NCBI GenBank assembly: GCA_017470505.1
Contig: JAFUYO010000013.1
Location: forward strand, 186,001 to 250,000
DNA length: 64,000 nt
Direction: 5' to 3'
Source of the DNA: Butyrivibrio sp.
Lineage (GTDB): Bacteria; Bacillota; Clostridia; Lachnospirales; Lachnospiraceae
Shown here: positions 1 to 64,000 of the stretch, piece by piece
How positions within the stretch are numbered: the stretch's first letter is position 1
Layout of the letters: the number at the start of each line of letters is the position of its first letter
Notes under the pieces: generated by a model
What the model was told of the DNA's origin: nothing
Seen by the model: the letters and a program-made list of their open reading frames with translations, nothing else
Databases searched by the model: none
Translations under genes and position numbers: made by a program

Positions 1-680
1 AGTCTTTTCGCGTAGTCCTCTCCGAACTTTTTTTCGACAAAATGCCTGCACGGCAAAAGGTCCGGCGCGCGCTTTTTGGTGTCGTGGGCATCGGATGCGA
101 TGAAGTGAACCTGCTCATCCTTCAAAAGCTTTTTGGTAAAATGGCCAATCCCGAAGCCGTACCTGCCCATAATACTCGATGCGTTGACCTGTATGAGGCA
201 CCCCATATCGATGAGGTCCGAAACATACTTCGGGTGTGAAACAATGTCGCTGTATCGCTCTACGTGCGCGACTATCGGAATGAACCCTGCCGACTGCACC
301 TTGTACATCGCGTTCTGAATCGCCTTGTAGGGGTTGGTCGGGTGAAACTCAACAAGCACGTAATCGGAGCCTGCAAGCGAACAGATTTCGCCCTCAACAA
401 GCTCTCTGAAGGTCTCATCGCTGTAATATATCTCATTGCCTGAAAAGAGCTTTACCTTGATCCCCGAAGCCTTCGCCATATCGAGGAGCCTCTTTCTGTA
501 CAGGACATTGTGCTCGGGGCTCACATTGTGGTGCATCGGCTTGTGATGCGGTGTCAGTATCATATGCGTGATGCCGTTCTTCTCAGCAATACGCATCATC
601 TCAAGGCTCGTCGCCATGTCAGGCGATCCGTCATCCACTCCCGGCATGACGTGACAGTGTATATCAATTGTTGGCTGCAT
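1..680 (-). CDS. CpsB/CapC-type PHP-domain tyrosine phosphatase (3' end outside window)
   Basis: 226 residues are readable from the ATG at 678-680 to the window edge, where the gene is cut off. The start reads MQPTIDIHCHVMPGVDDG, the first metal-binding motif of PHP phosphatases. Later motifs are ILTPHHKP, a GNEIYY turn, VAHVERY and HFIASDAHD, which supply the remaining metal ligands in this family. Members dephosphorylate tyrosine kinases of the capsule/exopolysaccharide pathway and are about 250 aa long, so little is missing. No strong Shine-Dalgarno precedes the start, but a good promoter lies about 50 bp upstream. No capsule genes are in view; they could lie beyond the left edge. The family call is firm, the substrate is inferred. 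Confidence 0.85.
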   Translation of the reverse strand, partial: MQPTIDIHCHVMPGVDDGSPDMATSLEMMRIAEKNGITHMILTPHHKPMHHNVSPEHNVLYRKRLLDMAKASGIKVKLFSGNEIYYSDETFRELVEGEICSLAGSDYVLVEFHPTNPYKAIQNAMYKVQSAGFIPIVAHVERYSDIVSHPKYVSDLIDMGCLIQVNASSIMGRYGFGIGHFTKKLLKDEQVHFIASDAHDTKKRAPDLLPCRHFVEKKFGEDYAKR

Positions 681-728
681 CTGATAATTACCACAAATAA
701 AAATAAATATGTACAAAATTACAGGTTA

Positions 729-758
729 ATTATACACCTAACCGAGATTACCTTTCAA
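729..758 (-). promoter_or_regulatory. sigma-A-type promoter for the PHP phosphatase
   Basis: On the minus strand TTGAAA and TATAAT are separated by 18 bp. The -10 box is about 50 bp before the start codon at 680. Confidence 0.6.
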
Positions 759-843
759 CATAATGTGGCGCTTTTATTATTTTTATCAAGATGTGGTATG
801 ATATAGATTACCAAAGTCACTCAGTTTTCATGTTTCCCCACAA

Positions 844-880
844 AAAAACGGATAGCCATGCTTTAAGCTATCCGTTTTTG
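844..880 (-). terminator. intrinsic terminator of the 799-aa-frame gene
   Basis: An inverted repeat ACGGATAG / CTATCCGT with A and T runs on either side lies just past the stop codon at 883. It is symmetrical, so it could also work on the plus strand. Confidence 0.75.
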
Positions 881-882
881 TA

Positions 883-3276
883 TCAGTTTTTCTTTTCCTT
901 TAATGTTTTCATTTTGTTTTCGATGTCAACAATTATTTTCATGAGCCTTCCCTCGTTGTCTTTGGCAAATCTGAAGGCTTTTTTCTCAGCATCTGTAGGA
1001 GCACTCTCAGGGTCCTTCCAGAAGCGGGATGCTTTAAGCTTCTCTATGGACATATAATGATTTATAGCTCTGTTTCGCGTTTCCCCTAATTCCACTCTGT
1101 CATTATTTCTCCGAATTTCATCCTCATATCTGGAGAGTGCGCGCTCACTCCACATTTTGAGCGTGTTTCCGTAGCTGTCCGTAAATGCCTTTCGCCTCTC
1201 TTTATAGGCATTGAATTCTTCCAGATCAACATTTGTTTTCAGATTTCCATACAGATTGTTCTCATATAGCTTCTGTTGCCTTTGAGACATGGATGGTCCA
1301 TTCATGAACTTGCTCTTTTCCATATCCCCTGAATAAAATTCTGCATCATTCCACGTTGCGCCTCCATACACAGATGCAAGTGTCTGTTCGTGCCCGTCAC
1401 CGGCTGCAAAATAGGTATTCGTTTCACGGCCATATTTATGCCTGATAAGATTTACATAATCTCTGTAATATTTAATTTCCCTGTCTGACTCATTGTTCTT
1501 AAAGTCAAAGAAAGTTCCGTTGATATCATATCCAATTAACTGTGTGATATCCTGTGCACAGTCTGAATATACAGTAAACAGATCACCGTAGTGATACATG
1601 ACTTTCAGGAAATCCTTAAAACTCAGCTGTGACGGCAGTGCTCCAAAGGTATTCATGAAACTTTTTAACGTGATATGAAGATATTCTTTAAACTTTTCTA
1701 CACCTTCTTTAAAGTCCCTGTTAAGCTTTTTAACCTTTGCCGAATTCTTGTCAAGGTTCTTATTTTCAGGAAGCTGCGGCGCTGCCATCTTGTACATCAT
1801 CTCGATGATATCATTGGTTCCCATAAAGGCCGTCGTCCACTTGCTCCAGGAGTTAAGTATCCTTGAAAAATTAAGTCCCTTGATTTCATAGTCCATGTAA
1901 GGATTTTTGAGCTCAAGATTGCCAACTCCAATGATCCCGGCCTGAGTAAGCTTCTGCCTGATCTCTCCAATGTCAGGACGATTTGATTCATTCATAAGAG
2001 CTTCTTTTTTGCGGACGTTATTATCTATCTCATTCTGTTTGAGGTTCTCGATATTATACTCATCGGTACAGTTCTCTCCTCCCAGAAACATCAGCTTCGC
2101 TCTCTCACCGCCGGTAAGCTTTATATTATTGGCATCAAGCCTGATGCCTCCCGCAAGATAGTCCATGTGGCAATAGGCTTTTTCCAGGTACTGCTTCTGT
2201 TCATCGGGATCAGTCAGTGTAAGAGCCTTCTGATACAGTTCCCTTGACATGTCATTTTTAAAGTGAAGATCGGGAATCGCTTTATTTTTGGCAAAACTGT
2301 TCAGGCCGATGAAGTTCCTTCCCAGAACATAGCTGTTCAGGAGCTTTTCAGCCACGGCGCGCTGCTCATCGGTTGTTTTTTCATCTATCTTCATTGACAG
2401 CTCGTCGTCGTAGTGAGTCCTGTAATAATCATCATTGATGAGCTCTTTTCGTGAGAGGTAATAATTTGCCGCGAAGGTAAGCTCCTCAAGGCGCACTGTC
2501 ACGGCTTTTTGAAGTTCTTCGGTAAGGCTCTCCAGGTACTCGGGGTTACTTGCAAGGAGCCTGTTAAAAGCTCCCGCGTAGCTCACCACTGCTTCCAGCT
2601 TGAATGCGTTTTCAGCAATGCCGCTGTCTGTAGTAAAGTCAATGCCGGAGATATCGAGTGCAAAGAACTGCTTTGTCATGTAATCCAGTGCTTCTCTCCT
2701 GTCCCTGCCCAGCATCTGACCGCTCTCAAGATCCTTGCCGGTTCCGATGTAGTTGTCAAGGAGCCTTGCGTTTTCCTCCTCATTTTCAACCATGAAAACA
2801 GAAAGATCATGAAAATCCTCTATGCTGCAGCCATACTTTCTTCCGCCCATTGCCTGCACCATCAGCTCGTTCTTCTTGGACCCGAACCTGTTTGCGGCCT
2901 CATTAACTGCCTTGGAGTTCTTATCTTTAATGTAGAGCCTGGAATTTGCGTTACCTATCTTGCTGTTTCTCTTTTCCTCGTTGTACTTTGAAGAAAACTT
3001 GGAAGCATATACACTTTTCAGAGTTTTCTTGTCAGGAAGCTTTTTGACCTTGCGGCCCTTGGTGACGCTTTTCATCTTAAGAAGACTCTTTTTGAGGTCC
3101 TCATTGCATTTTTGCAGATCGTCTCCGCCATTCTTTTTATTTTTGTCTGCCATGAGATGATTAGCATCTTCTTCATGCACGGCATAGTTGTCAATGATAT
3201 TATCCTGCTTCAGTGCATTTACGAACACACCCTGATTGTTTTCCTGCTTGTCCTCAAACCTGTTCTTCGGTATCAA
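883..3276 (-). CDS. large helical protein of unknown function
   Basis: I do not recognise the family. The protein is about 797 aa, highly charged and predicted mostly helical, with no signal peptide or membrane segment. The frame opens at a TTG at 3282, but AGGAGG at 3285-3290 is too close to it; the TTG at 3276 (reading IPKNRFED after it) has an 8-nt spacer and is the better start. The C-terminal third resembles the C-terminus of the 1816-aa protein at 23518-28968: a DIIEMMYKM/DELIELLYHL block, a TFGALPSQ/TYGRLLSQ block and a QDITQLI/QDLTQLI block in the same order. The gene looks visibly more AT-rich than the neighbouring htpG. A promoter at 3322-3351 and a terminator at 844-880 make it a single-gene unit. 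Confidence 0.85.
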   Translation of the reverse strand: MIPKNRFEDKQENNQGVFVNALKQDNIIDNYAVHEEDANHLMADKNKKNGGDDLQKCNEDLKKSLLKMKSVTKGRKVKKLPDKKTLKSVYASKFSSKYNEEKRNSKIGNANSRLYIKDKNSKAVNEAANRFGSKKNELMVQAMGGRKYGCSIEDFHDLSVFMVENEEENARLLDNYIGTGKDLESGQMLGRDRREALDYMTKQFFALDISGIDFTTDSGIAENAFKLEAVVSYAGAFNRLLASNPEYLESLTEELQKAVTVRLEELTFAANYYLSRKELINDDYYRTHYDDELSMKIDEKTTDEQRAVAEKLLNSYVLGRNFIGLNSFAKNKAIPDLHFKNDMSRELYQKALTLTDPDEQKQYLEKAYCHMDYLAGGIRLDANNIKLTGGERAKLMFLGGENCTDEYNIENLKQNEIDNNVRKKEALMNESNRPDIGEIRQKLTQAGIIGVGNLELKNPYMDYEIKGLNFSRILNSWSKWTTAFMGTNDIIEMMYKMAAPQLPENKNLDKNSAKVKKLNRDFKEGVEKFKEYLHITLKSFMNTFGALPSQLSFKDFLKVMYHYGDLFTVYSDCAQDITQLIGYDINGTFFDFKNNESDREIKYYRDYVNLIRHKYGRETNTYFAAGDGHEQTLASVYGGATWNDAEFYSGDMEKSKFMNGPSMSQRQQKLYENNLYGNLKTNVDLEEFNAYKERRKAFTDSYGNTLKMWSERALSRYEDEIRRNNDRVELGETRNRAINHYMSIEKLKASRFWKDPESAPTDAEKKAFRFAKDNEGRLMKIIVDIENKMKTLKEKKN

Positions 3277-3321
3277 TTCCAATTCCTCCTTATGTAGAAG
3301 TTTTTTCTGCTCTCAATTATA

Positions 3322-3351
3322 TTTATACGATGATTGTAGCACATATGTAAA
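3322..3351 (-). promoter_or_regulatory. promoter of the 799-aa-frame gene
   Basis: TTTACA and TATAAA spaced by 18 bp on the minus strand, about 45 bp before the TTG start. Confidence 0.45.
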
Positions 3352-3457
3352 AAAAATATGATATGTTATGATATAAATGATGTGAAGGTCAAAAGCGATG
3401 TCACGGATTGTTCCGGGCGTTGCGCTCCCAATGATAAGGCACTGTAAGGAGGTCTCT

Positions 3458-3640
3458 ATGATACCACAGGATCCGATAATTCTATTGAGCTACATCAACA
3501 CGCAGCTGCGTGACAACTACTCTTCTCTGGATGCTCTCTCTGAGGGGCTGGACATATCACAGGAAGAGGTAAAAAAAATAACTGCCACACTTGAATCCGT
3601 AGGATACAAATATGACAGTCATAAAAATCAGTTTGTCTGA
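3458..3640 (+). CDS. DUF4250 small protein
   Basis: A 60-aa protein starting MIPQDPIILLSYINTQLRD. An AAGGAGG box at 3446-3452 fixes the ATG at 3458; the longer frame starting at 3398 has no support. The sequence matches the DUF4250 family of Clostridia: short, soluble, with a pattern like a small winged or helical domain (SLDALSEGLDISQEEVKKI resembles a helix-turn-helix). Its function is unknown. It converges on htpG with only 8 nt between the stop codons. Confidence 0.8.
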   Translation: MIPQDPIILLSYINTQLRDNYSSLDALSEGLDISQEEVKKITATLESVGYKYDSHKNQFV

Positions 3641-3648
3641 TCATTTAT

Positions 3649-5943
3649 TTACTGCGCAAGGATCATCATGATATCATTGCTCCTTGCGATGAACTTACTC
3701 ATGGCTTCTCCCTCGAGAGGCGCATTCTGAATGCGGGCCAGGTCGTAGAGCTGCTCGCATATCATTCTCGTGTTCTTGTCGTCCTGGTTCTCCATCACAT
3801 ACTCAACAAGAGGATGGTTTGCATTGAGGATCAGGGTCTGACCTTCATTTCCGAAGTCGCCCATGCCCATTCCGTTTGCGGCATACATCTTCATCATCTC
3901 GGCCATACGCCTTGATTCCTCGGATACAGTGAGGATTGAGGATGTCTTCTTGTCCTTGAGCTTTTCGAGCTTGACGGTCAGCTTATCGTTCTTGAGGGCT
4001 TTCTTGAGCTTCTCTGAGATCTCTTTCTCTTTCTCCTCGAGTTCTGCCTTGGCCTTCTTGCTGGTCTTGGACATGAAGGTGTCTGTGAGGTCGGCATCGA
4101 TCCTCTTAAAGCGGATGCCCTCGTTCTTTCTCTCAAGCTGCTCCATGAAAGGTACATCGATGTTGTGGTTCATGATGAAAGCATCCATCTTCTGCGCCCT
4201 GAACATCTTGATGTACTGGCTCTGCTGCTGCTCGTCGGTTACGTAGTAGATAGTGCGGGGCTCCTTGTCCTCTTCCTTGTCATCATCAGATGTTGCCCTG
4301 TCGCTGTCTGAGGTTACGGCTCCCTCATCGACTACCTCGGCTTCAACCTTGTTGCCGTTCTCATCTACTGCGCCGCCTGAAGCATTATTCTCAGCTCTCT
4401 CACCTGCACTGCCCTCAGAAGGCTTGTTCTCTGTGCTCTTTGAAGCTCCCTCATCTGCACTCTCTGAAGGCTTGTTCTCTGCGCTCTCGGAAGCTACCTC
4501 GTCTGTGCTGTCCTCAGAGGTCTTGTCCTCTGCGCTTTCTTCTGCCGCGCTCTCGGAAGTCTCTTCTTTATCCTCTGCCTCAGCAGCTGCCTTCTCGGCC
4601 TCCCTGTTGATCTGGAGAGCCTCGGGTGTTGTGAGGTACTTGCCGTCGAGGTTCTTGAACAGGATGTAGTCCGTCATCTTCTCGCAGAACTTGTCATCCC
4701 TCAGGCACCCGTACTTGATGAACGGACTGATGTCGTCCCAGTACTTGTCGTAGTTCTCCTTGTCAGTCTTGCACAGGCCCGCAAGCTTCTCAGCTACCTT
4801 CTTGGAGATGTACTCGGAGATCTTTTTAACAAATCCGTCGTTCTGAAGGGCAGATCTTGACACGTTAAGCGGAAGATCAGGGCAGTCGATGACGCCCTTT
4901 AACAGCATCAGATACTCGGGGATAACTTCTTTTATATTGTCGGCGATAAACACCTGGTTGTTGTAGAGCTTGATCGTGCCCTCGATGGACTCGAACTCCA
5001 TGTTGATCTTGGGGAAGTACAGGATTCCCTTAAGGTTGAAAGGATAATCCATGTTCAGGTGGATCCAGAATAAAGGCTCCTTATAGTCCCTGAATACCTT
5101 CCTGTAGAACTCCTTGTACTCCTCTTCGGTGCAGTCCTTGGGTGTCTTGGCCCAGAGGGGATGTGTGTCGTTCAAAAGCTCCGGTCTTCTCTTTATCTTG
5201 TACTCGAGCTCAGGCTCCTTGTCCTCTCCCTCTTTCTTCTCAGGGTGAACCTCCTCGATAACAACGTCAGAATCGAGCTTCTCAGAGGCCTTGATGGTCT
5301 CTGTTCCGTCCTCATTCTCCCTTGAGAGATATATCTCATAGGGCATGAATGAGCAGTATTTCTGTATGACTTCCCTCGCCTTGTACTCGTTGCAGAACTC
5401 GAGGCAGTCCTCAGACAGGTGGAGCGTTACAGTCGTGCCAACCTCTGTCTTGTCGCCGTCCTCCATCTCAAAATCCGATCCGCCGTCACAGGTCCAGTGC
5501 ACCGCTGGACCACCCTTGCACGATAAGGTGTCGATGTCAACTGAGTCAGACACCATGAAGGTCGAGTAGAATCCGAGTCCGAAGTGACCGATGATCTGGT
5601 CGGCGTTCGCCTTGTCCTTGTACTTGTTCAAAAAGTCTGTTGCTCCTGAAAATGCGACCTGATTGATATACTCCTCAACCTCATCGCTGTTCATACCTAT
5701 ACCGTTATCGGTGATCTTAATGGTCTTCTCCTTGTCGTTCAAGACGATATCCACGCGGGGCTTGAAGTCGGCGGGAAGCTCGTACTCACCCATCATGTCC
5801 ATCTTGCGGATCTTGGTGATCGCATCGCATGCGTTTGAGATCACTTCTCTGTAAAAAATATCATGGTCCGAATACAGCCATTTCTTGATGATCGGAAACA
5901 TGTTTTCACTGTTGATTGAAAGATTACCTTTTTTTGAAGCCAT
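3649..5943 (-). CDS. htpG: HtpG, Hsp90-family chaperone with an acidic repeat insert
   Basis: ATP-dependent cytosolic chaperone, 764 aa from the ATG at 5943. An AAAGGAG box precedes that ATG; the frame opens at 5991 without support. The GHKL ATPase motifs are present: SNACDA, DNGIGM and GHFGLGFYSTFMVSDSV. Middle and C-terminal dimerisation regions follow. Typical bacterial HtpG is about 625 aa. The surplus is an insert at about residues 441-563, rich in Ser, Glu, Asp and Ala, with a 16-residue imperfect repeat (ENKPSES...ENKPSEG) that is a 48-bp repeat in the DNA. The flanking parts of the middle domain are intact. A perfect CIRCE operator sits upstream, so HrcA control is likely, unlike B. 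subtilis where htpG lacks CIRCE. Confidence 0.97.
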   Translation of the reverse strand: MASKKGNLSINSENMFPIIKKWLYSDHDIFYREVISNACDAITKIRKMDMMGEYELPADFKPRVDIVLNDKEKTIKITDNGIGMNSDEVEEYINQVAFSGATDFLNKYKDKANADQIIGHFGLGFYSTFMVSDSVDIDTLSCKGGPAVHWTCDGGSDFEMEDGDKTEVGTTVTLHLSEDCLEFCNEYKAREVIQKYCSFMPYEIYLSRENEDGTETIKASEKLDSDVVIEEVHPEKKEGEDKEPELEYKIKRRPELLNDTHPLWAKTPKDCTEEEYKEFYRKVFRDYKEPLFWIHLNMDYPFNLKGILYFPKINMEFESIEGTIKLYNNQVFIADNIKEVIPEYLMLLKGVIDCPDLPLNVSRSALQNDGFVKKISEYISKKVAEKLAGLCKTDKENYDKYWDDISPFIKYGCLRDDKFCEKMTDYILFKNLDGKYLTTPEALQINREAEKAAAEAEDKEETSESAAEESAEDKTSEDSTDEVASESAENKPSESADEGASKSTENKPSEGSAGERAENNASGGAVDENGNKVEAEVVDEGAVTSDSDRATSDDDKEEDKEPRTIYYVTDEQQQSQYIKMFRAQKMDAFIMNHNIDVPFMEQLERKNEGIRFKRIDADLTDTFMSKTSKKAKAELEEKEKEISEKLKKALKNDKLTVKLEKLKDKKTSSILTVSEESRRMAEMMKMYAANGMGMGDFGNEGQTLILNANHPLVEYVMENQDDKNTRMICEQLYDLARIQNAPLEGEAMSKFIARSNDIMMILAQ

Positions 5944-5996
5944 AGTCCTCACTCCTTTGTTTCTGTTTATAAACGGAGCTGTTCGCTCCAAAAACT

Positions 5997-6025
5997 AGTT
6001 TAAGACCACACAGGTCAAAAGTCAA
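5997..6025 (-). promoter_or_regulatory. htpG promoter
   Basis: TTGACT (6020-6025) and TAAACT (5997-6002) with a 17-bp spacer on the minus strand, directly downstream of the CIRCE element. Confidence 0.5.
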
Positions 6026-6032
6026 TAAAAAA

Positions 6033-6059
6033 TTAGCACTCATCAAAAGTGAGTGCTAA
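6033..6059. promoter_or_regulatory. CIRCE operator (HrcA binding site)
   Basis: TTAGCACTC, 9 bp, GAGTGCTAA: an exact match to the known HrcA operator. It lies 7 bp upstream of the htpG -35 box. HrcA itself is not in the window. Confidence 0.93.
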
Positions 6060-6070
6060 CAAAGTTGTGG

Positions 6071-6124
6071 TTCAGTTGTCAGACAGCCGGAGCAAATATA
6101 CATCTGCCTTACTGATAACTGAAA
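6071..6124. repeat. small palindromic element, CAGATG/GCTC family
   Basis: Arms TTCAGTT / AACTGAA enclose a core (6081-6106) that resembles the elements at 19103-19151 and 45680-45866. Confidence 0.4.
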
Positions 6125-6126
6125 TC

Positions 6127-7227
6127 TTAATTGTCAAAATACTTGTGATAGATGTCCATGAGGTTTGAGCTTGTCGCATCGGAGTCTGTCATGAGACTCA
6201 CGCGGTCCCAGAGCTTTGAATTGAGCTCCTTGGTGAGGGTCTCCACAAAGGCGTCGTACTCTTTTCCAAAGACCTCACGCTTTCTCTGCTCCATGATCTT
6301 GACCTTGTTGGTCTCGGTCTCCTCGCGGTTGAAGGTGCTGATGCATTTGATGATGACATAGCCGTCCCTGGTCTCAACGATGCCGCTGACCTCGTCCGTT
6401 CCAAGGTTGAAGGCCGCAGTCTCGTAGGCGCTGTCCATCTCCCCTTTTCCAAAAGAGATCGTCCCTTCGTCCGCCTCGTTGTACTGCTCTAAAACCTCGT
6501 CGAAATCCCCGCCGTTCATGAGTTTGATGAAGGCTTCCCTTATCCTGTCGTGGGCTCTCGCCTTGTCTTTTTCCTCGAAGGGAACCTTGTTTCCGCTCTG
6601 ATCGAGGTTATAGGTCTTGACGAAGATCTGCTCGACTGTGATGGTCCTGGCCTCATCGTCACTTATCTCGGGATTGATGTCCCTGATGATGTAGTCGTAG
6701 AGCTTGTTTGCAAGCGCCTGTTCCGCCATTATCTGCGCAAGGTCGGAGACCGTGACATTGTTCATAGCTTCTTTATCAGAATCTGACAGAGTTTCGTAGT
6801 ACTCCTCTGCTGCGCTCTTTGCCTTCTCAAGCTCAGATTCATCGAGCTCAATCCCGTTCTCGGAGGCCAAAAGGTTCATGACCTTGATCTGCGCTACCTT
6901 GGCGAGAACCGACTCCTTCAACCTGTCCTCGACAGTTCCGCTGTCGGTCTGCTGCCTCCAGATCTCGCTCCCGAAGGTCGCCTCGTACCCGTTCTGCATA
7001 TTCACCAGATACACCATGGTCTCTGTGAGCGAGCATGAGACGTCCTCTATCCTGAACACCTCGTTGTCAGAAAAGCCTGTGGTGAATACTACCTTTCTCC
7101 CAAGGGTATCCGCAGAGCATCCGGTTATAAGGACCTGCGCAAGTATAAAAGTCAGGAGCATCCTTCGGATGCTCCTTGGCGCTTGTATTTTTTTTAATCT
7201 GGCTATGTGACTTAATTTTGTATTCAT
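6127..7227 (-). CDS. PrsA-like lipoprotein, parvulin-type peptidyl-prolyl isomerase
   Basis: About 366 aa. A signal peptide ends in the lipobox LITGC, so the protein should be anchored outside the membrane. A SurA-like N-terminal helical region (LKESVLAKVAQIKVMNLLA) is followed by a rotamase domain ending in EVSGIVETRDGYVIIKC, which marks a parvulin fold. The expected role is folding of secreted proteins. The start is uncertain. The ATG at 7227 gives a positively charged n-region but has its GAGGAG box 28 nt away. The ATG at 7161 has AAGGAG at 9 nt, but its signal peptide would lack positive charge, and both box and ATG lie in the hairpin at 7154-7176. Confidence 0.85.
   Translation of the reverse strand: MNTKLSHIARLKKIQAPRSIRRMLLTFILAQVLITGCSADTLGRKVVFTTGFSDNEVFRIEDVSCSLTETMVYLVNMQNGYEATFGSEIWRQQTDSGTVEDRLKESVLAKVAQIKVMNLLASENGIELDESELEKAKSAAEEYYETLSDSDKEAMNNVTVSDLAQIMAEQALANKLYDYIIRDINPEISDDEARTITVEQIFVKTYNLDQSGNKVPFEEKDKARAHDRIREAFIKLMNGGDFDEVLEQYNEADEGTISFGKGEMDSAYETAAFNLGTDEVSGIVETRDGYVIIKCISTFNREETETNKVKIMEQRKREVFGKEYDAFVETLTKELNSKLWDRVSLMTDSDATSSNLMDIYHKYFDN
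7154..7176. other. 10-bp perfect hairpin at the start of the PrsA-like gene
   Basis: AGGAGCATCC and GGATGCTCCT flank a 3-nt loop. On the minus strand it buries an AGGAG box and an in-frame ATG. Confidence 0.5.
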
Positions 7228-7309
7228 GCAGTCTGTTTGTTTATGTGGTCTGTTTCTCCTCGATATTCGCAAACCGCGGCCCCCTGCTCCACTTAGGTAT
7301 CATAAATGA

Positions 7310-8707
7310 TTAGTTTTTCTCCATAATCTTGCGGGCTACCCAGAGTCCGTTTGCGCTGGCCTGCTGAAGTCCCCTTGTAATTCCGGCTCCGTCACCGATC
7401 GCCCGAAGTCCCTTTATGCTGGTCTCAAAGTCCTGCCCTACGATGACCCTGTTCGAATAGAACTTGACCTCCACGCCGTAGAGAAGCGTCTCATCGGAAG
7501 CAAGCCCCGGTGTCACCTTGTCAAGAGCCTGTATCATCTCGTCGAGATCAACCATTATCCTGTGAGGGAACACAAGCGAGAGGTCTCCGGGAACAGCGTC
7601 CTTGAGCGTTGGGATCAGGTTGTTCCGACACAGTCTCTCCTCCGTCGTCCTCCTGCCTCTCTTGAAATCGCCGTAGGTCTGTACCAGTATCTTGCCGCCG
7701 CAGAGCATGTTGGAGAGCTGAGCTATCATCTTGCCGTACTCAATCGGAGTCTTGAAGGGCTTGGTGAAATTCTTTGACACTAAAAGCGCAAAGTTCGTGT
7801 TGTTTGTCTTCAGCTCCTCGCCCTTGTAGGCGTGACCGTTGACAACAGCAAGTCCCCCGTCGTAGTACTCGGTTGCCACCTCGCCCGACGGGTTTGTGCA
7901 GAAGGTCCTGACCTTGTCGTCAAAGGTTGGCGTGTGGTAAATGAGCTTGGCCTCATAGAGATTCTCATTGAGGAACTGCATGATCTCATCCCTGACTTCG
8001 ACTCTGACGCCCACGTCCACTGTACCGGGTCTTGTCTCGATGCCGATCTCCTCACACTTGTCCTTGAACCAGTCTGCGCCTTCACGCCCGACTGCGCTGA
8101 CGATCTCTTTTGCACTGAAGGTCTCGCCCTTGTCTGTCACAACCGCCGTGGCCCTTCCATCCTCAACGACGATATCCTTAACCATGGTGCCAAACTGAAT
8201 CTCGACGCCCTTATTCAGCACGTGCTCCTGGAGCTTTTGATAAATCTTGTAGCCCTCCTCGGTGCCCAGGTGTCTGATGGGACACTCAACGAGCTTGAGG
8301 TTCGCATTTATCGCTTTTCTCCTGATCTCTCGAAGCTCCTTCTCCTTGTCAATTCCGTATACGTTTCTGTCCGCGCCGAACTTAAGGTATATCTCATCCG
8401 ATTCATGTATGAGACTCGTTGCGGTGTCATATCCGAGGATATCGGGGAGGGTTCCGCCGACGTCCGGAGAGAGCGAGAGCTTGCCGTCAGAGAACGCCCC
8501 TGCCCCTGCGAACCCCGTTGTTATCGAGCATGGCTTGCAGCCGGCGCACACGCCGGTGACTCTCTTCGGGCAGTTCCTCTTCTCGATAGACCGCCCTTTC
8601 TCTATCATGAGGACCTTGAGATCAGGTCTCTTCTCCATGAGCTCGTACGCGCAGAAAATTCCGCCCGGTCCCGCTCCTATTATTATAACGTCATATTTAT
8701 CTGCCAT
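7310..8707 (-). CDS. FAD-dependent dehydrogenase (NAD(P)/FAD oxidoreductase, COG2509 type)
   Basis: 465 aa. The N-terminus reads VIIIGAGPGGIFCAYEL, a dinucleotide-binding GxGxxG motif for FAD. It is followed by a cysteine cluster, CPKRVTGVCAGCKPC, and the AGAGAFSDGKLSL segment typical of this group. The C-terminus IKGLRAIGDGAGITRGLQQA is the second FAD contact. Electron donor and acceptor are not known for this family. An AAAGGAG box 7 nt before the ATG supports the start. It is transcribed towards the PrsA-like gene, 82 nt away, with no clear terminator between them. Confidence 0.85.
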   Translation of the reverse strand: MADKYDVIIIGAGPGGIFCAYELMEKRPDLKVLMIEKGRSIEKRNCPKRVTGVCAGCKPCSITTGFAGAGAFSDGKLSLSPDVGGTLPDILGYDTATSLIHESDEIYLKFGADRNVYGIDKEKELREIRRKAINANLKLVECPIRHLGTEEGYKIYQKLQEHVLNKGVEIQFGTMVKDIVVEDGRATAVVTDKGETFSAKEIVSAVGREGADWFKDKCEEIGIETRPGTVDVGVRVEVRDEIMQFLNENLYEAKLIYHTPTFDDKVRTFCTNPSGEVATEYYDGGLAVVNGHAYKGEELKTNNTNFALLVSKNFTKPFKTPIEYGKMIAQLSNMLCGGKILVQTYGDFKRGRRTTEERLCRNNLIPTLKDAVPGDLSLVFPHRIMVDLDEMIQALDKVTPGLASDETLLYGVEVKFYSNRVIVGQDFETSIKGLRAIGDGAGITRGLQQASANGLWVARKIMEKN

Positions 8708-9124
8708 CTGATACTCCTTTCAGGTTCCGGTAGAATGTACTTTTCTCTATTTTTAAATGTGTTTACGGACTAACCCGGATAAAAAAGTGCTTTCAGTCCG
8801 TAGTTTTTGTATCCTTAAACAGGCTTTTACGGACTAACACACAGCCAGAATCATCCTGTATCCGTAATCGTAGGTGCTTCCGCTTGAAAACTATGGTCCA
8901 AACTTCGGTTATCAGCTTAACTGCCCGTAATCCATAATTTAACCGTAAAATAACCGGCTCTTGACGCAGCAAGCGAAAAATCAGGCAAGGGAAATTGTAA
9001 ATTTATTCTGTAACAGTTCATAAGTATAACATAATTTAGCGTTCAGTTAAATCTTTGCGCATAATTATGGTATACTTACAATGTGAGCAAAATAAAACAA
9101 TAAAAGGATTATGCAAGGAAAGCT
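8708..9124. other. intergenic region between divergent genes
   Basis: 417 bp without a coding frame. It carries two copies of TTACGGACTAAC (from about 8763 and 8830) and a nearby TCAGTCCGTA that could pair with them. A -10-like TATACT at 9071-9076 probably serves the transpeptidase gene. Confidence 0.5.
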
Positions 9125-9946
9125 ATGGACACATCTGAAAGATTATTCATAATAGGCAGACACATTAAACGCGCAGCAGCAACTACCGGTGCTGATCAGC
9201 CTGTAGCAGATACTGTTTGCATCAGACGCACATCTGCTTCACCAGGGCGTGGTTACGGATTAGATAAACTTGTATATGACTGTGTGTATCAGTTTAAAGC
9301 GGCTGTGGCAGCCATGTTATCCGCCAAAAGAAATCGCTATCCGGCCGGTATTTTAACCGTTGTCACTGCAGTAATGGCAATATTGTCGGCGACGGTGCTC
9401 TGCCCCGTGACAGCAAGAGCCAGCGGGTTTGATCCTGTATACTACGCCGAGAAATATCCCGATGTGGCAAATGCTGTTGGCACCAGCCAGAGCGCCCTGA
9501 TAAATCACTACATCACCTTCGGAATCAATGAAGGCCGTTTCCAGAACGCCGAGGAGGAGGCTGCCGGCAAGCCTTTGAACACTTACATTGACGTGGACAT
9601 CACGAACCAGACTGTCACTTACATCCTGGACGGCGCAGCGGTTTTCTCAAGCCCCTGTGTAACAGGCGATGTCAGCAAAAACAGGACCACCCCAACAGGA
9701 ACATTTGCTGTTTTCGGCCACGTCAAAGGCACCTATCTCACAGGTCCCACCTGGCACAACTGGGTTGATTACTGGATGCCCTTTACACGGAGCGGATGCG
9801 GCCTGCACGATGCCACCTGGCGAAAAAGCTTCGGCGGCGAGATTTACAAGACCAACGGATCACACGGCTGCGTCAATCTCCCGCACGACGCTGCAGAACA
9901 GCTCTTCGGGATGATAAGCGTCGGAACTGTAGTCATAGTGCATTAG
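9125..9946 (+). CDS. L,D-transpeptidase (YkuD) with a membrane anchor
   Basis: 273 aa. About 75 cytoplasmic residues precede one hydrophobic segment (about residues 77-100), which anchors or exports the protein. Next comes a GFDPVYYAEKYPDV...HYITFGINEGR repeat, common in Lachnospiraceae wall proteins, then a YkuD domain. The catalytic motif is SHGCVNLP, with Cys as nucleophile and the upstream conserved His also visible. The enzyme makes 3-3 peptidoglycan cross-links or attaches wall polymers. AAGGAA lies 7 nt before the ATG. The long cytoplasmic tail is unusual; a start at MLSAKRNRYP, closer to the membrane segment, is possible. Confidence 0.88.
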   Translation: MDTSERLFIIGRHIKRAAATTGADQPVADTVCIRRTSASPGRGYGLDKLVYDCVYQFKAAVAAMLSAKRNRYPAGILTVVTAVMAILSATVLCPVTARASGFDPVYYAEKYPDVANAVGTSQSALINHYITFGINEGRFQNAEEEAAGKPLNTYIDVDITNQTVTYILDGAAVFSSPCVTGDVSKNRTTPTGTFAVFGHVKGTYLTGPTWHNWVDYWMPFTRSGCGLHDATWRKSFGGEIYKTNGSHGCVNLPHDAAEQLFGMISVGTVVIVH

Positions 9947-10001
9947 AGTCACCTGAACAGTTTTTAGTAAGATCTCCTACACAGTAGCGTGTATCAACAA
10001 A

Positions 10002-10034
10002 AAAAGAACGGTTCAACAAGCGAGCCGTTCTTTT
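10002..10034. terminator. bidirectional terminator
   Basis: A 10-bp perfect stem AAAAGAACGG / CCGTTCTTTT lies between the convergent transpeptidase and MscS genes. Confidence 0.85.
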
Positions 10035-10038
10035 AACA

Positions 10039-10938
10039 TTATTTCTCAATAACAACACTCATGTAGTTGTAAGGTATCTCAATGCCGGCCTCCTTAAGAG
10101 CCCTGAAAACCTTGGTGTTTACTTCGTCCTTGACAACCTCTGTCCTCAAATTGGACGGGTAGTAAACCGTCGCCCCCATTATGAGGGCACTCTCTGCAAT
10201 CTCAAGAAAGTACACTGATCTGCTGCTCGGGTCTTCTTCATTGTAGATGTCCCTGTTCAGTGTCAGGGGGCTGTCGCAGATAGTCGTTCTGATTATCTCT
10301 TTTGCCTTGTCAACGTCTGAGTCGTATCCAATCGCGAATCTGAAGTCCTGCGCTCTCGGGACATGCTCCTCGTAGCTGTAGTTCACGATTATCATGGTGT
10401 TTGCGCGGCTGTTCGGGAGAATGATCCTGGTGGTGTCAATGAGCCGCAGCACGATGTGCCGAAGCGTCATGCTCTCCACAATTCCTGCCCTTCCATCCTC
10501 GAGCATGATCCTGGAGCCCACGTCGAATGGCTTGTAAATACTGATCTGCAGTCCTGCAAACATATCCTTTATGACGTCGTTTGCAGCAAGACCTACGACT
10601 GCCGCAGCGACAGCAGTACTGCCAAGCAGCGATTCGGCCAGCCTGTCACCGCCAAGCGGAATCACGACAAAGGCGATGACCGCGCCAAGAGTTATTGCCT
10701 TTTCAAGAAACTGATAAGTTAAGCTGTTTCCGTTATTCTTGTCAAAACGCCTGAATATTCTTTTGATGAGTTTTAAGATCAGGCGGAGAACAAATAAATA
10801 AACAGCCAGCATAACAACAACTACAACCAGGACGAAAGCAACGACGAAAAAGATTTCTTCCAGAGAAGCTCCTTTTAGCGTTTCCGCTGTTTCCGGCGGC
10901 AATAGTTTCAATAAAAAATCGGATAGTGATTGTGCCAT
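10039..10938 (-). CDS. MscS-family mechanosensitive ion channel
   Basis: 299 aa. A membrane segment at residues 28-58 and further hydrophobic helices lead to the glycine/alanine-rich pore helix AVVGLAANDVIKDMFAGL. The beta domain then reads YKPFDVGSRIMLEDGRAGIVE, and IILPNSRANTMIIVNYS is the conserved MscS cytoplasmic motif. It should release solutes on hypo-osmotic shock. An AGGAGG lies 16 nt upstream of the ATG, longer than ideal. Gene order suggests it may be read through from the LeuA-AraC gene. Confidence 0.92.
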   Translation of the reverse strand: MAQSLSDFLLKLLPPETAETLKGASLEEIFFVVAFVLVVVVVMLAVYLFVLRLILKLIKRIFRRFDKNNGNSLTYQFLEKAITLGAVIAFVVIPLGGDRLAESLLGSTAVAAAVVGLAANDVIKDMFAGLQISIYKPFDVGSRIMLEDGRAGIVESMTLRHIVLRLIDTTRIILPNSRANTMIIVNYSYEEHVPRAQDFRFAIGYDSDVDKAKEIIRTTICDSPLTLNRDIYNEEDPSSRSVYFLEIAESALIMGATVYYPSNLRTEVVKDEVNTKVFRALKEAGIEIPYNYMSVVIEK

Positions 10939-10974
10939 TACCTGATGTCTTTATCCTCCTGTATATTAGTCATT

Positions 10975-11014
10975 AAGGAACTGCATCAGAAAAAAATCTT
11001 CCGAACAGTTCCTT
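10975..11014. repeat. palindrome AAGGAACTG / CAGTTCCTT
   Basis: A 9-bp perfect inverted repeat just after the LeuA-AraC stop codon. Its ends match the GGAACTG...CAGTTCC ends of the elements at 20698, 42972 and 52324. It may serve as a 3' stem, but the T run lies on the plus side. Confidence 0.5.
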
Positions 11015-11019
11015 ATTTT

Positions 11020-13014
11020 TTACCTTGTGCTGCTGCGGTACTGCACCGGGGTCATCCCGTATTTCTTTTTAAAGAGCCTGTTGAAGTGCTCGACGTTCTG
11101 ATAGCCTGCTGCCTCTGCGACCTTCTCCACCTTCATGTTGCCGTTCCTAAGAAGGGTGCTCGCCTTGTTGAGCCTGATCCTCTTTACATTCTCGCCGAAG
11201 GTCATGCCGGACTTCTCCTTGATGTACTTGGAGAGGTAGGGCTTGGAGAGGTAAAACTGATTCGAGAGGTCATCGAGGGTCACTGTCAGGTAGTTCTCCT
11301 GGATGTAATTGATGATCGAATTGATCCTCTCGTCCTTGTTGTTCTTGATGCTCCTCACGGTCTCGATCTGGTTCACGGCGATCACAAGTGCGTTGATGGA
11401 TGCCTTGATGATATCCTCGTCGATACCTACGCCCCAGAACTTCTGCCCCTTGCAGGTGATACCGACATAGGCGCAGGCCTTTGACGACGAACCTCTGGAA
11501 AGTGCGTGCTCCTCGTAGGTCGAGAGCTCGTAGCTGATGTTGAAGTACTGCTTGATGGCATTTGAAACAGCGTCGAGACGGCCGTTTCCGTTTGCCTCAA
11601 CCACATGCTCTTTGTCCGAGTGAGTGATGGTGACCTCTGCCAAAATGCCGTCCACCTGCCTGAAGTGAACCGCGGGAACCCTGAAAATCTGGTCGTTGTG
11701 GACGTACTTGTCCTCGAAAATCTGGTAGATCCTCGCAGGTGAGAGCTCCGCGTGCTCCCTGTCCGAGATATCCTTTATCGTGTAGCTGACGTCTGCCTGC
11801 ATCTCTTTGGGCACCATCATGCCGTAATTGGTCTTTAATATGTAGCTCACGCCGCCCTTTCCGGACTGGGAGTTGATCCTGATGACGTCTCCGTCGTACT
11901 CCCTTCCGAGGTCCTTGGGGTCGATCGGAAGATAGGGAACTGTCCAGATGCCCTTGTCCTTTTTCTGCTCGTGCCAGGAAAAGCCCTTGGAGATAGCGTC
12001 CTGATGCGAGCCCGAAAAAGCAGTGAACACGAGCTGTCCGGCGTATGGCGCCCGCTCGTAGATGCGCATTCTTGTGAGCCTCTCATAGGTCTCGCCGATC
12101 TCAGCGATGTGCGAGAAATCAAGTCCCGGGTCAACGCCGTGAGAGTACATGTTGATAGCGAGCGTAACGATGTCGACGTTGCCCGTCCTCTCTCCGTTTC
12201 CAAAAAGAGTTCCCTCAATCCTGTCCGCACCTGCGAGGCACCCAAGCTCAGCGTCGCTGACGCCGGATCCCCTGTCGTTGTGCGGATGGAGAGACAATGT
12301 CACTGCATCCCTGTACTTGAGGTTTTTGCTGATATATTCGACCTGTGTCGCAAAGACATGCGGCATTGCGATCTCGACGGTCGTCGGAATGTTGATAACA
12401 ACTTTGTTCTTTTTCGTGGGCTTCCACACATCGAGAACCGCGTTGCACACATCAACCGCGTAGTCAACTTCTGTCCCCGGGAAGGACTCGGGTGAGTATT
12501 CAAAAGAAAAGTTTCCGTTCGTCTCTTTTGCCAGCTTGTCAAGGAGCTTGGCCCCGTCAACCGCGATCTTCATGACCTCTTCCTTGCTCTTTTTGAAAAC
12601 CTGCTCGCGCTGGGCTACGGAAGTAGAGTTGTAGAGGTGGATGATAGCCTTGGGGGCTCCCTTCACCGCCTCAAAGGTTCTCTTTATGATGTGCTCCCTT
12701 GCCTGCGTCAGAACCTGAACGGTCACGTCGTCGGGGATCATGTTCTTCTCGATGAGGGTCCTCGCAAACTCAAACTCAGTCTCTGAGGCTGCCGGGAAGC
12801 CAATCTCTATCTCCTTGAACCCCAGCTTTACCAGCATGGTAAAAAACTCGAGCTTCTCATCGAGACTCATCGGCTCAATGAGGGCCTGGTTGCCGTCACG
12901 AAGGTCGACGCTGCACCAGATGGGCGGGTGATCGATGTAGTCCTTCTTTACCCAGTCATATGTGGGCTTTGGCGGCATAAAATACTGACGCTTGTACTTC
13001 TCTACGTTTTTCAT
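11020..13014 (-). CDS. leuA: 2-isopropylmalate synthase fused to a C-terminal AraC-type DNA-binding domain
   Basis: 664 aa. Residues 1 to about 400 are the catalytic TIM barrel for acetyl-CoA plus 2-ketoisovalerate condensation, the first step of leucine synthesis: CSVDLRDGNQAL, SLHPHNDRG (metal ligands) and GNGERTGNVD. About residues 430-555 form the leucine-sensing allosteric domain (DGILAEVTITHSDK...GVGIDEDIIKASINAL). From about 560 to the end comes an unexpected AraC/XylS domain with two helix-turn-helix units: LDDLSNQFYLSKPYLSKYI and VAEAAGYQNVEHFNRLFKKK, ending MTPVQYR. The frame is continuous across the junction. A GAGGAG box lies 7 nt before the ATG. Dual enzyme and regulator function, possibly autoregulation, is an inference supported by the upstream palindrome at 13051-13080. 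Confidence 0.95.
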   Translation of the reverse strand: MKNVEKYKRQYFMPPKPTYDWVKKDYIDHPPIWCSVDLRDGNQALIEPMSLDEKLEFFTMLVKLGFKEIEIGFPAASETEFEFARTLIEKNMIPDDVTVQVLTQAREHIIKRTFEAVKGAPKAIIHLYNSTSVAQREQVFKKSKEEVMKIAVDGAKLLDKLAKETNGNFSFEYSPESFPGTEVDYAVDVCNAVLDVWKPTKKNKVVINIPTTVEIAMPHVFATQVEYISKNLKYRDAVTLSLHPHNDRGSGVSDAELGCLAGADRIEGTLFGNGERTGNVDIVTLAINMYSHGVDPGLDFSHIAEIGETYERLTRMRIYERAPYAGQLVFTAFSGSHQDAISKGFSWHEQKKDKGIWTVPYLPIDPKDLGREYDGDVIRINSQSGKGGVSYILKTNYGMMVPKEMQADVSYTIKDISDREHAELSPARIYQIFEDKYVHNDQIFRVPAVHFRQVDGILAEVTITHSDKEHVVEANGNGRLDAVSNAIKQYFNISYELSTYEEHALSRGSSSKACAYVGITCKGQKFWGVGIDEDIIKASINALVIAVNQIETVRSIKNNKDERINSIINYIQENYLTVTLDDLSNQFYLSKPYLSKYIKEKSGMTFGENVKRIRLNKASTLLRNGNMKVEKVAEAAGYQNVEHFNRLFKKKYGMTPVQYRSSTR

Positions 13015-13050
13015 ATCTTTTCTCCTCGATGTATATTGTAGGTGAAACTA

Positions 13051-13080
13051 CATCTTGATATTTTGTGCACATTCAAGATG
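13051..13080. promoter_or_regulatory. candidate operator upstream of leuA-araC fusion
   Basis: CATCTTGA and TCAAGATG, 8 bp perfect, are separated by 14 bp and end 36 bp before the start codon. The promoter probably lies just beyond, where a TATGAT box preceded by TG occurs at 13115-13120. The binding protein is unknown; the gene's own AraC domain is the obvious candidate. Confidence 0.45.
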
Positions 13081-13183
13081 ATTTTATATCAATTAGATTG
13101 ATAGTTATTATCATATCATAAATTTGTGCAAATACATCATGGTAAATATAATCTCTTTTCTTGATTATTTTTACTATTGCGAA

Positions 13184-14860
13184 TCATGGCTGCAATATAA
13201 GTTTTCTTGCCATGTCGGAAAGCTCCTGCCTGTGGTCGGACAACAGGAGCAGCTTGTTGTACCTGTAGTAAGCCTCATTCCCTGTCTCGCGGACGAACTT
13301 GAGGCTGTGATAGGCGTTTGAGAGCTGTGTAAGGAAGATGACCATTTCCTGGCTGCCGGCGCTAAGAGCTTCTCCGTCCCCAAAGGTCTTATCAAGAAAG
13401 TCAAAGGCATTTGTCAGGTGCTGGCCCGTTGCCTTAATCGCCTCCTGCCGTCTGTCCTCGCGCCTTGCAAACCATGCCTTGGCCGCGGAAATGGAATCAG
13501 CTTCTGCGGCTGTCGCCGCTTCACCTGTGCCTTTATGAGTTGCAGTGGCTTCTGCGATGCACTCCGTTAGCGCCGCGATGGCGAGAGTCAGATTCCTCTC
13601 CTCTTCATGTGTTATGAGGTTTGCCACTCTACCTGCGCGAAGCTTTTCTGTGAGCTTATCCTGCTGTAATTTGATAAGCTCTGCTCCATCCAAAGATTCA
13701 TTTAACAGTTTATCTTCTTTTTCAGTCTGAGCATTTCTATCATTCAGGGCATTCACAGCTTGTCCGCCGGTAATATCTGTCTCGGCATGCATCTTAGCTG
13801 CACCGCTGTTAATGCCTGATTCGGACTGTATCTTAGCTGCGCTCTTTATCGCCTCAAACACTATCTCCTGTACAGCCTTGTCCCTGTCGTAATCGCGGAA
13901 TTCCTGCATCAGCGCATCGCCAAGGAGCCCTATTATGCTGAGCTTTTCGTCAAACTTTCCATTGCGGATACTCTTAAGGTCATCGGGGTAGCGGCCCTTT
14001 AGTATCTCCGGGATCCTGTACAGCTCATTGTATCGCCTGTACAGCTCGTAGTAGGTCGCAAAGTCCTCTGCAACCTCGGAGTTTTGCAGGTACTGAACCG
14101 TCAGCTTGTCATCTATCGGGAGCCCCAGCTTTTCATGCACCTTCATGACTCTGGAGAGATCTTCCCATCCTCTTGCCGTGACAAAAGACCTGCCGTCAAC
14201 GTCCGTCTTTATCGAGTAGAAGTTGTCTTTTTTGATCTCGAGGTATGCCATGACTGCGCCGTGGACTCCGGCCCTGTAGGCGTAGTCCTTCCAGGCGTCA
14301 AAGCTCTCCTCGATATTGATCTGCCGCACTCTGTCGAGGGTCACTATGTCAAAATCCCTCACCGACTTGTTGTACTGCGGCGGGTTTCCTGCTGTCACAA
14401 TTATGAAGCCGTCGGGAATCCTGTGGCTTCCGAAGGTCTTGTACTGCAGGAACTGGAGCATCGTCGGCGCAAGCGTCTCCGAGACACAGTTTATCTCATC
14501 CAGGAAGAGAATACCCTCCTGTATCCCGCTCTTTTCAATCTGCTCGTACACTGAACCTATGATCTCGCTCATGGTGTACTCGGTCACGGAGTACTCCCTG
14601 CCCCCAAATGTCTTTGTCGAGATCATCGGAAGGCCTATCGCGCTCTGCCTGGTGTGGTGGGTTATGGTGTACGAGACAAGATTGATGTTCAGCTCGTGCG
14701 CGATCTGCTCCATTATCGCGGTCTTGCCTATTCCGGGCGGCCCCATGAGAAGGATCGGTCTCTGCCTCTCCACAGGTATCTCGAACTGCCCGGCCTCATC
14801 CTTTTCGAGGTAGGCCCTCACCGCGTTCTTCACTTCTTCTTTTGCTTCATTGATATTCAT
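13184..14860 (-). CDS. MoxR-type AAA+ ATPase
   Basis: 558 aa. Walker A is GPPGIGKT at residues 40-47, Walker B is GILFLDEINC near residue 118, and sensor 1 is FIIVTAGNPP. The arrangement fits the MoxR branch of AAA+ proteins, which act as metal-insertion or remodelling chaperones with VWA-domain partners. The C-terminal 200 residues are helical and poorly conserved, with an Ala/Glu-rich stretch. The start has GAGGGA about 7 nt upstream. The VWA gene is 298 bp upstream on the same strand, which supports a partnership, although a 213-bp repeat lies between them. The substrate is unknown. Confidence 0.88.
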   Translation of the reverse strand: MNINEAKEEVKNAVRAYLEKDEAGQFEIPVERQRPILLMGPPGIGKTAIMEQIAHELNINLVSYTITHHTRQSAIGLPMISTKTFGGREYSVTEYTMSEIIGSVYEQIEKSGIQEGILFLDEINCVSETLAPTMLQFLQYKTFGSHRIPDGFIIVTAGNPPQYNKSVRDFDIVTLDRVRQINIEESFDAWKDYAYRAGVHGAVMAYLEIKKDNFYSIKTDVDGRSFVTARGWEDLSRVMKVHEKLGLPIDDKLTVQYLQNSEVAEDFATYYELYRRYNELYRIPEILKGRYPDDLKSIRNGKFDEKLSIIGLLGDALMQEFRDYDRDKAVQEIVFEAIKSAAKIQSESGINSGAAKMHAETDITGGQAVNALNDRNAQTEKEDKLLNESLDGAELIKLQQDKLTEKLRAGRVANLITHEEERNLTLAIAALTECIAEATATHKGTGEAATAAEADSISAAKAWFARREDRRQEAIKATGQHLTNAFDFLDKTFGDGEALSAGSQEMVIFLTQLSNAYHSLKFVRETGNEAYYRYNKLLLLSDHRQELSDMARKLILQP

Positions 14861-14916
14861 AACATTCCCTCTGATTGTGTCTGATGCGCAAGTTTTTCTC
14901 TATAGCAGTATATCAT

Positions 14917-15129
14917 TTATTTTTTGACCCTTTTTAGCTGATTTCTGCCTGTTTCGATCTTCCCTTTTTCACTATTACAAGTTTCAAAAAAAATTTGCCC
15001 CCTGATTCCCTTTTTCAAGGGTCAAAATTTTTTTCAACCCTGATATGGTGAAAACAGCCTCAGAAAACAGCATCAATTTCAGAACAAAAGGGTCAAATTT
15101 TAAACGAACACCCCATATAGTGAAAAATG
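14917..15129. repeat. dispersed ~214-bp palindromic element, copy A
   Basis: Aligns over its whole length with 41123-41337. Shared landmarks in order are TTTTTTGACCCTTTT, TTTTTCACTAT, a central A-run/T-run hairpin with GGGTCAA, ATxGTGAAAA, CAAAAGGGTCAAA, AAACGA and CATATAGTGAAA. The outer boxes are inverted copies of each other. It occupies the gap between the VWA and MoxR genes, 29 nt after the VWA stop codon. Confidence 0.8.
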
Positions 15130-15158
15130 TGCCACGCGGCTCTCTGCACACATCGCTA

Positions 15159-16973
15159 CTACACATAGAGCTTCAGCGCCCAGGCGGGGACGTTCTCGTC
15201 ATCGTAGTCGCCATCTTCCGCAAACAAAAAAGCCGTGTCGTAGGGCGTTGGCTTTTCCGGGTAGATGCCGTAGCCGTCCGTGAAGTAGATGAGCCCCTTA
15301 AGGTTCTCAAATTCGCCCTCGCGCCTGAGCCTCTCAACCTCTTCAAACACGGGGCGAAAGTCCGTTCCAAAGCCGCCCTCGACGTGGATTTCCTTCGACA
15401 GCTCTTTCATATCGTCCACGGAATTTATGATTTCAGTCCTTTGGACCTGATCGTCGCACTCAATGAGATATATCTTTATCTTGCGAAAAAAGCTGTCGCT
15501 CCCCAAAAGAATTGACGCAGTTTCATCAAGAAACCGCTGCACTATCTCACCCTTGCAGGACGCCGAGGTGTCAATCGCTATGACAAGCTCCTGCACCTTT
15601 TTGACTTCGCGAAATTCGTACTCCTCGATAAGCGGCATATTGCCGTAGGTCGTAAGGCCGAAGGCGTACATCCCGTAGTCGAAGCTGTCCATGTCGATGC
15701 CGCCCTCCTCGCGGAGCACCATAAAACGCTGCAAAAAATCCTTGTAGCTGTGCCTCTTTTTATTCTGAATGCGGAGTATCCAGGATAGCTTGCCGAGCTT
15801 GTCGGAGGCCCTGTTTCCAAGTGTTTCTATCTCGGTCTGAAGGCGCTTTGCCTCCTTGTCCCAATTTGCATCGCTGTCTTTTATCTGTTTAAGGCGCCTG
15901 GGATTTCTGTAGGAAGTTTTCTTATTATCAGCCGGCGGCTCCCTCCTGGAAGCATCGTCATTATCTCTGTCCCGTTTGCTGTTGCGGGAGTTTTTTCTAT
16001 CTTCCAGTTTTCTCTCAGAAGATGAGTCCTTGCTCCCATCATTCTGCCTGTCTGTATCCTCATCGCTGCTCATCGTGGAATCCATCTGTGTCTTTTCCTT
16101 ATCAGAGCTCTTTGACTGACCAGCGCCCCCGTCTGCATCACTGTCGGTTTCCGGGTTCTTATCCTGACCATGCTGCTCCCCTTCGTTCTCATCGCTGCTC
16201 ATCGGCGAATCAATCCGGGGCTTTTCTTTCTCGTCAGAATCCGAATCCCTCTCATCAGAGGGCGTATCCTGAATTCTCAGCCAGAAACCGTGGTCGTCCA
16301 GCTTAAACTCGCGCTCAAGTTTCTCATACTCGCGCTCATCTGAGAGCACGTTCGAGTCAGACAAAAAACGGTAGAGCCTCTCAACCGTCAGGACCTTCAG
16401 CTCTTTTTCCAAAAGAGCTATCCACCTGTCGCGAAAGTCAGAGCTCACACGGTAGATGCTGCGGTAGTCCATCCCGTCCAGAATCGACTCGACCACAATG
16501 TCCGCGCAGAGGTCGTAGAGCCTTGTGTCCTCGTATTTTGCCGATGTGTACATGTGGCGGAAGATGCAGTGGAGCAGCATGTGGACGTATGTCCTGTTGA
16601 GTTTTGCAGGCTCCTCAACAAAGAGGCGCAGGACGTAAGAAGGGTTAAACCTGATACTGACCGCATCCGTGCCGACGCTCGCAGTAGAGAGGTCCATCTC
16701 GAAATTAAGCGCAGAAAGAGCCGGGCCAATGAATCTCATATCGACATAGAGCTCGGTCCTTGATGCATTCAAAACTCTCAAGCCGCCCTCGCTCAGGGCC
16801 TGTCTCGTTCCGGACATGTTACCTTCTCTCACTCCGCCAAAGCCAAACTCAGCTCCCGTCCAAGATGCATTACCTTCCCTCACTTCGCCCTCGCTCAGGG
16901 CGTTCCCCGTCACAGAAACGTTCAATTCTTTCTCACTCCATCCCTGCAAATAATTATAGTTTTCTCTTTCCAC
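15159..16973 (-). CDS. VWA-like protein with a degenerate metallopeptidase-like N-domain (DUF2201 type)
   Basis: About 604 aa. The N-terminal half resembles the putative metallopeptidase domain of VWA-like proteins. Its motif, however, is HMLLHCIFRH, so the catalytic Glu expected in HExxH is Met. The C-terminal VWA domain keeps a full MIDAS: DTSAS, the Thr of GGFGTDFRP and the Asp of FTDGYG. Between them (about residues 234-364) is a Ser/Asp/Glu-rich insert with a repeated MSSDE motif. The start is uncertain: the frame opens at a GTG at 16973, 10 nt after the symporter stop codon and without a clear ribosome site. The first 70 residues are themselves repetitive (VREGN and ALSEG twice), so the ATG of MSGTRQALS may be the true start. 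Probable partner of the MoxR ATPase. Confidence 0.82.
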   Translation of the reverse strand: MERENYNYLQGWSEKELNVSVTGNALSEGEVREGNASWTGAEFGFGGVREGNMSGTRQALSEGGLRVLNASRTELYVDMRFIGPALSALNFEMDLSTASVGTDAVSIRFNPSYVLRLFVEEPAKLNRTYVHMLLHCIFRHMYTSAKYEDTRLYDLCADIVVESILDGMDYRSIYRVSSDFRDRWIALLEKELKVLTVERLYRFLSDSNVLSDEREYEKLEREFKLDDHGFWLRIQDTPSDERDSDSDEKEKPRIDSPMSSDENEGEQHGQDKNPETDSDADGGAGQSKSSDKEKTQMDSTMSSDEDTDRQNDGSKDSSSERKLEDRKNSRNSKRDRDNDDASRREPPADNKKTSYRNPRRLKQIKDSDANWDKEAKRLQTEIETLGNRASDKLGKLSWILRIQNKKRHSYKDFLQRFMVLREEGGIDMDSFDYGMYAFGLTTYGNMPLIEEYEFREVKKVQELVIAIDTSASCKGEIVQRFLDETASILLGSDSFFRKIKIYLIECDDQVQRTEIINSVDDMKELSKEIHVEGGFGTDFRPVFEEVERLRREGEFENLKGLIYFTDGYGIYPEKPTPYDTAFLFAEDGDYDDENVPAWALKLYV

Positions 16974-16982
16974 AGCCCGGCA

Positions 16983-18344
16983 TCAGGTCAGCCCCTGCAC
17001 AATGATTATTAGGATCAGCACGGGCAGCACGAACATGAAGTAGTACTTAAGTGCGCGAGGCATTTTCACGCCCTCACCTGTGTTGGCCTCTTTCAGATAA
17101 TTATCGAATCCCCAGCCGAACCTGTAGCTGCAGAACAGCGTAAAAATGAGCGCTCCGACCGGAAGTATAATATTGCTGACAATGAAGTCCTCCACGTCCA
17201 GCACATTCATATTGGTAAAGAGCCCCTTCCCGCTCAGCACGTTAAAGCCGAGCACGCAGGGCATGGACGCGAAGATCATAAAGATGCAGTTGATAACAAC
17301 CGACCTCGACCTCGTGATCCCGAAGTTGTCGACAAGGCCCTTGACCAGATTTTCAAAGACGCCCGTCACCGTCGAGAAGCTCGCGAACGTCATGAACACA
17401 AAGAACAGCGTGCCCCAAATCCTGCCATGCGGCATGTTAATAAAGATTTCAGGCAGTGCCACGAATATCAGCGACGGTCCCTGTTCCGGCGCAACCGAGA
17501 ACGAGAAACACGCGGGGAAAATAATTATCCCTGAGAGAATCGCGACAAAAGTGTCGAGAGCCGCAATCCTCGCGCCCTCGCCCATGAGCGTTCTGTCAGG
17601 AGACATATAGCTGCCGAAGATCTCTATGGCGCCGATGCCGAGGCTCAGGGTAAAAAATGCCTGGTTCATGGCAGACGATATGACTTCGCCGTAGCCGATC
17701 TCAGCGGCCCTCTCAAAATCCGGCAGGAGAAAAAACTTCATCCCCTCCGCAGCACCTGATAAAGTCAGGGAATTGATCGCGAGAACGACGATGAGGATGA
17801 GGAGCCCACCCATCATGACCTTGTTCACTCTCTCAAGGCCGTTCTGCACGCCAAGTGACAAAACCCCGAAGCCGAAGATAACGGTCAGGATCGTAAATAT
17901 CCCCATCTCGATCGGGTCTGCGAGCATTTCTCCAAAAACTGCCGCAGCGCCGCCCGGCTCTACATGCTCCAGCTGCCCCGTCGCAAACTTAAAGAAATAG
18001 TCAAACATCCAGCCTGACACTGTCGTGTAATACATCATCAGAAGGTAGCACCCCGCAAGGCACACCCAGCCGTGCAGATGCCACCTGCTGCCTTTCTTTT
18101 CAAGCTTTTTGTAGCCGTTTACAAGCGTCAGCCTGCTGGCTCGCCCCATCGCCAGTTCCATCGTCATCACGGGAACCCCCATAATAACGAGAAACAGCAG
18201 GTAGAACAGGACAAATACAGCGCCTCCCATCTCACCTGCCACATAGGGGAATTTCCACACATTTCCTATTCCGATAGCGCAACCAGCACTCACCAGGATA
18301 AAACCAATCCTGGTGCCAAATCCCACACTCTGCTTTTCTTCCAT
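16983..18344 (-). CDS. sodium-dependent neurotransmitter-symporter-family (SNF/NSS) amino acid transporter
   Basis: 453 aa from the ATG at 18344, which has GAGGAG 6-7 nt upstream. Extra residues upstream in the frame are unsupported. TM1 reads GCAIGIGNVWKFPY, the unwound sodium/substrate site of the LeuT fold, and about 11-12 hydrophobic helices follow. Bacterial relatives such as MhsT and TnaT take up hydrophobic or aromatic amino acids with sodium. The substrate here cannot be told from sequence, though the aromatic-acid operon at 36.8-41 kb makes an aromatic amino acid plausible. Confidence 0.93.
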   Translation of the reverse strand: MEEKQSVGFGTRIGFILVSAGCAIGIGNVWKFPYVAGEMGGAVFVLFYLLFLVIMGVPVMTMELAMGRASRLTLVNGYKKLEKKGSRWHLHGWVCLAGCYLLMMYYTTVSGWMFDYFFKFATGQLEHVEPGGAAAVFGEMLADPIEMGIFTILTVIFGFGVLSLGVQNGLERVNKVMMGGLLILIVVLAINSLTLSGAAEGMKFFLLPDFERAAEIGYGEVISSAMNQAFFTLSLGIGAIEIFGSYMSPDRTLMGEGARIAALDTFVAILSGIIIFPACFSFSVAPEQGPSLIFVALPEIFINMPHGRIWGTLFFVFMTFASFSTVTGVFENLVKGLVDNFGITRSRSVVINCIFMIFASMPCVLGFNVLSGKGLFTNMNVLDVEDFIVSNIILPVGALIFTLFCSYRFGWGFDNYLKEANTGEGVKMPRALKYYFMFVLPVLILIIIVQGLT

Positions 18345-18505
18345 GCTCAACTCCTCTTTTCCCCGCTCCGTGCATTTACACAGAAGCCTGTATCTTTTCT
18401 TGTGCCTCGTAATGCATCTCATAAGTCATAACGCATATAGATTCACATCTTTTCCGCCATTACTGCGTTGTCGAAAGTCGTCGTGCTGCCTGGGCAAAAC
18501 GCTCG

Positions 18506-18916
18506 TTACTTGTTTTCAAGATCCGCAACCCTCACTGGCTCACCGTTTAATAATATGTACCCCTTCGGGAGCGTGGTGACGTCGGGCATCGTGGTAAAAT
18601 GCCTCTCCTCATGCCGATGCGCCATTGAGCCGATGTTGTTCCAGCCGCTCTTTTTGTTGAAGGTCACATGCCTGTCTGGCGCTTCGTGTTTGTGCGGCAT
18701 CGCGCCGCTCTCTTTGTTGTCCTTCATCGCAGAGGATTCTCTCTTATAAGATCCAGCTTCAGCCCCCATAAATTGCTGCGCATTTTTAGTGAAAGATCCC
18801 TGAGCACTCCCGGGAGCCGATCCGCTGCCCTTGAAACTTGTGCGCTTCCTCAGTACATTTATGACCACAATGACTGTGACAACCAGGTAAAAAACAAGCG
18901 AGAATGTTGTCTCCAT
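18506..18916 (-). CDS. small single-pass membrane protein, unknown function
   Basis: 136 aa, start METTFSLVFYLVVTVIVV with AGAGGAG 7 nt upstream; the longer frame to 19063 is not supported. One N-terminal transmembrane helix is followed by a Ser/Gly/Lys-rich linker and a His-rich segment (MPHKHEAPDRH, MAHRHEERHF). The C-terminus TLPKGYILLNGEPVRVADLE looks like a short folded motif. I know no family. The leader carries a strong hairpin and a duplicated ribosome-site-like sequence. Confidence 0.6.
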   Translation of the reverse strand: METTFSLVFYLVVTVIVVINVLRKRTSFKGSGSAPGSAQGSFTKNAQQFMGAEAGSYKRESSAMKDNKESGAMPHKHEAPDRHVTFNKKSGWNNIGSMAHRHEERHFTTMPDVTTLPKGYILLNGEPVRVADLENK

Positions 18917-18923
18917 TTTACTC

Positions 18924-19035
18924 TCCTCTATAAACGCCAGTTTATATCTGACTAAGTCCGGTCGGATGCGGATACCGTAAGCGCCCAAAATACGTGCGCT
19001 AACGGTATCCAGTTCCTCTAATAATGCCAGTTTAT
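18924..19035. repeat. leader of the small membrane protein: direct repeat flanking a strong hairpin
   Basis: Two 22-bp copies (18924-18945 and 19014-19035; 17 of 22 identical, both holding TAGAGGA on the minus strand) flank an inverted repeat at 18970-19010 with a 15-bp stem and one mismatch. Confidence 0.6.
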
Positions 19036-19102
19036 TGCCTATAATCCACTTTACCTCTAACACTTCGATAAATCAATCTATGACATACAGATTGAGTAAA
19101 TA

Positions 19103-19151
19103 TACAATTCAGTTGTCCGCCCAGGCAGAGCAAATGCACATCTGAATTGTA
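19103..19151. repeat. small palindromic element, CAGATG/GCTC family
   Basis: Perfect 10-bp arms TACAATTCAG / CTGAATTGTA enclose a core similar to those at 6071 and 45680. Confidence 0.5.
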
Positions 19152-19309
19152 ACAACAACCATATCATGTTCGAATTTACAGGAACATATGTTTTGATATA
19201 TAATAATAATGGTGCTACCTAAACGGTCGCGGTTAGTCCTCTATCAGGGAGTACAAGCCCTGTTAATATAGAGACCCGCAAGGGAATAACTATAGGAGGA
19301 ACCTGCCCT

Positions 19310-19402
19310 ATGATAACCATGGAAGGCATGATTGGAGTTTTGGCGCTCTGCGCTACTTTCTTTAGTCTCGGCTATTCCATTGGTAGGAATAGCAAGCATT
19401 AA
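19310..19402 (+). CDS. 30-aa hydrophobic peptide, holin-like toxin candidate
   Basis: ATG at 19310 with TAGGAGGA 9 nt upstream. The peptide begins MITMEGMIGVLALCATFF, then a short polar tail ending RNSKH. Size, single membrane helix and short charged tail fit the putative holin-like toxin (Hol-Tox) peptides of Firmicutes type I toxin-antitoxin systems, which depolarise the membrane when not held down by an antisense RNA. No database match can be claimed. A structured leader and a strong terminator flank it. An antisense RNA from the minus strand, starting near 19490 and ending at the symmetrical hairpin, is possible. Confidence 0.6.
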   Translation: MITMEGMIGVLALCATFFSLGYSIGRNSKH

Positions 19403-19440
19403 AATAACCGCTCAGCCTCGAAAACTAGCGGTTATTTTAA
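19402..19440. terminator. terminator after the small toxin-like ORF
   Basis: A 12-bp perfect stem AAAATAACCGCT / AGCGGTTATTTT starting at the stop codon; symmetrical, so usable from both strands. Confidence 0.85.
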
Positions 19441-19613
19441 TAACAGTATGATTTCGGACTAACCGTTGCTGTACGGGTAGCACTTTTTTTGTTATACCTA
19501 ATGTAACACTAAAGCCGGGAATCGTCAAATTCCATTTGCCATCAGCAGTGTTACAATTCAGTCTGTAGATTCATCCTGCACCCTATGCCGCACATCAAGA
19601 ATTGACACGGTCA

Positions 19614-20630
19614 TCAAAATTCAAATCTCTGAGGCGCCAAAGAGGTGTGTGCGGACGAGTACTCCATCAGAATCGCTGTGACCTCTGTCAGTCCCATATC
19701 TGAGGAGAGCCTTATCGCATCATCTATTGCGTCCGCAGAAAACAGGCTCATTGCGCTGCCGCATCGATATGCGAGAAGCTTTTTCAATATTTCTCCGCAT
19801 GCAAATCCTGCATCCCAACCTGTAACGCGGCGCCTAAGGACGCTCGCTCCATGCTCATGAAGATACTCCTCGTACTGACATCTGTAGCCATCATCCAGCT
19901 CCACTGGGAAAAGAAGGCGCCCGATTGCGATGTCTTCTGCAATCTCACCGCCGTCAATCCTGCCTTTCTCAAAGAGCTTATCGTAGCCGCGGTAGTCAAT
20001 CTTCCTGCGGTCGACGCACTCCCTGTAGAACATGCCTGAGCCCGCGATAGAGAACTGGATGGTCCTCGCCATGGTGTTCTCGGCAAAATCGTAGACGTAC
20101 TCAGGGAAGGTCAGAAGTGCCGTAGCGCTCTTACCTGAGTCATCACCATCCCTGAGCTGCCCGGCATCTTCAGCAGCTGATGGCTCTCCATCCCCTGGCA
20201 TGTGAATCCTGAAGCGCAGCGTCTTGTCGTTGTCGGAGAGGAAGTTTCTGATAACTTCGAACCAGCCTCTTGTCATGGTGATCTCGATCTCGGTGAGAGA
20301 GTCGCACTGCCTGCACACCCCGTCGTAATAGTCGTCGATGCTGTCAAAAAGAGTTATCTTCCGAAGATTCCTGCAGTTGTGAAAAGTAAAGCCGTAGAGC
20401 GTCCTGATTGTTTTCGGAAGCGAGACTGTCTCTATATCCTGCCTGCCGGAGAAAGCGTGGTTTCCGATTGCCTCCACCGGGAGATCACCACCTGCCACTC
20501 CCAGCTGTTCTATCCTGATAAACTCCGGCACAACGAGATCCGCAACCTTTCCATCATACCCCGTTATCTCGACAAACCTGTGCCCGTCCTTTTTATCTTC
20601 TCTTACTTCATATAAAAAAATCCCACTCAT
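19614..20630 (-). CDS. leucine-rich-repeat (BspA-type) protein
   Basis: 338 aa without a signal peptide. Residues about 55-125 carry BspA-type LRR units: AIGNHAFSGRQDIETVSLP, TIRTLYGFTFHNCRNLRKI and CRQCDSLTEIEI. The C-terminal 180 residues are a separate region with no recognised domain (YDFAENTMARTIQFSI...EYSSAHTSLAP). Related cytosolic LRR proteins are frequent in Lachnospiraceae, with unknown roles. Start MSGIFLYEV; the ribosome site is weak. Confidence 0.75.
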   Translation of the reverse strand: MSGIFLYEVREDKKDGHRFVEITGYDGKVADLVVPEFIRIEQLGVAGGDLPVEAIGNHAFSGRQDIETVSLPKTIRTLYGFTFHNCRNLRKITLFDSIDDYYDGVCRQCDSLTEIEITMTRGWFEVIRNFLSDNDKTLRFRIHMPGDGEPSAAEDAGQLRDGDDSGKSATALLTFPEYVYDFAENTMARTIQFSIAGSGMFYRECVDRRKIDYRGYDKLFEKGRIDGGEIAEDIAIGRLLFPVELDDGYRCQYEEYLHEHGASVLRRRVTGWDAGFACGEILKKLLAYRCGSAMSLFSADAIDDAIRLSSDMGLTEVTAILMEYSSAHTSLAPQRFEF

Positions 20631-20697
20631 CCGGGCTGCCCTGCTTCCTGATTTAACAGCTTTCCGGCTGTTTTGCGAACCAGTTCTCCAAACCTTA

Positions 20698-20777
20698 GGA
20701 ACTGTAGCGAAATAACTTGAACACTCAACTTGCCTTATTTCCCAAATGCTGTTTCAGATGAGACCTTCGCTATGTTC
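20698..20777. repeat. GGAACTGTAGC palindromic element, degenerate copy
   Basis: The left arm matches 23 of 24 bases of the inverted form of 52324-52391. The right arm TTCGCTATGTTC is its degenerate complement. It lies just after the cysK stop codon. Confidence 0.55.
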
Positions 20778-20783
20778 TTCCTA

Positions 20784-21773
20784 TCACTCCATGTACATAT
20801 TGGTGCTGAGGTATTTCATGCCGTTGTCGGCGAGGATGGCTACTATGTTCTTGCCTGCGTTCTCCTGTCTCTTTGCGAGAAGCGTTGCCGCGTATATAGC
20901 GGCGCCTGCTGACTGGCCGAGGAATACTCCGTCTGCTCTTGCTATCTGCCTGCCGGCTGCGTAGGCATCTTCGCCCTTTACGTCTATGCACTCATCGTAG
21001 TCAAAACCAACGATGAAGGGCGCTTTGAGCGCATCCGGGAATCCCTCGTCGCCAAAGGGTGCAATGCCATCGATTGTCTGGGGATTTTCGCCTACTCCCG
21101 CGCGAGACTCCTTGTCCGCCTGGACAGCGACAATCTTTACATCCGGATTCTTTTCACGGAAAAACTTTGCGAGTCCCGTTATGGTTCCAGCCGTTCCCGG
21201 AGCTGAGACGATGATGTCAACCTTCCCGTCAGCATCCTCCCAGATTTCAGGCCCTGTGTGCTCATAGTGCACTCCCGGGTTTGCGGGGTTGGCGAGCTGG
21301 TTGATGAAGTAGTGCCTCGTTGGCTGTTCATCGCAGTACTTCTGAAGTGCCTCCTGATAAAACTCTGTGCTGAAGGTTCCGTTCTGAAGCGCCTCTGCTA
21401 CCCCGGGCGCCTCCGGAAGGAACTTCAATGTCGCGCCGTAGGCTTTCAGCATTGTCTGTCTCTCAACCGACTGCCCGGGCTCAAGAAATACCGTGAGCTT
21501 GTATCCCCTCGATGCCGCAAAGGCAGCGAGCCCGATACCTGTATTTCCCGATGTGTTCTCGACGATCGTATCGCCGGGCTTTAAGAGGCCGTCCCTCTCA
21601 GCGGCCAGTATCATGTTCAGCGCCGCCCTGTCCTTTACAGAGCCCGACGGGTTGAAGTACTCAAGCTTTCCGAGTATCGTAGCCTTCAAGTCATTTTCCT
21701 TTTCGTAGTTGACAAACTCAAACAGTGGTGTATGCCCTACGAGTTCTGCGATGTTTTTTACAATCTTTCCCAT
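20784..21773 (-). CDS. cysK: cysteine synthase (O-acetylserine sulfhydrylase)
   Basis: 329 aa from the ATG at 21773 (GGAGG 7 nt upstream; the frame opens 6 codons earlier). It is a PLP enzyme making cysteine from O-acetylserine and sulfide. The Schiff-base Lys lies in NPSGSVKDRAAL, the substrate loop is ENTSGNTGIGLA, and the phosphate loop is PGTAGTITG. Length fits the family. No sulfate assimilation genes are adjacent. Cystathionine beta-synthase-like or O-phosphoserine-using relatives cannot be excluded from sequence alone. Confidence 0.93.
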   Translation of the reverse strand: MGKIVKNIAELVGHTPLFEFVNYEKENDLKATILGKLEYFNPSGSVKDRAALNMILAAERDGLLKPGDTIVENTSGNTGIGLAAFAASRGYKLTVFLEPGQSVERQTMLKAYGATLKFLPEAPGVAEALQNGTFSTEFYQEALQKYCDEQPTRHYFINQLANPANPGVHYEHTGPEIWEDADGKVDIIVSAPGTAGTITGLAKFFREKNPDVKIVAVQADKESRAGVGENPQTIDGIAPFGDEGFPDALKAPFIVGFDYDECIDVKGEDAYAAGRQIARADGVFLGQSAGAAIYAATLLAKRQENAGKNIVAILADNGMKYLSTNMYME

Positions 21774-21920
21774 TTTAGTATCCTCCGTCATCTATAATTA
21801 GTGTGAATCTTTATACTCGATAACGGAATTGTATTCCGTCATCGGTATAAACTCATGCACACGACCGCATAATGAAATGTGAAGCTACGTCGCATGCGGC
21901 CTGCGCTAATTGCCATGCGA

Positions 21921-23285
21921 TCAAGCGCTATGATATGGGTCTTCGGGATACCCCGAAATCTCCCTGTTATCACTTAAATAGTTGTAATATGTCAAAAGAG
22001 CTGATGCCTCACCGCTGCTTCCAACATAAAGCCCTGCCCAGTTCTCAACTTCATTCGGCGCATGCCTGTTCCAGGCGCTGTACCAGCATCTCTTATCGTC
22101 CTCCGAAACCGAGTCTCCGATGAGCTTGACTGCCGCCTCCTCTGCGGCCCGCAGGTACTTCTCATCCCCGGTGAGGTTGTGGATCTCTATGAAGTGCTCG
22201 AGCATCCCGGCCGTTCCGCAGCAGTAGTTGTACGTGTGCCAGTAGCCTTTTGAGTGGATCTTCGGCGCGCAGGCTCTCAGCACTCCATTTGTGAGTTTTA
22301 ATACCCAGGAGAGATATTCATCCTCTCCCGTCACCCTGTACAGCTGGTAAAACAGCCTTGAAGTTCCTATAGGGCCCTGGCAGAGCCCCAGATAGTGCAT
22401 GTCCTTCCGGTAAGGGTCGTTGTACCCTATAAGTGCCGCCTCAGAGTCCGGAGTAATATCTGCTATCGATTTTATGTAGTCCGCAGCCTTCCTTGCTCCG
22501 TCCAGAAACTTCTCATCTTTTGTGATTTCAAAAATCTTTGCAAGTAAGAACCCCGTCCCTGCAGTTCCGTAGAAAAATCCGGGAAAATACCCCTTTTCTC
22601 CGAGCCCGAAAGCCACAGAGTCCATGTTCAGCCACCTTGAGCCGCTTGGCGCATCATCCGCATTTTTCAGGATCCTCTCCATGCCGCTCACTGCGACATC
22701 GAGGTACTTTTTGTCATGCGACTTTTCATATATCCATATCAGGAAGAGAAAAAGTCCACCGTCCGAAAGAATTCCTCCCACGCCGCTGAAAAAAGCTCCG
22801 TCGCTGTCGTATTCAGCTGCACCTGCAACATCATCGGCAATCTCCTTAGCATATCCAAGGAAAGCTTCATCCCTTGTCTTTTCGTGGATCTCGTATGCCA
22901 CATAGGCACATCCGGCGGGACCGTTGTATAAGCCGCCCGGGATTCCCTTAAGCGTTCCCTCTCCCTGATCCGCAAGCTCCTTCTGCGAACGCCTTTTTCT
23001 GTAGCAGAAATCTATACCGCCCTTCGCCTTATCAAGATACGCGGCATCCTTGGTGACTTCATACAGTCTCAGGAAGAAGAGCGCTATCCCTGCCGCCCCG
23101 CCGTAGAGGCTGACATCAGATACAAGCACAGCTCCCGGGTCCGTCTCCTTGCCGGGGATGACATCCCAGCTTATCTCTCTCCCGTCACGGTGTTCATAAG
23201 CCGATAAATGCTCCGCCACCTGTAGCACCGCCCGCAGCGTCTTTTCTTTATCAAGTTCATCGAATTCGTCTATCCATCTGCTCAT
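21921..23285 (-). CDS. LanC-like cyclase-fold protein with a CCG motif
   Basis: 454 aa with the repeated GxxG helical hairpins of the LanC alpha/alpha barrel: SLYGGAAGIALFFL, GLYNGPAGCAYVAYEI and FYGTAGTGFLLAKIF. The zinc-site motifs appear as LGLCQGPIG and NYCCGTAGMLEHF. Classical LanC enzymes use Cys, Cys, His (CHG); here the third ligand would be Cys (CCG), as in ProcM-type LanM cyclases known for high reactivity and broad substrate range. LanC enzymes form thioether rings; LanC-like proteins without precursors may have other roles. No precursor peptide, dehydratase or ABC exporter is nearby. Cysteine synthase is the next gene downstream, 147 nt away. Confidence 0.8.
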   Translation of the reverse strand: MSRWIDEFDELDKEKTLRAVLQVAEHLSAYEHRDGREISWDVIPGKETDPGAVLVSDVSLYGGAAGIALFFLRLYEVTKDAAYLDKAKGGIDFCYRKRRSQKELADQGEGTLKGIPGGLYNGPAGCAYVAYEIHEKTRDEAFLGYAKEIADDVAGAAEYDSDGAFFSGVGGILSDGGLFLFLIWIYEKSHDKKYLDVAVSGMERILKNADDAPSGSRWLNMDSVAFGLGEKGYFPGFFYGTAGTGFLLAKIFEITKDEKFLDGARKAADYIKSIADITPDSEAALIGYNDPYRKDMHYLGLCQGPIGTSRLFYQLYRVTGEDEYLSWVLKLTNGVLRACAPKIHSKGYWHTYNYCCGTAGMLEHFIEIHNLTGDEKYLRAAEEAAVKLIGDSVSEDDKRCWYSAWNRHAPNEVENWAGLYVGSSGEASALLTYYNYLSDNREISGYPEDPYHSA

Positions 23286-23452
23286 GCGAACCTGCCTGCA
23301 ACTCTTTTGTTATGGTCTCATTATAAGGGAGACTCCGCCGCCGGAAAATTAAACACTACTGATAGGCAGTTATCACTTTTCCTTATACCTGCCGGGCTAA
23401 GCTGCGTAGCGTATTTCATTGGAGGCATGCGCCGCCCGGTGCTTGCAAATAA

Positions 23453-23479
23453 CAGCAGACCAAAATATTTAGTCTGCTG
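23453..23479. terminator. possible terminator of the papain-repeat gene
   Basis: CAGCAGAC / GTCTGCTG, 8 bp perfect with an 11-nt loop, 39 nt after the stop codon at 23518. The T run is poor. Confidence 0.35.
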
Positions 23480-23517
23480 CATTTTACCTGTCAGATCATG
23501 TTACTATGCAATCCCAA

Positions 23518-26500
23518 TTATTTCTTTTTCTTCTTGTCGGAGGTTTCGCCGGCCTTGCCATCCTTCTTGGTGCCTGAAGCGCCCTTCTTGCTGCCGGCCT
23601 TGGAGCCTGAAGCGGCCTTCTTACCGGTTTTGGAAGAAGTAGCCTTGTGGCTTCTTACAACGGGCTGTTCTTCGTCGGTCTGGCCGGGAAGGTTGAACAT
23701 TCCGAAGAGCTTTCCGCTCCAGCCCTCGGCCTGGGATCTCTTGTGCAGGTCCTCGATGTAGGCTTTCTGTTCTTTCGCAGAAAGTGACGGTCCTCCGACG
23801 TCTTTGGCTGTTGCAAAGTTGAACACCTTTATGCCCTTCTGGAAGTACTCGGTGCAGAAGTTCTTTCCAAACATCGGCTGGCCCGGCACATACCCTTCAA
23901 TTCCGTTCCCTCCATAAGCCATGCTGAAGCCCCCTGAAATGATGCAGTTATAATAATCTGACAGCTTCAAAAATTCCTTATCCTGCTCGTTTTCGGGATC
24001 GAAGTACCTCTGTCCGTCCTTGATGAGCTGAGTCAGATCCTGTACAAGGGAAAAATCAGACCTCAGCCTTGATGCGCCCACAATCCTGATGACATCTTCA
24101 GGATGCATCTGGCTAAGCAGCCGTCCGTATGTAGCTTCAAGCCTCTTGAGGTGCCTGTAAAAGAGCTTTTTCACTCTTACCATGGCTATGTCAAAGTCAG
24201 CGTCAGCCTTCTCGACAGAAATCTTTTCAACCTCAACTCTCCTCTTGGGAACAAGGTGGTACAACAGCTCGATAAGCTCATCGCCGCTCATTCCTTCGGC
24301 TGCGCCCTGTCTCATGGTCTCAAAGAGTCTCGATACAACAAGGCCTCTTGTCGTCACAGTTCCCGATGCATTCTGCACATTGGCCGTCGCTATTTCAAAG
24401 GGTATTTTTTCAAAAAGCTTATCTCCAAGGTCTTCTGTTCCGGGAAGGTACAGTGCCTGATGCTTTTTCCAGTCATTCTTAAGCTTCGTCTGTGCCTCCA
24501 CAGTTCCGCCATTTGGAAGCTTTTTGGCTGCCGCGGGAGTTAAAAGGTCCTTATCGCGAAGCGGCAGGAACGGACCTTCGACCTTCATGGCCATAAGCGC
24601 CTTGTAGTCCTTCTCCTCTTCCCCGGACTCTGAAGCCTTCACATACTCATCGAGATCAAGGGACTTTACAGTCTTGTGCGCATCCGGGATATAAGCCATC
24701 CGGGTAATATCCTCAAAGCCTGCGCCGAGCTCAGCGGAATCCTTCATGACAGTGACACCCTTTGTGTGGCTCACAGACTCATTCACCTCCTGTAAAGAGA
24801 TGTTGTTAAGCTCATACCCGGTATTTTTGTCATACTTAAGGTTCTTAAACTCAGCTGTCAGCTCCTTAGGCTCCTTGAGGTCAGATATCCAGTTGATTTC
24901 GATTGTGCATCCGGTATCAACAATATCTTCCACATTCATCATCTTGGGCTTAGAGTACCCCTTTGAGTCATAAACTTCGATTTTGGCATCACGTATACTT
25001 GTGATTGTCAGATAATCGCTCTGATTGCCTTTTGTGACACAAACACTTGCGATTCCTCCGTCGTTTATGATCTCTCCAATCTTGCGCTTAAAGACATTTC
25101 TCATGTTCAGACGCTTGTGAAGATCACGCGCTCCTCTTATTCTCTCCGGTACATCCATGACAATACGATTGAGCATAACATCATTTATACCGTTTTCTTT
25201 GAGCCTGTCAAAAATGAAATCGCCCACTGCAAAAAGATTACCGTTTTCTTCCTTGCCTTTACCTGCATACTTATTGATGATTTTTACTTTCTCATCATAA
25301 GCCTTTTTATCGGTTACTTTGTCAAGCACAGCAGGGTCGTAGAGTCTGATTGCAGGTTTGTAGACGCGAAGGTCTTTCTGCTGATAACGCCTTGTAACCT
25401 TTTTCTCACCTTTCTTCCTTGCAATGAAATGGTTAAGAATTGCAGTTCCGGAGCAGGCATAGCTGTTATTTTTATCCTGCCTTTCATATATTTTTTCCAT
25501 CTTGGAAAGATCATTTTTTGCATCTGCAAAATCGGCCGTAACTCTTGTTGCATCGTCCTTAAACATCTTCCTGACGCCGCTCTGGATCTTTTCAAGTTTG
25601 GCCTTCTCTTCTTTCTCTTTGCTCTCTTCCTCTTCCCTCTTTTCTTTCTCCTTGAGTTCTTCCTCTGTAAGCTCCTTTTTCTCCTCAATGATCTCAGAGA
25701 CATCCTTCTTATCTTCCCTGATCTCAGAGACTTCCTTTGTCTCTTCTGAAATCTTAGAGTCTTCCTTAGTCCCGGAAACAGTCTCTTTTGTCTTAACCTC
25801 TTCTGCATTTATATCGAGAACCTGCCCGGCTTCAGGCGCCCTGAGATAGTCGTCGATAGGAAGAGACTTTATCTGCTTGTGGGCGTCGGGGATATATGCC
25901 ATCTGGGCAATACCCTCATAGGCAGCTCCTAACTCAGAGTCATCCTTGACAACAACGACTCCCTTTGTAAGAGAAGTGGACTCACTGTACTCCTGCTGTG
26001 TGATGTTCTTTACATCATATCCGGTCTTGGGGTCATATTTGAGGTTACTGTATTCAGCTGTAAGTTCTCCCGGTTTCTTGACATCAGAAATCCAGTTGAT
26101 ATCGACCGTATACCCCTTGGCAACAAAGTCCGAAATCTTCCACGTCCTGGGCCTTGAGTATCCACTCGAGTCGTACACCTTAAATTCTTCATTATTAACG
26201 CCTGTGATCGTCAGATAATGATCATAACCTGCATCGCCTATTGTCTTACCGATACGGACGCTCGCAACTCCACCTCCATCTATGATCTCTCCTATCTTTT
26301 GCTTAAAAAATCTTCTCTGGTTCTCAAGGAGAGTCTTATCACGCTTTTCGCTTGTGCTCTTCGGAACGCTGATGATAACACGGTTCAGCATCGCATCATT
26401 TATGCCGTTTTCCGACAGCTTGTCCATGATAAAATCGCCCAGCGCAAAAACGTTTCCGGTCACTTTCTTGCCGGCCCCGGCATAGTGATTGATACACTTT

Positions 26501-28968
26501 ACGTTGAAATCATACCCGAGCTTATCAAGTGCAAGCAGACCGGCTTCAGGGTCATAGAGTCTTATACCCGGCTTGTAAGCACGAAGATCAAACTGGTTGT
26601 AGCGCCTTGTAAGTTTCTGCTCCTTCTTTTTCCTCGCGATAAAGTGATTTAATATAGCAGTTCCCGAGCAAGCGTAGCAGTTATTTGTTCCCTGTCTTTC
26701 GTAGGCCTCATCCATTCCAGTGATATCGGTCTCAACACGGTAAACGACATTTGGAGCCTCAGGAATGGCAGTTGTTCTGTTAATATCGAGTGTCGGATCA
26801 TGGTAGTCGTAGAACTTTTTAAGCCACTCAAGGTGAAGGATGAGCTCCGGAGAAAGATCCCGATTCCACACCGACGCTGTCCTGCGGCGGCCTTCCTCAT
26901 CCACGATGTACTTTCCGCCCTGCTTCATCTCAGCCCAGTGCTTTAAGTTCCTCTCGACATAGTCGTTAAATGCTCTCTTGTCAGAAAGTTCAGGAATGCC
27001 TGCTTTTTTGAGGGCCTCGTCATGCTCCTTTTTCTCATTGATGTTGTAAATTTCTCTGAGTCTTCTGATGCCCTTCTGAAGGTTTTCCTCATTTTTCTGT
27101 CTGGCCTGCGCTATAGCATTCTCTTTCGCAATATCTGCCATGACCTCATTGTCTTTGAGCTGTTTTCCTTGTCTGGTTCTGCGAACATCTGAAAGCACCG
27201 GCACACCCGTGACGTTATCCGGAACATCGTCAACTTCTTCGATGATCCGGTTCTCATTTACCTCTTCCACTTCGGGTTCATCGTCGTCATCTGAATATTC
27301 GGACTTTGTATCTTCAATAATCCTGTTCTCTGTCTTTTCCGCGGAATCCTTTTCTTCTTTTGCCGACTCTGACTCCTTGGAATCCTTCTCTTCCTTCTTT
27401 GTATCGGTTGCAGTTTCTGTCCAAAGAACTTTTTCTCCTACAAACTTATCTTCTGAAATGTCATCGGAGGACTTTTTCTCTTCTTTTTGGGCTTCAGTTT
27501 TTTCAGCACCCTTATCGGCTTTCTTTTCTTCAAAGTCTTCCTCGTTATCAGGAAGATCTATGTTCATATTCTCGAGTCTAACCTCATGCTCTGTTGCATT
27601 CTTCTCAGGCACATGGATATTATTCTGTTGTGCTGTCTGTTCGGCTGTCAAATCCAGTTCCTCAGCATCTTCAACACTTATCACAGATTCATCCATGGAT
27701 TCAATAATATTATCATCTCCTTCGCCAGCTTCATTATAGGCTTCTTCAACGTTTGCCATTTCAGCAGCTGCAAGCTTCTCATCCCAGCCTGCGTATATTC
27801 CGAATCCTCTCACATGCTTTCCAAGCCTTTGTCCTATGTCTCCGGTAAGTATTCGAGAGTATTTGTATACTCTTTGCTTATCATCGAAAGCAAGTTCAGG
27901 GTCCTTATAACCAAAGCCAAATATCTGTCTGCATAGGTAGGGGAAGCCCTTAAATAAACTTTCAAATAAAAAGGTAGGTATGCCGGCAACACCTTTAAGA
28001 CATTCCCTGCACAGCACTCTTCCTTTGTCCACATCAGACCAGCCCTTTTTCAGATTCCATGATACTTTCCAGCGTTTCCATTTCGATGGTCTGACAGCAT
28101 TGTACATCCCGGACAGAAGTTTAAACGGTGCCTTTACAACCTTGTATGCAGCATTTAATGCATTGGCTGCAAGCATGGTTCCAAAACCAAGAGTCCTGTC
28201 AATTAGTCCTCCTGTTGCATTAATCAGGATTTTTATCCGGGTAGCCTGATTAGACAGATGACTCGCCCACCACTCATTATGTCTTGTAAGGAGTCCCGGA
28301 AGATCATCGTTCTCTCTCTGTTCTCTTCTCTTGTCTTCATACGCCTGGTTAACAAGGGCAATCTTATCAATACCGGTAACCATATTAAGCCAGGTTGGCA
28401 TGGGTCTTGAATGGTTTCTTGAGAGATACTGCATATCAAGCGATTTCTGAAGTGCTCTTCTTGAATTGGACAACCAGAATCTGCGATTATCAAATTCCAA
28501 TTTCTTTTTTACTTCCTTTACCTGTTTTAGTCTCGCCTTACCTCGTCCCCATAATGCCAGACCATTTATTCCTCCAATATACTGCTTGGCTTTGTCATAA
28601 GCATCTTCCCACAGCATCCCCAGCTGATATTGGTTTTCAGCAGAAAGTTCATTATAAACGTATGACCTCGGATCATGTATACTGGTTTCGTTGGAAATCA
28701 TTTTTACTTCATCTGTGCTACCTCCTGCACGATATCCACCTTTTATCAAACCCGCAGCCTTTAATCTTTCATGGGCCTTTGCCTTTTCCTCTCCACCTGA
28801 CATTGTAGTAATTATTCTCATATCACGTAGCTGCTGAGCTGTCAGTTCATGCATTCTTTGCTGATCAGCTTTCTTCTTTCCAACCTCAGCTTCAAGATCA
28901 CCATTCTTATCAAATAATTTGTCACGTAGAACAAGGTAATCATGAAGTGCCAGTTTCAGCTGCCTCAT
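23518..28968 (-). CDS. giant protein with tandem papain-like domains, second copy catalytically dead
   Basis: 1816 aa from the first ATG. Layout: helical N-terminal region (1-400); disordered acidic region (about 400-610); papain-like repeat 1; Lys/Glu coiled linker (about 1070-1150); repeat 2; shared C-terminal helical domain (about 1500-1740); Lys/Ser/Gly tail ending in a Lys run. Repeat 1 has RQGTNNCYACSGTAILNHF, matching papain QGxxGSCWAFS with Cys764, then His917 in GYDHYLTITG and Asp933 in YDSSGYS at papain-like spacing (16 residues). Repeat 2 has NNSYACSG (Ser1169) and QSDYLTIT (Asp1318), so both catalytic residues are lost. No signal peptide. The ATG at 28968 has no ribosome site, and the frame stays open and protein-like up to 29073, overlapping the upstream ORF. 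Function unknown: a protease, transglutaminase-like enzyme or effector are all possible. Confidence 0.88.
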   Translation of the reverse strand: MRQLKLALHDYLVLRDKLFDKNGDLEAEVGKKKADQQRMHELTAQQLRDMRIITTMSGGEEKAKAHERLKAAGLIKGGYRAGGSTDEVKMISNETSIHDPRSYVYNELSAENQYQLGMLWEDAYDKAKQYIGGINGLALWGRGKARLKQVKEVKKKLEFDNRRFWLSNSRRALQKSLDMQYLSRNHSRPMPTWLNMVTGIDKIALVNQAYEDKRREQRENDDLPGLLTRHNEWWASHLSNQATRIKILINATGGLIDRTLGFGTMLAANALNAAYKVVKAPFKLLSGMYNAVRPSKWKRWKVSWNLKKGWSDVDKGRVLCRECLKGVAGIPTFLFESLFKGFPYLCRQIFGFGYKDPELAFDDKQRVYKYSRILTGDIGQRLGKHVRGFGIYAGWDEKLAAAEMANVEEAYNEAGEGDDNIIESMDESVISVEDAEELDLTAEQTAQQNNIHVPEKNATEHEVRLENMNIDLPDNEEDFEEKKADKGAEKTEAQKEEKKSSDDISEDKFVGEKVLWTETATDTKKEEKDSKESESAKEEKDSAEKTENRIIEDTKSEYSDDDDEPEVEEVNENRIIEEVDDVPDNVTGVPVLSDVRRTRQGKQLKDNEVMADIAKENAIAQARQKNEENLQKGIRRLREIYNINEKKEHDEALKKAGIPELSDKRAFNDYVERNLKHWAEMKQGGKYIVDEEGRRRTASVWNRDLSPELILHLEWLKKFYDYHDPTLDINRTTAIPEAPNVVYRVETDITGMDEAYERQGTNNCYACSGTAILNHFIARKKKEQKLTRRYNQFDLRAYKPGIRLYDPEAGLLALDKLGYDFNVKCINHYAGAGKKVTGNVFALGDFIMDKLSENGINDAMLNRVIISVPKSTSEKRDKTLLENQRRFFKQKIGEIIDGGGVASVRIGKTIGDAGYDHYLTITGVNNEEFKVYDSSGYSRPRTWKISDFVAKGYTVDINWISDVKKPGELTAEYSNLKYDPKTGYDVKNITQQEYSESTSLTKGVVVVKDDSELGAAYEGIAQMAYIPDAHKQIKSLPIDDYLRAPEAGQVLDINAEEVKTKETVSGTKEDSKISEETKEVSEIREDKKDVSEIIEEKKELTEEELKEKEKREEEESKEKEEKAKLEKIQSGVRKMFKDDATRVTADFADAKNDLSKMEKIYERQDKNNSYACSGTAILNHFIARKKGEKKVTRRYQQKDLRVYKPAIRLYDPAVLDKVTDKKAYDEKVKIINKYAGKGKEENGNLFAVGDFIFDRLKENGINDVMLNRIVMDVPERIRGARDLHKRLNMRNVFKRKIGEIINDGGIASVCVTKGNQSDYLTITSIRDAKIEVYDSKGYSKPKMMNVEDIVDTGCTIEINWISDLKEPKELTAEFKNLKYDKNTGYELNNISLQEVNESVSHTKGVTVMKDSAELGAGFEDITRMAYIPDAHKTVKSLDLDEYVKASESGEEEKDYKALMAMKVEGPFLPLRDKDLLTPAAAKKLPNGGTVEAQTKLKNDWKKHQALYLPGTEDLGDKLFEKIPFEIATANVQNASGTVTTRGLVVSRLFETMRQGAAEGMSGDELIELLYHLVPKRRVEVEKISVEKADADFDIAMVRVKKLFYRHLKRLEATYGRLLSQMHPEDVIRIVGASRLRSDFSLVQDLTQLIKDGQRYFDPENEQDKEFLKLSDYYNCIISGGFSMAYGGNGIEGYVPGQPMFGKNFCTEYFQKGIKVFNFATAKDVGGPSLSAKEQKAYIEDLHKRSQAEGWSGKLFGMFNLPGQTDEEQPVVRSHKATSSKTGKKAASGSKAGSKKGASGTKKDGKAGETSDKKKKK

Positions 28969-29015
28969 GTACCTGTCATCGAGCGCATTAACATCCGTGT
29001 AGCAGGTTTGAAATT

Positions 29016-29333
29016 TTATACCATAGTACTGGTAGCGCTCTCCATCTGCTTCATATTCTTTATTTTCTTTATTTCACGCTCTCTTAACTGTTTCTTGGTG
29101 AGCTTGCTTTCATCTACTACTTCTACTTTTTCTTTAGCCTTCTTGGCCTTTTTTACCTTCTTACCTCTTTTTGCATCAACACTTTCATTGCCGGGAGCAT
29201 TATCAAAAACAATGTCCTGACTGTTCTGAAGTGTTATGGTCTCAAGTAAATCCGCATTCTGATTTGAGCTTGTGTTAATTACAGTATTGTTACCTTTATT
29301 GCTTTTCTTTATTTGCTTATCTTTACCACCCAT
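29016..29333 (-). CDS. 105-aa lysine-rich ORF, probable N-terminus of the papain-repeat protein
   Basis: Start MGGKDKQIKKSNKGN with GAGGAAATAGACA before the ATG. The sequence is polar, then basic (KRGKKVKKAKKAKEKV), then helical (KKQLREREIKKIKN). The last ten residues (MKQMESATST and beyond) look unnatural, while the -1 frame in the same stretch continues as protein-like sequence (YEADGERYQYYGIKFQ) straight into the 1816-aa frame. The two ORFs are therefore best read as one gene with a frameshift between about 29040 and 29075. The stretch is A-rich (AAATAAAGAAAATAAAGAA), where an indel, a sequencing error or slippage is plausible. Confidence 0.7.
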   Translation of the reverse strand: MGGKDKQIKKSNKGNNTVINTSSNQNADLLETITLQNSQDIVFDNAPGNESVDAKRGKKVKKAKKAKEKVEVVDESKLTKKQLREREIKKIKNMKQMESATSTMV

Positions 29334-29366
29334 TGTCTATTTCCTCACTATCATCACTATTTGCTG

Positions 29367-30791
29367 TTATCTTCCTGCTGCTTTTAAGATTTCTTCCATT
29401 CTTTCATCAGTCAGAACATCTTCCGGTGAGAAATCCCCGGGAATCTTGTCATTGGAAAGTCCTGCCTGAAGTCTTAGCTCCTCCCAGTCTTCGCTCGTAA
29501 CTATATCTTCCGGATGAGACTGTGCAAGATACCCCGCAAACTGCATCGTGGTGATTCCATCCGGAAATACCCTGTTTACAAGGTCACGTCCCTCTTCGCT
29601 TTCAAATGTACCAAAGATGGTGCTCTTAACATCCTTATTTTTCAGGATTATCTGATAGGCAAATCTGAAGAGCTTTAGGACTGACGAAGGATCATATCCG
29701 GGCAGGCTCCTTAATGCCTCATATCTGTAGTCTCCGTAAGAAAACCTGTGCAATAGCAAAAGTGCCTTGATCTCTCCATTTTCAACGATTGCACAGCTGA
29801 CTTCCGGGTCGAAGAATGAATAGGGCGCCGTAATAATCGATTCGTCGTAATCATTATCAAGTTTTTTGAAAAACGCACTGACAAGCTTCTTTCCATCACC
29901 ACCCAGAGCATTAAGAGACTGTACTCCGCTTACAGAGCCTTTGAGGTGAGAATTATCATCCTGGTCGGATACCTTTATAAAGAATTTCCTCCCAATGCTC
30001 ATGCTGAAATCAAAGCGCCATGAATCAAAGAAATTAGTTAAAACTGCGAATTCTTCCTTTGATTCGTCGTCAGAAAGTCTCGGTGCGTCAACACTTAAGA
30101 AAATAGCAGCCTCATCAATATCCAGAGTAAATTCGATGAGTTTGGCCATCATCATATTGCCAATTCCCATCTCCCTGAAATCCTGTGATACATATATCCA
30201 GTCAAGGCGGACATTTACCTCCTCATTTTCCTCAATATGATAGACGATAACACCGGCAGCGCAGCTCTTTTCATCAGAGAGTCTTATGGCACCCATGGCT
30301 CTTTTTCTCCCTATTATGATGTCATCGTAGTGCTCCTCAGGAATCATATCCTGAAATACTGACGCATTCCCAGGGGTAATCAGCGTCATCAGAGGCCAGT
30401 TCTCTTTTTCAAATCCGGCAATTATTGAAAGAGCCGCCTCAAGTCTGTCTCTTCCAAATCCTGTCATCGGATCGATGGTCTTTGAGAGTTCAATACAGGT
30501 ATCGATAAGCGAAGTATATAATCCCTCTGTTCCCTCAAGATCGGCCTCCTCTGATATCTCATAAAGATTTATATAAGATATCTTATCCACCAGCTGTTCG
30601 AGAAGCTCATCATCCTCACGAAGAAGTGTCGGGATATCCAGCCTCTCTTTTACATAATCAGCAAATGCCGGCTCAAAGATTTCACTCATCTCTTCGGCAG
30701 CTTCCCTGACATCATCATCAATTTCGAAGTCGTCCTCCTCGTTTATGAAGTCATATAGCTCTTTTAACTCCAGATCCATTTCATCACTCAT
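29367..30791 (-). CDS. double-GNAT-like protein
   Basis: 474 aa. The first 110 residues are acidic and helical. About residues 130-250 form an acetyltransferase-like domain with LDWIYVSQDFREMGIGN, where the Q/RxxGxG/A acetyl-CoA loop is at about 206-211. The second half (about 280-420) looks like a further, degenerate GNAT domain (ALLLLHRFSYGDYRYEAL). The second half aligns with the second half of the 281-aa protein at 32544-33389, so the two are paralogues. AGGAGG lies 8 nt before the ATG. It sits 33 nt upstream of the lysine-rich ORF and papain-repeat gene and is probably co-transcribed. The acetylation target is unknown; proteins of that operon are candidates. Confidence 0.8.
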   Translation of the reverse strand: MSDEMDLELKELYDFINEEDDFEIDDDVREAAEEMSEIFEPAFADYVKERLDIPTLLREDDELLEQLVDKISYINLYEISEEADLEGTEGLYTSLIDTCIELSKTIDPMTGFGRDRLEAALSIIAGFEKENWPLMTLITPGNASVFQDMIPEEHYDDIIIGRKRAMGAIRLSDEKSCAAGVIVYHIEENEEVNVRLDWIYVSQDFREMGIGNMMMAKLIEFTLDIDEAAIFLSVDAPRLSDDESKEEFAVLTNFFDSWRFDFSMSIGRKFFIKVSDQDDNSHLKGSVSGVQSLNALGGDGKKLVSAFFKKLDNDYDESIITAPYSFFDPEVSCAIVENGEIKALLLLHRFSYGDYRYEALRSLPGYDPSSVLKLFRFAYQIILKNKDVKSTIFGTFESEEGRDLVNRVFPDGITTMQFAGYLAQSHPEDIVTSEDWEELRLQAGLSNDKIPGDFSPEDVLTDERMEEILKAAGR

Positions 30792-30824
30792 TCGTTAAAC
30801 CTCCTGTAAAAAAATATGGTTGAA

Positions 30825-31871
30825 TCATGCTATATTTAAAAAGTATTCCGCACTTTCATTTTCTTTTTTCTCTCTTATTTCTGTAACAAGGCCGATCTCT
30901 ACGCCTGGGTGAGAGGAATCGTACTCATTCGCGGCATCACTTATCGCCATGACTATCATGTCTTTCAGGTCGTCCATGCCCTCTCCAAGACACACCGCAA
31001 AGGCTCCCCTGTCAAGGTGTATGGGCCGCACGTCCCTTGGAAGCTCATCCCTTATGATGCCTGCAAGTGCCAGCTCGTCGCCGGATGTCTTAAAGACTAT
31101 GACGCTTCCGACATTTTCTTTGCCGCCCCGAACCTTCTCCCTGATGTAGTTTAAAAAGGCCCTGTGATAGAATCCCTGGATCCCGCTCTCATACTGCCAG
31201 TGCTCCGTCATGGAGATGAAGATGAAGATGAGTCCGCAGGTCAGTGCGATGGACGCCGCATCCACATCGAGTGTGAGCAGCAGCACGAAGTTCATGATAA
31301 ACGGTATCAGGACCGGCGCGAAATGAAAGGTCTTCATCCTGTCCGCAGAGCGGTTGTTCTTCCAGATAAGGAACCCCGAAATCAGGAAATACACGGGCTG
31401 CACCAGGGCGACCAGAAGATACGGTATCTTGGCGCTTATATAGTACTCGTAATCATACTCGAACCGGAACAGAATCCCCGTAAATAGATTTACAACATAG
31501 AGGATTATCAAAAAAGCCATAGGCACGAGGAACGGCCAGTACTTGCGCCTTAAGTGATCTGCGCTCTCATAGATCCAGAACCCCACAAACAAGAGCCACT
31601 CAAAGGTTATGAACAGGATCAGGATTTCCATAACGGTCTCCTGAATAAGGAGCAGAGTTTCAAACCCTCTTTGATTGGAAGCAAGGACGATGCTCTGGGA
31701 GGTGTTGACGCAGATATAGATTATAACGTTGATGCACATGATAAAGAATATCCTGTCGCCTGCGGTCCGCCTCATCCTGAAGCGGTCTGAGATGATCATG
31801 AAGCCGAGCATGGTCACGATCGATATAAAATCCAGATATAGGCCGATTTCAAGTTCAGTTATTTCCAGCAT
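30825..31871 (-). CDS. multi-pass membrane sensor with a degenerate GGDEF-like domain
   Basis: 348 aa. Seven or eight hydrophobic helices fill residues 1-230, with the signature VVNLFTGILFRFEYD after helix 5. The C-terminal 110 residues look like a worn GGDEF domain: the GGDEF loop is replaced by LDRGAFAVCLGEG, so cyclase activity is unlikely. It could bind a nucleotide or a partner. GAGGAAACAG before the ATG supports the start, which overlaps the end of the 231-aa sensor gene by 17 bp. It is the last clearly coupled gene of the operon that begins at 36313. Confidence 0.8.
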   Translation of the reverse strand: MLEITELEIGLYLDFISIVTMLGFMIISDRFRMRRTAGDRIFFIMCINVIIYICVNTSQSIVLASNQRGFETLLLIQETVMEILILFITFEWLLFVGFWIYESADHLRRKYWPFLVPMAFLIILYVVNLFTGILFRFEYDYEYYISAKIPYLLVALVQPVYFLISGFLIWKNNRSADRMKTFHFAPVLIPFIMNFVLLLTLDVDAASIALTCGLIFIFISMTEHWQYESGIQGFYHRAFLNYIREKVRGGKENVGSVIVFKTSGDELALAGIIRDELPRDVRPIHLDRGAFAVCLGEGMDDLKDMIVMAISDAANEYDSSHPGVEIGLVTEIREKKENESAEYFLNIA

Positions 31872-32550
31872 CTGTTTCCTCCCCGTGAAAAGCTCTGTTC
31901 ATATTCGCAACAAGCATATAGATGAGGACCACCGACAGGATAAGTGGCGTCGATGAGACGGAGGTAAAGAGTATCTCCATGACTATCCTTGAAATCAGCA
32001 GCATCAGGAAAAGAATTATTCCAAGCCTGTTGACCTTCCACAGCACAAAAACGCCTATCACCGCGTATATAAGAGTCGGTATGAAGATAAGGTTGTAGGC
32101 AGGGCCGTGCATATACTGACCCGTCGACGGATCAACACGGAAAAGAAAACCCGAAAAAAGGTTCAAAACCACCATGGCCGCCGAAGCTACAAGAGGAATG
32201 GAAAAAACCTTAAAGTTCTTTTTGACAATGTCCTCTCCCTGCGGCAGGAGGCAGCACAGATACTGCGCGATAAGAAAGCCCAAAAGCTCAAAGACAAGCG
32301 TCATCACGCTCGCGCACAGTATTGTGACAATATGGTAAAAAACCTCTTTCTCGTTGTTAAAGACTTCCACCGCAATGTCGAATCCAGCCATGAGCATATC
32401 GGATATGAGCATCGCAAAAAATATCCTGTCGAGGAGCTTTCCCCTCTCACGATAGATTTTGGTGCACTGCATAAGACCTAATAAAAGAAAACACGCAATT
32501 ATATCAAGGATTACTGTTGCGGTAGCAGTATATGAAAAACGCATCAGCAT
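31855..32550 (-). CDS. multi-pass membrane sensor without output domain
   Basis: 231 aa, with at least six hydrophobic helices and little else. It carries VLNLFSGFLFRVDPSTGQY, the same motif as the 348-aa sensor downstream (VVNLFTGILFRFE) and the LytS-like kinase (IVNLFTGYIYRIDPGTN). Members of this sensor class usually end in a GGDEF or kinase domain; this one stops after the last helix, so it may act as a partner of the 348-aa protein. Its start overlaps the end of the 281-aa gene by 7 bp. Confidence 0.78.
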   Translation of the reverse strand: MLMRFSYTATATVILDIIACFLLLGLMQCTKIYRERGKLLDRIFFAMLISDMLMAGFDIAVEVFNNEKEVFYHIVTILCASVMTLVFELLGFLIAQYLCCLLPQGEDIVKKNFKVFSIPLVASAAMVVLNLFSGFLFRVDPSTGQYMHGPAYNLIFIPTLIYAVIGVFVLWKVNRLGIILFLMLLISRIVMEILFTSVSSTPLILSVVLIYMLVANMNRAFHGEETDAGNN

Positions 32551-33389
32551 AGTTCACGCACTCCGTACAAAGAATTTTTCCCTTTTTTGCCGGGGAAGAG
32601 TTTGTTCATGATAGCCAGTGAAGCGGGGTTGTCCCGTCTTATCATAATCTTCGTGTCCTTATCGTAGTCACTGATAACGGTCCTGGCCGAGTACCTCAGC
32701 ATCTCGAGTATGTTGATCTGGGCGTCGGGGCCGTCTGCAAAAAGGACAAGGGGCATCAGTATCCCTGACGGAAAGTGGTGGATGAGAAGGAGGCCCTTCA
32801 GCTCATCGTCGGCCTTCACCCCGCAGGATAGCGTCTGCTCGTACCAGGACTTGGAGAGGGTCGATAGGTCCTCGCACAGCCCGCGCCTGCCGGCGTAGAG
32901 GCACTTCATGATGCCCTGCCTGAAGTCCTTGGCTGCCACATCCGAGAGCGGAGTGATACGGGACGAGGGTCTCTTTAGGATGACCTTGCTGTCCTTTAAG
33001 TCGTCCAGGGATAACAGCACGTCCCTGCTCTCCCTCTCAGTGACCTGAAAGCCGCGCTCTTTCAAAAGGGGCGAGAGCTTTTTCATCTCATTCGGAAGTT
33101 CAAATTGAGACTTCTTTATGCCCTCTTTTTCCATCTCGGAATCGAAGCAGTCAAAGAGATGTGCTCCTCCGGAAGAGTCCTTCAGACAGAGGTGGACTAT
33201 CTCGACCTTCGGGCTTGCGCCCTTGTCATTGGCGTTCTTGTACTCCCAGACGATGCACCCTGGCTTTTTGGAGCCGTCGATCAGCACTTTCCCGCGGTAG
33301 TACTTTCTGCCAATGCTCTCCTCTACATCCTCAGGAAGAACAGAGAGAAGCTCTTTTTTGTTGTCAATTGTGATATCTATTACTTCCAT
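32544..33389 (-). CDS. GNAT-like protein, paralogue of the 474-aa protein
   Basis: 281 aa with two GNAT-like halves. The C-terminal half (LKGLLLIHHFPSGILMPLVL...ILEMLRYSART...AIMNKLFPG) aligns with the C-terminal half of the protein at 29367-30791. The acetyl-CoA loop is not well preserved in either half, so activity is uncertain. It lies 12 nt after the DUF362 gene and overlaps the 231-aa sensor gene, so all belong to one operon. Confidence 0.75.
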   Translation of the reverse strand: MEVIDITIDNKKELLSVLPEDVEESIGRKYYRGKVLIDGSKKPGCIVWEYKNANDKGASPKVEIVHLCLKDSSGGAHLFDCFDSEMEKEGIKKSQFELPNEMKKLSPLLKERGFQVTERESRDVLLSLDDLKDSKVILKRPSSRITPLSDVAAKDFRQGIMKCLYAGRRGLCEDLSTLSKSWYEQTLSCGVKADDELKGLLLIHHFPSGILMPLVLFADGPDAQINILEMLRYSARTVISDYDKDTKIMIRRDNPASLAIMNKLFPGKKGKNSLYGVRELC

Positions 33390-33401
33390 ACTGAGTGGTT
33401 G

Positions 33402-34682
33402 TCACCTCTGAAGTTTGTTAAGCAGTTTTCCTATAGGATTATAATACACCTTCATGGCTCCCACAGGACAGAATTCCTGACAGCAAAAACACTTTATGCA
33501 TCTGCTCCTGTTTATGTGAGGGGTGAAGGAGCGGCGCTGCGATGCGCCTGATGTCTGGGGCAGGCTGTGGTTCTGCAGGGCGCTGTGGTTCTGGGGTGCT
33601 CTTGCTTTCTGCGGGGCGCCTGCTCTCTGCGCTTTGGCCGGCCTCATCGTAATCGCCCCCGCGGGGCACGTCTCGAAACACTTTTTGCAGCCTATGCACT
33701 CATCTTTTTTGACCTGCGGCTTTGTGTTGTAGGCGAGCTTTATCGCAGCCGACTTGACCTCATTAAACCAGCCTCCTCCCTCGAAGGTTATGCTCTGGTG
33801 GATGGTCGCTCTCTTAAAGTCCTTTATACGGGCGCTCTCCAAAGAGATGTCTCCCTTAATATCTACTTCCGATATGTCTGATGGGCCAAGACCGCGCTCT
33901 TTTGCAGCAAGGAGAGTCGGAACGTCTCCTGTCCCCATGCCGATGAGATGAGCACATACAAGGTCGAGGGCGTAGGGCTTTCTTGAAGAGAGGATCACTC
34001 CTATGTGCCTCTTTTCCCCGGCTGTGGGGCCGTTCCCCTCCATGCCGTCTATCGCATCGACGATGTAGAGAACGGGCCTGAAGTACTCATTTAAGTCGAC
34101 CATGACGTTCGCAAAGGCTCGCTCCTCCGGGAACCTCATGTGGTACTCGGTCTTGGTGGTCCCGGGGATACATCCGAACATGTTCTTAACCGCGCAGCTC
34201 ATTCCCATCATCGCGTGGGTCTTGAGCTTTGCAAAATCTATGATGACGTCCACGTCTCTAAGCCACGCCGTGTAGGAGAAGCTCTTAAGTGAGAGCGCTT
34301 CAGGAAATCTTGCGTCGCTTATTTCGAAGTTGTCATTTAATTTAACCCCGGGGATTTTTTCGAGCTCGTAATATCCTCCCGCCCTGTAGACGTTTTTGAC
34401 AAAGGAGGGGGTAAAGAGGCCTCCGGGGCTGTCGCCTATTATGACCTCGGCTCCCTTTTCTGTCAGCATCCTGCAGAGGATATCGAGAAGGAGCGGGTGC
34501 GTGATAACCGCCTTTTCCGGATCTGCGGCGGATACGAGGTTTGCCTTGATGCCGACCTTCATCCCTTCTTTTATGGAGGACAGGCCGTCAACTAAAGAAA
34601 GGCTCTTTAAAAGAGCCTCTCTTATATCTGTTCGTTCATAGCGCTCGCACCTTGCGAGTGAAACTGTATCAAATCCTGTCAT
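33402..34682 (-). CDS. DUF362 protein with two 4Fe-4S clusters
   Basis: 426 aa. Residues 1 to about 300 match DUF362 (KVGIKANLVSAADPEKAVITHP, VIIGDSPGG, KLKTHAMMGMSCAVKN). The C-terminus has two ferredoxin motifs: CIGCKKCFETCP and CIKCFCCQEFCP. Between them is a 40-residue insert made of Ala, Pro, Gln, Asn, His and Ser repeats (RAPQNHSALQNHS), where normal 2[4Fe-4S] domains have about 20-25 residues. DUF362 function is not established; an electron-carrying or iron-sulfur role is inferred. The ATG overlaps the stop codon of the acyl-CoA synthetase gene (ATGA), showing translational coupling. Confidence 0.88.
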   Translation of the reverse strand: MTGFDTVSLARCERYERTDIREALLKSLSLVDGLSSIKEGMKVGIKANLVSAADPEKAVITHPLLLDILCRMLTEKGAEVIIGDSPGGLFTPSFVKNVYRAGGYYELEKIPGVKLNDNFEISDARFPEALSLKSFSYTAWLRDVDVIIDFAKLKTHAMMGMSCAVKNMFGCIPGTTKTEYHMRFPEERAFANVMVDLNEYFRPVLYIVDAIDGMEGNGPTAGEKRHIGVILSSRKPYALDLVCAHLIGMGTGDVPTLLAAKERGLGPSDISEVDIKGDISLESARIKDFKRATIHQSITFEGGGWFNEVKSAAIKLAYNTKPQVKKDECIGCKKCFETCPAGAITMRPAKAQRAGAPQKARAPQNHSALQNHSLPQTSGASQRRSFTPHINRSRCIKCFCCQEFCPVGAMKVYYNPIGKLLNKLQR

Positions 34683-36313
34683 GACTTGTTCTGGTCCTCA
34701 ACAATGCTGCTTCCGGCGTAGATTTCGCGGAGTTTTGGCTTGTCGATCTTGCCTGTTGCGTTTCTGATGACGTCTGCGAAGATGATCTTCCTCGGACGCT
34801 TGTACCTGGGAAGGTCGATGCCGAACTCCTCAACTTCATCCTCTGTGAGGGTCATGCCCTCTTTTACCTGGATGATGGCAGCTGCAATCTCGCCGAGCCT
34901 CTGGTCGCGAAGGCCGATGACAGCCGCGTCGTGGATCTTGTTGTTTTTCATAAGGAAGCTCTCGATCTGAACCGGGTAGAGGTTCTCGCCGCCTGATATG
35001 ATGACGTCCTTCTTGCGGTCAACGAGGAAGATGAAGCCGTCCTCGTCCTCCCTTGCCATGTCCCCGGTAAAAAGCCAGCCGTCCTTTAATATCTCTTTGG
35101 TAGCTTCGGGATTCTTGTAGTACTCTATCATTACGCCGGGGCCTTTAACGCAGAGCTCTCCGATGTCGCCCTGTTTTACGGTATTGCCCTCTTCGTCAAC
35201 GATCCTGGTCTTCCAGCCGTAGCCCGCTTTTCCGATAGCGCCGACCTTGTGGACGTTGTCCATGCCAAGGTGTACGCAGCCGGGGCCTGTTGACTCAGAG
35301 AGTCCGTAGTTGGTGTCGTACTTGTGGTGAGGGAAGTACTCGAGCCAGTGGCGCACAAGTGAAGGGGGGATAGGCTGAGCCCCGATGTGCATGAGCCTCC
35401 ACTGCTTGAGCCTGAAGTCCTCAATCCTGAGTTTACCTGAATCAAGAGCTGCGAGGATATCCTGAGCCCACGGAACGAGGAGCCAGACGATGGTGCAGCC
35501 CTCCTCGGACACAGCCCTGAAGATGGCCTCGGGCGAGTTTCCTTTTAAAAGAACCGCTCTCGATCCTGTATAAAGTGACCCGAACCAGTGCATCTTGGCG
35601 CCTGTGTGGTACAGGGGCGGGATGCAGAGGAAGTTGTCGGAATGAGTCGTCTCGTGGTGCATCGCCTCCATCTGCGCGGACTGGGAAAGAGCCGTGTTTA
35701 TGTGCCTGATCGCCTTGGGAAAGCCTGTCGTCCCGGACGAGAAGTAGATGGCTGCATCGTCCTTGTCCTCGATGAGGATCCTGGGAGCCACGCTCGATGC
35801 GTTGGATGCGTGACGGTAGTAGTCCTCAGCGTAGGACGGGCACTGGTCTCCAACGAAGAACAGCAGCATCTCTTTTTTGAGCTTCTCAGCGATGTCCTCT
35901 ATCCTGCCGATGAACTCGGGGCCGTAGAACAGTACGTCGGAGTCGGAGCTCTTAAGGCAGTAATCGATCTCCTCCGAGGTGAATCTGAAGTTTAACGGAA
36001 CCGCAACGGCTCCGGCCTTTAAGATTCCAAAGTATATCGGCAGCCACTCGAGGCAGTTCATGAGAAGTATCGCGCACTTCTGCCCCTTCTGGATTCCTCT
36101 TTCTATCAGCATATTTGCAACACGGTTGGCCTTCTCATCAAAGACCGACCAGGTTATCTGTCTCCTGTAATAAGCAGTGGATGTGGGCTGGATGAGCTCG
36201 TACTCCTTCCAGGTCACCCTCTGCTCTTCCCTTATCTCCGGGTTTATCTCAATCAGAGCAACCTCATCCCCATAGAGCTTGGAATTTCTCTCAAGTAAAT
36301 CTGTAATCGGCAT
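34679..36313 (-). CDS. AMP-forming acyl-CoA synthetase
   Basis: 544 aa from the ATG at 36313, with AGGAGGG 5-6 nt upstream. The open frame continues to 36577 through GC-rich tandem repeats that are not coding. Adenylation motifs: AIYFSSGTTGFPKAI (P-loop), YGLSESTGPG, DGWLFTGDMAREDEDGF and DRKKDVIISGGENLYP. It activates a carboxylic acid as acyl-AMP and then acyl-CoA. The substrate cannot be read from sequence; divergence from the ior-paaK operon suggests an aryl or branched acid. First gene of an operon with the DUF362, GNAT and sensor genes. Confidence 0.92.
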   Translation of the reverse strand: MPITDLLERNSKLYGDEVALIEINPEIREEQRVTWKEYELIQPTSTAYYRRQITWSVFDEKANRVANMLIERGIQKGQKCAILLMNCLEWLPIYFGILKAGAVAVPLNFRFTSEEIDYCLKSSDSDVLFYGPEFIGRIEDIAEKLKKEMLLFFVGDQCPSYAEDYYRHASNASSVAPRILIEDKDDAAIYFSSGTTGFPKAIRHINTALSQSAQMEAMHHETTHSDNFLCIPPLYHTGAKMHWFGSLYTGSRAVLLKGNSPEAIFRAVSEEGCTIVWLLVPWAQDILAALDSGKLRIEDFRLKQWRLMHIGAQPIPPSLVRHWLEYFPHHKYDTNYGLSESTGPGCVHLGMDNVHKVGAIGKAGYGWKTRIVDEEGNTVKQGDIGELCVKGPGVMIEYYKNPEATKEILKDGWLFTGDMAREDEDGFIFLVDRKKDVIISGGENLYPVQIESFLMKNNKIHDAAVIGLRDQRLGEIAAAIIQVKEGMTLTEDEVEEFGIDLPRYKRPRKIIFADVIRNATGKIDKPKLREIYAGSSIVEDQNKS

Positions 36314-36832
36314 GACACCCTCCTGAAATATTGATACGAAGTAAAAGCGGATCCGGCAACAAAAACTGTCGGGCGCGCAGGCGTACGCAGTGTAGTGCAT
36401 TCTGCGCGCAGAAAAGCACGATGTTTCCGGCATCGCGGTGCAGCGCAATGTTTTCGGCCCCGCGGTGCAGTGTAACGTTTTCGGCCCCGCGGTGCAGTCT
36501 CTCCTGCGCGCAGAAAAGCGCGATATTTTCGGCATTCGGCTGCTCTCACTCCGTATCGTTATAGTTGGCTCTAACACGCGTTAAAGCACTAAAGTAAAGT
36601 ATAACTTCTTTTATAGAAAAGGTCAAATATAACTAAAACTTGATTTTAGCGCTGAGTTAGCATATTCTATTATAAGGGTCACTTTACCGCATTAACTTGT
36701 AAAGTTGCCGGCTGGTGCCTTGGAGCTCTGCGAGGATGCGCACGCATTATAGCCATAAGAGCTTCCGCGTAAGAGCAATATAAGGCTTGCAGCGCTGCGG
36801 CTGACCCAAAGTAAAAAGTAGGAGGAAATGAA
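36314..36832. other. divergent control region with GC-rich tandem repeats
   Basis: 519 bp between the acyl-CoA synthetase and iorA. At 36402-36520 a repeat block holds CGCGGTGCAG three times at exactly 27-bp intervals (36434, 36461, 36488) with TTTTCGGCC(CC), bounded by two copies of CTGCGCGCAGAAAAGC (36402, 36504). The iorA promoter follows, then a GC-rich leader of about 165 nt with no riboswitch I recognise. Confidence 0.7.
36640..36668 (+). promoter_or_regulatory. promoter of the ior operon
   Basis: TTGATT and TATTCT with a 17-bp spacer; an AGCGCT palindrome falls between the boxes. Confidence 0.5.
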
Positions 36833-38581
36833 ATGACAGCTAGCAAAGAAAAGCAGCTCATGCTGGGCAATAAGGCTGTTGCCCGCGGGCTCTATGAGGC
36901 CGGAGTCTGCTTTATTTCCAGCTATCCCGGAACTCCGAGCACGGAGGTCACCGAGGAAGCTGCTAAATATGATGAGATTTACTGCGAGTGGGCGCCCAAC
37001 GAGAAGGTCGCCATGGAGTCCGCATTCGGGGCATCCCTCGCAGGCAGGAGGAGCTTCTGTGCACAGAAGCACGTGGGACTCAACGTCGCTGCTGACCCTT
37101 TATACACCATGTCCTACACGGGCGTGAACGCTGGAATGGTCATCGTTGTGGCAGACGATGCGGGCATGCACTCATCCCAGAACGAGCAGGACTCAAGACA
37201 CCACGCAATTGCAAGTAAGGTCCCCATGCTCGAGCCATCTGACTCGTCTGAGGCGCTTGAATTTACCAAAAAAGCCTTCGAGATATCCGAAGAGTTCGAC
37301 ACACCCGTGCTCCTCAAGATGTGTACAAGGGTTGCGCACTCACAGTCACTCGTTGAAGCAGGCGAGAGGACCGTTCCCGATTTTCCCTATGAAAAGAACA
37401 TCGGCAAGTACGTAATGATGCCGGGTAACGCCAAAAAGCGCCACCCCATCGTCGAGGAGAGAACAAAAAAGCTCATCGAGTACGCTGAAACCTCTCCCTT
37501 AAACCGCGTTGAGATGGGAGGGACAGGAATCGGCATCATCACGAGCTCAACTTCCTATCAGTATGTAAAAGAGGTTTTCGGAGATTCCGTATCAGTACTC
37601 AAGCTCGGAATCGCCAATCCCCTTCCCGAGAAGCTAATTAAGGACTTCGCTTCCAAGGTCGACAAGCTCTTTGTCGTTGAGGAGCTCGACCCGATCATCG
37701 AGAACCATGTCAAGATGCTCGGGCTGTCAGTCACAGGCAAGGACCTTCTTCCCATCTGCGACGAGTTCTCACAGGGTCTCATCGCAAAGCTCTTCGGAAA
37801 AGATGTACCGGAGTCTTTTGCAATCGATGCGGAGATCCCCGGAAGGCCTCCTGTTATGTGTGCAGGCTGCCCTCACAGAGGTCTTTTCTTTACACTTAAG
37901 AAAAATAACTGCACAGTGCTGGGCGATATTGGCTGCTACACACTTGGCGCAGTTCCGCCGCTTGCTGCGACCGATATGACGCTCTGCATGGGCGCATCAA
38001 TCGGCGCCATCCACGGCTTTAACAAGGTGAGAGGTAAGGAGTCAGAGGGGAAAACGGTCGCTGTTATCGGCGATTCGACCTTCATGCACTCGGGAATGAC
38101 GGGTCTTGCAAACGTTGCTTACAACCAGTCCAATTCCACCATCATCATTCTGGATAACTCGATCACCGGTATGACGGGGCACCAGCAGAACCCCACAACC
38201 GGCTACAACATAAAGGGCGATCCCGCAGGCAAGATCGATCTCGAGGCTCTCTGCAGAGCGATGGGCTTTGAGCGCGTAAGGGTCGTTGATCCCTACAACC
38301 TCGATGAGTGCGACAAGGCAATCAAGGAGGAGCTGTCTGTCGATGCTCCTTCAGTCATCATCTCGAGACGCCCCTGCGCTCTCCTCAAATATGTGAAGCA
38401 CAATCCGCCGCTGTCCGTTAACAGGGATAAGTGCGTCGGCTGCAAATCCTGCATGAAGATCGGATGTCCCGCCATTTCCATGAAGGACGGCAAGGCGACT
38501 ATCGACAATACTCTCTGCGTTGGATGCAACGTGTGCAGCCAGCTCTGCCCCGTCGGCGCTTTTGAGAGAAAAGCAGATTAA
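36833..38581 (+). CDS. iorA: indolepyruvate:ferredoxin oxidoreductase, alpha subunit
   Basis: 582 aa. It oxidatively decarboxylates aryl 2-oxoacids (from Trp, Phe, Tyr) to aryl-acetyl-CoA, reducing ferredoxin. N-terminal pyrimidine domain: AVARGLYEAGVCFISSYPG, with EWAPNEKVAMESA. TPP-binding domain: CAGCPHRG and GDSTFMHSGM...LDNSITGMTGHQ. Two C-terminal 4Fe-4S motifs: CVGCKSC and CVGCNVCSQLCP. Length is close to archaeal IorA (about 600 aa). AGGAGGAAATGAA before the ATG. First gene of iorA-iorB-paaK-ACT. Confidence 0.96.
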   Translation: MTASKEKQLMLGNKAVARGLYEAGVCFISSYPGTPSTEVTEEAAKYDEIYCEWAPNEKVAMESAFGASLAGRRSFCAQKHVGLNVAADPLYTMSYTGVNAGMVIVVADDAGMHSSQNEQDSRHHAIASKVPMLEPSDSSEALEFTKKAFEISEEFDTPVLLKMCTRVAHSQSLVEAGERTVPDFPYEKNIGKYVMMPGNAKKRHPIVEERTKKLIEYAETSPLNRVEMGGTGIGIITSSTSYQYVKEVFGDSVSVLKLGIANPLPEKLIKDFASKVDKLFVVEELDPIIENHVKMLGLSVTGKDLLPICDEFSQGLIAKLFGKDVPESFAIDAEIPGRPPVMCAGCPHRGLFFTLKKNNCTVLGDIGCYTLGAVPPLAATDMTLCMGASIGAIHGFNKVRGKESEGKTVAVIGDSTFMHSGMTGLANVAYNQSNSTIIILDNSITGMTGHQQNPTTGYNIKGDPAGKIDLEALCRAMGFERVRVVDPYNLDECDKAIKEELSVDAPSVIISRRPCALLKYVKHNPPLSVNRDKCVGCKSCMKIGCPAISMKDGKATIDNTLCVGCNVCSQLCPVGAFERKAD

Positions 38582-38679
38582 ATCCATGCCAGATACAGAA
38601 TCCGGTTACTGTCAGCGCACTTTTTTGAGAGCTTATGGTAACCGCATCATGACCATAATTATCAGAGGAGAACTAGTAA

Positions 38680-39255
38680 ATGGAAACAAAAAATATAATG
38701 ATCGTCGGAGTCGGCGGTCAGGGGTCGCTTCTTGCGAGTAAGCTCCTTGGCCACCTCCTGATGAGTCAGGGATACGACGTAAAGGTTTCAGAGGTTCACG
38801 GGATGAGCCAGAGAGGCGGATCCGTTGTCACATACGTGAGGTACGGCGACAAGGTCTTTTCCCCGGTGATAGACAAGGGCGAGGCGGACTACATCGTATC
38901 CTTCGAGATACTCGAGGCCGCAAGGTGGCTTAGCTACCTTAAAAAGGACGGACAGATCGTGACAAATACGCAGCAGATAGATCCGATGCCAGTCATCACG
39001 GGAGCTGCCACATACCCCGAAAATCTCGCGGATAAGTTAAAGGCAACAGGCGCCAAAGTCGACGCGATCGACTGCCTGAAGCTCGCGGAGGAGGCCGGCT
39101 CAGCCAAGGCAGTAAATATTGTTCTCTTAGGGCGGCTCTCCCACTACTTCGACCTGCCTGAGGAGGCGTGGATGAAGTCGCTTGAGGCAAATGTTCCCGC
39201 TAAGTTTTTGGAACTCAACAAGAAGGCGTTCGAACTCGGGAAAACGGCAGTATAA
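38680..39255 (+). CDS. iorB: indolepyruvate:ferredoxin oxidoreductase, beta subunit
   Basis: 191 aa, matching the gamma-type 2-oxoacid oxidoreductase domain: NIMIVGVGGQGSLLASKLLG, then VHGMSQRGGSVVTYVRYG. It pairs with IorA to complete the enzyme. GAGGAG 9 nt before the ATG. The 98-bp gap after iorA holds no gene. Confidence 0.95.
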   Translation: METKNIMIVGVGGQGSLLASKLLGHLLMSQGYDVKVSEVHGMSQRGGSVVTYVRYGDKVFSPVIDKGEADYIVSFEILEAARWLSYLKKDGQIVTNTQQIDPMPVITGAATYPENLADKLKATGAKVDAIDCLKLAEEAGSAKAVNIVLLGRLSHYFDLPEEAWMKSLEANVPAKFLELNKKAFELGKTAV

Positions 39256-39283
39256 ACACTCATAACACGGGAGGTGTAAGAAA

Positions 39284-40588
39284 ATGGAGCAGAGGTACTT
39301 TCAACCGGAGATTGAATGTGCCCCTTACGAGAAGATAAGGGAGATTCAGTCGGAGAAACTGATCAAACAGGTAAAGCATGTGTGGGACAATGTGCCCTAC
39401 TACCGCAAGAAGATGGAGGCAAAGGGCGTTACCCCCGACGATATCAAGTCGGTTGATGACCTTTATAAGCTCCCGTTTTTGTCCAAGGCGGATTTGAGAG
39501 AGGCATATCCCTACGGCCTTCTCGGAAAGCCCTTGAAGGACTGCGTAAGGATTCAGTCAACCTCAGGAACAACCGGTAAGAGGGTTGTAGCTTTTTACAC
39601 ACAGCACGACATTGATCTGTGGGAGGACTGCTGCGCGAGAGCAATTGTCGCAGCAGGCGGAACCAATGAGGATGTATGTCAGGTTTCCTACGGGTACGGA
39701 CTCTTTACAGGAGGCCCCGGACTAAACGGAGGCTCACACAAGGTAGGGTGTCTCACTATCCCCACCAGCAGCGGCAACACCGACAGACAGATCATGTTTA
39801 TCAAGGATCTTTCCGCTACTATCCTCTGCTGCACTCCCAGCTACGCCGCATATCTCGGCGAGAGGATGACAGAGATGGGGTACGGCCCCGACGACATACC
39901 GCTGAAGGCCGGGATATTCGGCGCTGAGGCATGGAGTCAGGAGATGCGCGAGTCCATCGAGAAGACAATGGGCATCAAGGCCTATGACATCTACGGCCTC
40001 ACAGAGCTCTCCGGCCCCGGCGTCGCCTTCGAGTGCTGCGCCCAGAACGGAATGCACATCAACGAGGACCACTTCATCGCGGAGATCATCGATCCCGACA
40101 CAGAGGAGGTTCTGCCAGAGGGCTCACAGGGCGAGCTGGTATTCACGGCAGTCGACAAAGAGGCTTTCCCGATGATCCGCTACCGCACAAGAGACATCTG
40201 CCGCCTCACCAGAGAGAAGTGCTCCTGCGGAAGAACCCACGTCAAGATGGCCAAGCCCATGGGCAGGTCCGATGACATGCTCATCATCCGCGGCGTGAAC
40301 GTATTCCCGAGCCAGATTGAGACAGTTCTTTTGAATAACGGCTATGCCGCTAACTACCAGATCGTGGTTGACCGCGTGAACAACACGGACACACTCGATG
40401 TTCAGGTTGAGATGACTCCCGAGATGTTCACGGATAACGTCGGTGAAGTAGAGGAGCGCCAGAAGAAGCTCGTTGAGGGGCTTAAGTCGATGCTCGGCAT
40501 CAAGGCCAAGGTATCACTCCTCGCACCCAAGTCCATCACCAGAAGCGAAGGCAAAGCAGTCAGAGTAATAGACAGGAGGAAAATCTAA
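39284..40588 (+). CDS. paaK: phenylacetate-CoA ligase family protein
   Basis: 434 aa. PaaK signature: IQSTSGTTGKRVVAFYT (ATP loop), YGLTELSGPGVAFEC and MIRYRTRDICRL, then a small C-terminal lid ending in TRSEGKAVRV. It interconverts aryl acetates and their CoA esters with ATP/AMP. Next to iorAB it probably works towards ATP gain from aryl-acetyl-CoA or towards CoA activation of imported acids. GGGAGGTG before the ATG. Its stop overlaps the ACT gene (TAATG). Confidence 0.93.
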   Translation: MEQRYFQPEIECAPYEKIREIQSEKLIKQVKHVWDNVPYYRKKMEAKGVTPDDIKSVDDLYKLPFLSKADLREAYPYGLLGKPLKDCVRIQSTSGTTGKRVVAFYTQHDIDLWEDCCARAIVAAGGTNEDVCQVSYGYGLFTGGPGLNGGSHKVGCLTIPTSSGNTDRQIMFIKDLSATILCCTPSYAAYLGERMTEMGYGPDDIPLKAGIFGAEAWSQEMRESIEKTMGIKAYDIYGLTELSGPGVAFECCAQNGMHINEDHFIAEIIDPDTEEVLPEGSQGELVFTAVDKEAFPMIRYRTRDICRLTREKCSCGRTHVKMAKPMGRSDDMLIIRGVNVFPSQIETVLLNNGYAANYQIVVDRVNNTDTLDVQVEMTPEMFTDNVGEVEERQKKLVEGLKSMLGIKAKVSLLAPKSITRSEGKAVRVIDRRKI

Positions 40589-41022
40589 TGAGCGTACAAC
40601 AGATATCCGTCTTTCTTGAAAACAAGCCCGGAACACTTAAGAAGATGACAGGCGTTCTCGCGGCACATTCCATCGATATGCGCGCCACTTCCCTTGCAGA
40701 GACCAAGGACTTCGGCATCGCAAGGCTCATTGTTGACGACGCTCTCTCAGCAGTCAACACACTGAAAGAGAACAACTTCATCGCAAGCCTCACCCCCGTT
40801 CTCGCCATCGAGATTCCGGACGAAGCCGGCGGACTTGACAAGCTCCTCGTTGTCTTCGATGAGGCCGCTGTCAACATCGAGTACATGTACGCCTTCTCAG
40901 GCGGCAAGGACGCAAACCACGCCTACATGATATTCCGCGTCGCCGACACCAAGGCTGCCGAAGCCAAGCTCACCAGCAAGGGCGTGAAGATCCTCTCCCA
41001 GGAGGACATCGCGAATATCTGA
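40588..41022 (+). CDS. tandem ACT-domain protein
   Basis: 144 aa with two ACT domains: QQISVFLENKPGTLKKMTGV at the N-terminus and KLLVVFDEAAVNIEYMYAF in the second. ACT domains bind amino acids. This gene is a usual companion of paaK in Clostridia and archaea and probably senses an aromatic or branched amino acid. It shares one base with the paaK stop codon. A strong terminator follows at 41055. Confidence 0.9.
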   Translation: MSVQQISVFLENKPGTLKKMTGVLAAHSIDMRATSLAETKDFGIARLIVDDALSAVNTLKENNFIASLTPVLAIEIPDEAGGLDKLLVVFDEAAVNIEYMYAFSGGKDANHAYMIFRVADTKAAEAKLTSKGVKILSQEDIANI

Positions 41023-41054
41023 TTGACAGGTGATATAATCTGATTGTAAAAATT

Positions 41055-41091
41055 GCTGGAATTGGCCTCTGCCAATTCCAGCACTATTTTT
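41055..41091 (+). terminator. ior operon terminator
   Basis: A perfect 12-bp stem GCTGGAATTGGC / GCCAATTCCAGC with a 4-nt loop, followed by a T run. Confidence 0.9.
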
Positions 41092-41122
41092 GTGTGATAG
41101 CGAGCTTTATTTTACAGGTTCA

Positions 41123-41337
41123 ATTATTTTTTGACCCTTTTGGGGCAATTTGACCATCATTTTTGTGGCTATTTTTCACTATATTGACTTTTAAAAAAAA
41201 GTTGACCCTCAAAATGCGTTTTTAAGGGTCAACTTTTTTACAGAAGTCCAAATAGTGAAAAATGATGCTCTTGACATCCTCTTTTTGAGGCCAAAAGGGT
41301 CAAAAAACAAACGAGGCATCCATATAGTGAAAGAATG
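41123..41337. repeat. dispersed ~214-bp palindromic element, copy B
   Basis: The better preserved copy of the element at 14917-15129. Its central hairpin (41201-41233) is GTTGACCCT / AGGGTCAAC flanked by A and T runs, so it could terminate in both directions. The outer boxes TTTTTTGACCCTTTT and TTTTTCACTATA recur inverted at the other end. Its right end is 16 nt from the stop codon of the LytS-like kinase. Confidence 0.85.
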
Positions 41338-41353
41338 GGAAAGGCGACCCTTT

Positions 41354-42904
41354 TCAAATGACGTCTCCCTTGATGGGGATTATCATGTCAACGGTGGTGC
41401 CCTCTCCCGGCTTGGATTTCACGATGAGCTCGGCATCCTCCATGATTTTCAATCTGTTGCGGACATTGCTGATGCCGATCTGTTCGCTCTCGTAGTCTGC
41501 ATCTCCTGCTGTGCGGGCGCTGGCAGCTGTATTGTCAAAGTCTCGGACTCTTCTACCTCCTCCATCCGAAGTATCGACGGAATCAACGATTTTCCGTTCA
41601 GTTCTACCCACATCGCTGTCAGTTTCTCCTGGTGTCCGGCCGCCACTGACCGCAGAATTGACAGAGTTTCCGCCTTTTCGCGCATCACCAGCCACATCGC
41701 TGCCACCGGCACCGCCGCCGACTATTGCAACTCTCTTCCCGCTCATATCAAAGCCGACTCCGTTGTCCACAACTTCGACCTTCACGTAGCCGTTGCCTGC
41801 GGTGGTCGAAATCACGAGCCTGCCTCGCATTCCCTCGGGGAGCTTGTATATTCCGTGCGTCAGCGCGTTCTCAACGATTGGCTGCACCGTCAGTGGCGGC
41901 AGCATGAAGTCCGTGACCGAAGTCAGGAGCTCAACGTCAAAGGAGTCGCCGCTCCTGATCTTCTCAAGCTCCAGGTAGCTCAGCGTGTGACCGAGCTCCT
42001 TATCAAAAGAGATCAGCTCCTCAGTGCTGATGGATTCAATATTCTGCTGAAGGTACTTGGAGAGATGCACGATAATCTCCTGCGCCCTCTTTATATCGAT
42101 GTCGCAGAGAAGATAAACCGAGTCGAGGATCTCCCTCACAAACTTCGGGCGAAGCTGTGTCAGTGCAATCCTGGTCCTCATGTTCTCGAGCTCTTCATTC
42201 TGCTTGTGGATAAAGATCTCCTGCCGCAGCATCGTCCTGTTGTTGGCATCGAGCGCCTGCGCAAACATGAAGATGCCGCTACCCATGCAGGCAATGTTCG
42301 AGAGCGAATACCCGTACAGAAAAGCCTGAATACCCGCGGCGATCATCGGAAGGACATTGAAACACAAAAGAGCCAGCATCCTCAATTTATCGATGGAGCG
42401 CCTGTTAAGATACAAGAACTCAAGCCCAATGAGCATATTCATGATCGATATGCTTGTAACCAGTCCAAAGCCCGCCCCCCTTGAATAAAGATTGGTTCCC
42501 GGGTCGATCCTGTAAATATATCCTGTAAAAAGATTTACTATGAGAATAATTATCTGAATAATAGAGAGAATGGTTACGATCTGCAAAAACCGCCTGTTTT
42601 CCCTTGTGTCTGACGTCGAGCGCGTGGCATACTGCGCAAAAAGGACAGGCACAATGGCATTTGCCAGAAAGCTCAGAAAATTAGTGACAACGACCGCCCA
42701 GTATGCAAAGCTCCCGCTGCTGCCCCTGTAAAACCAGGCAAAGGCGTCAAAAAAGAGCATTGCTCCTATCCCGGCCAACAGCCCCTTAAGCGCGTCGTAC
42801 TGGCTTCTGATCGCAGTCTTACTCATCCTCAGATAGACCGCGGCCATAAAACAGAAAATTGCCCCAAACAATTCAAGATCCGTATAAAAATACTTTATCT
42901 CCAC
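41354..42904 (-). CDS. LytS/YehU-like sensor kinase lacking the phospho-acceptor histidine
   Basis: 516 aa from a GTG at 42904 with AAGGAG 7 nt upstream; the frame opens at a TTG at 42937. Residues 1-225 are six or seven membrane helices with the IVNLFTGYIYRIDPGTN signature. The His_kinase region reads TQLRPKFVREILDSVYLL where the family has QxNPHFLFNxLNxI, so the phospho-acceptor His is Lys254. The ATPase N-box (PIVENALTHGI), DNGVGFD and GISNVRNRL are kept. Between the last two sits an ~85-residue Gly/Ser/Asp/Arg-rich insert (about 391-475). It may have become an ATP-binding sensor or pseudokinase. No response regulator is adjacent. Confidence 0.85.
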   Translation of the reverse strand: MEIKYFYTDLELFGAIFCFMAAVYLRMSKTAIRSQYDALKGLLAGIGAMLFFDAFAWFYRGSSGSFAYWAVVVTNFLSFLANAIVPVLFAQYATRSTSDTRENRRFLQIVTILSIIQIIILIVNLFTGYIYRIDPGTNLYSRGAGFGLVTSISIMNMLIGLEFLYLNRRSIDKLRMLALLCFNVLPMIAAGIQAFLYGYSLSNIACMGSGIFMFAQALDANNRTMLRQEIFIHKQNEELENMRTRIALTQLRPKFVREILDSVYLLCDIDIKRAQEIIVHLSKYLQQNIESISTEELISFDKELGHTLSYLELEKIRSGDSFDVELLTSVTDFMLPPLTVQPIVENALTHGIYKLPEGMRGRLVISTTAGNGYVKVEVVDNGVGFDMSGKRVAIVGGGAGGSDVAGDARKGGNSVNSAVSGGRTPGETDSDVGRTERKIVDSVDTSDGGGRRVRDFDNTAASARTAGDADYESEQIGISNVRNRLKIMEDAELIVKSKPGEGTTVDMIIPIKGDVI

Positions 42905-42971
42905 CCTAGTGCTCCTTTTTTGAAAAAATGACCCCAAAAGTATTTTACACCATATTTATACGAAAGTCTTC

Positions 42972-43020
42972 GGAACTGTAGCAGAATTAACTGAACAATT
43001 TACGACGAATGATTTTTCAA
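42972..43020. repeat. GGAACTGTAGC element, half copy
   Basis: 49 bp identical to 52324-52372. The right arm is missing; instead the sequence continues with AAGGCAAGGAAG and GACAATGCGGGCA, similar to 61021-61053. Confidence 0.85.
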
Positions 43021-43056
43021 AGGCAAGGAAGAAAACGCAGACAATGCGGGCACAAA

Positions 43057-43088
43057 AACGCCCCAAGGATCTACTCCTATGGGGCGTT
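43057..43088 (-). terminator. terminator of the amidohydrolase gene
   Basis: Stem ACGCCCCA / TGGGGCGT with an inner AGGA/TCCT, followed on the minus strand by five Ts; 12 nt after the stop codon at 43100. Confidence 0.85.
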
Positions 43089-43099
43089 CGCTTTTCTAT

Positions 43100-43966
43100 T
43101 CAGATTCCAAGCAGCTTCTCTGCGTTTTTATACAAAATCCTGTCTATGTCCTCCTGCGAAAGCGGAAGTTTTTTTATGAAGGCAAGGCTCTTTTCCTGGT
43201 CGGTCCAGGGGCTGTCCGAGCCAAAGAGTATCCGGTTTGGTGTAAGAGCTTCTATGATATCCATGTAGCCCTTTGCGTCCATCATCTTCCTGTCCTCTTC
43301 GCTCCAGTAGCCGTCGGGGAGGACGTCCATCTCCTCTGATGAGAACGATGTGTCAAGATAGACTCCGGTGTCTGCAAAAAACTCCGGCACCTCTTCCCAG
43401 TTCTCCCAGCCGCCCATGTGCGCCAGGATGAATTTGAAGGCTCCTACCCTGTCCCAGACATTCCTGCACATCTCAGGTGAGCAGTGAACAACTCCGGGAA
43501 GTCCCACATCGAGCCCCGCGTGCGTCAAGACAACCATGTCGAGCGACGCCGCGTAGTAGATGATGTCAAGAAATTTCGTGTCATCGATATCGCACCCCTG
43601 ATAGGCGGGATGAATCTTGATACCGCGAATCCCCCTCTCGTATATCCTGTATATCTCGGTGCGGAAATCCTCAAAGTCCGGATGCATGCAGCCGAAGGAG
43701 ATGATCCTTCTCCTGTGGGGATCTCTGCCCTCAAAAAACTTCTCGTTGTTCCTGATCGAGGTGTCGTTGATCTTGACGACCTGCGAAGGGTCCGTCGCAA
43801 CGGGCACCATGACGGATAAATCTATTCCTGCCCTGTCCATCGAGGACATGAGTCCCAGCATCGTCCCGTCGGTGTGCGCCTTGATGTGGGCATTGCCCTC
43901 AAGTGTCTCAAGCGCTGAGAACGCTATCTTTTCCGGAAAAGCATGGGTGTGTATATCAATAATCAT
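43100..43966 (-). CDS. amidohydrolase family (PF04909-type) metal-dependent hydrolase
   Basis: 288 aa from the ATG at 43966 (MIIDIHTHAFPEKIA); the upstream frame overlaps the transporter gene and is unsupported. Metal ligands: HTH near the N-terminus, IKIHPAY, VVLTHAGLD and the final Asp in FGSDSPW. Such enzymes include decarboxylases and lactonases of aromatic acid pathways; the substrate here is unknown. It begins 4 nt after the stop codon of the SSF transporter gene, so the transporter probably imports its substrate. Confidence 0.9.
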   Translation of the reverse strand: MIIDIHTHAFPEKIAFSALETLEGNAHIKAHTDGTMLGLMSSMDRAGIDLSVMVPVATDPSQVVKINDTSIRNNEKFFEGRDPHRRRIISFGCMHPDFEDFRTEIYRIYERGIRGIKIHPAYQGCDIDDTKFLDIIYYAASLDMVVLTHAGLDVGLPGVVHCSPEMCRNVWDRVGAFKFILAHMGGWENWEEVPEFFADTGVYLDTSFSSEEMDVLPDGYWSEEDRKMMDAKGYMDIIEALTPNRILFGSDSPWTDQEKSLAFIKKLPLSQEDIDRILYKNAEKLLGI

Positions 43967-43970
43967 CTGT

Positions 43971-45518
43971 TTAAGCTTCCTCATCTGATAGAGATGTTGA
44001 CTGATGAACCAGTACCTCTTTATCATAACAGGCAAATGCGGAATCTACCAGCTTTTTGTCAGGCTTTTTGGTAAAAAGAGAAACTACAGGAACTATTATG
44101 AGTCCCGCTATCATGCAGAAGGCTCCCGCGTTGATGGGTGACTGCAAAAGAGCAGGGAAACTCGGCCTTACTATCATATTTGCGAGCATCACAACGGTTG
44201 AGAAAATAAAGCTGCACCACACTCCGGCCGTGCTCGTTCCCTTCCAGTACAGACCGTAGAGGAAAGGAGCAAGGAACGCGCCTGCGAGCGCTCCCCAGGA
44301 CACGCCCATGAGCTGCGCGATGAAGGTCACGTTCTGCTTGTACTGGATGATCGCGATGATGACCGAGATTGCGACGAACACCACGATGAGACACCTCATA
44401 ATGAGGAGCTGTCTCTTTTCATCGAGGTCCTTTATCACATGCCCTTTTAAAAGATCTAACGTCAGCGTCGAGCTGCTGGTGAGGACGAGGGATGAGAGTG
44501 TTGACATGGACGCCGAGAGAACCAGCACAACAACGACAGCGATCAGAAAGTCAGGAAGCCCCGACAGCATTGTAGGGATCACCGAGTCATAGCCGTTTGC
44601 AGCGATGTCGATTCTGTCTGAAAAGAGCCTTCCGAAGCCGCCGAGGAAATAACACCCGCCTGCGACCACAAAGGCAAAAAAGGTTGATACGATAGTTCCC
44701 TTTGCGATCGCCTTCTCACTCTTTATCGCGTAAAATTTCTGCACCATTTGGGGAAGTCCCCAGGTTCCAAGGCTCGTTAAGATGACAACTCCCAAGAGGT
44801 TCACCGGGTCAGGCCCAAAGAAGGATGCAAATACGCCCGGAGTTGTAGATACGCTCTCATCACTCACCCTGGCAAGTCCGTCGAGTGCAGCAAGGAATCC
44901 GCCCTGACTGTTCAGAACCGACACCACAACTGCGCTGATGCCGACGAGCATGATAATTCCCTGGATGAAGTCGTTTATGGCTGTCGCCATATAGCCGCCT
45001 GCGATCACATATATTCCGGTGAGGACAGCCATTACGATGACGCAGACCGAATAGTCAATGTTAAAGGCCATTCCGAAGAGCCTTGAAAGTCCGTTATACA
45101 GAGATGCTGTGTATGGGATAAGAAATATGAATGTGATTATTGATGCAGCGATCTTCAAGGAGCTTTTTCCAAATCTTGCTGCAAAGAACTGCGGCATGGT
45201 TGCCGAGTCCAGGTGCTGCGTCATGATCCTGGTGCGCCTGCCGAGGATGGCCCATGCAAGGAGCGATCCGATGAGGGCATTTCCAATGCCCGCCCAGGTT
45301 GTGGCGATTCCGTATTTCCAGCCAAACTGCCCGGCATACCCTACGAACACGACCGCCGAGAAATAACTTGTTCCGTACGCGAACGCCGTAACCCAGGGGC
45401 CCACACTTCTGCCCCCAAGAACAAATCCGTTAACATCAGTGGAGTTCTTCCTGCAGATAAAGCCGATTGTGAGCATCACGGCAAAGAACACCACCAAAAG
45501 AAGTGCTTTGATGATCAT
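43971..45518 (-). CDS. sodium:solute symporter (SSF family)
   Basis: 515 aa from the ATG at 45518, with GGAGG 8 nt upstream. About 13 membrane helices; SSF features include the early GGRSVGPWVTAFAYGTSYFS segment and GVSWGALAGAFLAPFLYGLYW. Nearest in character to PanF-like or proline/carboxylate carriers. It is operonic with the amidohydrolase, which suggests a carboxylate or amide substrate. Confidence 0.92.
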   Translation of the reverse strand: MIIKALLLVVFFAVMLTIGFICRKNSTDVNGFVLGGRSVGPWVTAFAYGTSYFSAVVFVGYAGQFGWKYGIATTWAGIGNALIGSLLAWAILGRRTRIMTQHLDSATMPQFFAARFGKSSLKIAASIITFIFLIPYTASLYNGLSRLFGMAFNIDYSVCVIVMAVLTGIYVIAGGYMATAINDFIQGIIMLVGISAVVVSVLNSQGGFLAALDGLARVSDESVSTTPGVFASFFGPDPVNLLGVVILTSLGTWGLPQMVQKFYAIKSEKAIAKGTIVSTFFAFVVAGGCYFLGGFGRLFSDRIDIAANGYDSVIPTMLSGLPDFLIAVVVVLVLSASMSTLSSLVLTSSSTLTLDLLKGHVIKDLDEKRQLLIMRCLIVVFVAISVIIAIIQYKQNVTFIAQLMGVSWGALAGAFLAPFLYGLYWKGTSTAGVWCSFIFSTVVMLANMIVRPSFPALLQSPINAGAFCMIAGLIIVPVVSLFTKKPDKKLVDSAFACYDKEVLVHQSTSLSDEEA

Positions 45519-45679
45519 ACTTTTTTCCTCCGATTTCACTTTGTCGCTTTAAACTATAACGCTTTTAAGTGCTAAAGTCAACCGTTCAGAGGTTATTCCA
45601 CTGCTCTTCCTCAGATTCCGGTTCTGCAACTGTGAAAATAAAAATGGCATTAGTTTCAAAATTGATTAAGTGTATATCT

Positions 45680-45866
45680 CCCGGTCAGGGCAGACATAAA
45701 TCCATATGCGAATCATGTCAACGAGGAGATGATTTATCGGATAAAAAAAAGAATGGTTCGCGACTGCTCCGAATAACATGAGAGGAGCGAACCATTCTTT
45801 TTTGAATCCTGATAAATCACGACACAGTTGAAGTGAGCAGATGGATTTATGTCTGCCCTGACCGGG
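45680..45866. mobile_element. 187-bp MITE-like element with 26-bp perfect terminal inverted repeats
   Basis: 45680-45705 and 45841-45866 are exact reverse complements. Nested inside are TGATTTATC / GATAAATCA (45730-45738, 45811-45819) and a 17-bp perfect stem (45745-45761, 45787-45803). No ORF is inside and no clear target duplication is visible. The outer arm resembles the cores at 6071 and 19103. Confidence 0.65.
45745..45803 (-). terminator. leuS terminator inside the palindromic element
   Basis: The 17-bp perfect stem AAAAAAGAATGGTTCGC / GCGAACCATTCTTTTTT gives a T run in both directions, about 95 nt after the leuS stop codon. Confidence 0.7.
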
Positions 45867-45895
45867 GTGACAACCTATTCTAAACTAACGCCGTT

Positions 45896-48316
45896 TTACT
45901 TCACTACTATATTTACAATTCTGCCGGGGACGTAGATCTCTTTAATTATGTTCTTGCCCTCGAGCTTGTCGGCGATTGTCTCCTTACCTCTTGCGATAAC
46001 TGCATCCTTGGGGTCGTTCTTGTCGATCTCAAGGGTTGCCTTGACCTTGCCGTTTATCTGGACTGCGATCTCGACTGTGCTTGTAACGGTCTTGGCTTCG
46101 TCGTACTCAGGCCACTTCTGCTGGTAGACTCTGCCGTCGCACCCGATCGTCTCCCAGATTTCCTCTGTGATGTGAGGTGCAACGGGGTTAAGGAGGGTTA
46201 TGAGCGTCTTGTACTCGCCCTTTGTCACCGCGTTCTTTTTGTAGAACTCGTTGATGAGAGCCATCATTGCTGCGATGGCCGTGTTGTATTTGAGGTTCTC
46301 AAAATCGTTCGTTACCTTCTGTATGGTCTGGTGCATCAAAGTCTCGAGTTCCTTGGAATAGCCTTCCTCGTCTGTCATGATGTCCTGCAGCTTCCATACG
46401 CGGTCAAGGAACCTTCTGCAGCCCTTAACGCCGTCCTCTGACCAGCTCGCTGCAAGGTCAAAGGCTCCGATGAACATCTCGTAGGTACGAAGCGTATCTG
46501 CGCCGTAGTCTCTCACGATGTCGTCAGGATTAACTACGTTCCCCCTTGACTTACTCATCTTCTCGCCGTTCTCACCCAGGATCATTCCGTGGGAGGTTCT
46601 CTTCCGATAGGGCTCGGGAGTTGTCACAACGCCCTCATCATAGAGGAACTTGTGCCAGAATCTCGAGTAGAGAAGGTGGAGTGTCGTGTGCTCCATTCCT
46701 CCGTTGTACCAGTCGACGGGCATCCAGTATTGAAGCGCTTCCTTGGATGCGAGCTCCTTGTCATTGGCAGGGTCGCAGTACCTGAGGAAATACCAGGATG
46801 ATCCTGCCCACTGAGGCATCGTGTCGGTCTCTCTCTTTGCAGGGCCTCCGCAGCACGGGCAGGTTGTGTTAACCCAGTCCGTCATGGCGGCAAGCGGTGA
46901 CTCGCCGTTGTCTGTGGGCTCATAGCTCTCAACCTCAGGAAGAAGCAGAGGCAGCTCTGACTCGGGAAGTGCGACGTATCCGCACTTTTCGCACTCTACG
47001 ATCGGGATGGGCTCGCCCCAGTAGCGCTGACGAGAGAACACCCAGTCGCGGAGCTTGTAGTTGACCTTGGCGTGACCTATCTTTTTCTCCTCGAGGAACT
47101 CTATCATCTTTTTCCTGGCGTCCTCGACTGAGAGCCCTGTGATAAAGCCCGAGTTCACAAGGACACCTGTTGCGACATCCGTAAATGCCGCCTCATTTAC
47201 ATCTACTTCCTCACCTTCCCTGGCGACAACCTGGATGATGGGAAGGCCAAACTTTTTGGCAAACTCCCAATCTCTGTCGTCGTGCGCAGGAACCGCCATG
47301 ATGGCACCTGTTCCGTAGCTCATGAGAACGTAATCCGAAACCCAGATCGGAATCTCTTTGCCGGTGACGGGATTGATGGCTGACAGACCTGCAACCTGCA
47401 CACCTGTCTTGTCCTTGGCAAGCTCCGACCTCTCGAAGTCAGACTTCCTCGACGCCTCCTCGCGGTATGAGAGAACCTCGTCAAAGTTCGCTATCCTGTC
47501 CCTGTACTTGTCAAGATAGGGATGCTCAGGGGAGACAACCATGTAGGTCGCACCGAAGAGCGTATCGCACCTCGTCGTGTAGACGGTGAGCTTGTCCTCA
47601 GTCCCTGCTATCTCAAAGTCGACCTCGGCACCTGTTGAGCGACCGATCCAGTTCTTCTGCGACACCGTTACTCTCTCGATGTAGTCGACGGTGTCAAGTC
47701 CGTCGATGAGCTTGTCCGCATACTCGGTGATCTTGAGCATCCACTCGCTCTTTACCCTGCGGACAACAGGGCTTCCGCATCTCTCGCAGACGCCGTTTAC
47801 GACCTCCTCGTTGGCAAGGCCGACCTTACAGGATGTACACCAGTTGATGGGCATCTCCTTCTTGTAGGCGAGGCCTTTTTCAAAGAGCTTTCTGAAGATC
47901 CACTGGGTCCAGTGATAGTACCCGGGGTCTGTCGTGTTGATCTCCCTGTCCCAGTCAAAAGAGTAGCCGAGCGAGTGCAGCTGGTCCTTGAACCTCTTTA
48001 CGTTGTTCTCTGTGACGATCTTGGGGTGTATGTGATTCTTTATCGCGTAGTTCTCTGTCGGAAGTCCGAAGGCATCCCATCCCATTGGATAAAGAACATT
48101 GTAGCCCTGCATCCTGCGCTTCCTGGCGACGATATCAAGCGCCGTATAGGGGCGGGGATGACCTACGTGAAGTCCCTGTCCCGAGGGATACGGAAACTCA
48201 ACGAGGGCATAATACTTGGGTTTTGTAAAATCATTGGATGCGGCAAAGGCCTTCTCATCATCCCAGACCTTCTGCCACTTCTTTTCCACTGCGTGATGGT
48301 TATAAACTTCTGACAT
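45896..48316 (-). CDS. leuS: leucyl-tRNA synthetase
   Basis: 806 aa. Class I signatures: [19 protein letters not shown] (HIGH motif) and [10 protein letters not shown] (KMSKS). The CP1 editing domain ([35 protein letters not shown]) is present, as are zinc-binding CxxC pairs and the C-terminal anticodon region. Length fits bacterial LeuRS. The 160-bp leader has no room for a T-box, which many clostridial leuS genes carry. Confidence 0.98.
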
Positions 48317-48477
48317 AGCGTAATACTCCTTATATGAAATTCTTTTTCCTTATGCATTCTATCACATTTCTTCCATCAGTACACGCAATAATAGGATATC
48401 CGGAGAAAAAATAGGCGTAGCAGTCAGTATGCGTGATATAATATCTTTATATCTTTTAGGGAAAAAGGAGATATTCG

Positions 48478-49854
48478 ATGCTAAAAAAACTCGGTACTCT
48501 CAGGATAAAATTCGCCATAGTCACCTTTTTTACCTACCTTCTTCTCGTTGGCGCAACTCTCATCGCCTGTTATCTGAGGTTCTCCGCCAACATGATTTCC
48601 TCATACGAACAGCATGGATACGAGATCTTAAACCTCGCCTCCGCTGACATAATCATCGACCACATCCCCGACTATCTGTCCGGAGATTATGACACGGCTG
48701 AGTATGACAGGACCAGGAAAAAGCTTGACCTCTACCCTGAGTTTTTTGAGGAGGTCTTCTATCTCTATGCCTACTATCCGCATGAGGACGGGCTCAACGC
48801 CACTTATATTTTTGATGCGGAGGTTAACCACGATGATGCCTATAAGCTCGGTGACAACTACGTTCTTGAGCACGACGTGGTGGACCAGCTAAAGAGGCAC
48901 GGCATCGGGCAGCCCATGGATACCCTGACTGACAATACGGAGTGGGGATATCTTTTGACCTGCTCAAAGCCTCTTGTCGACTCAAACGGGGTTTTTCAGG
49001 GGTATCTCCTCGTCGACTTTGACCTGACAAAGGCAAGGCAGGAGAACCAATGGTTTATCCTAAGGCTCTTCGGATTGATCATGGTCCTGATGCTGATCGT
49101 CTTTTCACTTGGTGTACACACCGTCAACGTCAGGATAACCGAGCCCATCGAAAAGATCTATCACTGCCTGTCGAAATTCAGATACTCATCCCACAAGGAC
49201 AGGGAGGAGAACTTAAAAAAGCTCAGGGAACTTGACATACACACAAACCCGGAAATCCAGTCCCTGTACGAAGCGCTTCTGACAAGCGCCGATGCGAGCC
49301 TCAGGTATATAAATGAGTACAGAAATGTTACGGAGAAACTCGGTGCCGCAAAAGAAAAGGCCTACACCGATGTACTCACCGGACTCAGGAACAAAGCGGC
49401 CTTTGAGGATAAGGTCTCAGAGCTCCTTGGCAGGATAGACTCATCAGGATCACCTGAGATAGCCGTGATAATGGCCGACCTCAACAACTTAAAGTACATC
49501 AACGACACATTCGGGCACAAGTACGGGGATGAGTTCATCATTGGCTCCTGCAAGGTCATGACGACCTTCTGCCGGAACTCCGAGATATACAGAATGGGCG
49601 GGGATGAATTCCTCATCGTCCTCGAGGGCGAAGATTATGCGAACAGACAGCTCTTACTTCAGATGATGAAGTCTCATTTTATAGACACCTACACTGACGA
49701 ATCCAGGGAGCCGTGGAAGCGATACTCCGCATCCCTTGGTCTTGCGCAGTACGAGAGCACAGATACAGGCCTGGCAGAAATGATGAAGCGCGCAGATGAA
49801 GCAATGTATGAAGAGAAGTCTGCCTTCAAGGAGAAGTACGGCAGCTACAGGTGA
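48478..49854 (+). CDS. membrane-bound diguanylate cyclase
   Basis: 458 aa, AAAGGAG 7 nt before the ATG. TM1 at about 12-35, an extracellular sensor domain of about 160 residues (Cache-like, family uncertain), TM2 at about 196-218, a HAMP-like linker (RITEPIEKIYHCL), then a GGDEF domain with an intact GGDEF at residues 374-378. It should make c-di-GMP from GTP in response to an external signal. The RxxD inhibitory site is not conserved (RNSE). The gene ends 115 bp before a c-di-GMP phosphodiesterase. Confidence 0.93.
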   Translation: MLKKLGTLRIKFAIVTFFTYLLLVGATLIACYLRFSANMISSYEQHGYEILNLASADIIIDHIPDYLSGDYDTAEYDRTRKKLDLYPEFFEEVFYLYAYYPHEDGLNATYIFDAEVNHDDAYKLGDNYVLEHDVVDQLKRHGIGQPMDTLTDNTEWGYLLTCSKPLVDSNGVFQGYLLVDFDLTKARQENQWFILRLFGLIMVLMLIVFSLGVHTVNVRITEPIEKIYHCLSKFRYSSHKDREENLKKLRELDIHTNPEIQSLYEALLTSADASLRYINEYRNVTEKLGAAKEKAYTDVLTGLRNKAAFEDKVSELLGRIDSSGSPEIAVIMADLNNLKYINDTFGHKYGDEFIIGSCKVMTTFCRNSEIYRMGGDEFLIVLEGEDYANRQLLLQMMKSHFIDTYTDESREPWKRYSASLGLAQYESTDTGLAEMMKRADEAMYEEKSAFKEKYGSYR

Positions 49855-49969
49855 AGAGCCGCTCCTTATAGAAATTTTATAAATAGGAAACTTTTTCTGT
49901 ATTGCCAAGGGTACGACAAGTAAAATACAATGTAAGTAGGAAAATTTGTGTCGGGCGAGGTATTAATCA

Positions 49970-51625
49970 GTGAAAAAAATTGATCTCATGACAAAGGTGT
50001 TTGAGGCTTTTGCCAACTCCTCAGCGAGCAAACACGTATATCTGTGCGATATGAAGACTGATATATCCAGGTGGTCCAAAAGCGGCGTGGAGCAGTTCGG
50101 TCTGCCAGGTGAAGTCATGGAGCACGCAGGTCAGATCTGGGAGGAGCACATCCACCCCAATGACCGCGAGGAATACCATCGCCAGATCATGGAGATTTTT
50201 GAGGGCAAGGCAGATGCACACGACATGGTCTACCGCGCCATGAACAGGGACGGAAACTACGTTGTCTGCACCTGTAAGGGTTCTGTCATCACAGACGATG
50301 ACGGCACTCCCCTCTACTTTGCAGGCACGATCGACAATCACGGGATTGCCAACGAGTACGACCCCATCACAAATCTCCTCTCAAGAGCCAAACTTATAGA
50401 AAAGATGAAATCCCTCAAGGAGGAGAAGATTCCCTACAACATCCTCTTTTTGAGTCTCTGCGACTTCTCGGAGATCAACAACGTACACGGGTATGATTTC
50501 GGAAACAAGCTCCTTCGGCTCTTTTCCGAGAGGCTCCTCGACTACACCAGAAAGGCTTCTATCTTCCACGCAGGCGGTACCAAGTTTGCGGTCATCTCAT
50601 CCGTTTACACCGAGAAGGAGATGGAGGAAATCTACCACGAGCTTCACAGATATGCCATGCACGAGGTTAATCTGGACGGCACCAGGATAGCGGTCACTCT
50701 TGCAGGCAGCTACGCCCGCGTCGACAACTTTGAAATCGATGAGCACACCGTCCTGACGACAGGACTCATGGGACTTGACGACTCCATCTACAAACAGCAC
50801 GGAAAGCTGACCCAGTTTGACAGCCGCGGTACAGAGCTCCACGACAGGCTGGTCATAATAGGGGCACTCAGGAGCAGCATCATAAGCGGCTACTCGGGCT
50901 TCTATCTCTGTTTCCAGCCGATCGTCTCATCACAGGATGATCTGCTGCTCGGGGCAGAGGCACTTCTTCGCTGGCAAAAAGAGCCCTTCGGAAATGTTCC
51001 GCCCGGGCTTTTCATCGCGTGGCTTGAGAACGACCCTCTCTTCTACGACCTGAGCAACTGGATCCTCAGAAGCGCCATGACGCTCTGGAAGGAGAAGGTC
51101 CTTCCGATCAACCCAGACCTGATACTGAACATAAACCTTTCATATATACAGCTCGACAAGCCAACCTTCAGAAACGACCTTCTGAATATCATCTCTGAGG
51201 TCGGCTTCCCTGAGAAGAATCTCTGCCTCGAGCTGACAGAGAGATGCCGCTTCATGAATCTGGAGTTTTTGCGCAATGAGATCATCTTCCTCAAGTCCCG
51301 CGGCATAAGAGTTGCCCTCGACGACTTCGGAACAGGGTTCTCGGCACTCGAGCTCCTCATCAACCTGCCCATCGACACCATCAAGATTGACAGGTCCTTC
51401 GTCATCGACATCGAGGACAAGAAGGAGAACCAGTTCGTGGTAAAGGCGCTCCTCGAGTGCGCCAAGAACCTCGGCGTGCGCTCAACCGTAGAGGGAATCG
51501 AGACCATCGCCATGAGAAATGTCCTCCGCGACTACGGTGCCTCCACCCTCCAGGGCTACCTCTACTCCAAGCCCGTAACGATTGACGAGTTTATAAAGCT
51601 CGAACTCAAGGGGCTGAATTCCTGA
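49970..51625 (+). CDS. PAS - degenerate GGDEF - EAL c-di-GMP phosphodiesterase
   Basis: 551 aa from a GTG at 49970 with GAGG about 9 nt upstream. PAS domain at about 20-125 (WSKSGVEQFGLPGEVMEHAG). The GGDEF loop is replaced by HAGGTKF, so it is inactive and may bind GTP or regulate. The EAL domain keeps its catalytic set: LGAEALLRW near residue 330, NINLSY, LELTER, LDDFGTGFS, TIKIDRSF and VEGIET. It should hydrolyse c-di-GMP in the cytoplasm, opposing the cyclase just upstream. Confidence 0.93.
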   Translation: MKKIDLMTKVFEAFANSSASKHVYLCDMKTDISRWSKSGVEQFGLPGEVMEHAGQIWEEHIHPNDREEYHRQIMEIFEGKADAHDMVYRAMNRDGNYVVCTCKGSVITDDDGTPLYFAGTIDNHGIANEYDPITNLLSRAKLIEKMKSLKEEKIPYNILFLSLCDFSEINNVHGYDFGNKLLRLFSERLLDYTRKASIFHAGGTKFAVISSVYTEKEMEEIYHELHRYAMHEVNLDGTRIAVTLAGSYARVDNFEIDEHTVLTTGLMGLDDSIYKQHGKLTQFDSRGTELHDRLVIIGALRSSIISGYSGFYLCFQPIVSSQDDLLLGAEALLRWQKEPFGNVPPGLFIAWLENDPLFYDLSNWILRSAMTLWKEKVLPINPDLILNINLSYIQLDKPTFRNDLLNIISEVGFPEKNLCLELTERCRFMNLEFLRNEIIFLKSRGIRVALDDFGTGFSALELLINLPIDTIKIDRSFVIDIEDKKENQFVVKALLECAKNLGVRSTVEGIETIAMRNVLRDYGASTLQGYLYSKPVTIDEFIKLELKGLNS

Positions 51626-51660
51626 GAATATAATTTTCAATATATCGACTTTTGGTATAA

Positions 51661-51687
51661 AAACAGCCCTTTTTGGAGGGCTGTTTT
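51661..51687 (+). terminator. terminator of the EAL gene
   Basis: AAACAGCCCT / AGGGCTGTTT stem with a 6-nt loop and a T run, 35 nt after the stop codon. Confidence 0.88.
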
Positions 51688-51715
51688 CTATATAAGGGAT
51701 CATAGCACTCCGGGA

Positions 51716-52306
51716 TCATGATTTCTTACGCTTTTTCTTTTTTGTCTTTTTGGCGACGCTAAAGCCAAACTTTCCAAGCTTTTCGCCAAGTCTGTAATAT
51801 TCGCCGTGGTTATAGGATACCAGCTTTGCCCTCGCAAGGTTCAGCCTTCCCTTTTCGTCGAGGAGATCCTCATCAACATTGACGCAGAGAACCTCTGCGA
51901 TGAACATATCATGGCTTCCAAGCTCAACAACCTGTCTTACCTTGCACTCAATACTGACAGGAGCCTCCGCAATGCAGGGAGCTTCAATTTTGTTCGACTT
52001 CTCCGGGGTGAGGTTCATCTCCTTAAACTTGTCATAGTCCCTGCCTGATCTGACTCCGCACCAGTCTGCTGCAAAGGCCAGTTTCTCACTTGTGAGGTTC
52101 ACGACAAACTCCCCTGTCTGTCTGATTATGTCATAGGAATAGCGCTCTTTTCTCAGGGAAACAGACAGCATAACAGGGTCACTGCAGATATTTCCGGCCC
52201 AGGCAACTGTTACAATATTTGGTTTTTCTCCGGCTCTGCCGCAGCTGACCATTACCGGCGGCGTTGGAGAGAGCATATTTCCGGGTTTCCAGACTTCTTT
52301 TGCCAT
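51716..52306 (-). CDS. flavin reductase-like FMN-binding protein
   Basis: 196 aa from the ATG at 52306 (AGGAG 10 nt upstream). Split-barrel flavin reductase fold: MLSPTPPVMVSCG, NIVTVAWAGNICSDPVMLSV, YSYDIIRQTGEFVVNL and DMFIAEVLCVNVDE. The tail is a run of Lys (KKTKKKKRKKS), unusual for the family and perhaps for nucleic acid or membrane contact. Substrate unknown. Confidence 0.88.
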   Translation of the reverse strand: MAKEVWKPGNMLSPTPPVMVSCGRAGEKPNIVTVAWAGNICSDPVMLSVSLRKERYSYDIIRQTGEFVVNLTSEKLAFAADWCGVRSGRDYDKFKEMNLTPEKSNKIEAPCIAEAPVSIECKVRQVVELGSHDMFIAEVLCVNVDEDLLDEKGRLNLARAKLVSYNHGEYYRLGEKLGKFGFSVAKKTKKKKRKKS

Positions 52307-52323
52307 ATTCAAATATCTCCTAA

Positions 52324-52391
52324 GGAACTGTAGCAGAATTAACTGAACAATTTACGACGAATGATTTTTCAAGTTAATTCGCTACAGTTCC
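52324..52391. repeat. GGAACTGTAGC palindromic element, full copy
   Basis: 68 bp with 20-bp arms (52324-52344 and 52372-52391) pairing fully except for one bulged A. Its first 49 bp recur exactly at 42972-43020. Confidence 0.9.
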
Positions 52392-52443
52392 AATGTAAAA
52401 ACAGCAACTGCAATCTGCAGCTGCTGCCTTTCGTTTGTTCTTA

Positions 52444-53073
52444 TCATTTCAAAAATCCGATCGAGCTCACAATAGGAAGGTCCTTGGCCTTGCCCTGGAA
52501 TGCCCAGACAATTCCGATAATCTTGATCACTGAGAGAATGCACAGGCAGATGCATCCTATGATCCATCCGATAAACGGGATGACACAGAACAGTATTGAA
52601 ATAAGAATTGCCACATTGAGCTTTATCACGTTCTTGATGTGGAACTTTACAAATTCTGAGTCCTTCACGTAGATTCCGGCAAGAATACCCGTAAACAAAG
52701 AGAACAGGTAAGGGATCACCGCAAACAGCCTGTTGTCCTCAATATCCTTGGGATCAAAGTCCTGTGTGTGATCACTTGGATCGTATGCAACATACTGTGG
52801 CTGGTACTGGGGCTGCTGGTAAGGAGCCTGCCCGAATGACTGCTGCTGGAAATTGCCGCTCTGACTCCCCTGCCCTGCTGATGGCGCGGGAACAATTGTT
52901 GGAGTCCCCTGTCCCTGAGCCGGTGCAACATTTGTATTTGCAGAACCTGCATTATCTGCAGCTGCACCTGCCGCTGCGTTATCTTCTACAGTTCCAACGA
53001 CTGAGCTTCCGCAGTTATTGCAGAAAGCTGCATCATCAGGTATCTGAGCACCGCAATTAGCACAAATTTTCAT
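52444..53073 (-). CDS. zinc-ribbon membrane protein
   Basis: 209 aa from the ATG at 53073 (GGAGG 8 nt upstream). It begins MKICANCGAQIPDDAAFCNNCG, a double CxxC zinc ribbon. An Ala/Gly/Gln/Pro linker follows, then three or four hydrophobic helices with the pattern of DUF4870-like proteins (RLFAVIPYLFSLFTGIL, FHIKNVIKLNVAILI). Role unknown; frequent in Firmicutes. Confidence 0.8.
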   Translation of the reverse strand: MKICANCGAQIPDDAAFCNNCGSSVVGTVEDNAAAGAAADNAGSANTNVAPAQGQGTPTIVPAPSAGQGSQSGNFQQQSFGQAPYQQPQYQPQYVAYDPSDHTQDFDPKDIEDNRLFAVIPYLFSLFTGILAGIYVKDSEFVKFHIKNVIKLNVAILISILFCVIPFIGWIIGCICLCILSVIKIIGIVWAFQGKAKDLPIVSSIGFLK

Positions 53074-53199
53074 ATCCGTTTCCTCCATATATAGTAATGT
53101 AACTAATTCGGACTATATTCGGAACCTCCGTCAATTTCAGTGTGTCCTTTAAAAATCCGAACACGAACATTGTACATTTATTCCCCCATAATTTCAAGC

Positions 53200-53279
53200 G
53201 ACATATTCTGCCTGTGGCGTCCCGACGACATATTCTGCCTGTGGCGTCCCGACGACATATTCTGCCTGTGGCGTCCCGG
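53200..53279. repeat. 27-bp tandem repeat, three copies
   Basis: Three units begin at 53200, 53227 and 53254. The first two are identical and the third differs only at its last bases. They lie between the zinc-ribbon gene's promoter side and the terminator at 53290. Confidence 0.95.
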
Positions 53280-53289
53280 TCAAAAAAAA

Positions 53290-53323
53290 CACTCAGGCTG
53301 TCGAATCTGCGACAACCTGAGTG
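53290..53323 (-). terminator. terminator of the GH operon
   Basis: CACTCAGG / CCTGAGTG with an inner TGTCG / CGACA stem, then eight Ts on the minus strand, 22 nt after the stop codon at 53345. Confidence 0.9.
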
Positions 53324-53344
53324 TGATAGATCATTATTATCTTT

Positions 53345-53791
53345 TTATTCTGCCGTCTTCACTGAGTTCGTGAATGCTCCGATGATGAGCACCAGGCACC
53401 CAACGAGGAAGGCCGCCATTGCAACTACTGTCACGTAGAACACTTTCCAGCCGACGGTGTTGACTGAGTCATAGGAGAAAAGTCCTGCGATGAGGAGGAT
53501 TCTCTCTGAGAGCACGTTTCCGAAGGCTGCTGCAAAGCAGGCGATGGACAAGAGCAGTGCCGCTGTCCCTGCGATGTCAGCGTTTCCGAATACAGTCGCC
53601 AGATATACCGATGCCAGTGCAAGGACTGCTCCGACAAAGGCAAAGCATCCGATTGTGCCCATGTTTCCAAGCTGGTAGGTAAGTGTCATATTGCTGCAGA
53701 TAAGTGCTGCGATGAGTCCCACGATCCCGAGGATTGCTGCGACTATGTTAAAGTATGAGCCGACGCTCAGTTTCTTCATAAATTCAGCCAT
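53345..53791 (-). CDS. four-helix membrane protein, unknown function
   Basis: 148 aa, four hydrophobic helices (YFNIVAAILGIVGLIAALI, IGCFAFVGAVLALASVYLA, AGTAALLLSIACFAAAFG, VFYVTVVAMAAFLVGCLVL). AGGAGG 8 nt before the ATG. It begins 3 nt after the GH3 stop codon and closes the glycoside operon, so it may assist the membrane-bound GH3 enzyme. I do not recognise the family. Confidence 0.75.
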   Translation of the reverse strand: MAEFMKKLSVGSYFNIVAAILGIVGLIAALICSNMTLTYQLGNMGTIGCFAFVGAVLALASVYLATVFGNADIAGTAALLLSIACFAAAFGNVLSERILLIAGLFSYDSVNTVGWKVFYVTVVAMAAFLVGCLVLIIGAFTNSVKTAE

Positions 53792-53794
53792 TTC

Positions 53795-56700
53795 TTATGC
53801 CTCCTTCTTTTTTCTGGAAAGAATGAACAGTACTACGAACAGCGCCGTGAGAAGAGCCGTACATCCGATTGCGGTGTAGTATGCTGTTCTCCACCATGTG
53901 TTCAGCTTAACCACGTGGGTTGTTGCGTTGTAGCGGTTCATCAGGTTACTTGATGCGATGGCAAAGAGAACGTTGTGTGCTGATTCTCTTACTGCCTGCT
54001 GCGCCCTTGCGTCACCTGCAAATACCTTGGCGCTGATTGATGATCCGTCTGCCTGGTTTGCAAACCTTGGGCTGTCGAGGGTCGTATCTGTGTAGAAGCC
54101 CGACATACCTCTTGTGTCATAGCAGGTTGCACCCGATGTAAGAACTGCTCCGTAGAGGTCAAAGTCATCGTAGATATCTGTTACGGCGTATCCCGTAAAG
54201 CCCCACTCTTTTTTCAGAATCTCTGTCATGAGGCCTGTGCTTACGGTACACTCAACAGGTCCGATCTTGGAGAAGGAGATCATGAGACCTCTCATACCTG
54301 CATTATTATCCTCTGTGTCGTACTTGGTTGCCTCGAAGGCGATCTGGTAGGCCCTTAGCTCAACCTCCCTTGCCCTCTGCTCTGTCATGAAAGGCGCAAC
54401 TCCTGCCCTGTTTGTCTCCTGGTCGTTGAACGCGTAGTGCTTGGGTGCTGCGATAAGGCCGTACTCAAGTGCTCCTATAGCAAACTCCATTGCCGTGTAG
54501 CCTGAGAGGATAGGATCCTCAGAGTAGTACTCTCCGTTACGTCCGTTGTAAGCGTGACGGTGTGTGTTGAGTCCGGGGCCCCAGAGGATCGGAATACCTG
54601 TAAAGAGTGACTCGATTCCGATAAACTCACCGAGCTCTTTAGCCAGATCAGGGTTAAAGGCTGCTGCCGTGAGAGGGCTTGATTCGAACACCTCAGGGTG
54701 CCAGTTTCCGTTTGGATCGTCGCTCTTGATGTTCCAGGGAGCCTCTGTGTCCTTGGATGCATTTAAGTTAACTGCCACACCGTTTCCGGCGTTCTCTGTC
54801 ATGTAGGTCTCAACCGTTCCGATTGATGTAGCTCCGGGGATGCTGGGGCCGCCGAAGGTTGCAAGGTACTGCGCCTCCTCGAGACTCATCTCTGAGAGAA
54901 GCTCTTCCCACTTCTCATCCGCAAAATCAAGTCCTGCCATCTCGTAGAACATGAGGTCACCCTCTTTGTCCCAGACGATGTCTGATGTGTCGTCGTCAGT
55001 TGCGATCGTGTAGTACTTACCGTTTAAGTAATCGATGAGCTCCTGATTTGTGAGCTCCATATCCGTATAGCTCTTTGGATATGTTCCGTTCCAGTCCGCA
55101 CGTGAGAGGTATGTAACTTCGCCCTCCTGGAAATAGTTCCAGTCCGCATAAGGAAGCTGGTTGGAGATCTTTGTTCCTGTCTTGGAGAAAGCAAAAGCCG
55201 TCCTTGAAAGAAGGTCTTCTGTGATCTCGGTGCTGTATGCGTAGGAAGCGTTTGACTCACCGACAAGGCTTCCTGCATCAATTCCCTGTGCTGCCATTAT
55301 GTTGTTGAGCGCATCGTGCGCGCCGTTACCGAATGCGAAGTAATATGTTCCGGGGTCTGCGATATAGGTTCCGAAAGTTCCGTCCCCGTTGTCAAAAGAG
55401 CTGTCGTAGGTCGCAATGTACTGAAGATCAACTTCTACAGGTACAGTCTGTGACTCGCCGGGCTGAAGAAGATCTGTCTTTGCATAGTTAAGGAGCTGTA
55501 TCGCGCTCTTTTCGATGCCGCCTCTCTCATAAGGAGCCTGACCGTAGATCTGAACGCTCTTTTTGCCCGCTACATTTCCTGTGTTTGTGACCTTTACGTT
55601 GAAGGTTGCGGTAGCTGTTGTTACATCGCCGTCCTTCTTTACGTTAAATACGGGTTCTCCCTCGTACTCCATGTCGAAGGTCGTGTATGAGAGACCGTAG
55701 CCAAAGCCGTAGGCCACTTCTTTGTCGTAGTCCCAGCCGGAGGTTGATGCGTATGCTCCGGCTGTTCCTGTCGCATTGCCCTCACCGAGTACCGCGTCAA
55801 AATATCTTGTCTCGTAGTAGCGGTATCCGACGTAGATGCCCTCAGCCTCAATGATGTAGTTTGAGCTGTTCTCTCTTGTGATGACATCTGCGTTTTTGTA
55901 TGAGAAGTTACCCATGTTCTGCATTGCAGGTGCTGACATGTTGTAGGTTGCAAAGATATCGGCAAGTCCGCCTGAAGGTGATGTCTTTCCGACAAGGATG
56001 TCTGCAACACCGAGCATACCGTAGGAGCCGGGTGCGCCGATCCAGAGGATCGCGTCGATATCGGGATTGTCCTTAAGCTCACCGATTTCAACTGCTGATG
56101 CGCTGTTTACGAGGACGATGACCTTGTCCGAGCACTCTTTTGCAAGAGCGATGGCATCTCTCTCATTCGTTGTGAGTGCGAGGGGCTCCTCTGCGCCGAG
56201 GCCTGAAACGATGCCGCCGGGAAGGTAGTCCTCACTCTCAGCGCTGGGGCGGCCGATAACTACGATCGATGCGTCGCCGTACTGCGCAAAGCTGTCCTTG
56301 TAAGAAGCGTTCACTGACTCGATCTCTTTTACAGAGGGCTCGCCCGGGTCGTACTCCTCTGAAGGACCTGCGTTCTCTGTGTGGAGGTAGGTCTCGTTGA
56401 GCTTTTGGTAAATGGAAGTCATAGTGGGGTTAACTTTGTATCCTGCACCGTCGAACTCAAACTCATCGCCTGACCATCCGTCTGTGGTGTAGCCTCTCTC
56501 GACCTGGCCTGTTGCCCAGTTCTGTGAAAGAGAGGTTGTGATGTGATGCGCAAAATCCGTGATGTTATTCTGAAGTGCCTCATCGAGATTGATAAATCCG
56601 CCGAAAGCCTTCACGCCGAAGCTCGATCCGAGGATCGGAACCTGTGACCTGATACCGAAGAGTGTCACGCTGGCGCCTGTGCTAAGAGGAAGAACTCCGT

Positions 56701-56992
56701 TATTCTTTAAAAGAACTGTTCCCTCTGCGGCCTGCTTCCTGTTGAGGTCTATTGCCGCCTGAATCAGTGCATGTGAATTGCCTGTTCCGTCTTCATTTAA
56801 AAGTTCTGCGGGCGGTGTGAACCTGTTGTACACCGCATCCTGATCATCTGTAACCATCATCTCCGACTGCGTTCCCAGCGCTGTGTCGATGGTAGATGAA
56901 AATGACTCAAGCGTGTTTCCCACGATTACTGAGATGGACAGCAGAAAAGTCATTAGAGCTGCCAGTCCTCTGAAAATGTTCGTCTTTTTCAC
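53795..56992 (-). CDS. membrane-anchored GH3 glycoside hydrolase with permuted domain order
   Basis: 1065 aa from a GTG at 56992 with GGAGGG 7 nt upstream; the frame opens at 57034 inside the MFS gene. An N-terminal membrane helix (about 8-30) comes first. Then follows the alpha/beta sandwich that is normally C-terminal in GH3 (AAEGTVLLKNNGVLPLS), then a fibronectin-III-like part, then the TIM barrel, normally N-terminal, with NGRNGEYYSEDPILSG, PKHYAFNDQETNR and the nucleophile Asp939 in GYAVTDIYDD. A second membrane helix ends the protein (CTALLTALFVVLFILSRKKK). Reversed GH3 order is known from rumen Butyrivibrio and Ruminococcus beta-glucosidases. Probable beta-glucosidase or xylosidase. 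Confidence 0.9.
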   Translation of the reverse strand: MKKTNIFRGLAALMTFLLSISVIVGNTLESFSSTIDTALGTQSEMMVTDDQDAVYNRFTPPAELLNEDGTGNSHALIQAAIDLNRKQAAEGTVLLKNNGVLPLSTGASVTLFGIRSQVPILGSSFGVKAFGGFINLDEALQNNITDFAHHITTSLSQNWATGQVERGYTTDGWSGDEFEFDGAGYKVNPTMTSIYQKLNETYLHTENAGPSEEYDPGEPSVKEIESVNASYKDSFAQYGDASIVVIGRPSAESEDYLPGGIVSGLGAEEPLALTTNERDAIALAKECSDKVIVLVNSASAVEIGELKDNPDIDAILWIGAPGSYGMLGVADILVGKTSPSGGLADIFATYNMSAPAMQNMGNFSYKNADVITRENSSNYIIEAEGIYVGYRYYETRYFDAVLGEGNATGTAGAYASTSGWDYDKEVAYGFGYGLSYTTFDMEYEGEPVFNVKKDGDVTTATATFNVKVTNTGNVAGKKSVQIYGQAPYERGGIEKSAIQLLNYAKTDLLQPGESQTVPVEVDLQYIATYDSSFDNGDGTFGTYIADPGTYYFAFGNGAHDALNNIMAAQGIDAGSLVGESNASYAYSTEITEDLLSRTAFAFSKTGTKISNQLPYADWNYFQEGEVTYLSRADWNGTYPKSYTDMELTNQELIDYLNGKYYTIATDDDTSDIVWDKEGDLMFYEMAGLDFADEKWEELLSEMSLEEAQYLATFGGPSIPGATSIGTVETYMTENAGNGVAVNLNASKDTEAPWNIKSDDPNGNWHPEVFESSPLTAAAFNPDLAKELGEFIGIESLFTGIPILWGPGLNTHRHAYNGRNGEYYSEDPILSGYTAMEFAIGALEYGLIAAPKHYAFNDQETNRAGVAPFMTEQRAREVELRAYQIAFEATKYDTEDNNAGMRGLMISFSKIGPVECTVSTGLMTEILKKEWGFTGYAVTDIYDDFDLYGAVLTSGATCYDTRGMSGFYTDTTLDSPRFANQADGSSISAKVFAGDARAQQAVRESAHNVLFAIASSNLMNRYNATTHVVKLNTWWRTAYYTAIGCTALLTALFVVLFILSRKKKEA

Positions 56993-57020
56993 TTTAAAAC
57001 CCTCCTGAAATAGTTTCTCT

Positions 57021-58553
57021 TTACTTGTACTCATCCATTGCCTGCTTCAGGGACTTGCCCCCTGCAATTGCTTCTTTTCTCTTTCTGTTGATCTCCTGTA
57101 TTTCGCGCATTTTTTCACCCGTGAGGATGTACCCCTTCATGGCGATGATCGTGGCAATCCAGGCCACCATCGGGATCACACAGAACAATATGATAACAAC
57201 GCCTTTCATCCCTGAAGAATAGGGAGTCTCTGCAGTTGGAAGAGACGAAATACCGATTACGCTGACCGCAATACCGACAATGGTCGCAGAGAGCGATGAG
57301 ACCAGTTTGTCCACCAGGGAAAAAAGTGTTCCCATGATGCCGGGGATGTACTTACCCGATCTGTAGGTCTCATAGTCCGAGCAGTCCGCCACCATAGGGA
57401 TTGGCATGTCTGCTGTCGAGTAGTAGGCGCCGTAGCCCACTCCGAAAAATATGATAAAAAGTATTGTGTACAGATTTATTGAGAGATGTCCGTCTGCAAA
57501 AAGCGTCAGGTTTCTTCCGGGAACTCCCTCTTTCCAGAGAAGAAGAAGTATCAGCACTCCGACGTAGCAGGCAAGTGCAAGGCTAACGTATTTAAGGAGC
57601 GATGCCCTCTGCCCTTTCTTCTGGCTGGTCCTGACCGTCAGGACGAAGAAGGGAACTGAGCACACATACCCGAGGATCATCATCGGCAGGTAGAGCGAGT
57701 CGTAATTTCCCATCATTGAGCCGTAGAGCATGCACAGGACTGTTGTATTTGTCGCAATCGACAGAGCCAGCTTGCAGCCTGCTCCTGCGATCATCAGCCT
57801 CTTCATCGGGCTGTTGTTTTTGATGATCTCGATGTACTCAGAGATTTTTACCTTCTCCTGCCTGCTGCCGCCGATTCCGAAGAACTCAGGTCTGTCTTTT
57901 TCCCATATGCCTATGATGGCGAGGATCGTGAGGACGATCGAGACAATGATGCCGATAGGTGTCAGTATCCTGTAAAAGCTGGGGCTGCTATAATCAGCGA
58001 CGTTTGCCCTGATGATAGGAGCGAGGAACTGCATGACTCCCATTCCCGCAAGGGACCCCACCGTGTTAAAGATTGTGAAAAGCGGTCTCTGGTTCGGGTC
58101 AGATGTGAGGACCGTCTGCCCCGCTCTCGTGCAGGAGGTCTGGAAGGTGTAGCCAATGACCCACACTGCGTAGAGAAGAACGAATGATATATACCTGAGC
58201 GGCATCATGCTCTCCGGTATGAGAGGAGTCAGCATGTACATTATGATGATCGCTATCGCCATGATGGCATTTCCTATGACCATGAAAGGTCTGAACTTTC
58301 CGAACCTGCCGTTGGTCCTGTCCATCAGAGCTCCGATGACCGGGTCGGTGAAAGCGTCGAACACTCTCATCCCCGTGACCATGATGGAGGCAAATAAAAC
58401 GCCAAGGCTCAGTACATTTGAGCCGAAGGTCGCTATGTAGGAAAGCACCAGAACATAGTAGACATTTGTGGCTCCGTTGTTTAGTGGAAACAAAACCAGC
58501 TGGTAGGTTTTGGCTCTGTTTATTCCGTCGTTTTTTGCTACCTGGTTAGACAT
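57021..58553 (-). CDS. GPH-family (MFS) sugar:cation symporter
   Basis: 510 aa with about 12 membrane helices. Glycoside-pentoside-hexuronide signature: RVFDAFTDPVIGALMDRTNGRFGKFRPFM. GAGGAAAAAGAA before the ATG. It sits between GH2 and GH3 genes in one operon, so it probably imports the oligosaccharide or glycoside that they cut. The substrate is not readable from sequence. Confidence 0.93.
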   Translation of the reverse strand: MSNQVAKNDGINRAKTYQLVLFPLNNGATNVYYVLVLSYIATFGSNVLSLGVLFASIMVTGMRVFDAFTDPVIGALMDRTNGRFGKFRPFMVIGNAIMAIAIIIMYMLTPLIPESMMPLRYISFVLLYAVWVIGYTFQTSCTRAGQTVLTSDPNQRPLFTIFNTVGSLAGMGVMQFLAPIIRANVADYSSPSFYRILTPIGIIVSIVLTILAIIGIWEKDRPEFFGIGGSRQEKVKISEYIEIIKNNSPMKRLMIAGAGCKLALSIATNTTVLCMLYGSMMGNYDSLYLPMMILGYVCSVPFFVLTVRTSQKKGQRASLLKYVSLALACYVGVLILLLLWKEGVPGRNLTLFADGHLSINLYTILFIIFFGVGYGAYYSTADMPIPMVADCSDYETYRSGKYIPGIMGTLFSLVDKLVSSLSATIVGIAVSVIGISSLPTAETPYSSGMKGVVIILFCVIPMVAWIATIIAMKGYILTGEKMREIQEINRKRKEAIAGGKSLKQAMDEYK

Positions 58554-58625
58554 TTCTTTTTCCTCGTTGTAGTTGTTGTGTGTTTCCTGCGTTATTTCGG
58601 ACTTTGCTCCCTGGTGGTATTGCCA

Positions 58626-60887
58626 TCAGTCGGCGCTCGCCCAGTTCGCTCCCTTGTCGCCGGCGTCTTTTAGTTTGTAAGCCGGATTCTCTTTTGAAGC
58701 TCTCATAAAGGTAGCGCTGTCGTGGCACAAGCCGCTGACAGCCTTGAACTCATGGGATGCCCCTTTCTTTTCATCGAGCTTTACCCTGAATTCAAAGATG
58801 TGTTTTCCGTGCCTGGTTCCGACTTTTTTGCCGTCCCTAAAAAGCGTTATCTCGTTCTGGTTTGAATAGACCTTTATCGTGATTTCGTTTTCGGTCCTCT
58901 CTTTGTAGCGCTTCGAGGTGATGTGGACGAAGGGGTCGCTGCTCCACCAGGCCTTGTATAGATAGAATGCATCCTTCTTGGTCTTTCTGTCGAAGGTGAC
59001 AAGCCCCTTGTGGTTCATTCCCGGCTCGCCGCCCTGGTTTCTCGCATCCGCCGCAAAGTCGAACATGTTCCAGACGTGAGTCGCCCACATGAACGGATTC
59101 CGCTCAAAGCACCTGAGCATGTACTCATGGTAGATTGCCTGATACTCCTCGGTGTGATCTCCTCTTTTTGGGTTTTTGGAGTGGAGGTTTGGCATTCCCT
59201 CGCACCCGTACTCCGAGTAGCCAAGGCATCTGTTTGGATAAACCAGATGGAAGAACCTCATCCACAGATCGTTTAGGAACAGCCCCGGCACATACCAGCC
59301 AAGGTAGAGATTCCAGCTGACCGTGTCTGTTATGTGTGCCACCTTGTTGAATGGGCCGCACATCGCGTAGCATGCAAGTGTTGTAAATCTTGTCTTGTCC
59401 AGCCTGTGACAGAGGTCGTTGAGGACACGGTGATTGTCCATCATGTCTTTGCTGTCTTTGGTTGAGATCGTTATCTCGTTGGAAACTCCCCAGCATACTA
59501 TCGAAGGGTGATTGTAATTCTGGACGATCAGCTCCTTCATCTGGCTGATCGTGTTGTCCCTGCCGTTTGGCATATGCTCCGATATGTAGGGGATCTCAGC
59601 CCAGACGACCATTCCTCTCTCATCACACAGATCGTAGAAGTACTGGCTGTGCTGATAGTGCGCAAGTCTTATGGTGTTGGCTCCCATCTCGCATATGAGA
59701 TCCATATCCTCTCTGTGCATTTCATTTGTTATGGCGTTTCCAACGCCCTTCCTGTCCTGGTGCCTGGAGACGCCGTGAAGAGCATAGCTCTTTCCGTTTA
59801 AGTAAAAGCCTGTCTTTGGGTGGTAGTGGAAGTCCCTGACGCCGAATCTTATGGTTACGCTGTCAAGCTCTTTTTCCCCCTGCATGAGTCTTGCTGTCAG
59901 CGTGTATAGATAAGGGTTCTTTACACCGTTCCACAGGTTGACGTTCTCTATTGTGAGGTTAGTGGTGTCCCTGAAGGATGCGCCGCTGCCGGATGAAACG
60001 TCGCTGCTGCCGGATGAGACGTGCCTGCTGTCGGATGAAATGTCCCTGTTGTCGGGTGAAGCGTCGCTGCTATCGAACGAAACGTGCCTGCTGTCAGGCG
60101 AGAACAGATTCGTCTTTCTTGTACTTTCTACAACATTTCCGTCCGCATCAGTTATCGTGTACTCGATGTATGCGCCTGCTTCAGACTCTGCGTCCACGAC
60201 TGTGTTTCCGGTGCCTGACTCTGCGTCCGCACTACCTATATCTGCGTCTTTTTTTTCTTCCGCGTTGTCCTTGCCTGCTTTCGATGCTGAGCCTGTTGAC
60301 GCTGCCGAGCCTGCTGCCGGGCCGCCATTATCTGTGCCCGCGGCCAGCTCGCCGAAGCTCCTGATCTCGACCTCGCCCTTTTTGTAGCCCTCTACGGGCT
60401 TTGCGGTTATCTGTATTCCGCTCCCGCCGTAGTAGTCCAGGTCGAAGTGGCTCTTATTAACTATGAGGAGCGTCACATCCCTGTATATCCCGCCGTAGAA
60501 TGTGAAGTCAGCCTTCTGCGGGTAAACCCTGTCGTTGGGGCTGTTGTCCACCGTAAGTTCTAAGTGATTATCTGTATTTTTGAGGTGGTCTGTTATGTCT
60601 TTTCTGAAGGTTGAATAGCCGCCCTCATGTCTTGTGATCTCCTCACCGTTCAGGCGGACGCTGCACTCTGAATTGACGCCGTCAAACTGCAGGTATACTC
60701 TCTCGTTTTCACTGTCATAATCCGGGGCGTCAAAGCTTTTTTCATAGAGCGCCTTTGTGCGAAGGTAGTCGTTTCCGCCGTCCTGACCGTCAATCGCGTT
60801 CCAGGTGTGAGGAATATTCACGTTCTCATCGTATTTCCCCTCTATCTGAAAGTGCCAGTTATCATTTATGTTTATGGCTCGTCTCAT
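58626..60887 (-). CDS. GH2 glycoside hydrolase with a low-complexity insert
   Basis: 753 aa from the ATG at 60887 (AGGAGGG 6 nt upstream). Sugar-binding domain first (NIPHTWNAIDGQDGGNDYLR), then an Ig-like domain, then the TIM barrel with acid/base Glu in CWGVSNEITIS and nucleophile Glu in LGYSEYGCEG. No signal peptide, so it acts in the cytoplasm on imported sugars. The Ig-like domain is interrupted (about residues 176-312) by Ala/Ser/Gly/Asp-rich sequence, including six 7-residue units (SPDSRHV, SFDSSDA and so on) encoded by a 21-bp tandem repeat at 59980-60110. Beta-galactosidase or beta-glucuronidase activity is likely. Confidence 0.92.
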   Translation of the reverse strand: MRRAININDNWHFQIEGKYDENVNIPHTWNAIDGQDGGNDYLRTKALYEKSFDAPDYDSENERVYLQFDGVNSECSVRLNGEEITRHEGGYSTFRKDITDHLKNTDNHLELTVDNSPNDRVYPQKADFTFYGGIYRDVTLLIVNKSHFDLDYYGGSGIQITAKPVEGYKKGEVEIRSFGELAAGTDNGGPAAGSAASTGSASKAGKDNAEEKKDADIGSADAESGTGNTVVDAESEAGAYIEYTITDADGNVVESTRKTNLFSPDSRHVSFDSSDASPDNRDISSDSRHVSSGSSDVSSGSGASFRDTTNLTIENVNLWNGVKNPYLYTLTARLMQGEKELDSVTIRFGVRDFHYHPKTGFYLNGKSYALHGVSRHQDRKGVGNAITNEMHREDMDLICEMGANTIRLAHYQHSQYFYDLCDERGMVVWAEIPYISEHMPNGRDNTISQMKELIVQNYNHPSIVCWGVSNEITISTKDSKDMMDNHRVLNDLCHRLDKTRFTTLACYAMCGPFNKVAHITDTVSWNLYLGWYVPGLFLNDLWMRFFHLVYPNRCLGYSEYGCEGMPNLHSKNPKRGDHTEEYQAIYHEYMLRCFERNPFMWATHVWNMFDFAADARNQGGEPGMNHKGLVTFDRKTKKDAFYLYKAWWSSDPFVHITSKRYKERTENEITIKVYSNQNEITLFRDGKKVGTRHGKHIFEFRVKLDEKKGASHEFKAVSGLCHDSATFMRASKENPAYKLKDAGDKGANWASAD

Positions 60888-61714
60888 CGCGCCCTCCTGT
60901 GTGCAGTCAGCGTCACTCTCCCGCTGCATAATTTATATACTGCCTTGTTTTGTTTGCTTTATTTGCTAGTGCGCTGACTCGTTCATCTTTGATCAAATTG
61001 TGAAGTATATGGATTTATCTGCAAGGAAAGAATTCGATGACAATGCGGGCATTGTCGAGAATTTTTGATTCAGCAGATGAATTCATAGACAAGCAATCTG
61101 GTTATTCTCATTAACGAAAATCTTCTACATTTCGTTGTGAGTCAGCACACTAGTCGCGCCTGTATTTGATATATACAGAATACAGGCCGCCAAACTCTCT
61201 TTCAATTAAGGTGGAATAATCGACACTTTTTACAGCATAATTTGCATTCTTACTGTTGAAAATGATGGAAGTGAAGATTTCAACAGTAAGACTACCTGCA
61301 CATTTACTGTTGGAATAAGTGAAATTGTGATTCCAACAGTAACCTTACCTGCATTCTTACTGTTGAAATTGTGAAAATGAAGATTCCAACAGTAAGATAA
61401 CCTGCACATTTACTGTTGAAATAAGTGAAATTGTGATTCCAACAGTAACCCTGCCTGCATCCTTACTGTTGAAAATGTGAAAATGAAGATTCCAACAGTA
61501 AGATGACCTGCACATTTACTGTTGAAATAAGTGAAATTGTGATTCCAACAGTAACCCTGCCTGCATCCTTACTGTTGAAAATGTGAAAATGAAGATTCCA
61601 ACAGTAACCCTGCCTGCATCCTTACTGTTGAAAATGTGAAAATGAAGATTTCAACAGTAAGACTACCGGCTCCCTTACTGTTGAGATGTGAGAAAAGAGT
61701 GGTAGCTGCGGCGC
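60888..61714. other. long gene-free region between the GH operon and the histidine kinase
   Basis: 827 bp. It holds the GH2 promoter region (TATAAA at about 60940, no good -35), a palindromic patch at 61011-61083 (ATGGATTTATCTGC / GCAGATGAATTCAT with inner GACAATGC / GCATTGTC), and the 53-bp array. No coding frame is supported. Confidence 0.7.
61244..61687. repeat. 53-bp tandem hairpin array, eight full units plus a partial ninth
   Basis: TTACTGTTG starts at 61250, 61304, 61357, 61410, 61463, 61516, 61569, 61622 and 61675: one step of 54, then 53 every time. Each full unit ends in CAACAGTAA, giving a 10-13 bp stem. Two unit types alternate (GAAAATGTGAAAATGAAGAT and GAAATAAGTGAAATTGTGAT), so the higher-order period is 106 bp. 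The second unit keeps pairing through GG / CC where others have GA / TC. Confidence 0.95.
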
Positions 61715-63013
61715 TCAGGCGCTTGTCCCGCCGAGCGGCAGAATGATGTTTAGGTGGAACACGTCGCTTTCTGTGTGTACCTTCATGGCGCCGCCGAATT
61801 TATCGACTATCATTTTGATGCTCTTGAGGCCGAAGCCATGGCCTTCCTCAGCGTTCTCGCTCACAGGCAGCTCGTCCGAAAAAGTGATCTCGCCCTCGAA
61901 GTAGTTCCACACATGGATTATGACGGAGTCGCCGAATTGCTTGATGCTCACGTCGACAAGGCGCTTGTCCTCATCTGCGACCATGGCTGCCCCTGCGCGA
62001 GCGTTGTCGATGGCGTTGGCAAACAAAAAGTAGAGCGACATGCTGTCAAACCTTCCGAGTGAGTCAGTGTAGCTGACGCAGTTGAGTCTCACGCCCTGCT
62101 GCCTGCACAGCCTGTCCATGTTGCGAAGAAGAACGTCAATGACCTCGTTCCCGGTCTTTACAAGCGGCGAGAATCCGTCAATTGACTCGCGCATCGGAGA
62201 CAGGTCCGGTATGTCGATGTTGTACTTGTCCACGTAGTTTTCAATGCGGTGAAGCATGTGCTTTAAGTCGTGCACCTTTATGCTGTTAAGCTCCACCATC
62301 GCCTTCCACTGCTCGTACTGCTTTTCAGAGGCTGACAAAAGTTCCCTGACCACAAGGCTCTCGGTCTTTTCCTGCTGCCACTTGCCCAGATAGAACTGGA
62401 TGCCCAGCGCAAAAATGCAGCAGATAATAGCGTAGACAGAGGTCGCGATGACGTAGGAGGGCTCCGCGCCATCAGTCTTTACAAGCCTGTTGACCCCGAT
62501 GCAGATCAGTATGATGCTGATCGAAATCACGTTTAAGCGGATGCTGCTCTTTTTGGGGACGTAGTCCTTGTAGAGGGATGCAAAGGCAGCTGCGTAGACC
62601 AGCGCGCACACGATAATCTCGGTGAAGATCCGGTAGCCGACATTTATTTCGCAGATGCTGCTGATCATCGGAATGATCATCACGATCGCCACTAATTTGT
62701 TGGCGATGTGCTGGGTCGCAACTCCCGCCATGCACGACGATACTATGGAAAAAACATTTCCCTCAAAGCAGAACATCATAAAAAGGACCGAGACAGCTAT
62801 GACGAGAAGGAGGATAAAAAATCTTGAAAAAGGCCCCGCCGCTCCCGAGAGTGAAATGCGCGATGACACAAATGCTCCTGTGACAAAAGCCAACAAAAGT
62901 CTGGCAAAAAAATACCGCCTTCTTTTATAAACATGTAAAAATAGAAGTTCCGCCGCCAGAACTTCTATATAATATCCTACTGTCTCATATTGAAGAAGTA
63001 CAATTGTATTCAT
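61715..63013 (-). CDS. AgrC-like GHKL sensor histidine kinase
   Basis: 432 aa from the ATG at 63013 (GGAG about 10 nt upstream; the frame opens 15 codons earlier). Six or seven membrane helices fill about residues 1-205. The H-box is KVHDLKHMLHRI with His248; the ATPase N-box is FANAIDNARAGA and the G-box EEGHGFGLKSIKMIV. This is the peptide- or ligand-sensing kinase class that pairs with LytTR regulators. The partner gene lies 157 bp upstream on the same strand. No AgrD-like peptide gene was seen. Confidence 0.92.
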   Translation of the reverse strand: MNTIVLLQYETVGYYIEVLAAELLFLHVYKRRRYFFARLLLAFVTGAFVSSRISLSGAAGPFSRFFILLLVIAVSVLFMMFCFEGNVFSIVSSCMAGVATQHIANKLVAIVMIIPMISSICEINVGYRIFTEIIVCALVYAAAFASLYKDYVPKKSSIRLNVISISIILICIGVNRLVKTDGAEPSYVIATSVYAIICCIFALGIQFYLGKWQQEKTESLVVRELLSASEKQYEQWKAMVELNSIKVHDLKHMLHRIENYVDKYNIDIPDLSPMRESIDGFSPLVKTGNEVIDVLLRNMDRLCRQQGVRLNCVSYTDSLGRFDSMSLYFLFANAIDNARAGAAMVADEDKRLVDVSIKQFGDSVIIHVWNYFEGEITFSDELPVSENAEEGHGFGLKSIKMIVDKFGGAMKVHTESDVFHLNIILPLGGTSA

Positions 63014-63170
63014 AACCCCGGTCTCCACTCTGAGATATTTCCAAACACAAAAGCACACCCTATTCCCTGGTATTTCTGAGAAGCATCTTTCAAACAGTTT
63101 ACCCTCGGATTTACTGACATGCTAAACTCCCTGTACCTAGGCACTTTTTGCAAAACACCTCTAATTCACC

Positions 63171-63881
63171 CTACCCCAGGTAGGAATTGAGCTTTTCCAT
63201 GAAGCTCTTTTTCTTGGAGCGGCCGATGCGGAGCATCTCTCCTCCCACTGCAATCTCGTCGCCATAGAGCCCCTTTATATAGGAGAGGTTCACGAGGATC
63301 GATGCGCTGCATCTCGCAAAGTTGTGGGCAGACAGCTCCTCCTCCCGCTCGGAAAGTCCACCGTAGGAGACGATGACTTCGCTCTGGGTGTGGAACATCA
63401 GGTCGTGCCCCATGACCTCTATGTACATGATATCTCCGGATGAGAGGATCCTGGTGCCCTTCTTGTCCTTGACCTTAACGGGAACTCCGTCCCTCTCGCC
63501 CAGGATCTTTAGCGCCTTGTCGAGCTTTACCGAGAGGTTGTTGTAGTTGATCGGCTTTAAGCAGTAGTCAAGCGCATCGACGCTGTACCCCTCCGGTGCA
63601 AACTGCGGCATGTTGGTCACAAATATCAGAAGCACCGTGCTGTCCACGTTTCTGAGTTTTTTCGCAGCCTCCATCCCGTTTAAAAAACCTTCTCCGAGCT
63701 CCACGTCCATGAACACAATGTCAAAGGCCTTCCTGTAATCATCGAGAAAGCTCTCAGCCTTACCGTAGGTCCTTACGCTGAAGGAGCACTCTTTTTCATC
63801 ACCGTATTTGTTAAGGCACTCCGACAGATAATCGGAATAGCCCCTGTCATCTTCAACTATTGCAACTCGATACTGCTTCAC
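63171..63881 (-). CDS. LytTR-family response regulator
   Basis: 236 aa. Receiver domain with acidic pocket EDD (10-12), phospho-acceptor Asp59 in FMDVELGEG, and Lys in DYCLKPINY. LytTR DNA-binding domain at about 135-236 (DIMYIEVMGHDLMFHTQ, FARCSASILVNLSYIKGL). AGGTGAAAGG-like sequence before the ATG. Its DNA targets are unknown; LytTR proteins bind pairs of short repeats. Confidence 0.93.
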   Translation of the reverse strand: MKQYRVAIVEDDRGYSDYLSECLNKYGDEKECSFSVRTYGKAESFLDDYRKAFDIVFMDVELGEGFLNGMEAAKKLRNVDSTVLLIFVTNMPQFAPEGYSVDALDYCLKPINYNNLSVKLDKALKILGERDGVPVKVKDKKGTRILSSGDIMYIEVMGHDLMFHTQSEVIVSYGGLSEREEELSAHNFARCSASILVNLSYIKGLYGDEIAVGGEMLRIGRSKKKSFMEKLNSYLG

Positions 63882-63928
63882 CTTTCACCTCTCCATTCGC
63901 GGTCGCTTTTTGGCTATGACTTCCTGGT

Positions 63929-64000
63929 TCAATGGTCCTTCTTATCCCCACGAGGTGCGCCTCCCGGCCCGATCCCGTGCTTTTTCATCAGCTGATTTAA
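63929..64000 (-). CDS. possible 3' end of a gene entering from the right
   Basis: 23 codons then TGA: the visible end reads KKHGIGPGGAPRGDKKDH. The Gly/Pro/Lys composition resembles a polar tail, but the piece is too short to assign. It lies 47 nt upstream of the response regulator on the same strand. Confidence 0.3.
   Translation of the reverse strand, partial: LNQLMKKHGIGPGGAPRGDKKDH

What the first reader, a model, noticed from the sequence alone, without database searches (positions are those of the whole stretch)
23518..28968. Tandem papain-like domains: one catalytic, one dead, in a giant protein
Seen: two repeats of about 330 residues. Repeat 1 has the papain-type Cys (C764 in NNCYACS), His917 and Asp933 in papain spacing. 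Repeat 2 keeps the surrounding sequence but has Ser1169 and Asp1318, each one base change from Cys (TGC to AGC) and His (CAT to GAT). Known: paired active/pseudoenzyme domains often regulate each other or bind substrate. Inference: an uncharacterised intracellular protease or effector with an internal inactive copy.
Basis: partly seen in the sequence, partly recalled or inferred. Interest (0 to 1): 0.8.

Follow-up and report, generated by a model that had tools for sequence, protein, structure and literature searches.

The report
Giant protein with active-dead protease pair
A Butyrivibrio-type gut bacterium encodes a giant protein with one intact and one disabled copy of a papain-like protease; several relatives lie near genes for a phage-tail-like injection machine, and intact-plus-dead pairs seem to have arisen at least twice, which hints that the dead copy does a job.

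Summary
The 1816-aa ORF (23518-28968, minus) holds two copies, 57% identical over 304 aa: copy 1 with Cys764/His917/Asp933, copy 2 with Ser1169/Asp1318/Asp1334. In 28 well-scoring family domains Cys and His are each present in 27, copy 2 being the exception. Profile comparison with C70-type peptidases aligns the catalytic residues (96.9%; 63.0% for a narrower alignment).

New: (1) the domain marks giant proteins of Butyrivibrio and relatives in two branches; 25 of 52 ORFs, the window's included, have a GNAT-like gene beside them. (2) Genomes with GNAT-partnered giants almost always carry the contractile-injection gene Pvc16: 17 of 18, against 2 of 13 other domain-positive genomes. (3) Dead-plus-active pairs occur in three further giants, one in this genome; the tree indicates at least two separate losses.

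Best reading: cargo of a contractile injection system with a live protease domain and a retained pseudo-protease. Loading, activity and target are inferred. The window giant lies 137 kb from Pvc16 on its contig, and its N-terminus may be interrupted.

The parts
23518..28968 (-). giant ORF, 1816 aa; no hydrophobic 19-residue stretch by a simple hydropathy scan
25864..26733 (-). papain-like copy 1 (aa 746-1035), catalytic residues intact
   Evidence: domain limits; residues
26677..26679 (-). codon of Cys764 (TGC)
26218..26220 (-). codon of His917 (CAT)
26170..26172 (-). codon of Asp933 (GAC)
24661..25515 (-). papain-like copy 2 (aa 1152-1436), Cys and His replaced
   Evidence: domain limits; residues
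25462..25464 (-). codon of Ser1169 (AGC) at the Cys position
25015..25017 (-). codon of Asp1318 (GAT) at the His position
23647..24519 (-). C-terminal module (aa 1484-1774) shared with other giants at other positions, and with window ORF 883-3282
29016..29333 (-). 105-aa ORF, possible N-terminal part of the giant in another frame; overlaps the upstream open stretch of the giant's frame
   Evidence: described only, not joined
29367..30791 (-). GNAT-type acetyltransferase, 474 aa, of the family found beside giants
   Evidence: Pfam Acetyltransf_1 26.4 bits against cut-off 20.7; family HMM 7.8e-33, not a seed
30825..31871 (-). membrane protein, 348 aa; relatives beside giants in L073 and L090
31855..32550 (-). 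membrane protein, 231 aa; relative beside a giant in L073
32544..33389 (-). GNAT-like protein, 281 aa, of the giant-partner family
   Evidence: leave-one-out HMM 6.3e-30; no Pfam match
883..3282 (-). second member of the giant-protein family in the window, 799 aa, no papain-like domain found

Best explanation
The ORF is a modular giant protein, probably cytoplasmic when made, of a Butyrivibrio family whose GNAT-partnered members are most likely cargo (effectors) of a contractile injection system. Copy 1 is a papain-like cysteine peptidase domain, C70-like, with all catalytic residues. Copy 2 is a duplicate that lost the nucleophile and the His but kept 12 of 14 invariant positions and the oxyanion Gln; it probably serves as a binding or restraining module for copy 1 or its substrate. 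The GNAT-type protein encoded beside the giant probably modifies or escorts it before loading. Shown: duplication, residue pattern, family, genomic associations. Inferred: protease activity, loading and injection, role of copy 2, role of the GNAT.
For: Residues and duplication. Of 14 columns invariant in nine other domains copy 2 loses C764 and H917 only. Gln, Cys and His kept in 27 of 28, Asp or Asn in 28 of 28. C70-type profile match with aligned residues, GNAT controls under 1%. dN 0.32, dS 1.76 between the copies. Dead-active pairs in three more giants; two changes forced by starred branches, one change in 0% of 200 bootstrap trees; those dead copies show a third-position excess between genomes, like the active ones. 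Pvc16 in 17 of 18 genomes with GNAT-partnered giants against 2 of 13 other domain-positive ones, p 1e-5; genus as a whole 14 of 18 against 13 of 61, p 2e-5, family sample 6 of 14 against 33 of 383, p 1e-3. Own genome has sheath, tube, Pvc16, DUF4280, Baseplate_J and AAA proteins, a CIS13-family match, and a papain-like domain beside them at C39:37875.
Against: The window giant is 137 kb from Pvc16, so its own link rests on family and partner genes. Half of the domain-bearing ORFs (27 of 52) have no GNAT neighbour, and 11 of 13 genomes with only such ORFs lack Pvc16, so the domain as such is not tied to injection. G079 has a GNAT neighbour but no Pvc16. The N-terminal leader motif was weak in held-out tests (AUC 0.48-0.77). 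Copy 2 has more derived residues than copy 1 against five of six outgroups (32 against 21 with G041), and third-position changes in its lineage (42 of 102) little exceed a third, so relaxed constraint is not excluded. Losing two invariant positions is not rare in itself: four of the eight other domains tested one by one, copy 1 aside, also lose two, none of them catalytic. No structure was predicted. The giant's N-terminus may be interrupted.
Confidence: 0.5

Rival explanations
1. Copy 2 is simply a decaying duplicate with no role, perhaps in a gene that is itself decaying.
For: Possible frame break at the N-terminus; more derived residues in copy 2 than in copy 1 against five of six outgroups; two other papain-like giants of this genome also appear as two ORFs; no orthologue of the tandem found.
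Against: Copy 2 is open over its whole length and loses 2 of 14 invariant positions, both catalytic; pair dN/dS about 0.18; dead copies recur and persist elsewhere.
Confidence: 0.25
2. The papain-like domain is a self-processing protease that cuts the giant into modules after delivery; copy 2 is a spacer or holds the cleavage site.
For: Giants are modular, with shared modules at different positions; in the window giant and some others the domain lies in the middle.
Against: No cleavage site or product known; in several giants the domain is at the C-terminal end (L013, L076, L082, L084, L085, L086, L092), where processing would release little.
Confidence: 0.15
3. The giants are not injected: they are cytoplasmic scaffolds or regulators encoded near injection loci.
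For: No delivery shown; leader motif weak; 27 of 52 domain-bearing ORFs have no GNAT neighbour, and 11 of 13 genomes with only such ORFs lack Pvc16.
Against: For GNAT-partnered giants: Pvc16 in 17 of 18 genomes, linkage within 13-50 kb in several, and the gene order AAA protein, membrane protein, GNAT, giant in L082, L085, L086, L092 and L105.
Confidence: 0.2
4. Copy 1 is a papain-fold enzyme that is not a protease (for example a deamidase or acyltransferase).
For: The papain-like superfamily has groups headed acetyltransferases and deamidases (abstract and section headings of PMC10318531).
Against: The nearest profile found is the C70 peptidase type, a weak argument.
Confidence: 0.2

Closest known systems
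Peptidase_C70 (AvrRpt2-type) and Peptidase_C39_2, papain-like families (Pfam PF12385, PF13529)
   Same: Cys box with upstream Gln, late His, Asp/Asn; C70-type set aligned in profile comparison; 9 and 5 of 28 members match weakly.
   Different: Window copy 1 has no match to either; no member whose score was seen reached the C70 cut-off; about 285 aa against 141 and 143 model positions; embedded in giant proteins; the C39_2 set gave only 6.0%.
Extracellular contractile injection system and its cargo (PVC/Afp type)
   Same: Own genome has sheath, tube, Pvc16, Baseplate_J and AAA proteins and a CIS13-family match. Toxins associated with such loci: title, abstract start and two passages of PMC8213781. 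Loading by N-terminal signals and an AAA ATPase: abstract of PMC11495950.
   Different: Candidate cargo of up to 3483 aa, with GNAT-type partners, partly far from the core; no loading signal shown.
SERA5/SERA6 of Plasmodium (papain-like; SERA5 with Ser for Cys)
   Same: A Ser-for-Cys papain-like pseudoenzyme beside active paralogues, reported to have a non-enzymatic role (search listing only: PMC4671257, PMC5500368, PMC8167364). What it may work like, not kinship.
   Different: Separate proteins of a parasite, not tandem domains of one bacterial protein; no sequence comparison made.

Membership tests
papain-like cysteine peptidase (copy 1) | catalytic Cys, His, Asp/Asn and oxyanion Gln in order | tested here: met
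papain-like cysteine peptidase (copy 1) | profile similarity to a known papain-like family with catalytic residues aligned | tested here: met
   C70-type set 96.9% (E 2.7e-10) with 28 rows, 63.0% (E 9.5e-6) with ten rows; C39_2 set 6.0% and 0.1%; GNAT sets 0.8% or less
papain-like cysteine peptidase (copy 1) | papain fold by structure | not testable with these tools
   structure prediction switched off
papain-like cysteine peptidase (copy 2) | catalytic Cys and His | tested here: not met
   Ser1169, Asp1318
Pfam Peptidase_C70 | score over the curated cut-off | tested here: not met
   window copy 1: no C70 match; the eight members whose C70 score was seen have 13.1-18.1 bits against 19; the member with the best E of 5.4e-5 was not identified
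eCIS cargo | encoded within or next to the injection locus | tested here: inconclusive
   window giant 137 kb from Pvc16 on the same contig; several relatives 13-50 kb away
eCIS cargo | N-terminal loading signal | tested here: inconclusive
   motif held-out AUC 0.48-0.77
eCIS cargo | found in particles or delivered to targets | not testable with these tools
   needs purified particles
contractile injection system in this genome | sheath, tube, baseplate, tail cap and AAA genes in one locus | tested here: met
GNAT acetyltransferase (29367-30791) | Pfam Acetyltransf_1 over cut-off | tested here: met
   26.4 bits against 20.7

The most novel reading that the evidence does not exclude
Butyrivibrio and relatives carry an unrecognised cargo class for contractile injection systems: modular giant proteins, each with its own GNAT-type partner, in which a pseudo-protease is repeatedly placed next to an active papain-like protease as a built-in restraint that holds it silent until delivery.
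Probability: 0.25. Interest if true: 0.8.

Novelty: new variant of a known kind. Interest (0 to 1): 0.6.

Why it matters
If true, a common gut genus carries injection machines with very large, modular cargo, and enzyme/pseudo-enzyme fusion has evolved at least twice in it. That gives a natural test of what a dead protease copy is for, and a marker (giant plus GNAT partner) for finding the cargo and targets of an injection system that the papers searched here do not describe for Butyrivibrio.

Tried and rejected
Single-sequence scans of genome contigs and viral contigs, and tblastn of the giant against phages and plasmids, found nothing; nor did a viral-contig scan with the GNAT alignment. Pfam, NCBIfam and PHROGs gave no usable family for the giant. 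PDB profile searches gave only chance-like hits. The N-terminal leader motif held up poorly in held-out tests. My first count, a GNAT neighbour beside 21 of 27 domain-bearing ORFs, covered 29 of the 55 matched places and leaned to the strongest; I fetched the other 26, found 4 of 25, and use 25 of 52. LanC-like 21921-23285 was considered as part of the system and dropped: it had no hit in the loci compared. HlyC-like acylation by the GNAT was considered; nothing here tests it. Paper searches: searches returned none; (eCIS, rumen) two unrelated papers; one cockroach-gut paper and two phage papers, seen as listings only.

Full report
Observation. The two copies are 57% identical over 304 aa, E 2e-122. 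His to Asp is 16 residues in both copies; papain's His159-Asn175 spacing is also 16 (recalled).

Is it papain-like, and is copy 2 dead? No Pfam or NCBIfam model claims the giant. I collected relatives with the genome search and aligned 28 domains. Rows were kept if the domain E-value was at most 1e-10 over at least 150 model positions; five near-duplicate loci (L124, L125, L130, L131, L133) and one fragment (L014) were dropped, and weaker copies, among them three dead ones found later, fell outside. In these 28, Gln is kept in 27 (not L013), Cys in 27, His in 27, and Asp or Asn in 28; window copy 2 is the only one without Cys or His, and it keeps Gln and Asp. In 28 copies from weaker matches examined last, Cys is kept in 21 of 22 that span the place (L190 has Gly) and His in 24 of 26 (not in L207 and one copy of L191, both poorly matched). 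So loss of a catalytic residue is rare, not unique. In a set of ten domains, 14 columns are invariant in the nine others; copy 2 loses C764 and H917. As a control, each of the other nine, compared with eight, loses 0-2 of 14-16 columns, none of them the Cys or His.

Fold. Pfam C70 matched 9 of 28 and C39_2 5 of 28, weakly. From I took 17 of 21 C70-type places and 19 of 20 fetched C39_2 loci and ran hhalign: 28-row alignment against the C70-type set 96.9%, E 2.7e-10, with Cys, His and Asp aligned; ten-row alignment 63.0%, E 9.5e-6; C39_2 set 6.0% and 0.1%; two GNAT sets at most 0.8%. The C70-type set is mixed and includes C39-like boxes; E-values are for single pairs.

Selection on copy 2. Copies 1 and 2 are sisters (support 99/97). 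Between them dN is 0.32 and dS 1.76. Against G041, copy 2 has 32 derived residues and copy 1 has 21; five of six outgroups give copy 2 more, one fewer; derived changes by codon position are 25, 22, 48 in copy 1 and 30, 30, 42 in copy 2. The pair is constrained on average; relaxation in copy 2's own lineage is not excluded.

Recurrence. A second scan found more than one copy in L084/L131, L082/L130, L078 (this genome, contig C31) and L088. In L084, L082 and L078 the first copy has Thr or Ser for Cys, Ala or Ser for His and Arg for Asp, and lies just before an intact copy. L088's two copies both keep Cys, His and Asp (sequence). On a tree of 26 domains the dead label needs two changes, forced by starred branches, with one change in 0% of 200 bootstrap trees. 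That means at least two separate losses if catalysis is not regained. The branch to the older dead clade is long (1.85). Those dead copies are 34-41% identical between genomes, the active ones 38-47%, and both show an excess of third-position differences.

Family and neighbours. The twelve named loci with this GNAT family are all titled Butyrivibrio: eleven metagenome assemblies, two of them naming rumen or reticulum, and the isolate FCS014. Searches list 55 distinct matched places. They lie in 52 ORFs, of which 25 have a GNAT-like ORF within 1.5 kb: 21 of 27 in the first, stronger part (nine ORFs found through the GNAT query and L104, taken by place, left out) and 4 of 25 in the rest. Of the 27 without, L016 lies at a contig edge, L014 is a fragment and L203, L204 and L208 reach an end of their stretch. 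The model's seeds were picked by position; leave-one-out recovered 25 of 26, not L012's neighbour. The window GNAT 29367-30791 was not a seed and matches at 7.8e-33. Two membrane proteins and a GNAT-like gene (30825-33389) recur beside a giant in L073. Giants are modular: the window's C-terminal module occurs at other positions in L011, L017, L018, L079 and L114, and in window ORF 883-3282.

Contractile injection system. Pvc16_N is in 27 of 79 genus genomes and the papain-like domain in 18, both in 14 (Fisher p 2e-5); in the family sample 39 of 397 (38 over cut-off), 14, and 6 (p 1e-3). Split by partner: of 18 genomes with a GNAT-partnered giant 17 have Pvc16 (not G079); of 13 genomes whose domain-bearing ORFs have no GNAT neighbour 2 have it (G232, G472); p 1e-5. 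This split was made after seeing the neighbours. On one contig, gaps between Pvc16 and a papain-like domain are about 33-34 kb in G205 and G220, 36 kb in G469, 25 kb in G041, 13, 51 and 71 kb in G416, 39 kb in G366, 41 and 46 kb in G180 and 26 kb in G251. In this genome the locus lies at C39 about 40-84 kb, with sheath, tube, Pvc16, DUF4280, Baseplate_J and AAA proteins and a CIS13-family match below its cut-off (80.2 against 370 bits); a papain-like domain at C39:37875 lies beside it. The window giant at C39:209521 is 137 kb from Pvc16. Wider samples: 3 of 299 phylum genomes and 6 of 246 order genomes, own genome included in each; one of the three and three of the six lie outside the family, so the domain is not confined to it.

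How it may work. A hydropathy scan found no 19-residue stretch of mean 1.6 or more in 12 of 14 giants; L014 and L015 have such stretches near the C-terminus. This fits proteins made in the cytoplasm and loaded into a particle. Loading of PVC payloads by N-terminal signals and an AAA ATPase is from an abstract (PMC11495950). A common leader was not firmly shown. The role of copy 2 as restraint or binding module, and of the GNAT as modifier or escort, is inference.

Possible break. A 105-aa ORF (29016-29333) ends inside the open stretch before the giant's first ATG, in another frame. Two other papain-like giants of this genome, on C31 and near the injection locus, also appear as two ORFs. Real change, recoding or assembly error cannot be told apart here.

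Literature. Seen: passages of PMC8213781, PMC11297309 and PMC12923769 and an empty term search in PMC12210884; outline and abstract of PMC10318531 and PMC11495950; other papers only as search listings. No paper found was seen to describe such a system in Butyrivibrio; that library holds only openly licensed PMC papers.

Noticed in passing
window 883-3282: A second member of the giant-protein family (799 aa, TTG start), 37-42% identical over long stretches to two other giants (L011, L114), next to an Hsp90 gene (3649-5991).
   Followed up: partly
L078:9930-11624 (G000:C31): Another dead-then-active papain-like pair in the same genome; the gene appears as two ORFs (342 and 564 aa).
   Followed up: partly
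L104:17779-19212 and L105:1-2437 (G000:C39 about 37.8-42.4 kb): Papain-like giant beside the injection locus, present as two ORFs of 989 and 477 aa, where L085, L092, L123 and L126 have one ORF of 1392-1493 aa.
   Followed up: partly
window 21921-23285: LanC-like protein (Pfam 4.6e-27) beside a cysteine-synthase-like ORF (20784-21791; judged by eye); no search for a lanthipeptide dehydratase was made.
   Followed up: no
L014:8549-13261, L015:2038-6165: Two giants share a C-terminal region with hydrophobic stretches, which could insert into membranes.
   Followed up: no
L016:8707-11487: Besides the papain-like domain, the C-terminal part has a DCYLLSTLAG stretch that recalls calpains (recalled, not tested).
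   Followed up: no
L075:1039-2802, L076:6341-8632, L084:11076-12635, L091:13193-14998, L107:5225-6925: SpoIIE/RsbU-like phosphatases seem to recur beside giants and the injection locus (Pfam tested only for L076; others by eye), perhaps a switch for expression.
   Followed up: no
L080, L081, L088, L089 and most of L186-L209: A second branch of papain-like domains, many with a CWSC or CWSV box, in long proteins without GNAT neighbours and mostly in genomes without Pvc16.
   Followed up: partly
L190:7695-13463: Single papain-like domain with Gly at the Cys place but His and Asp kept; possibly another dead copy.
   Followed up: no
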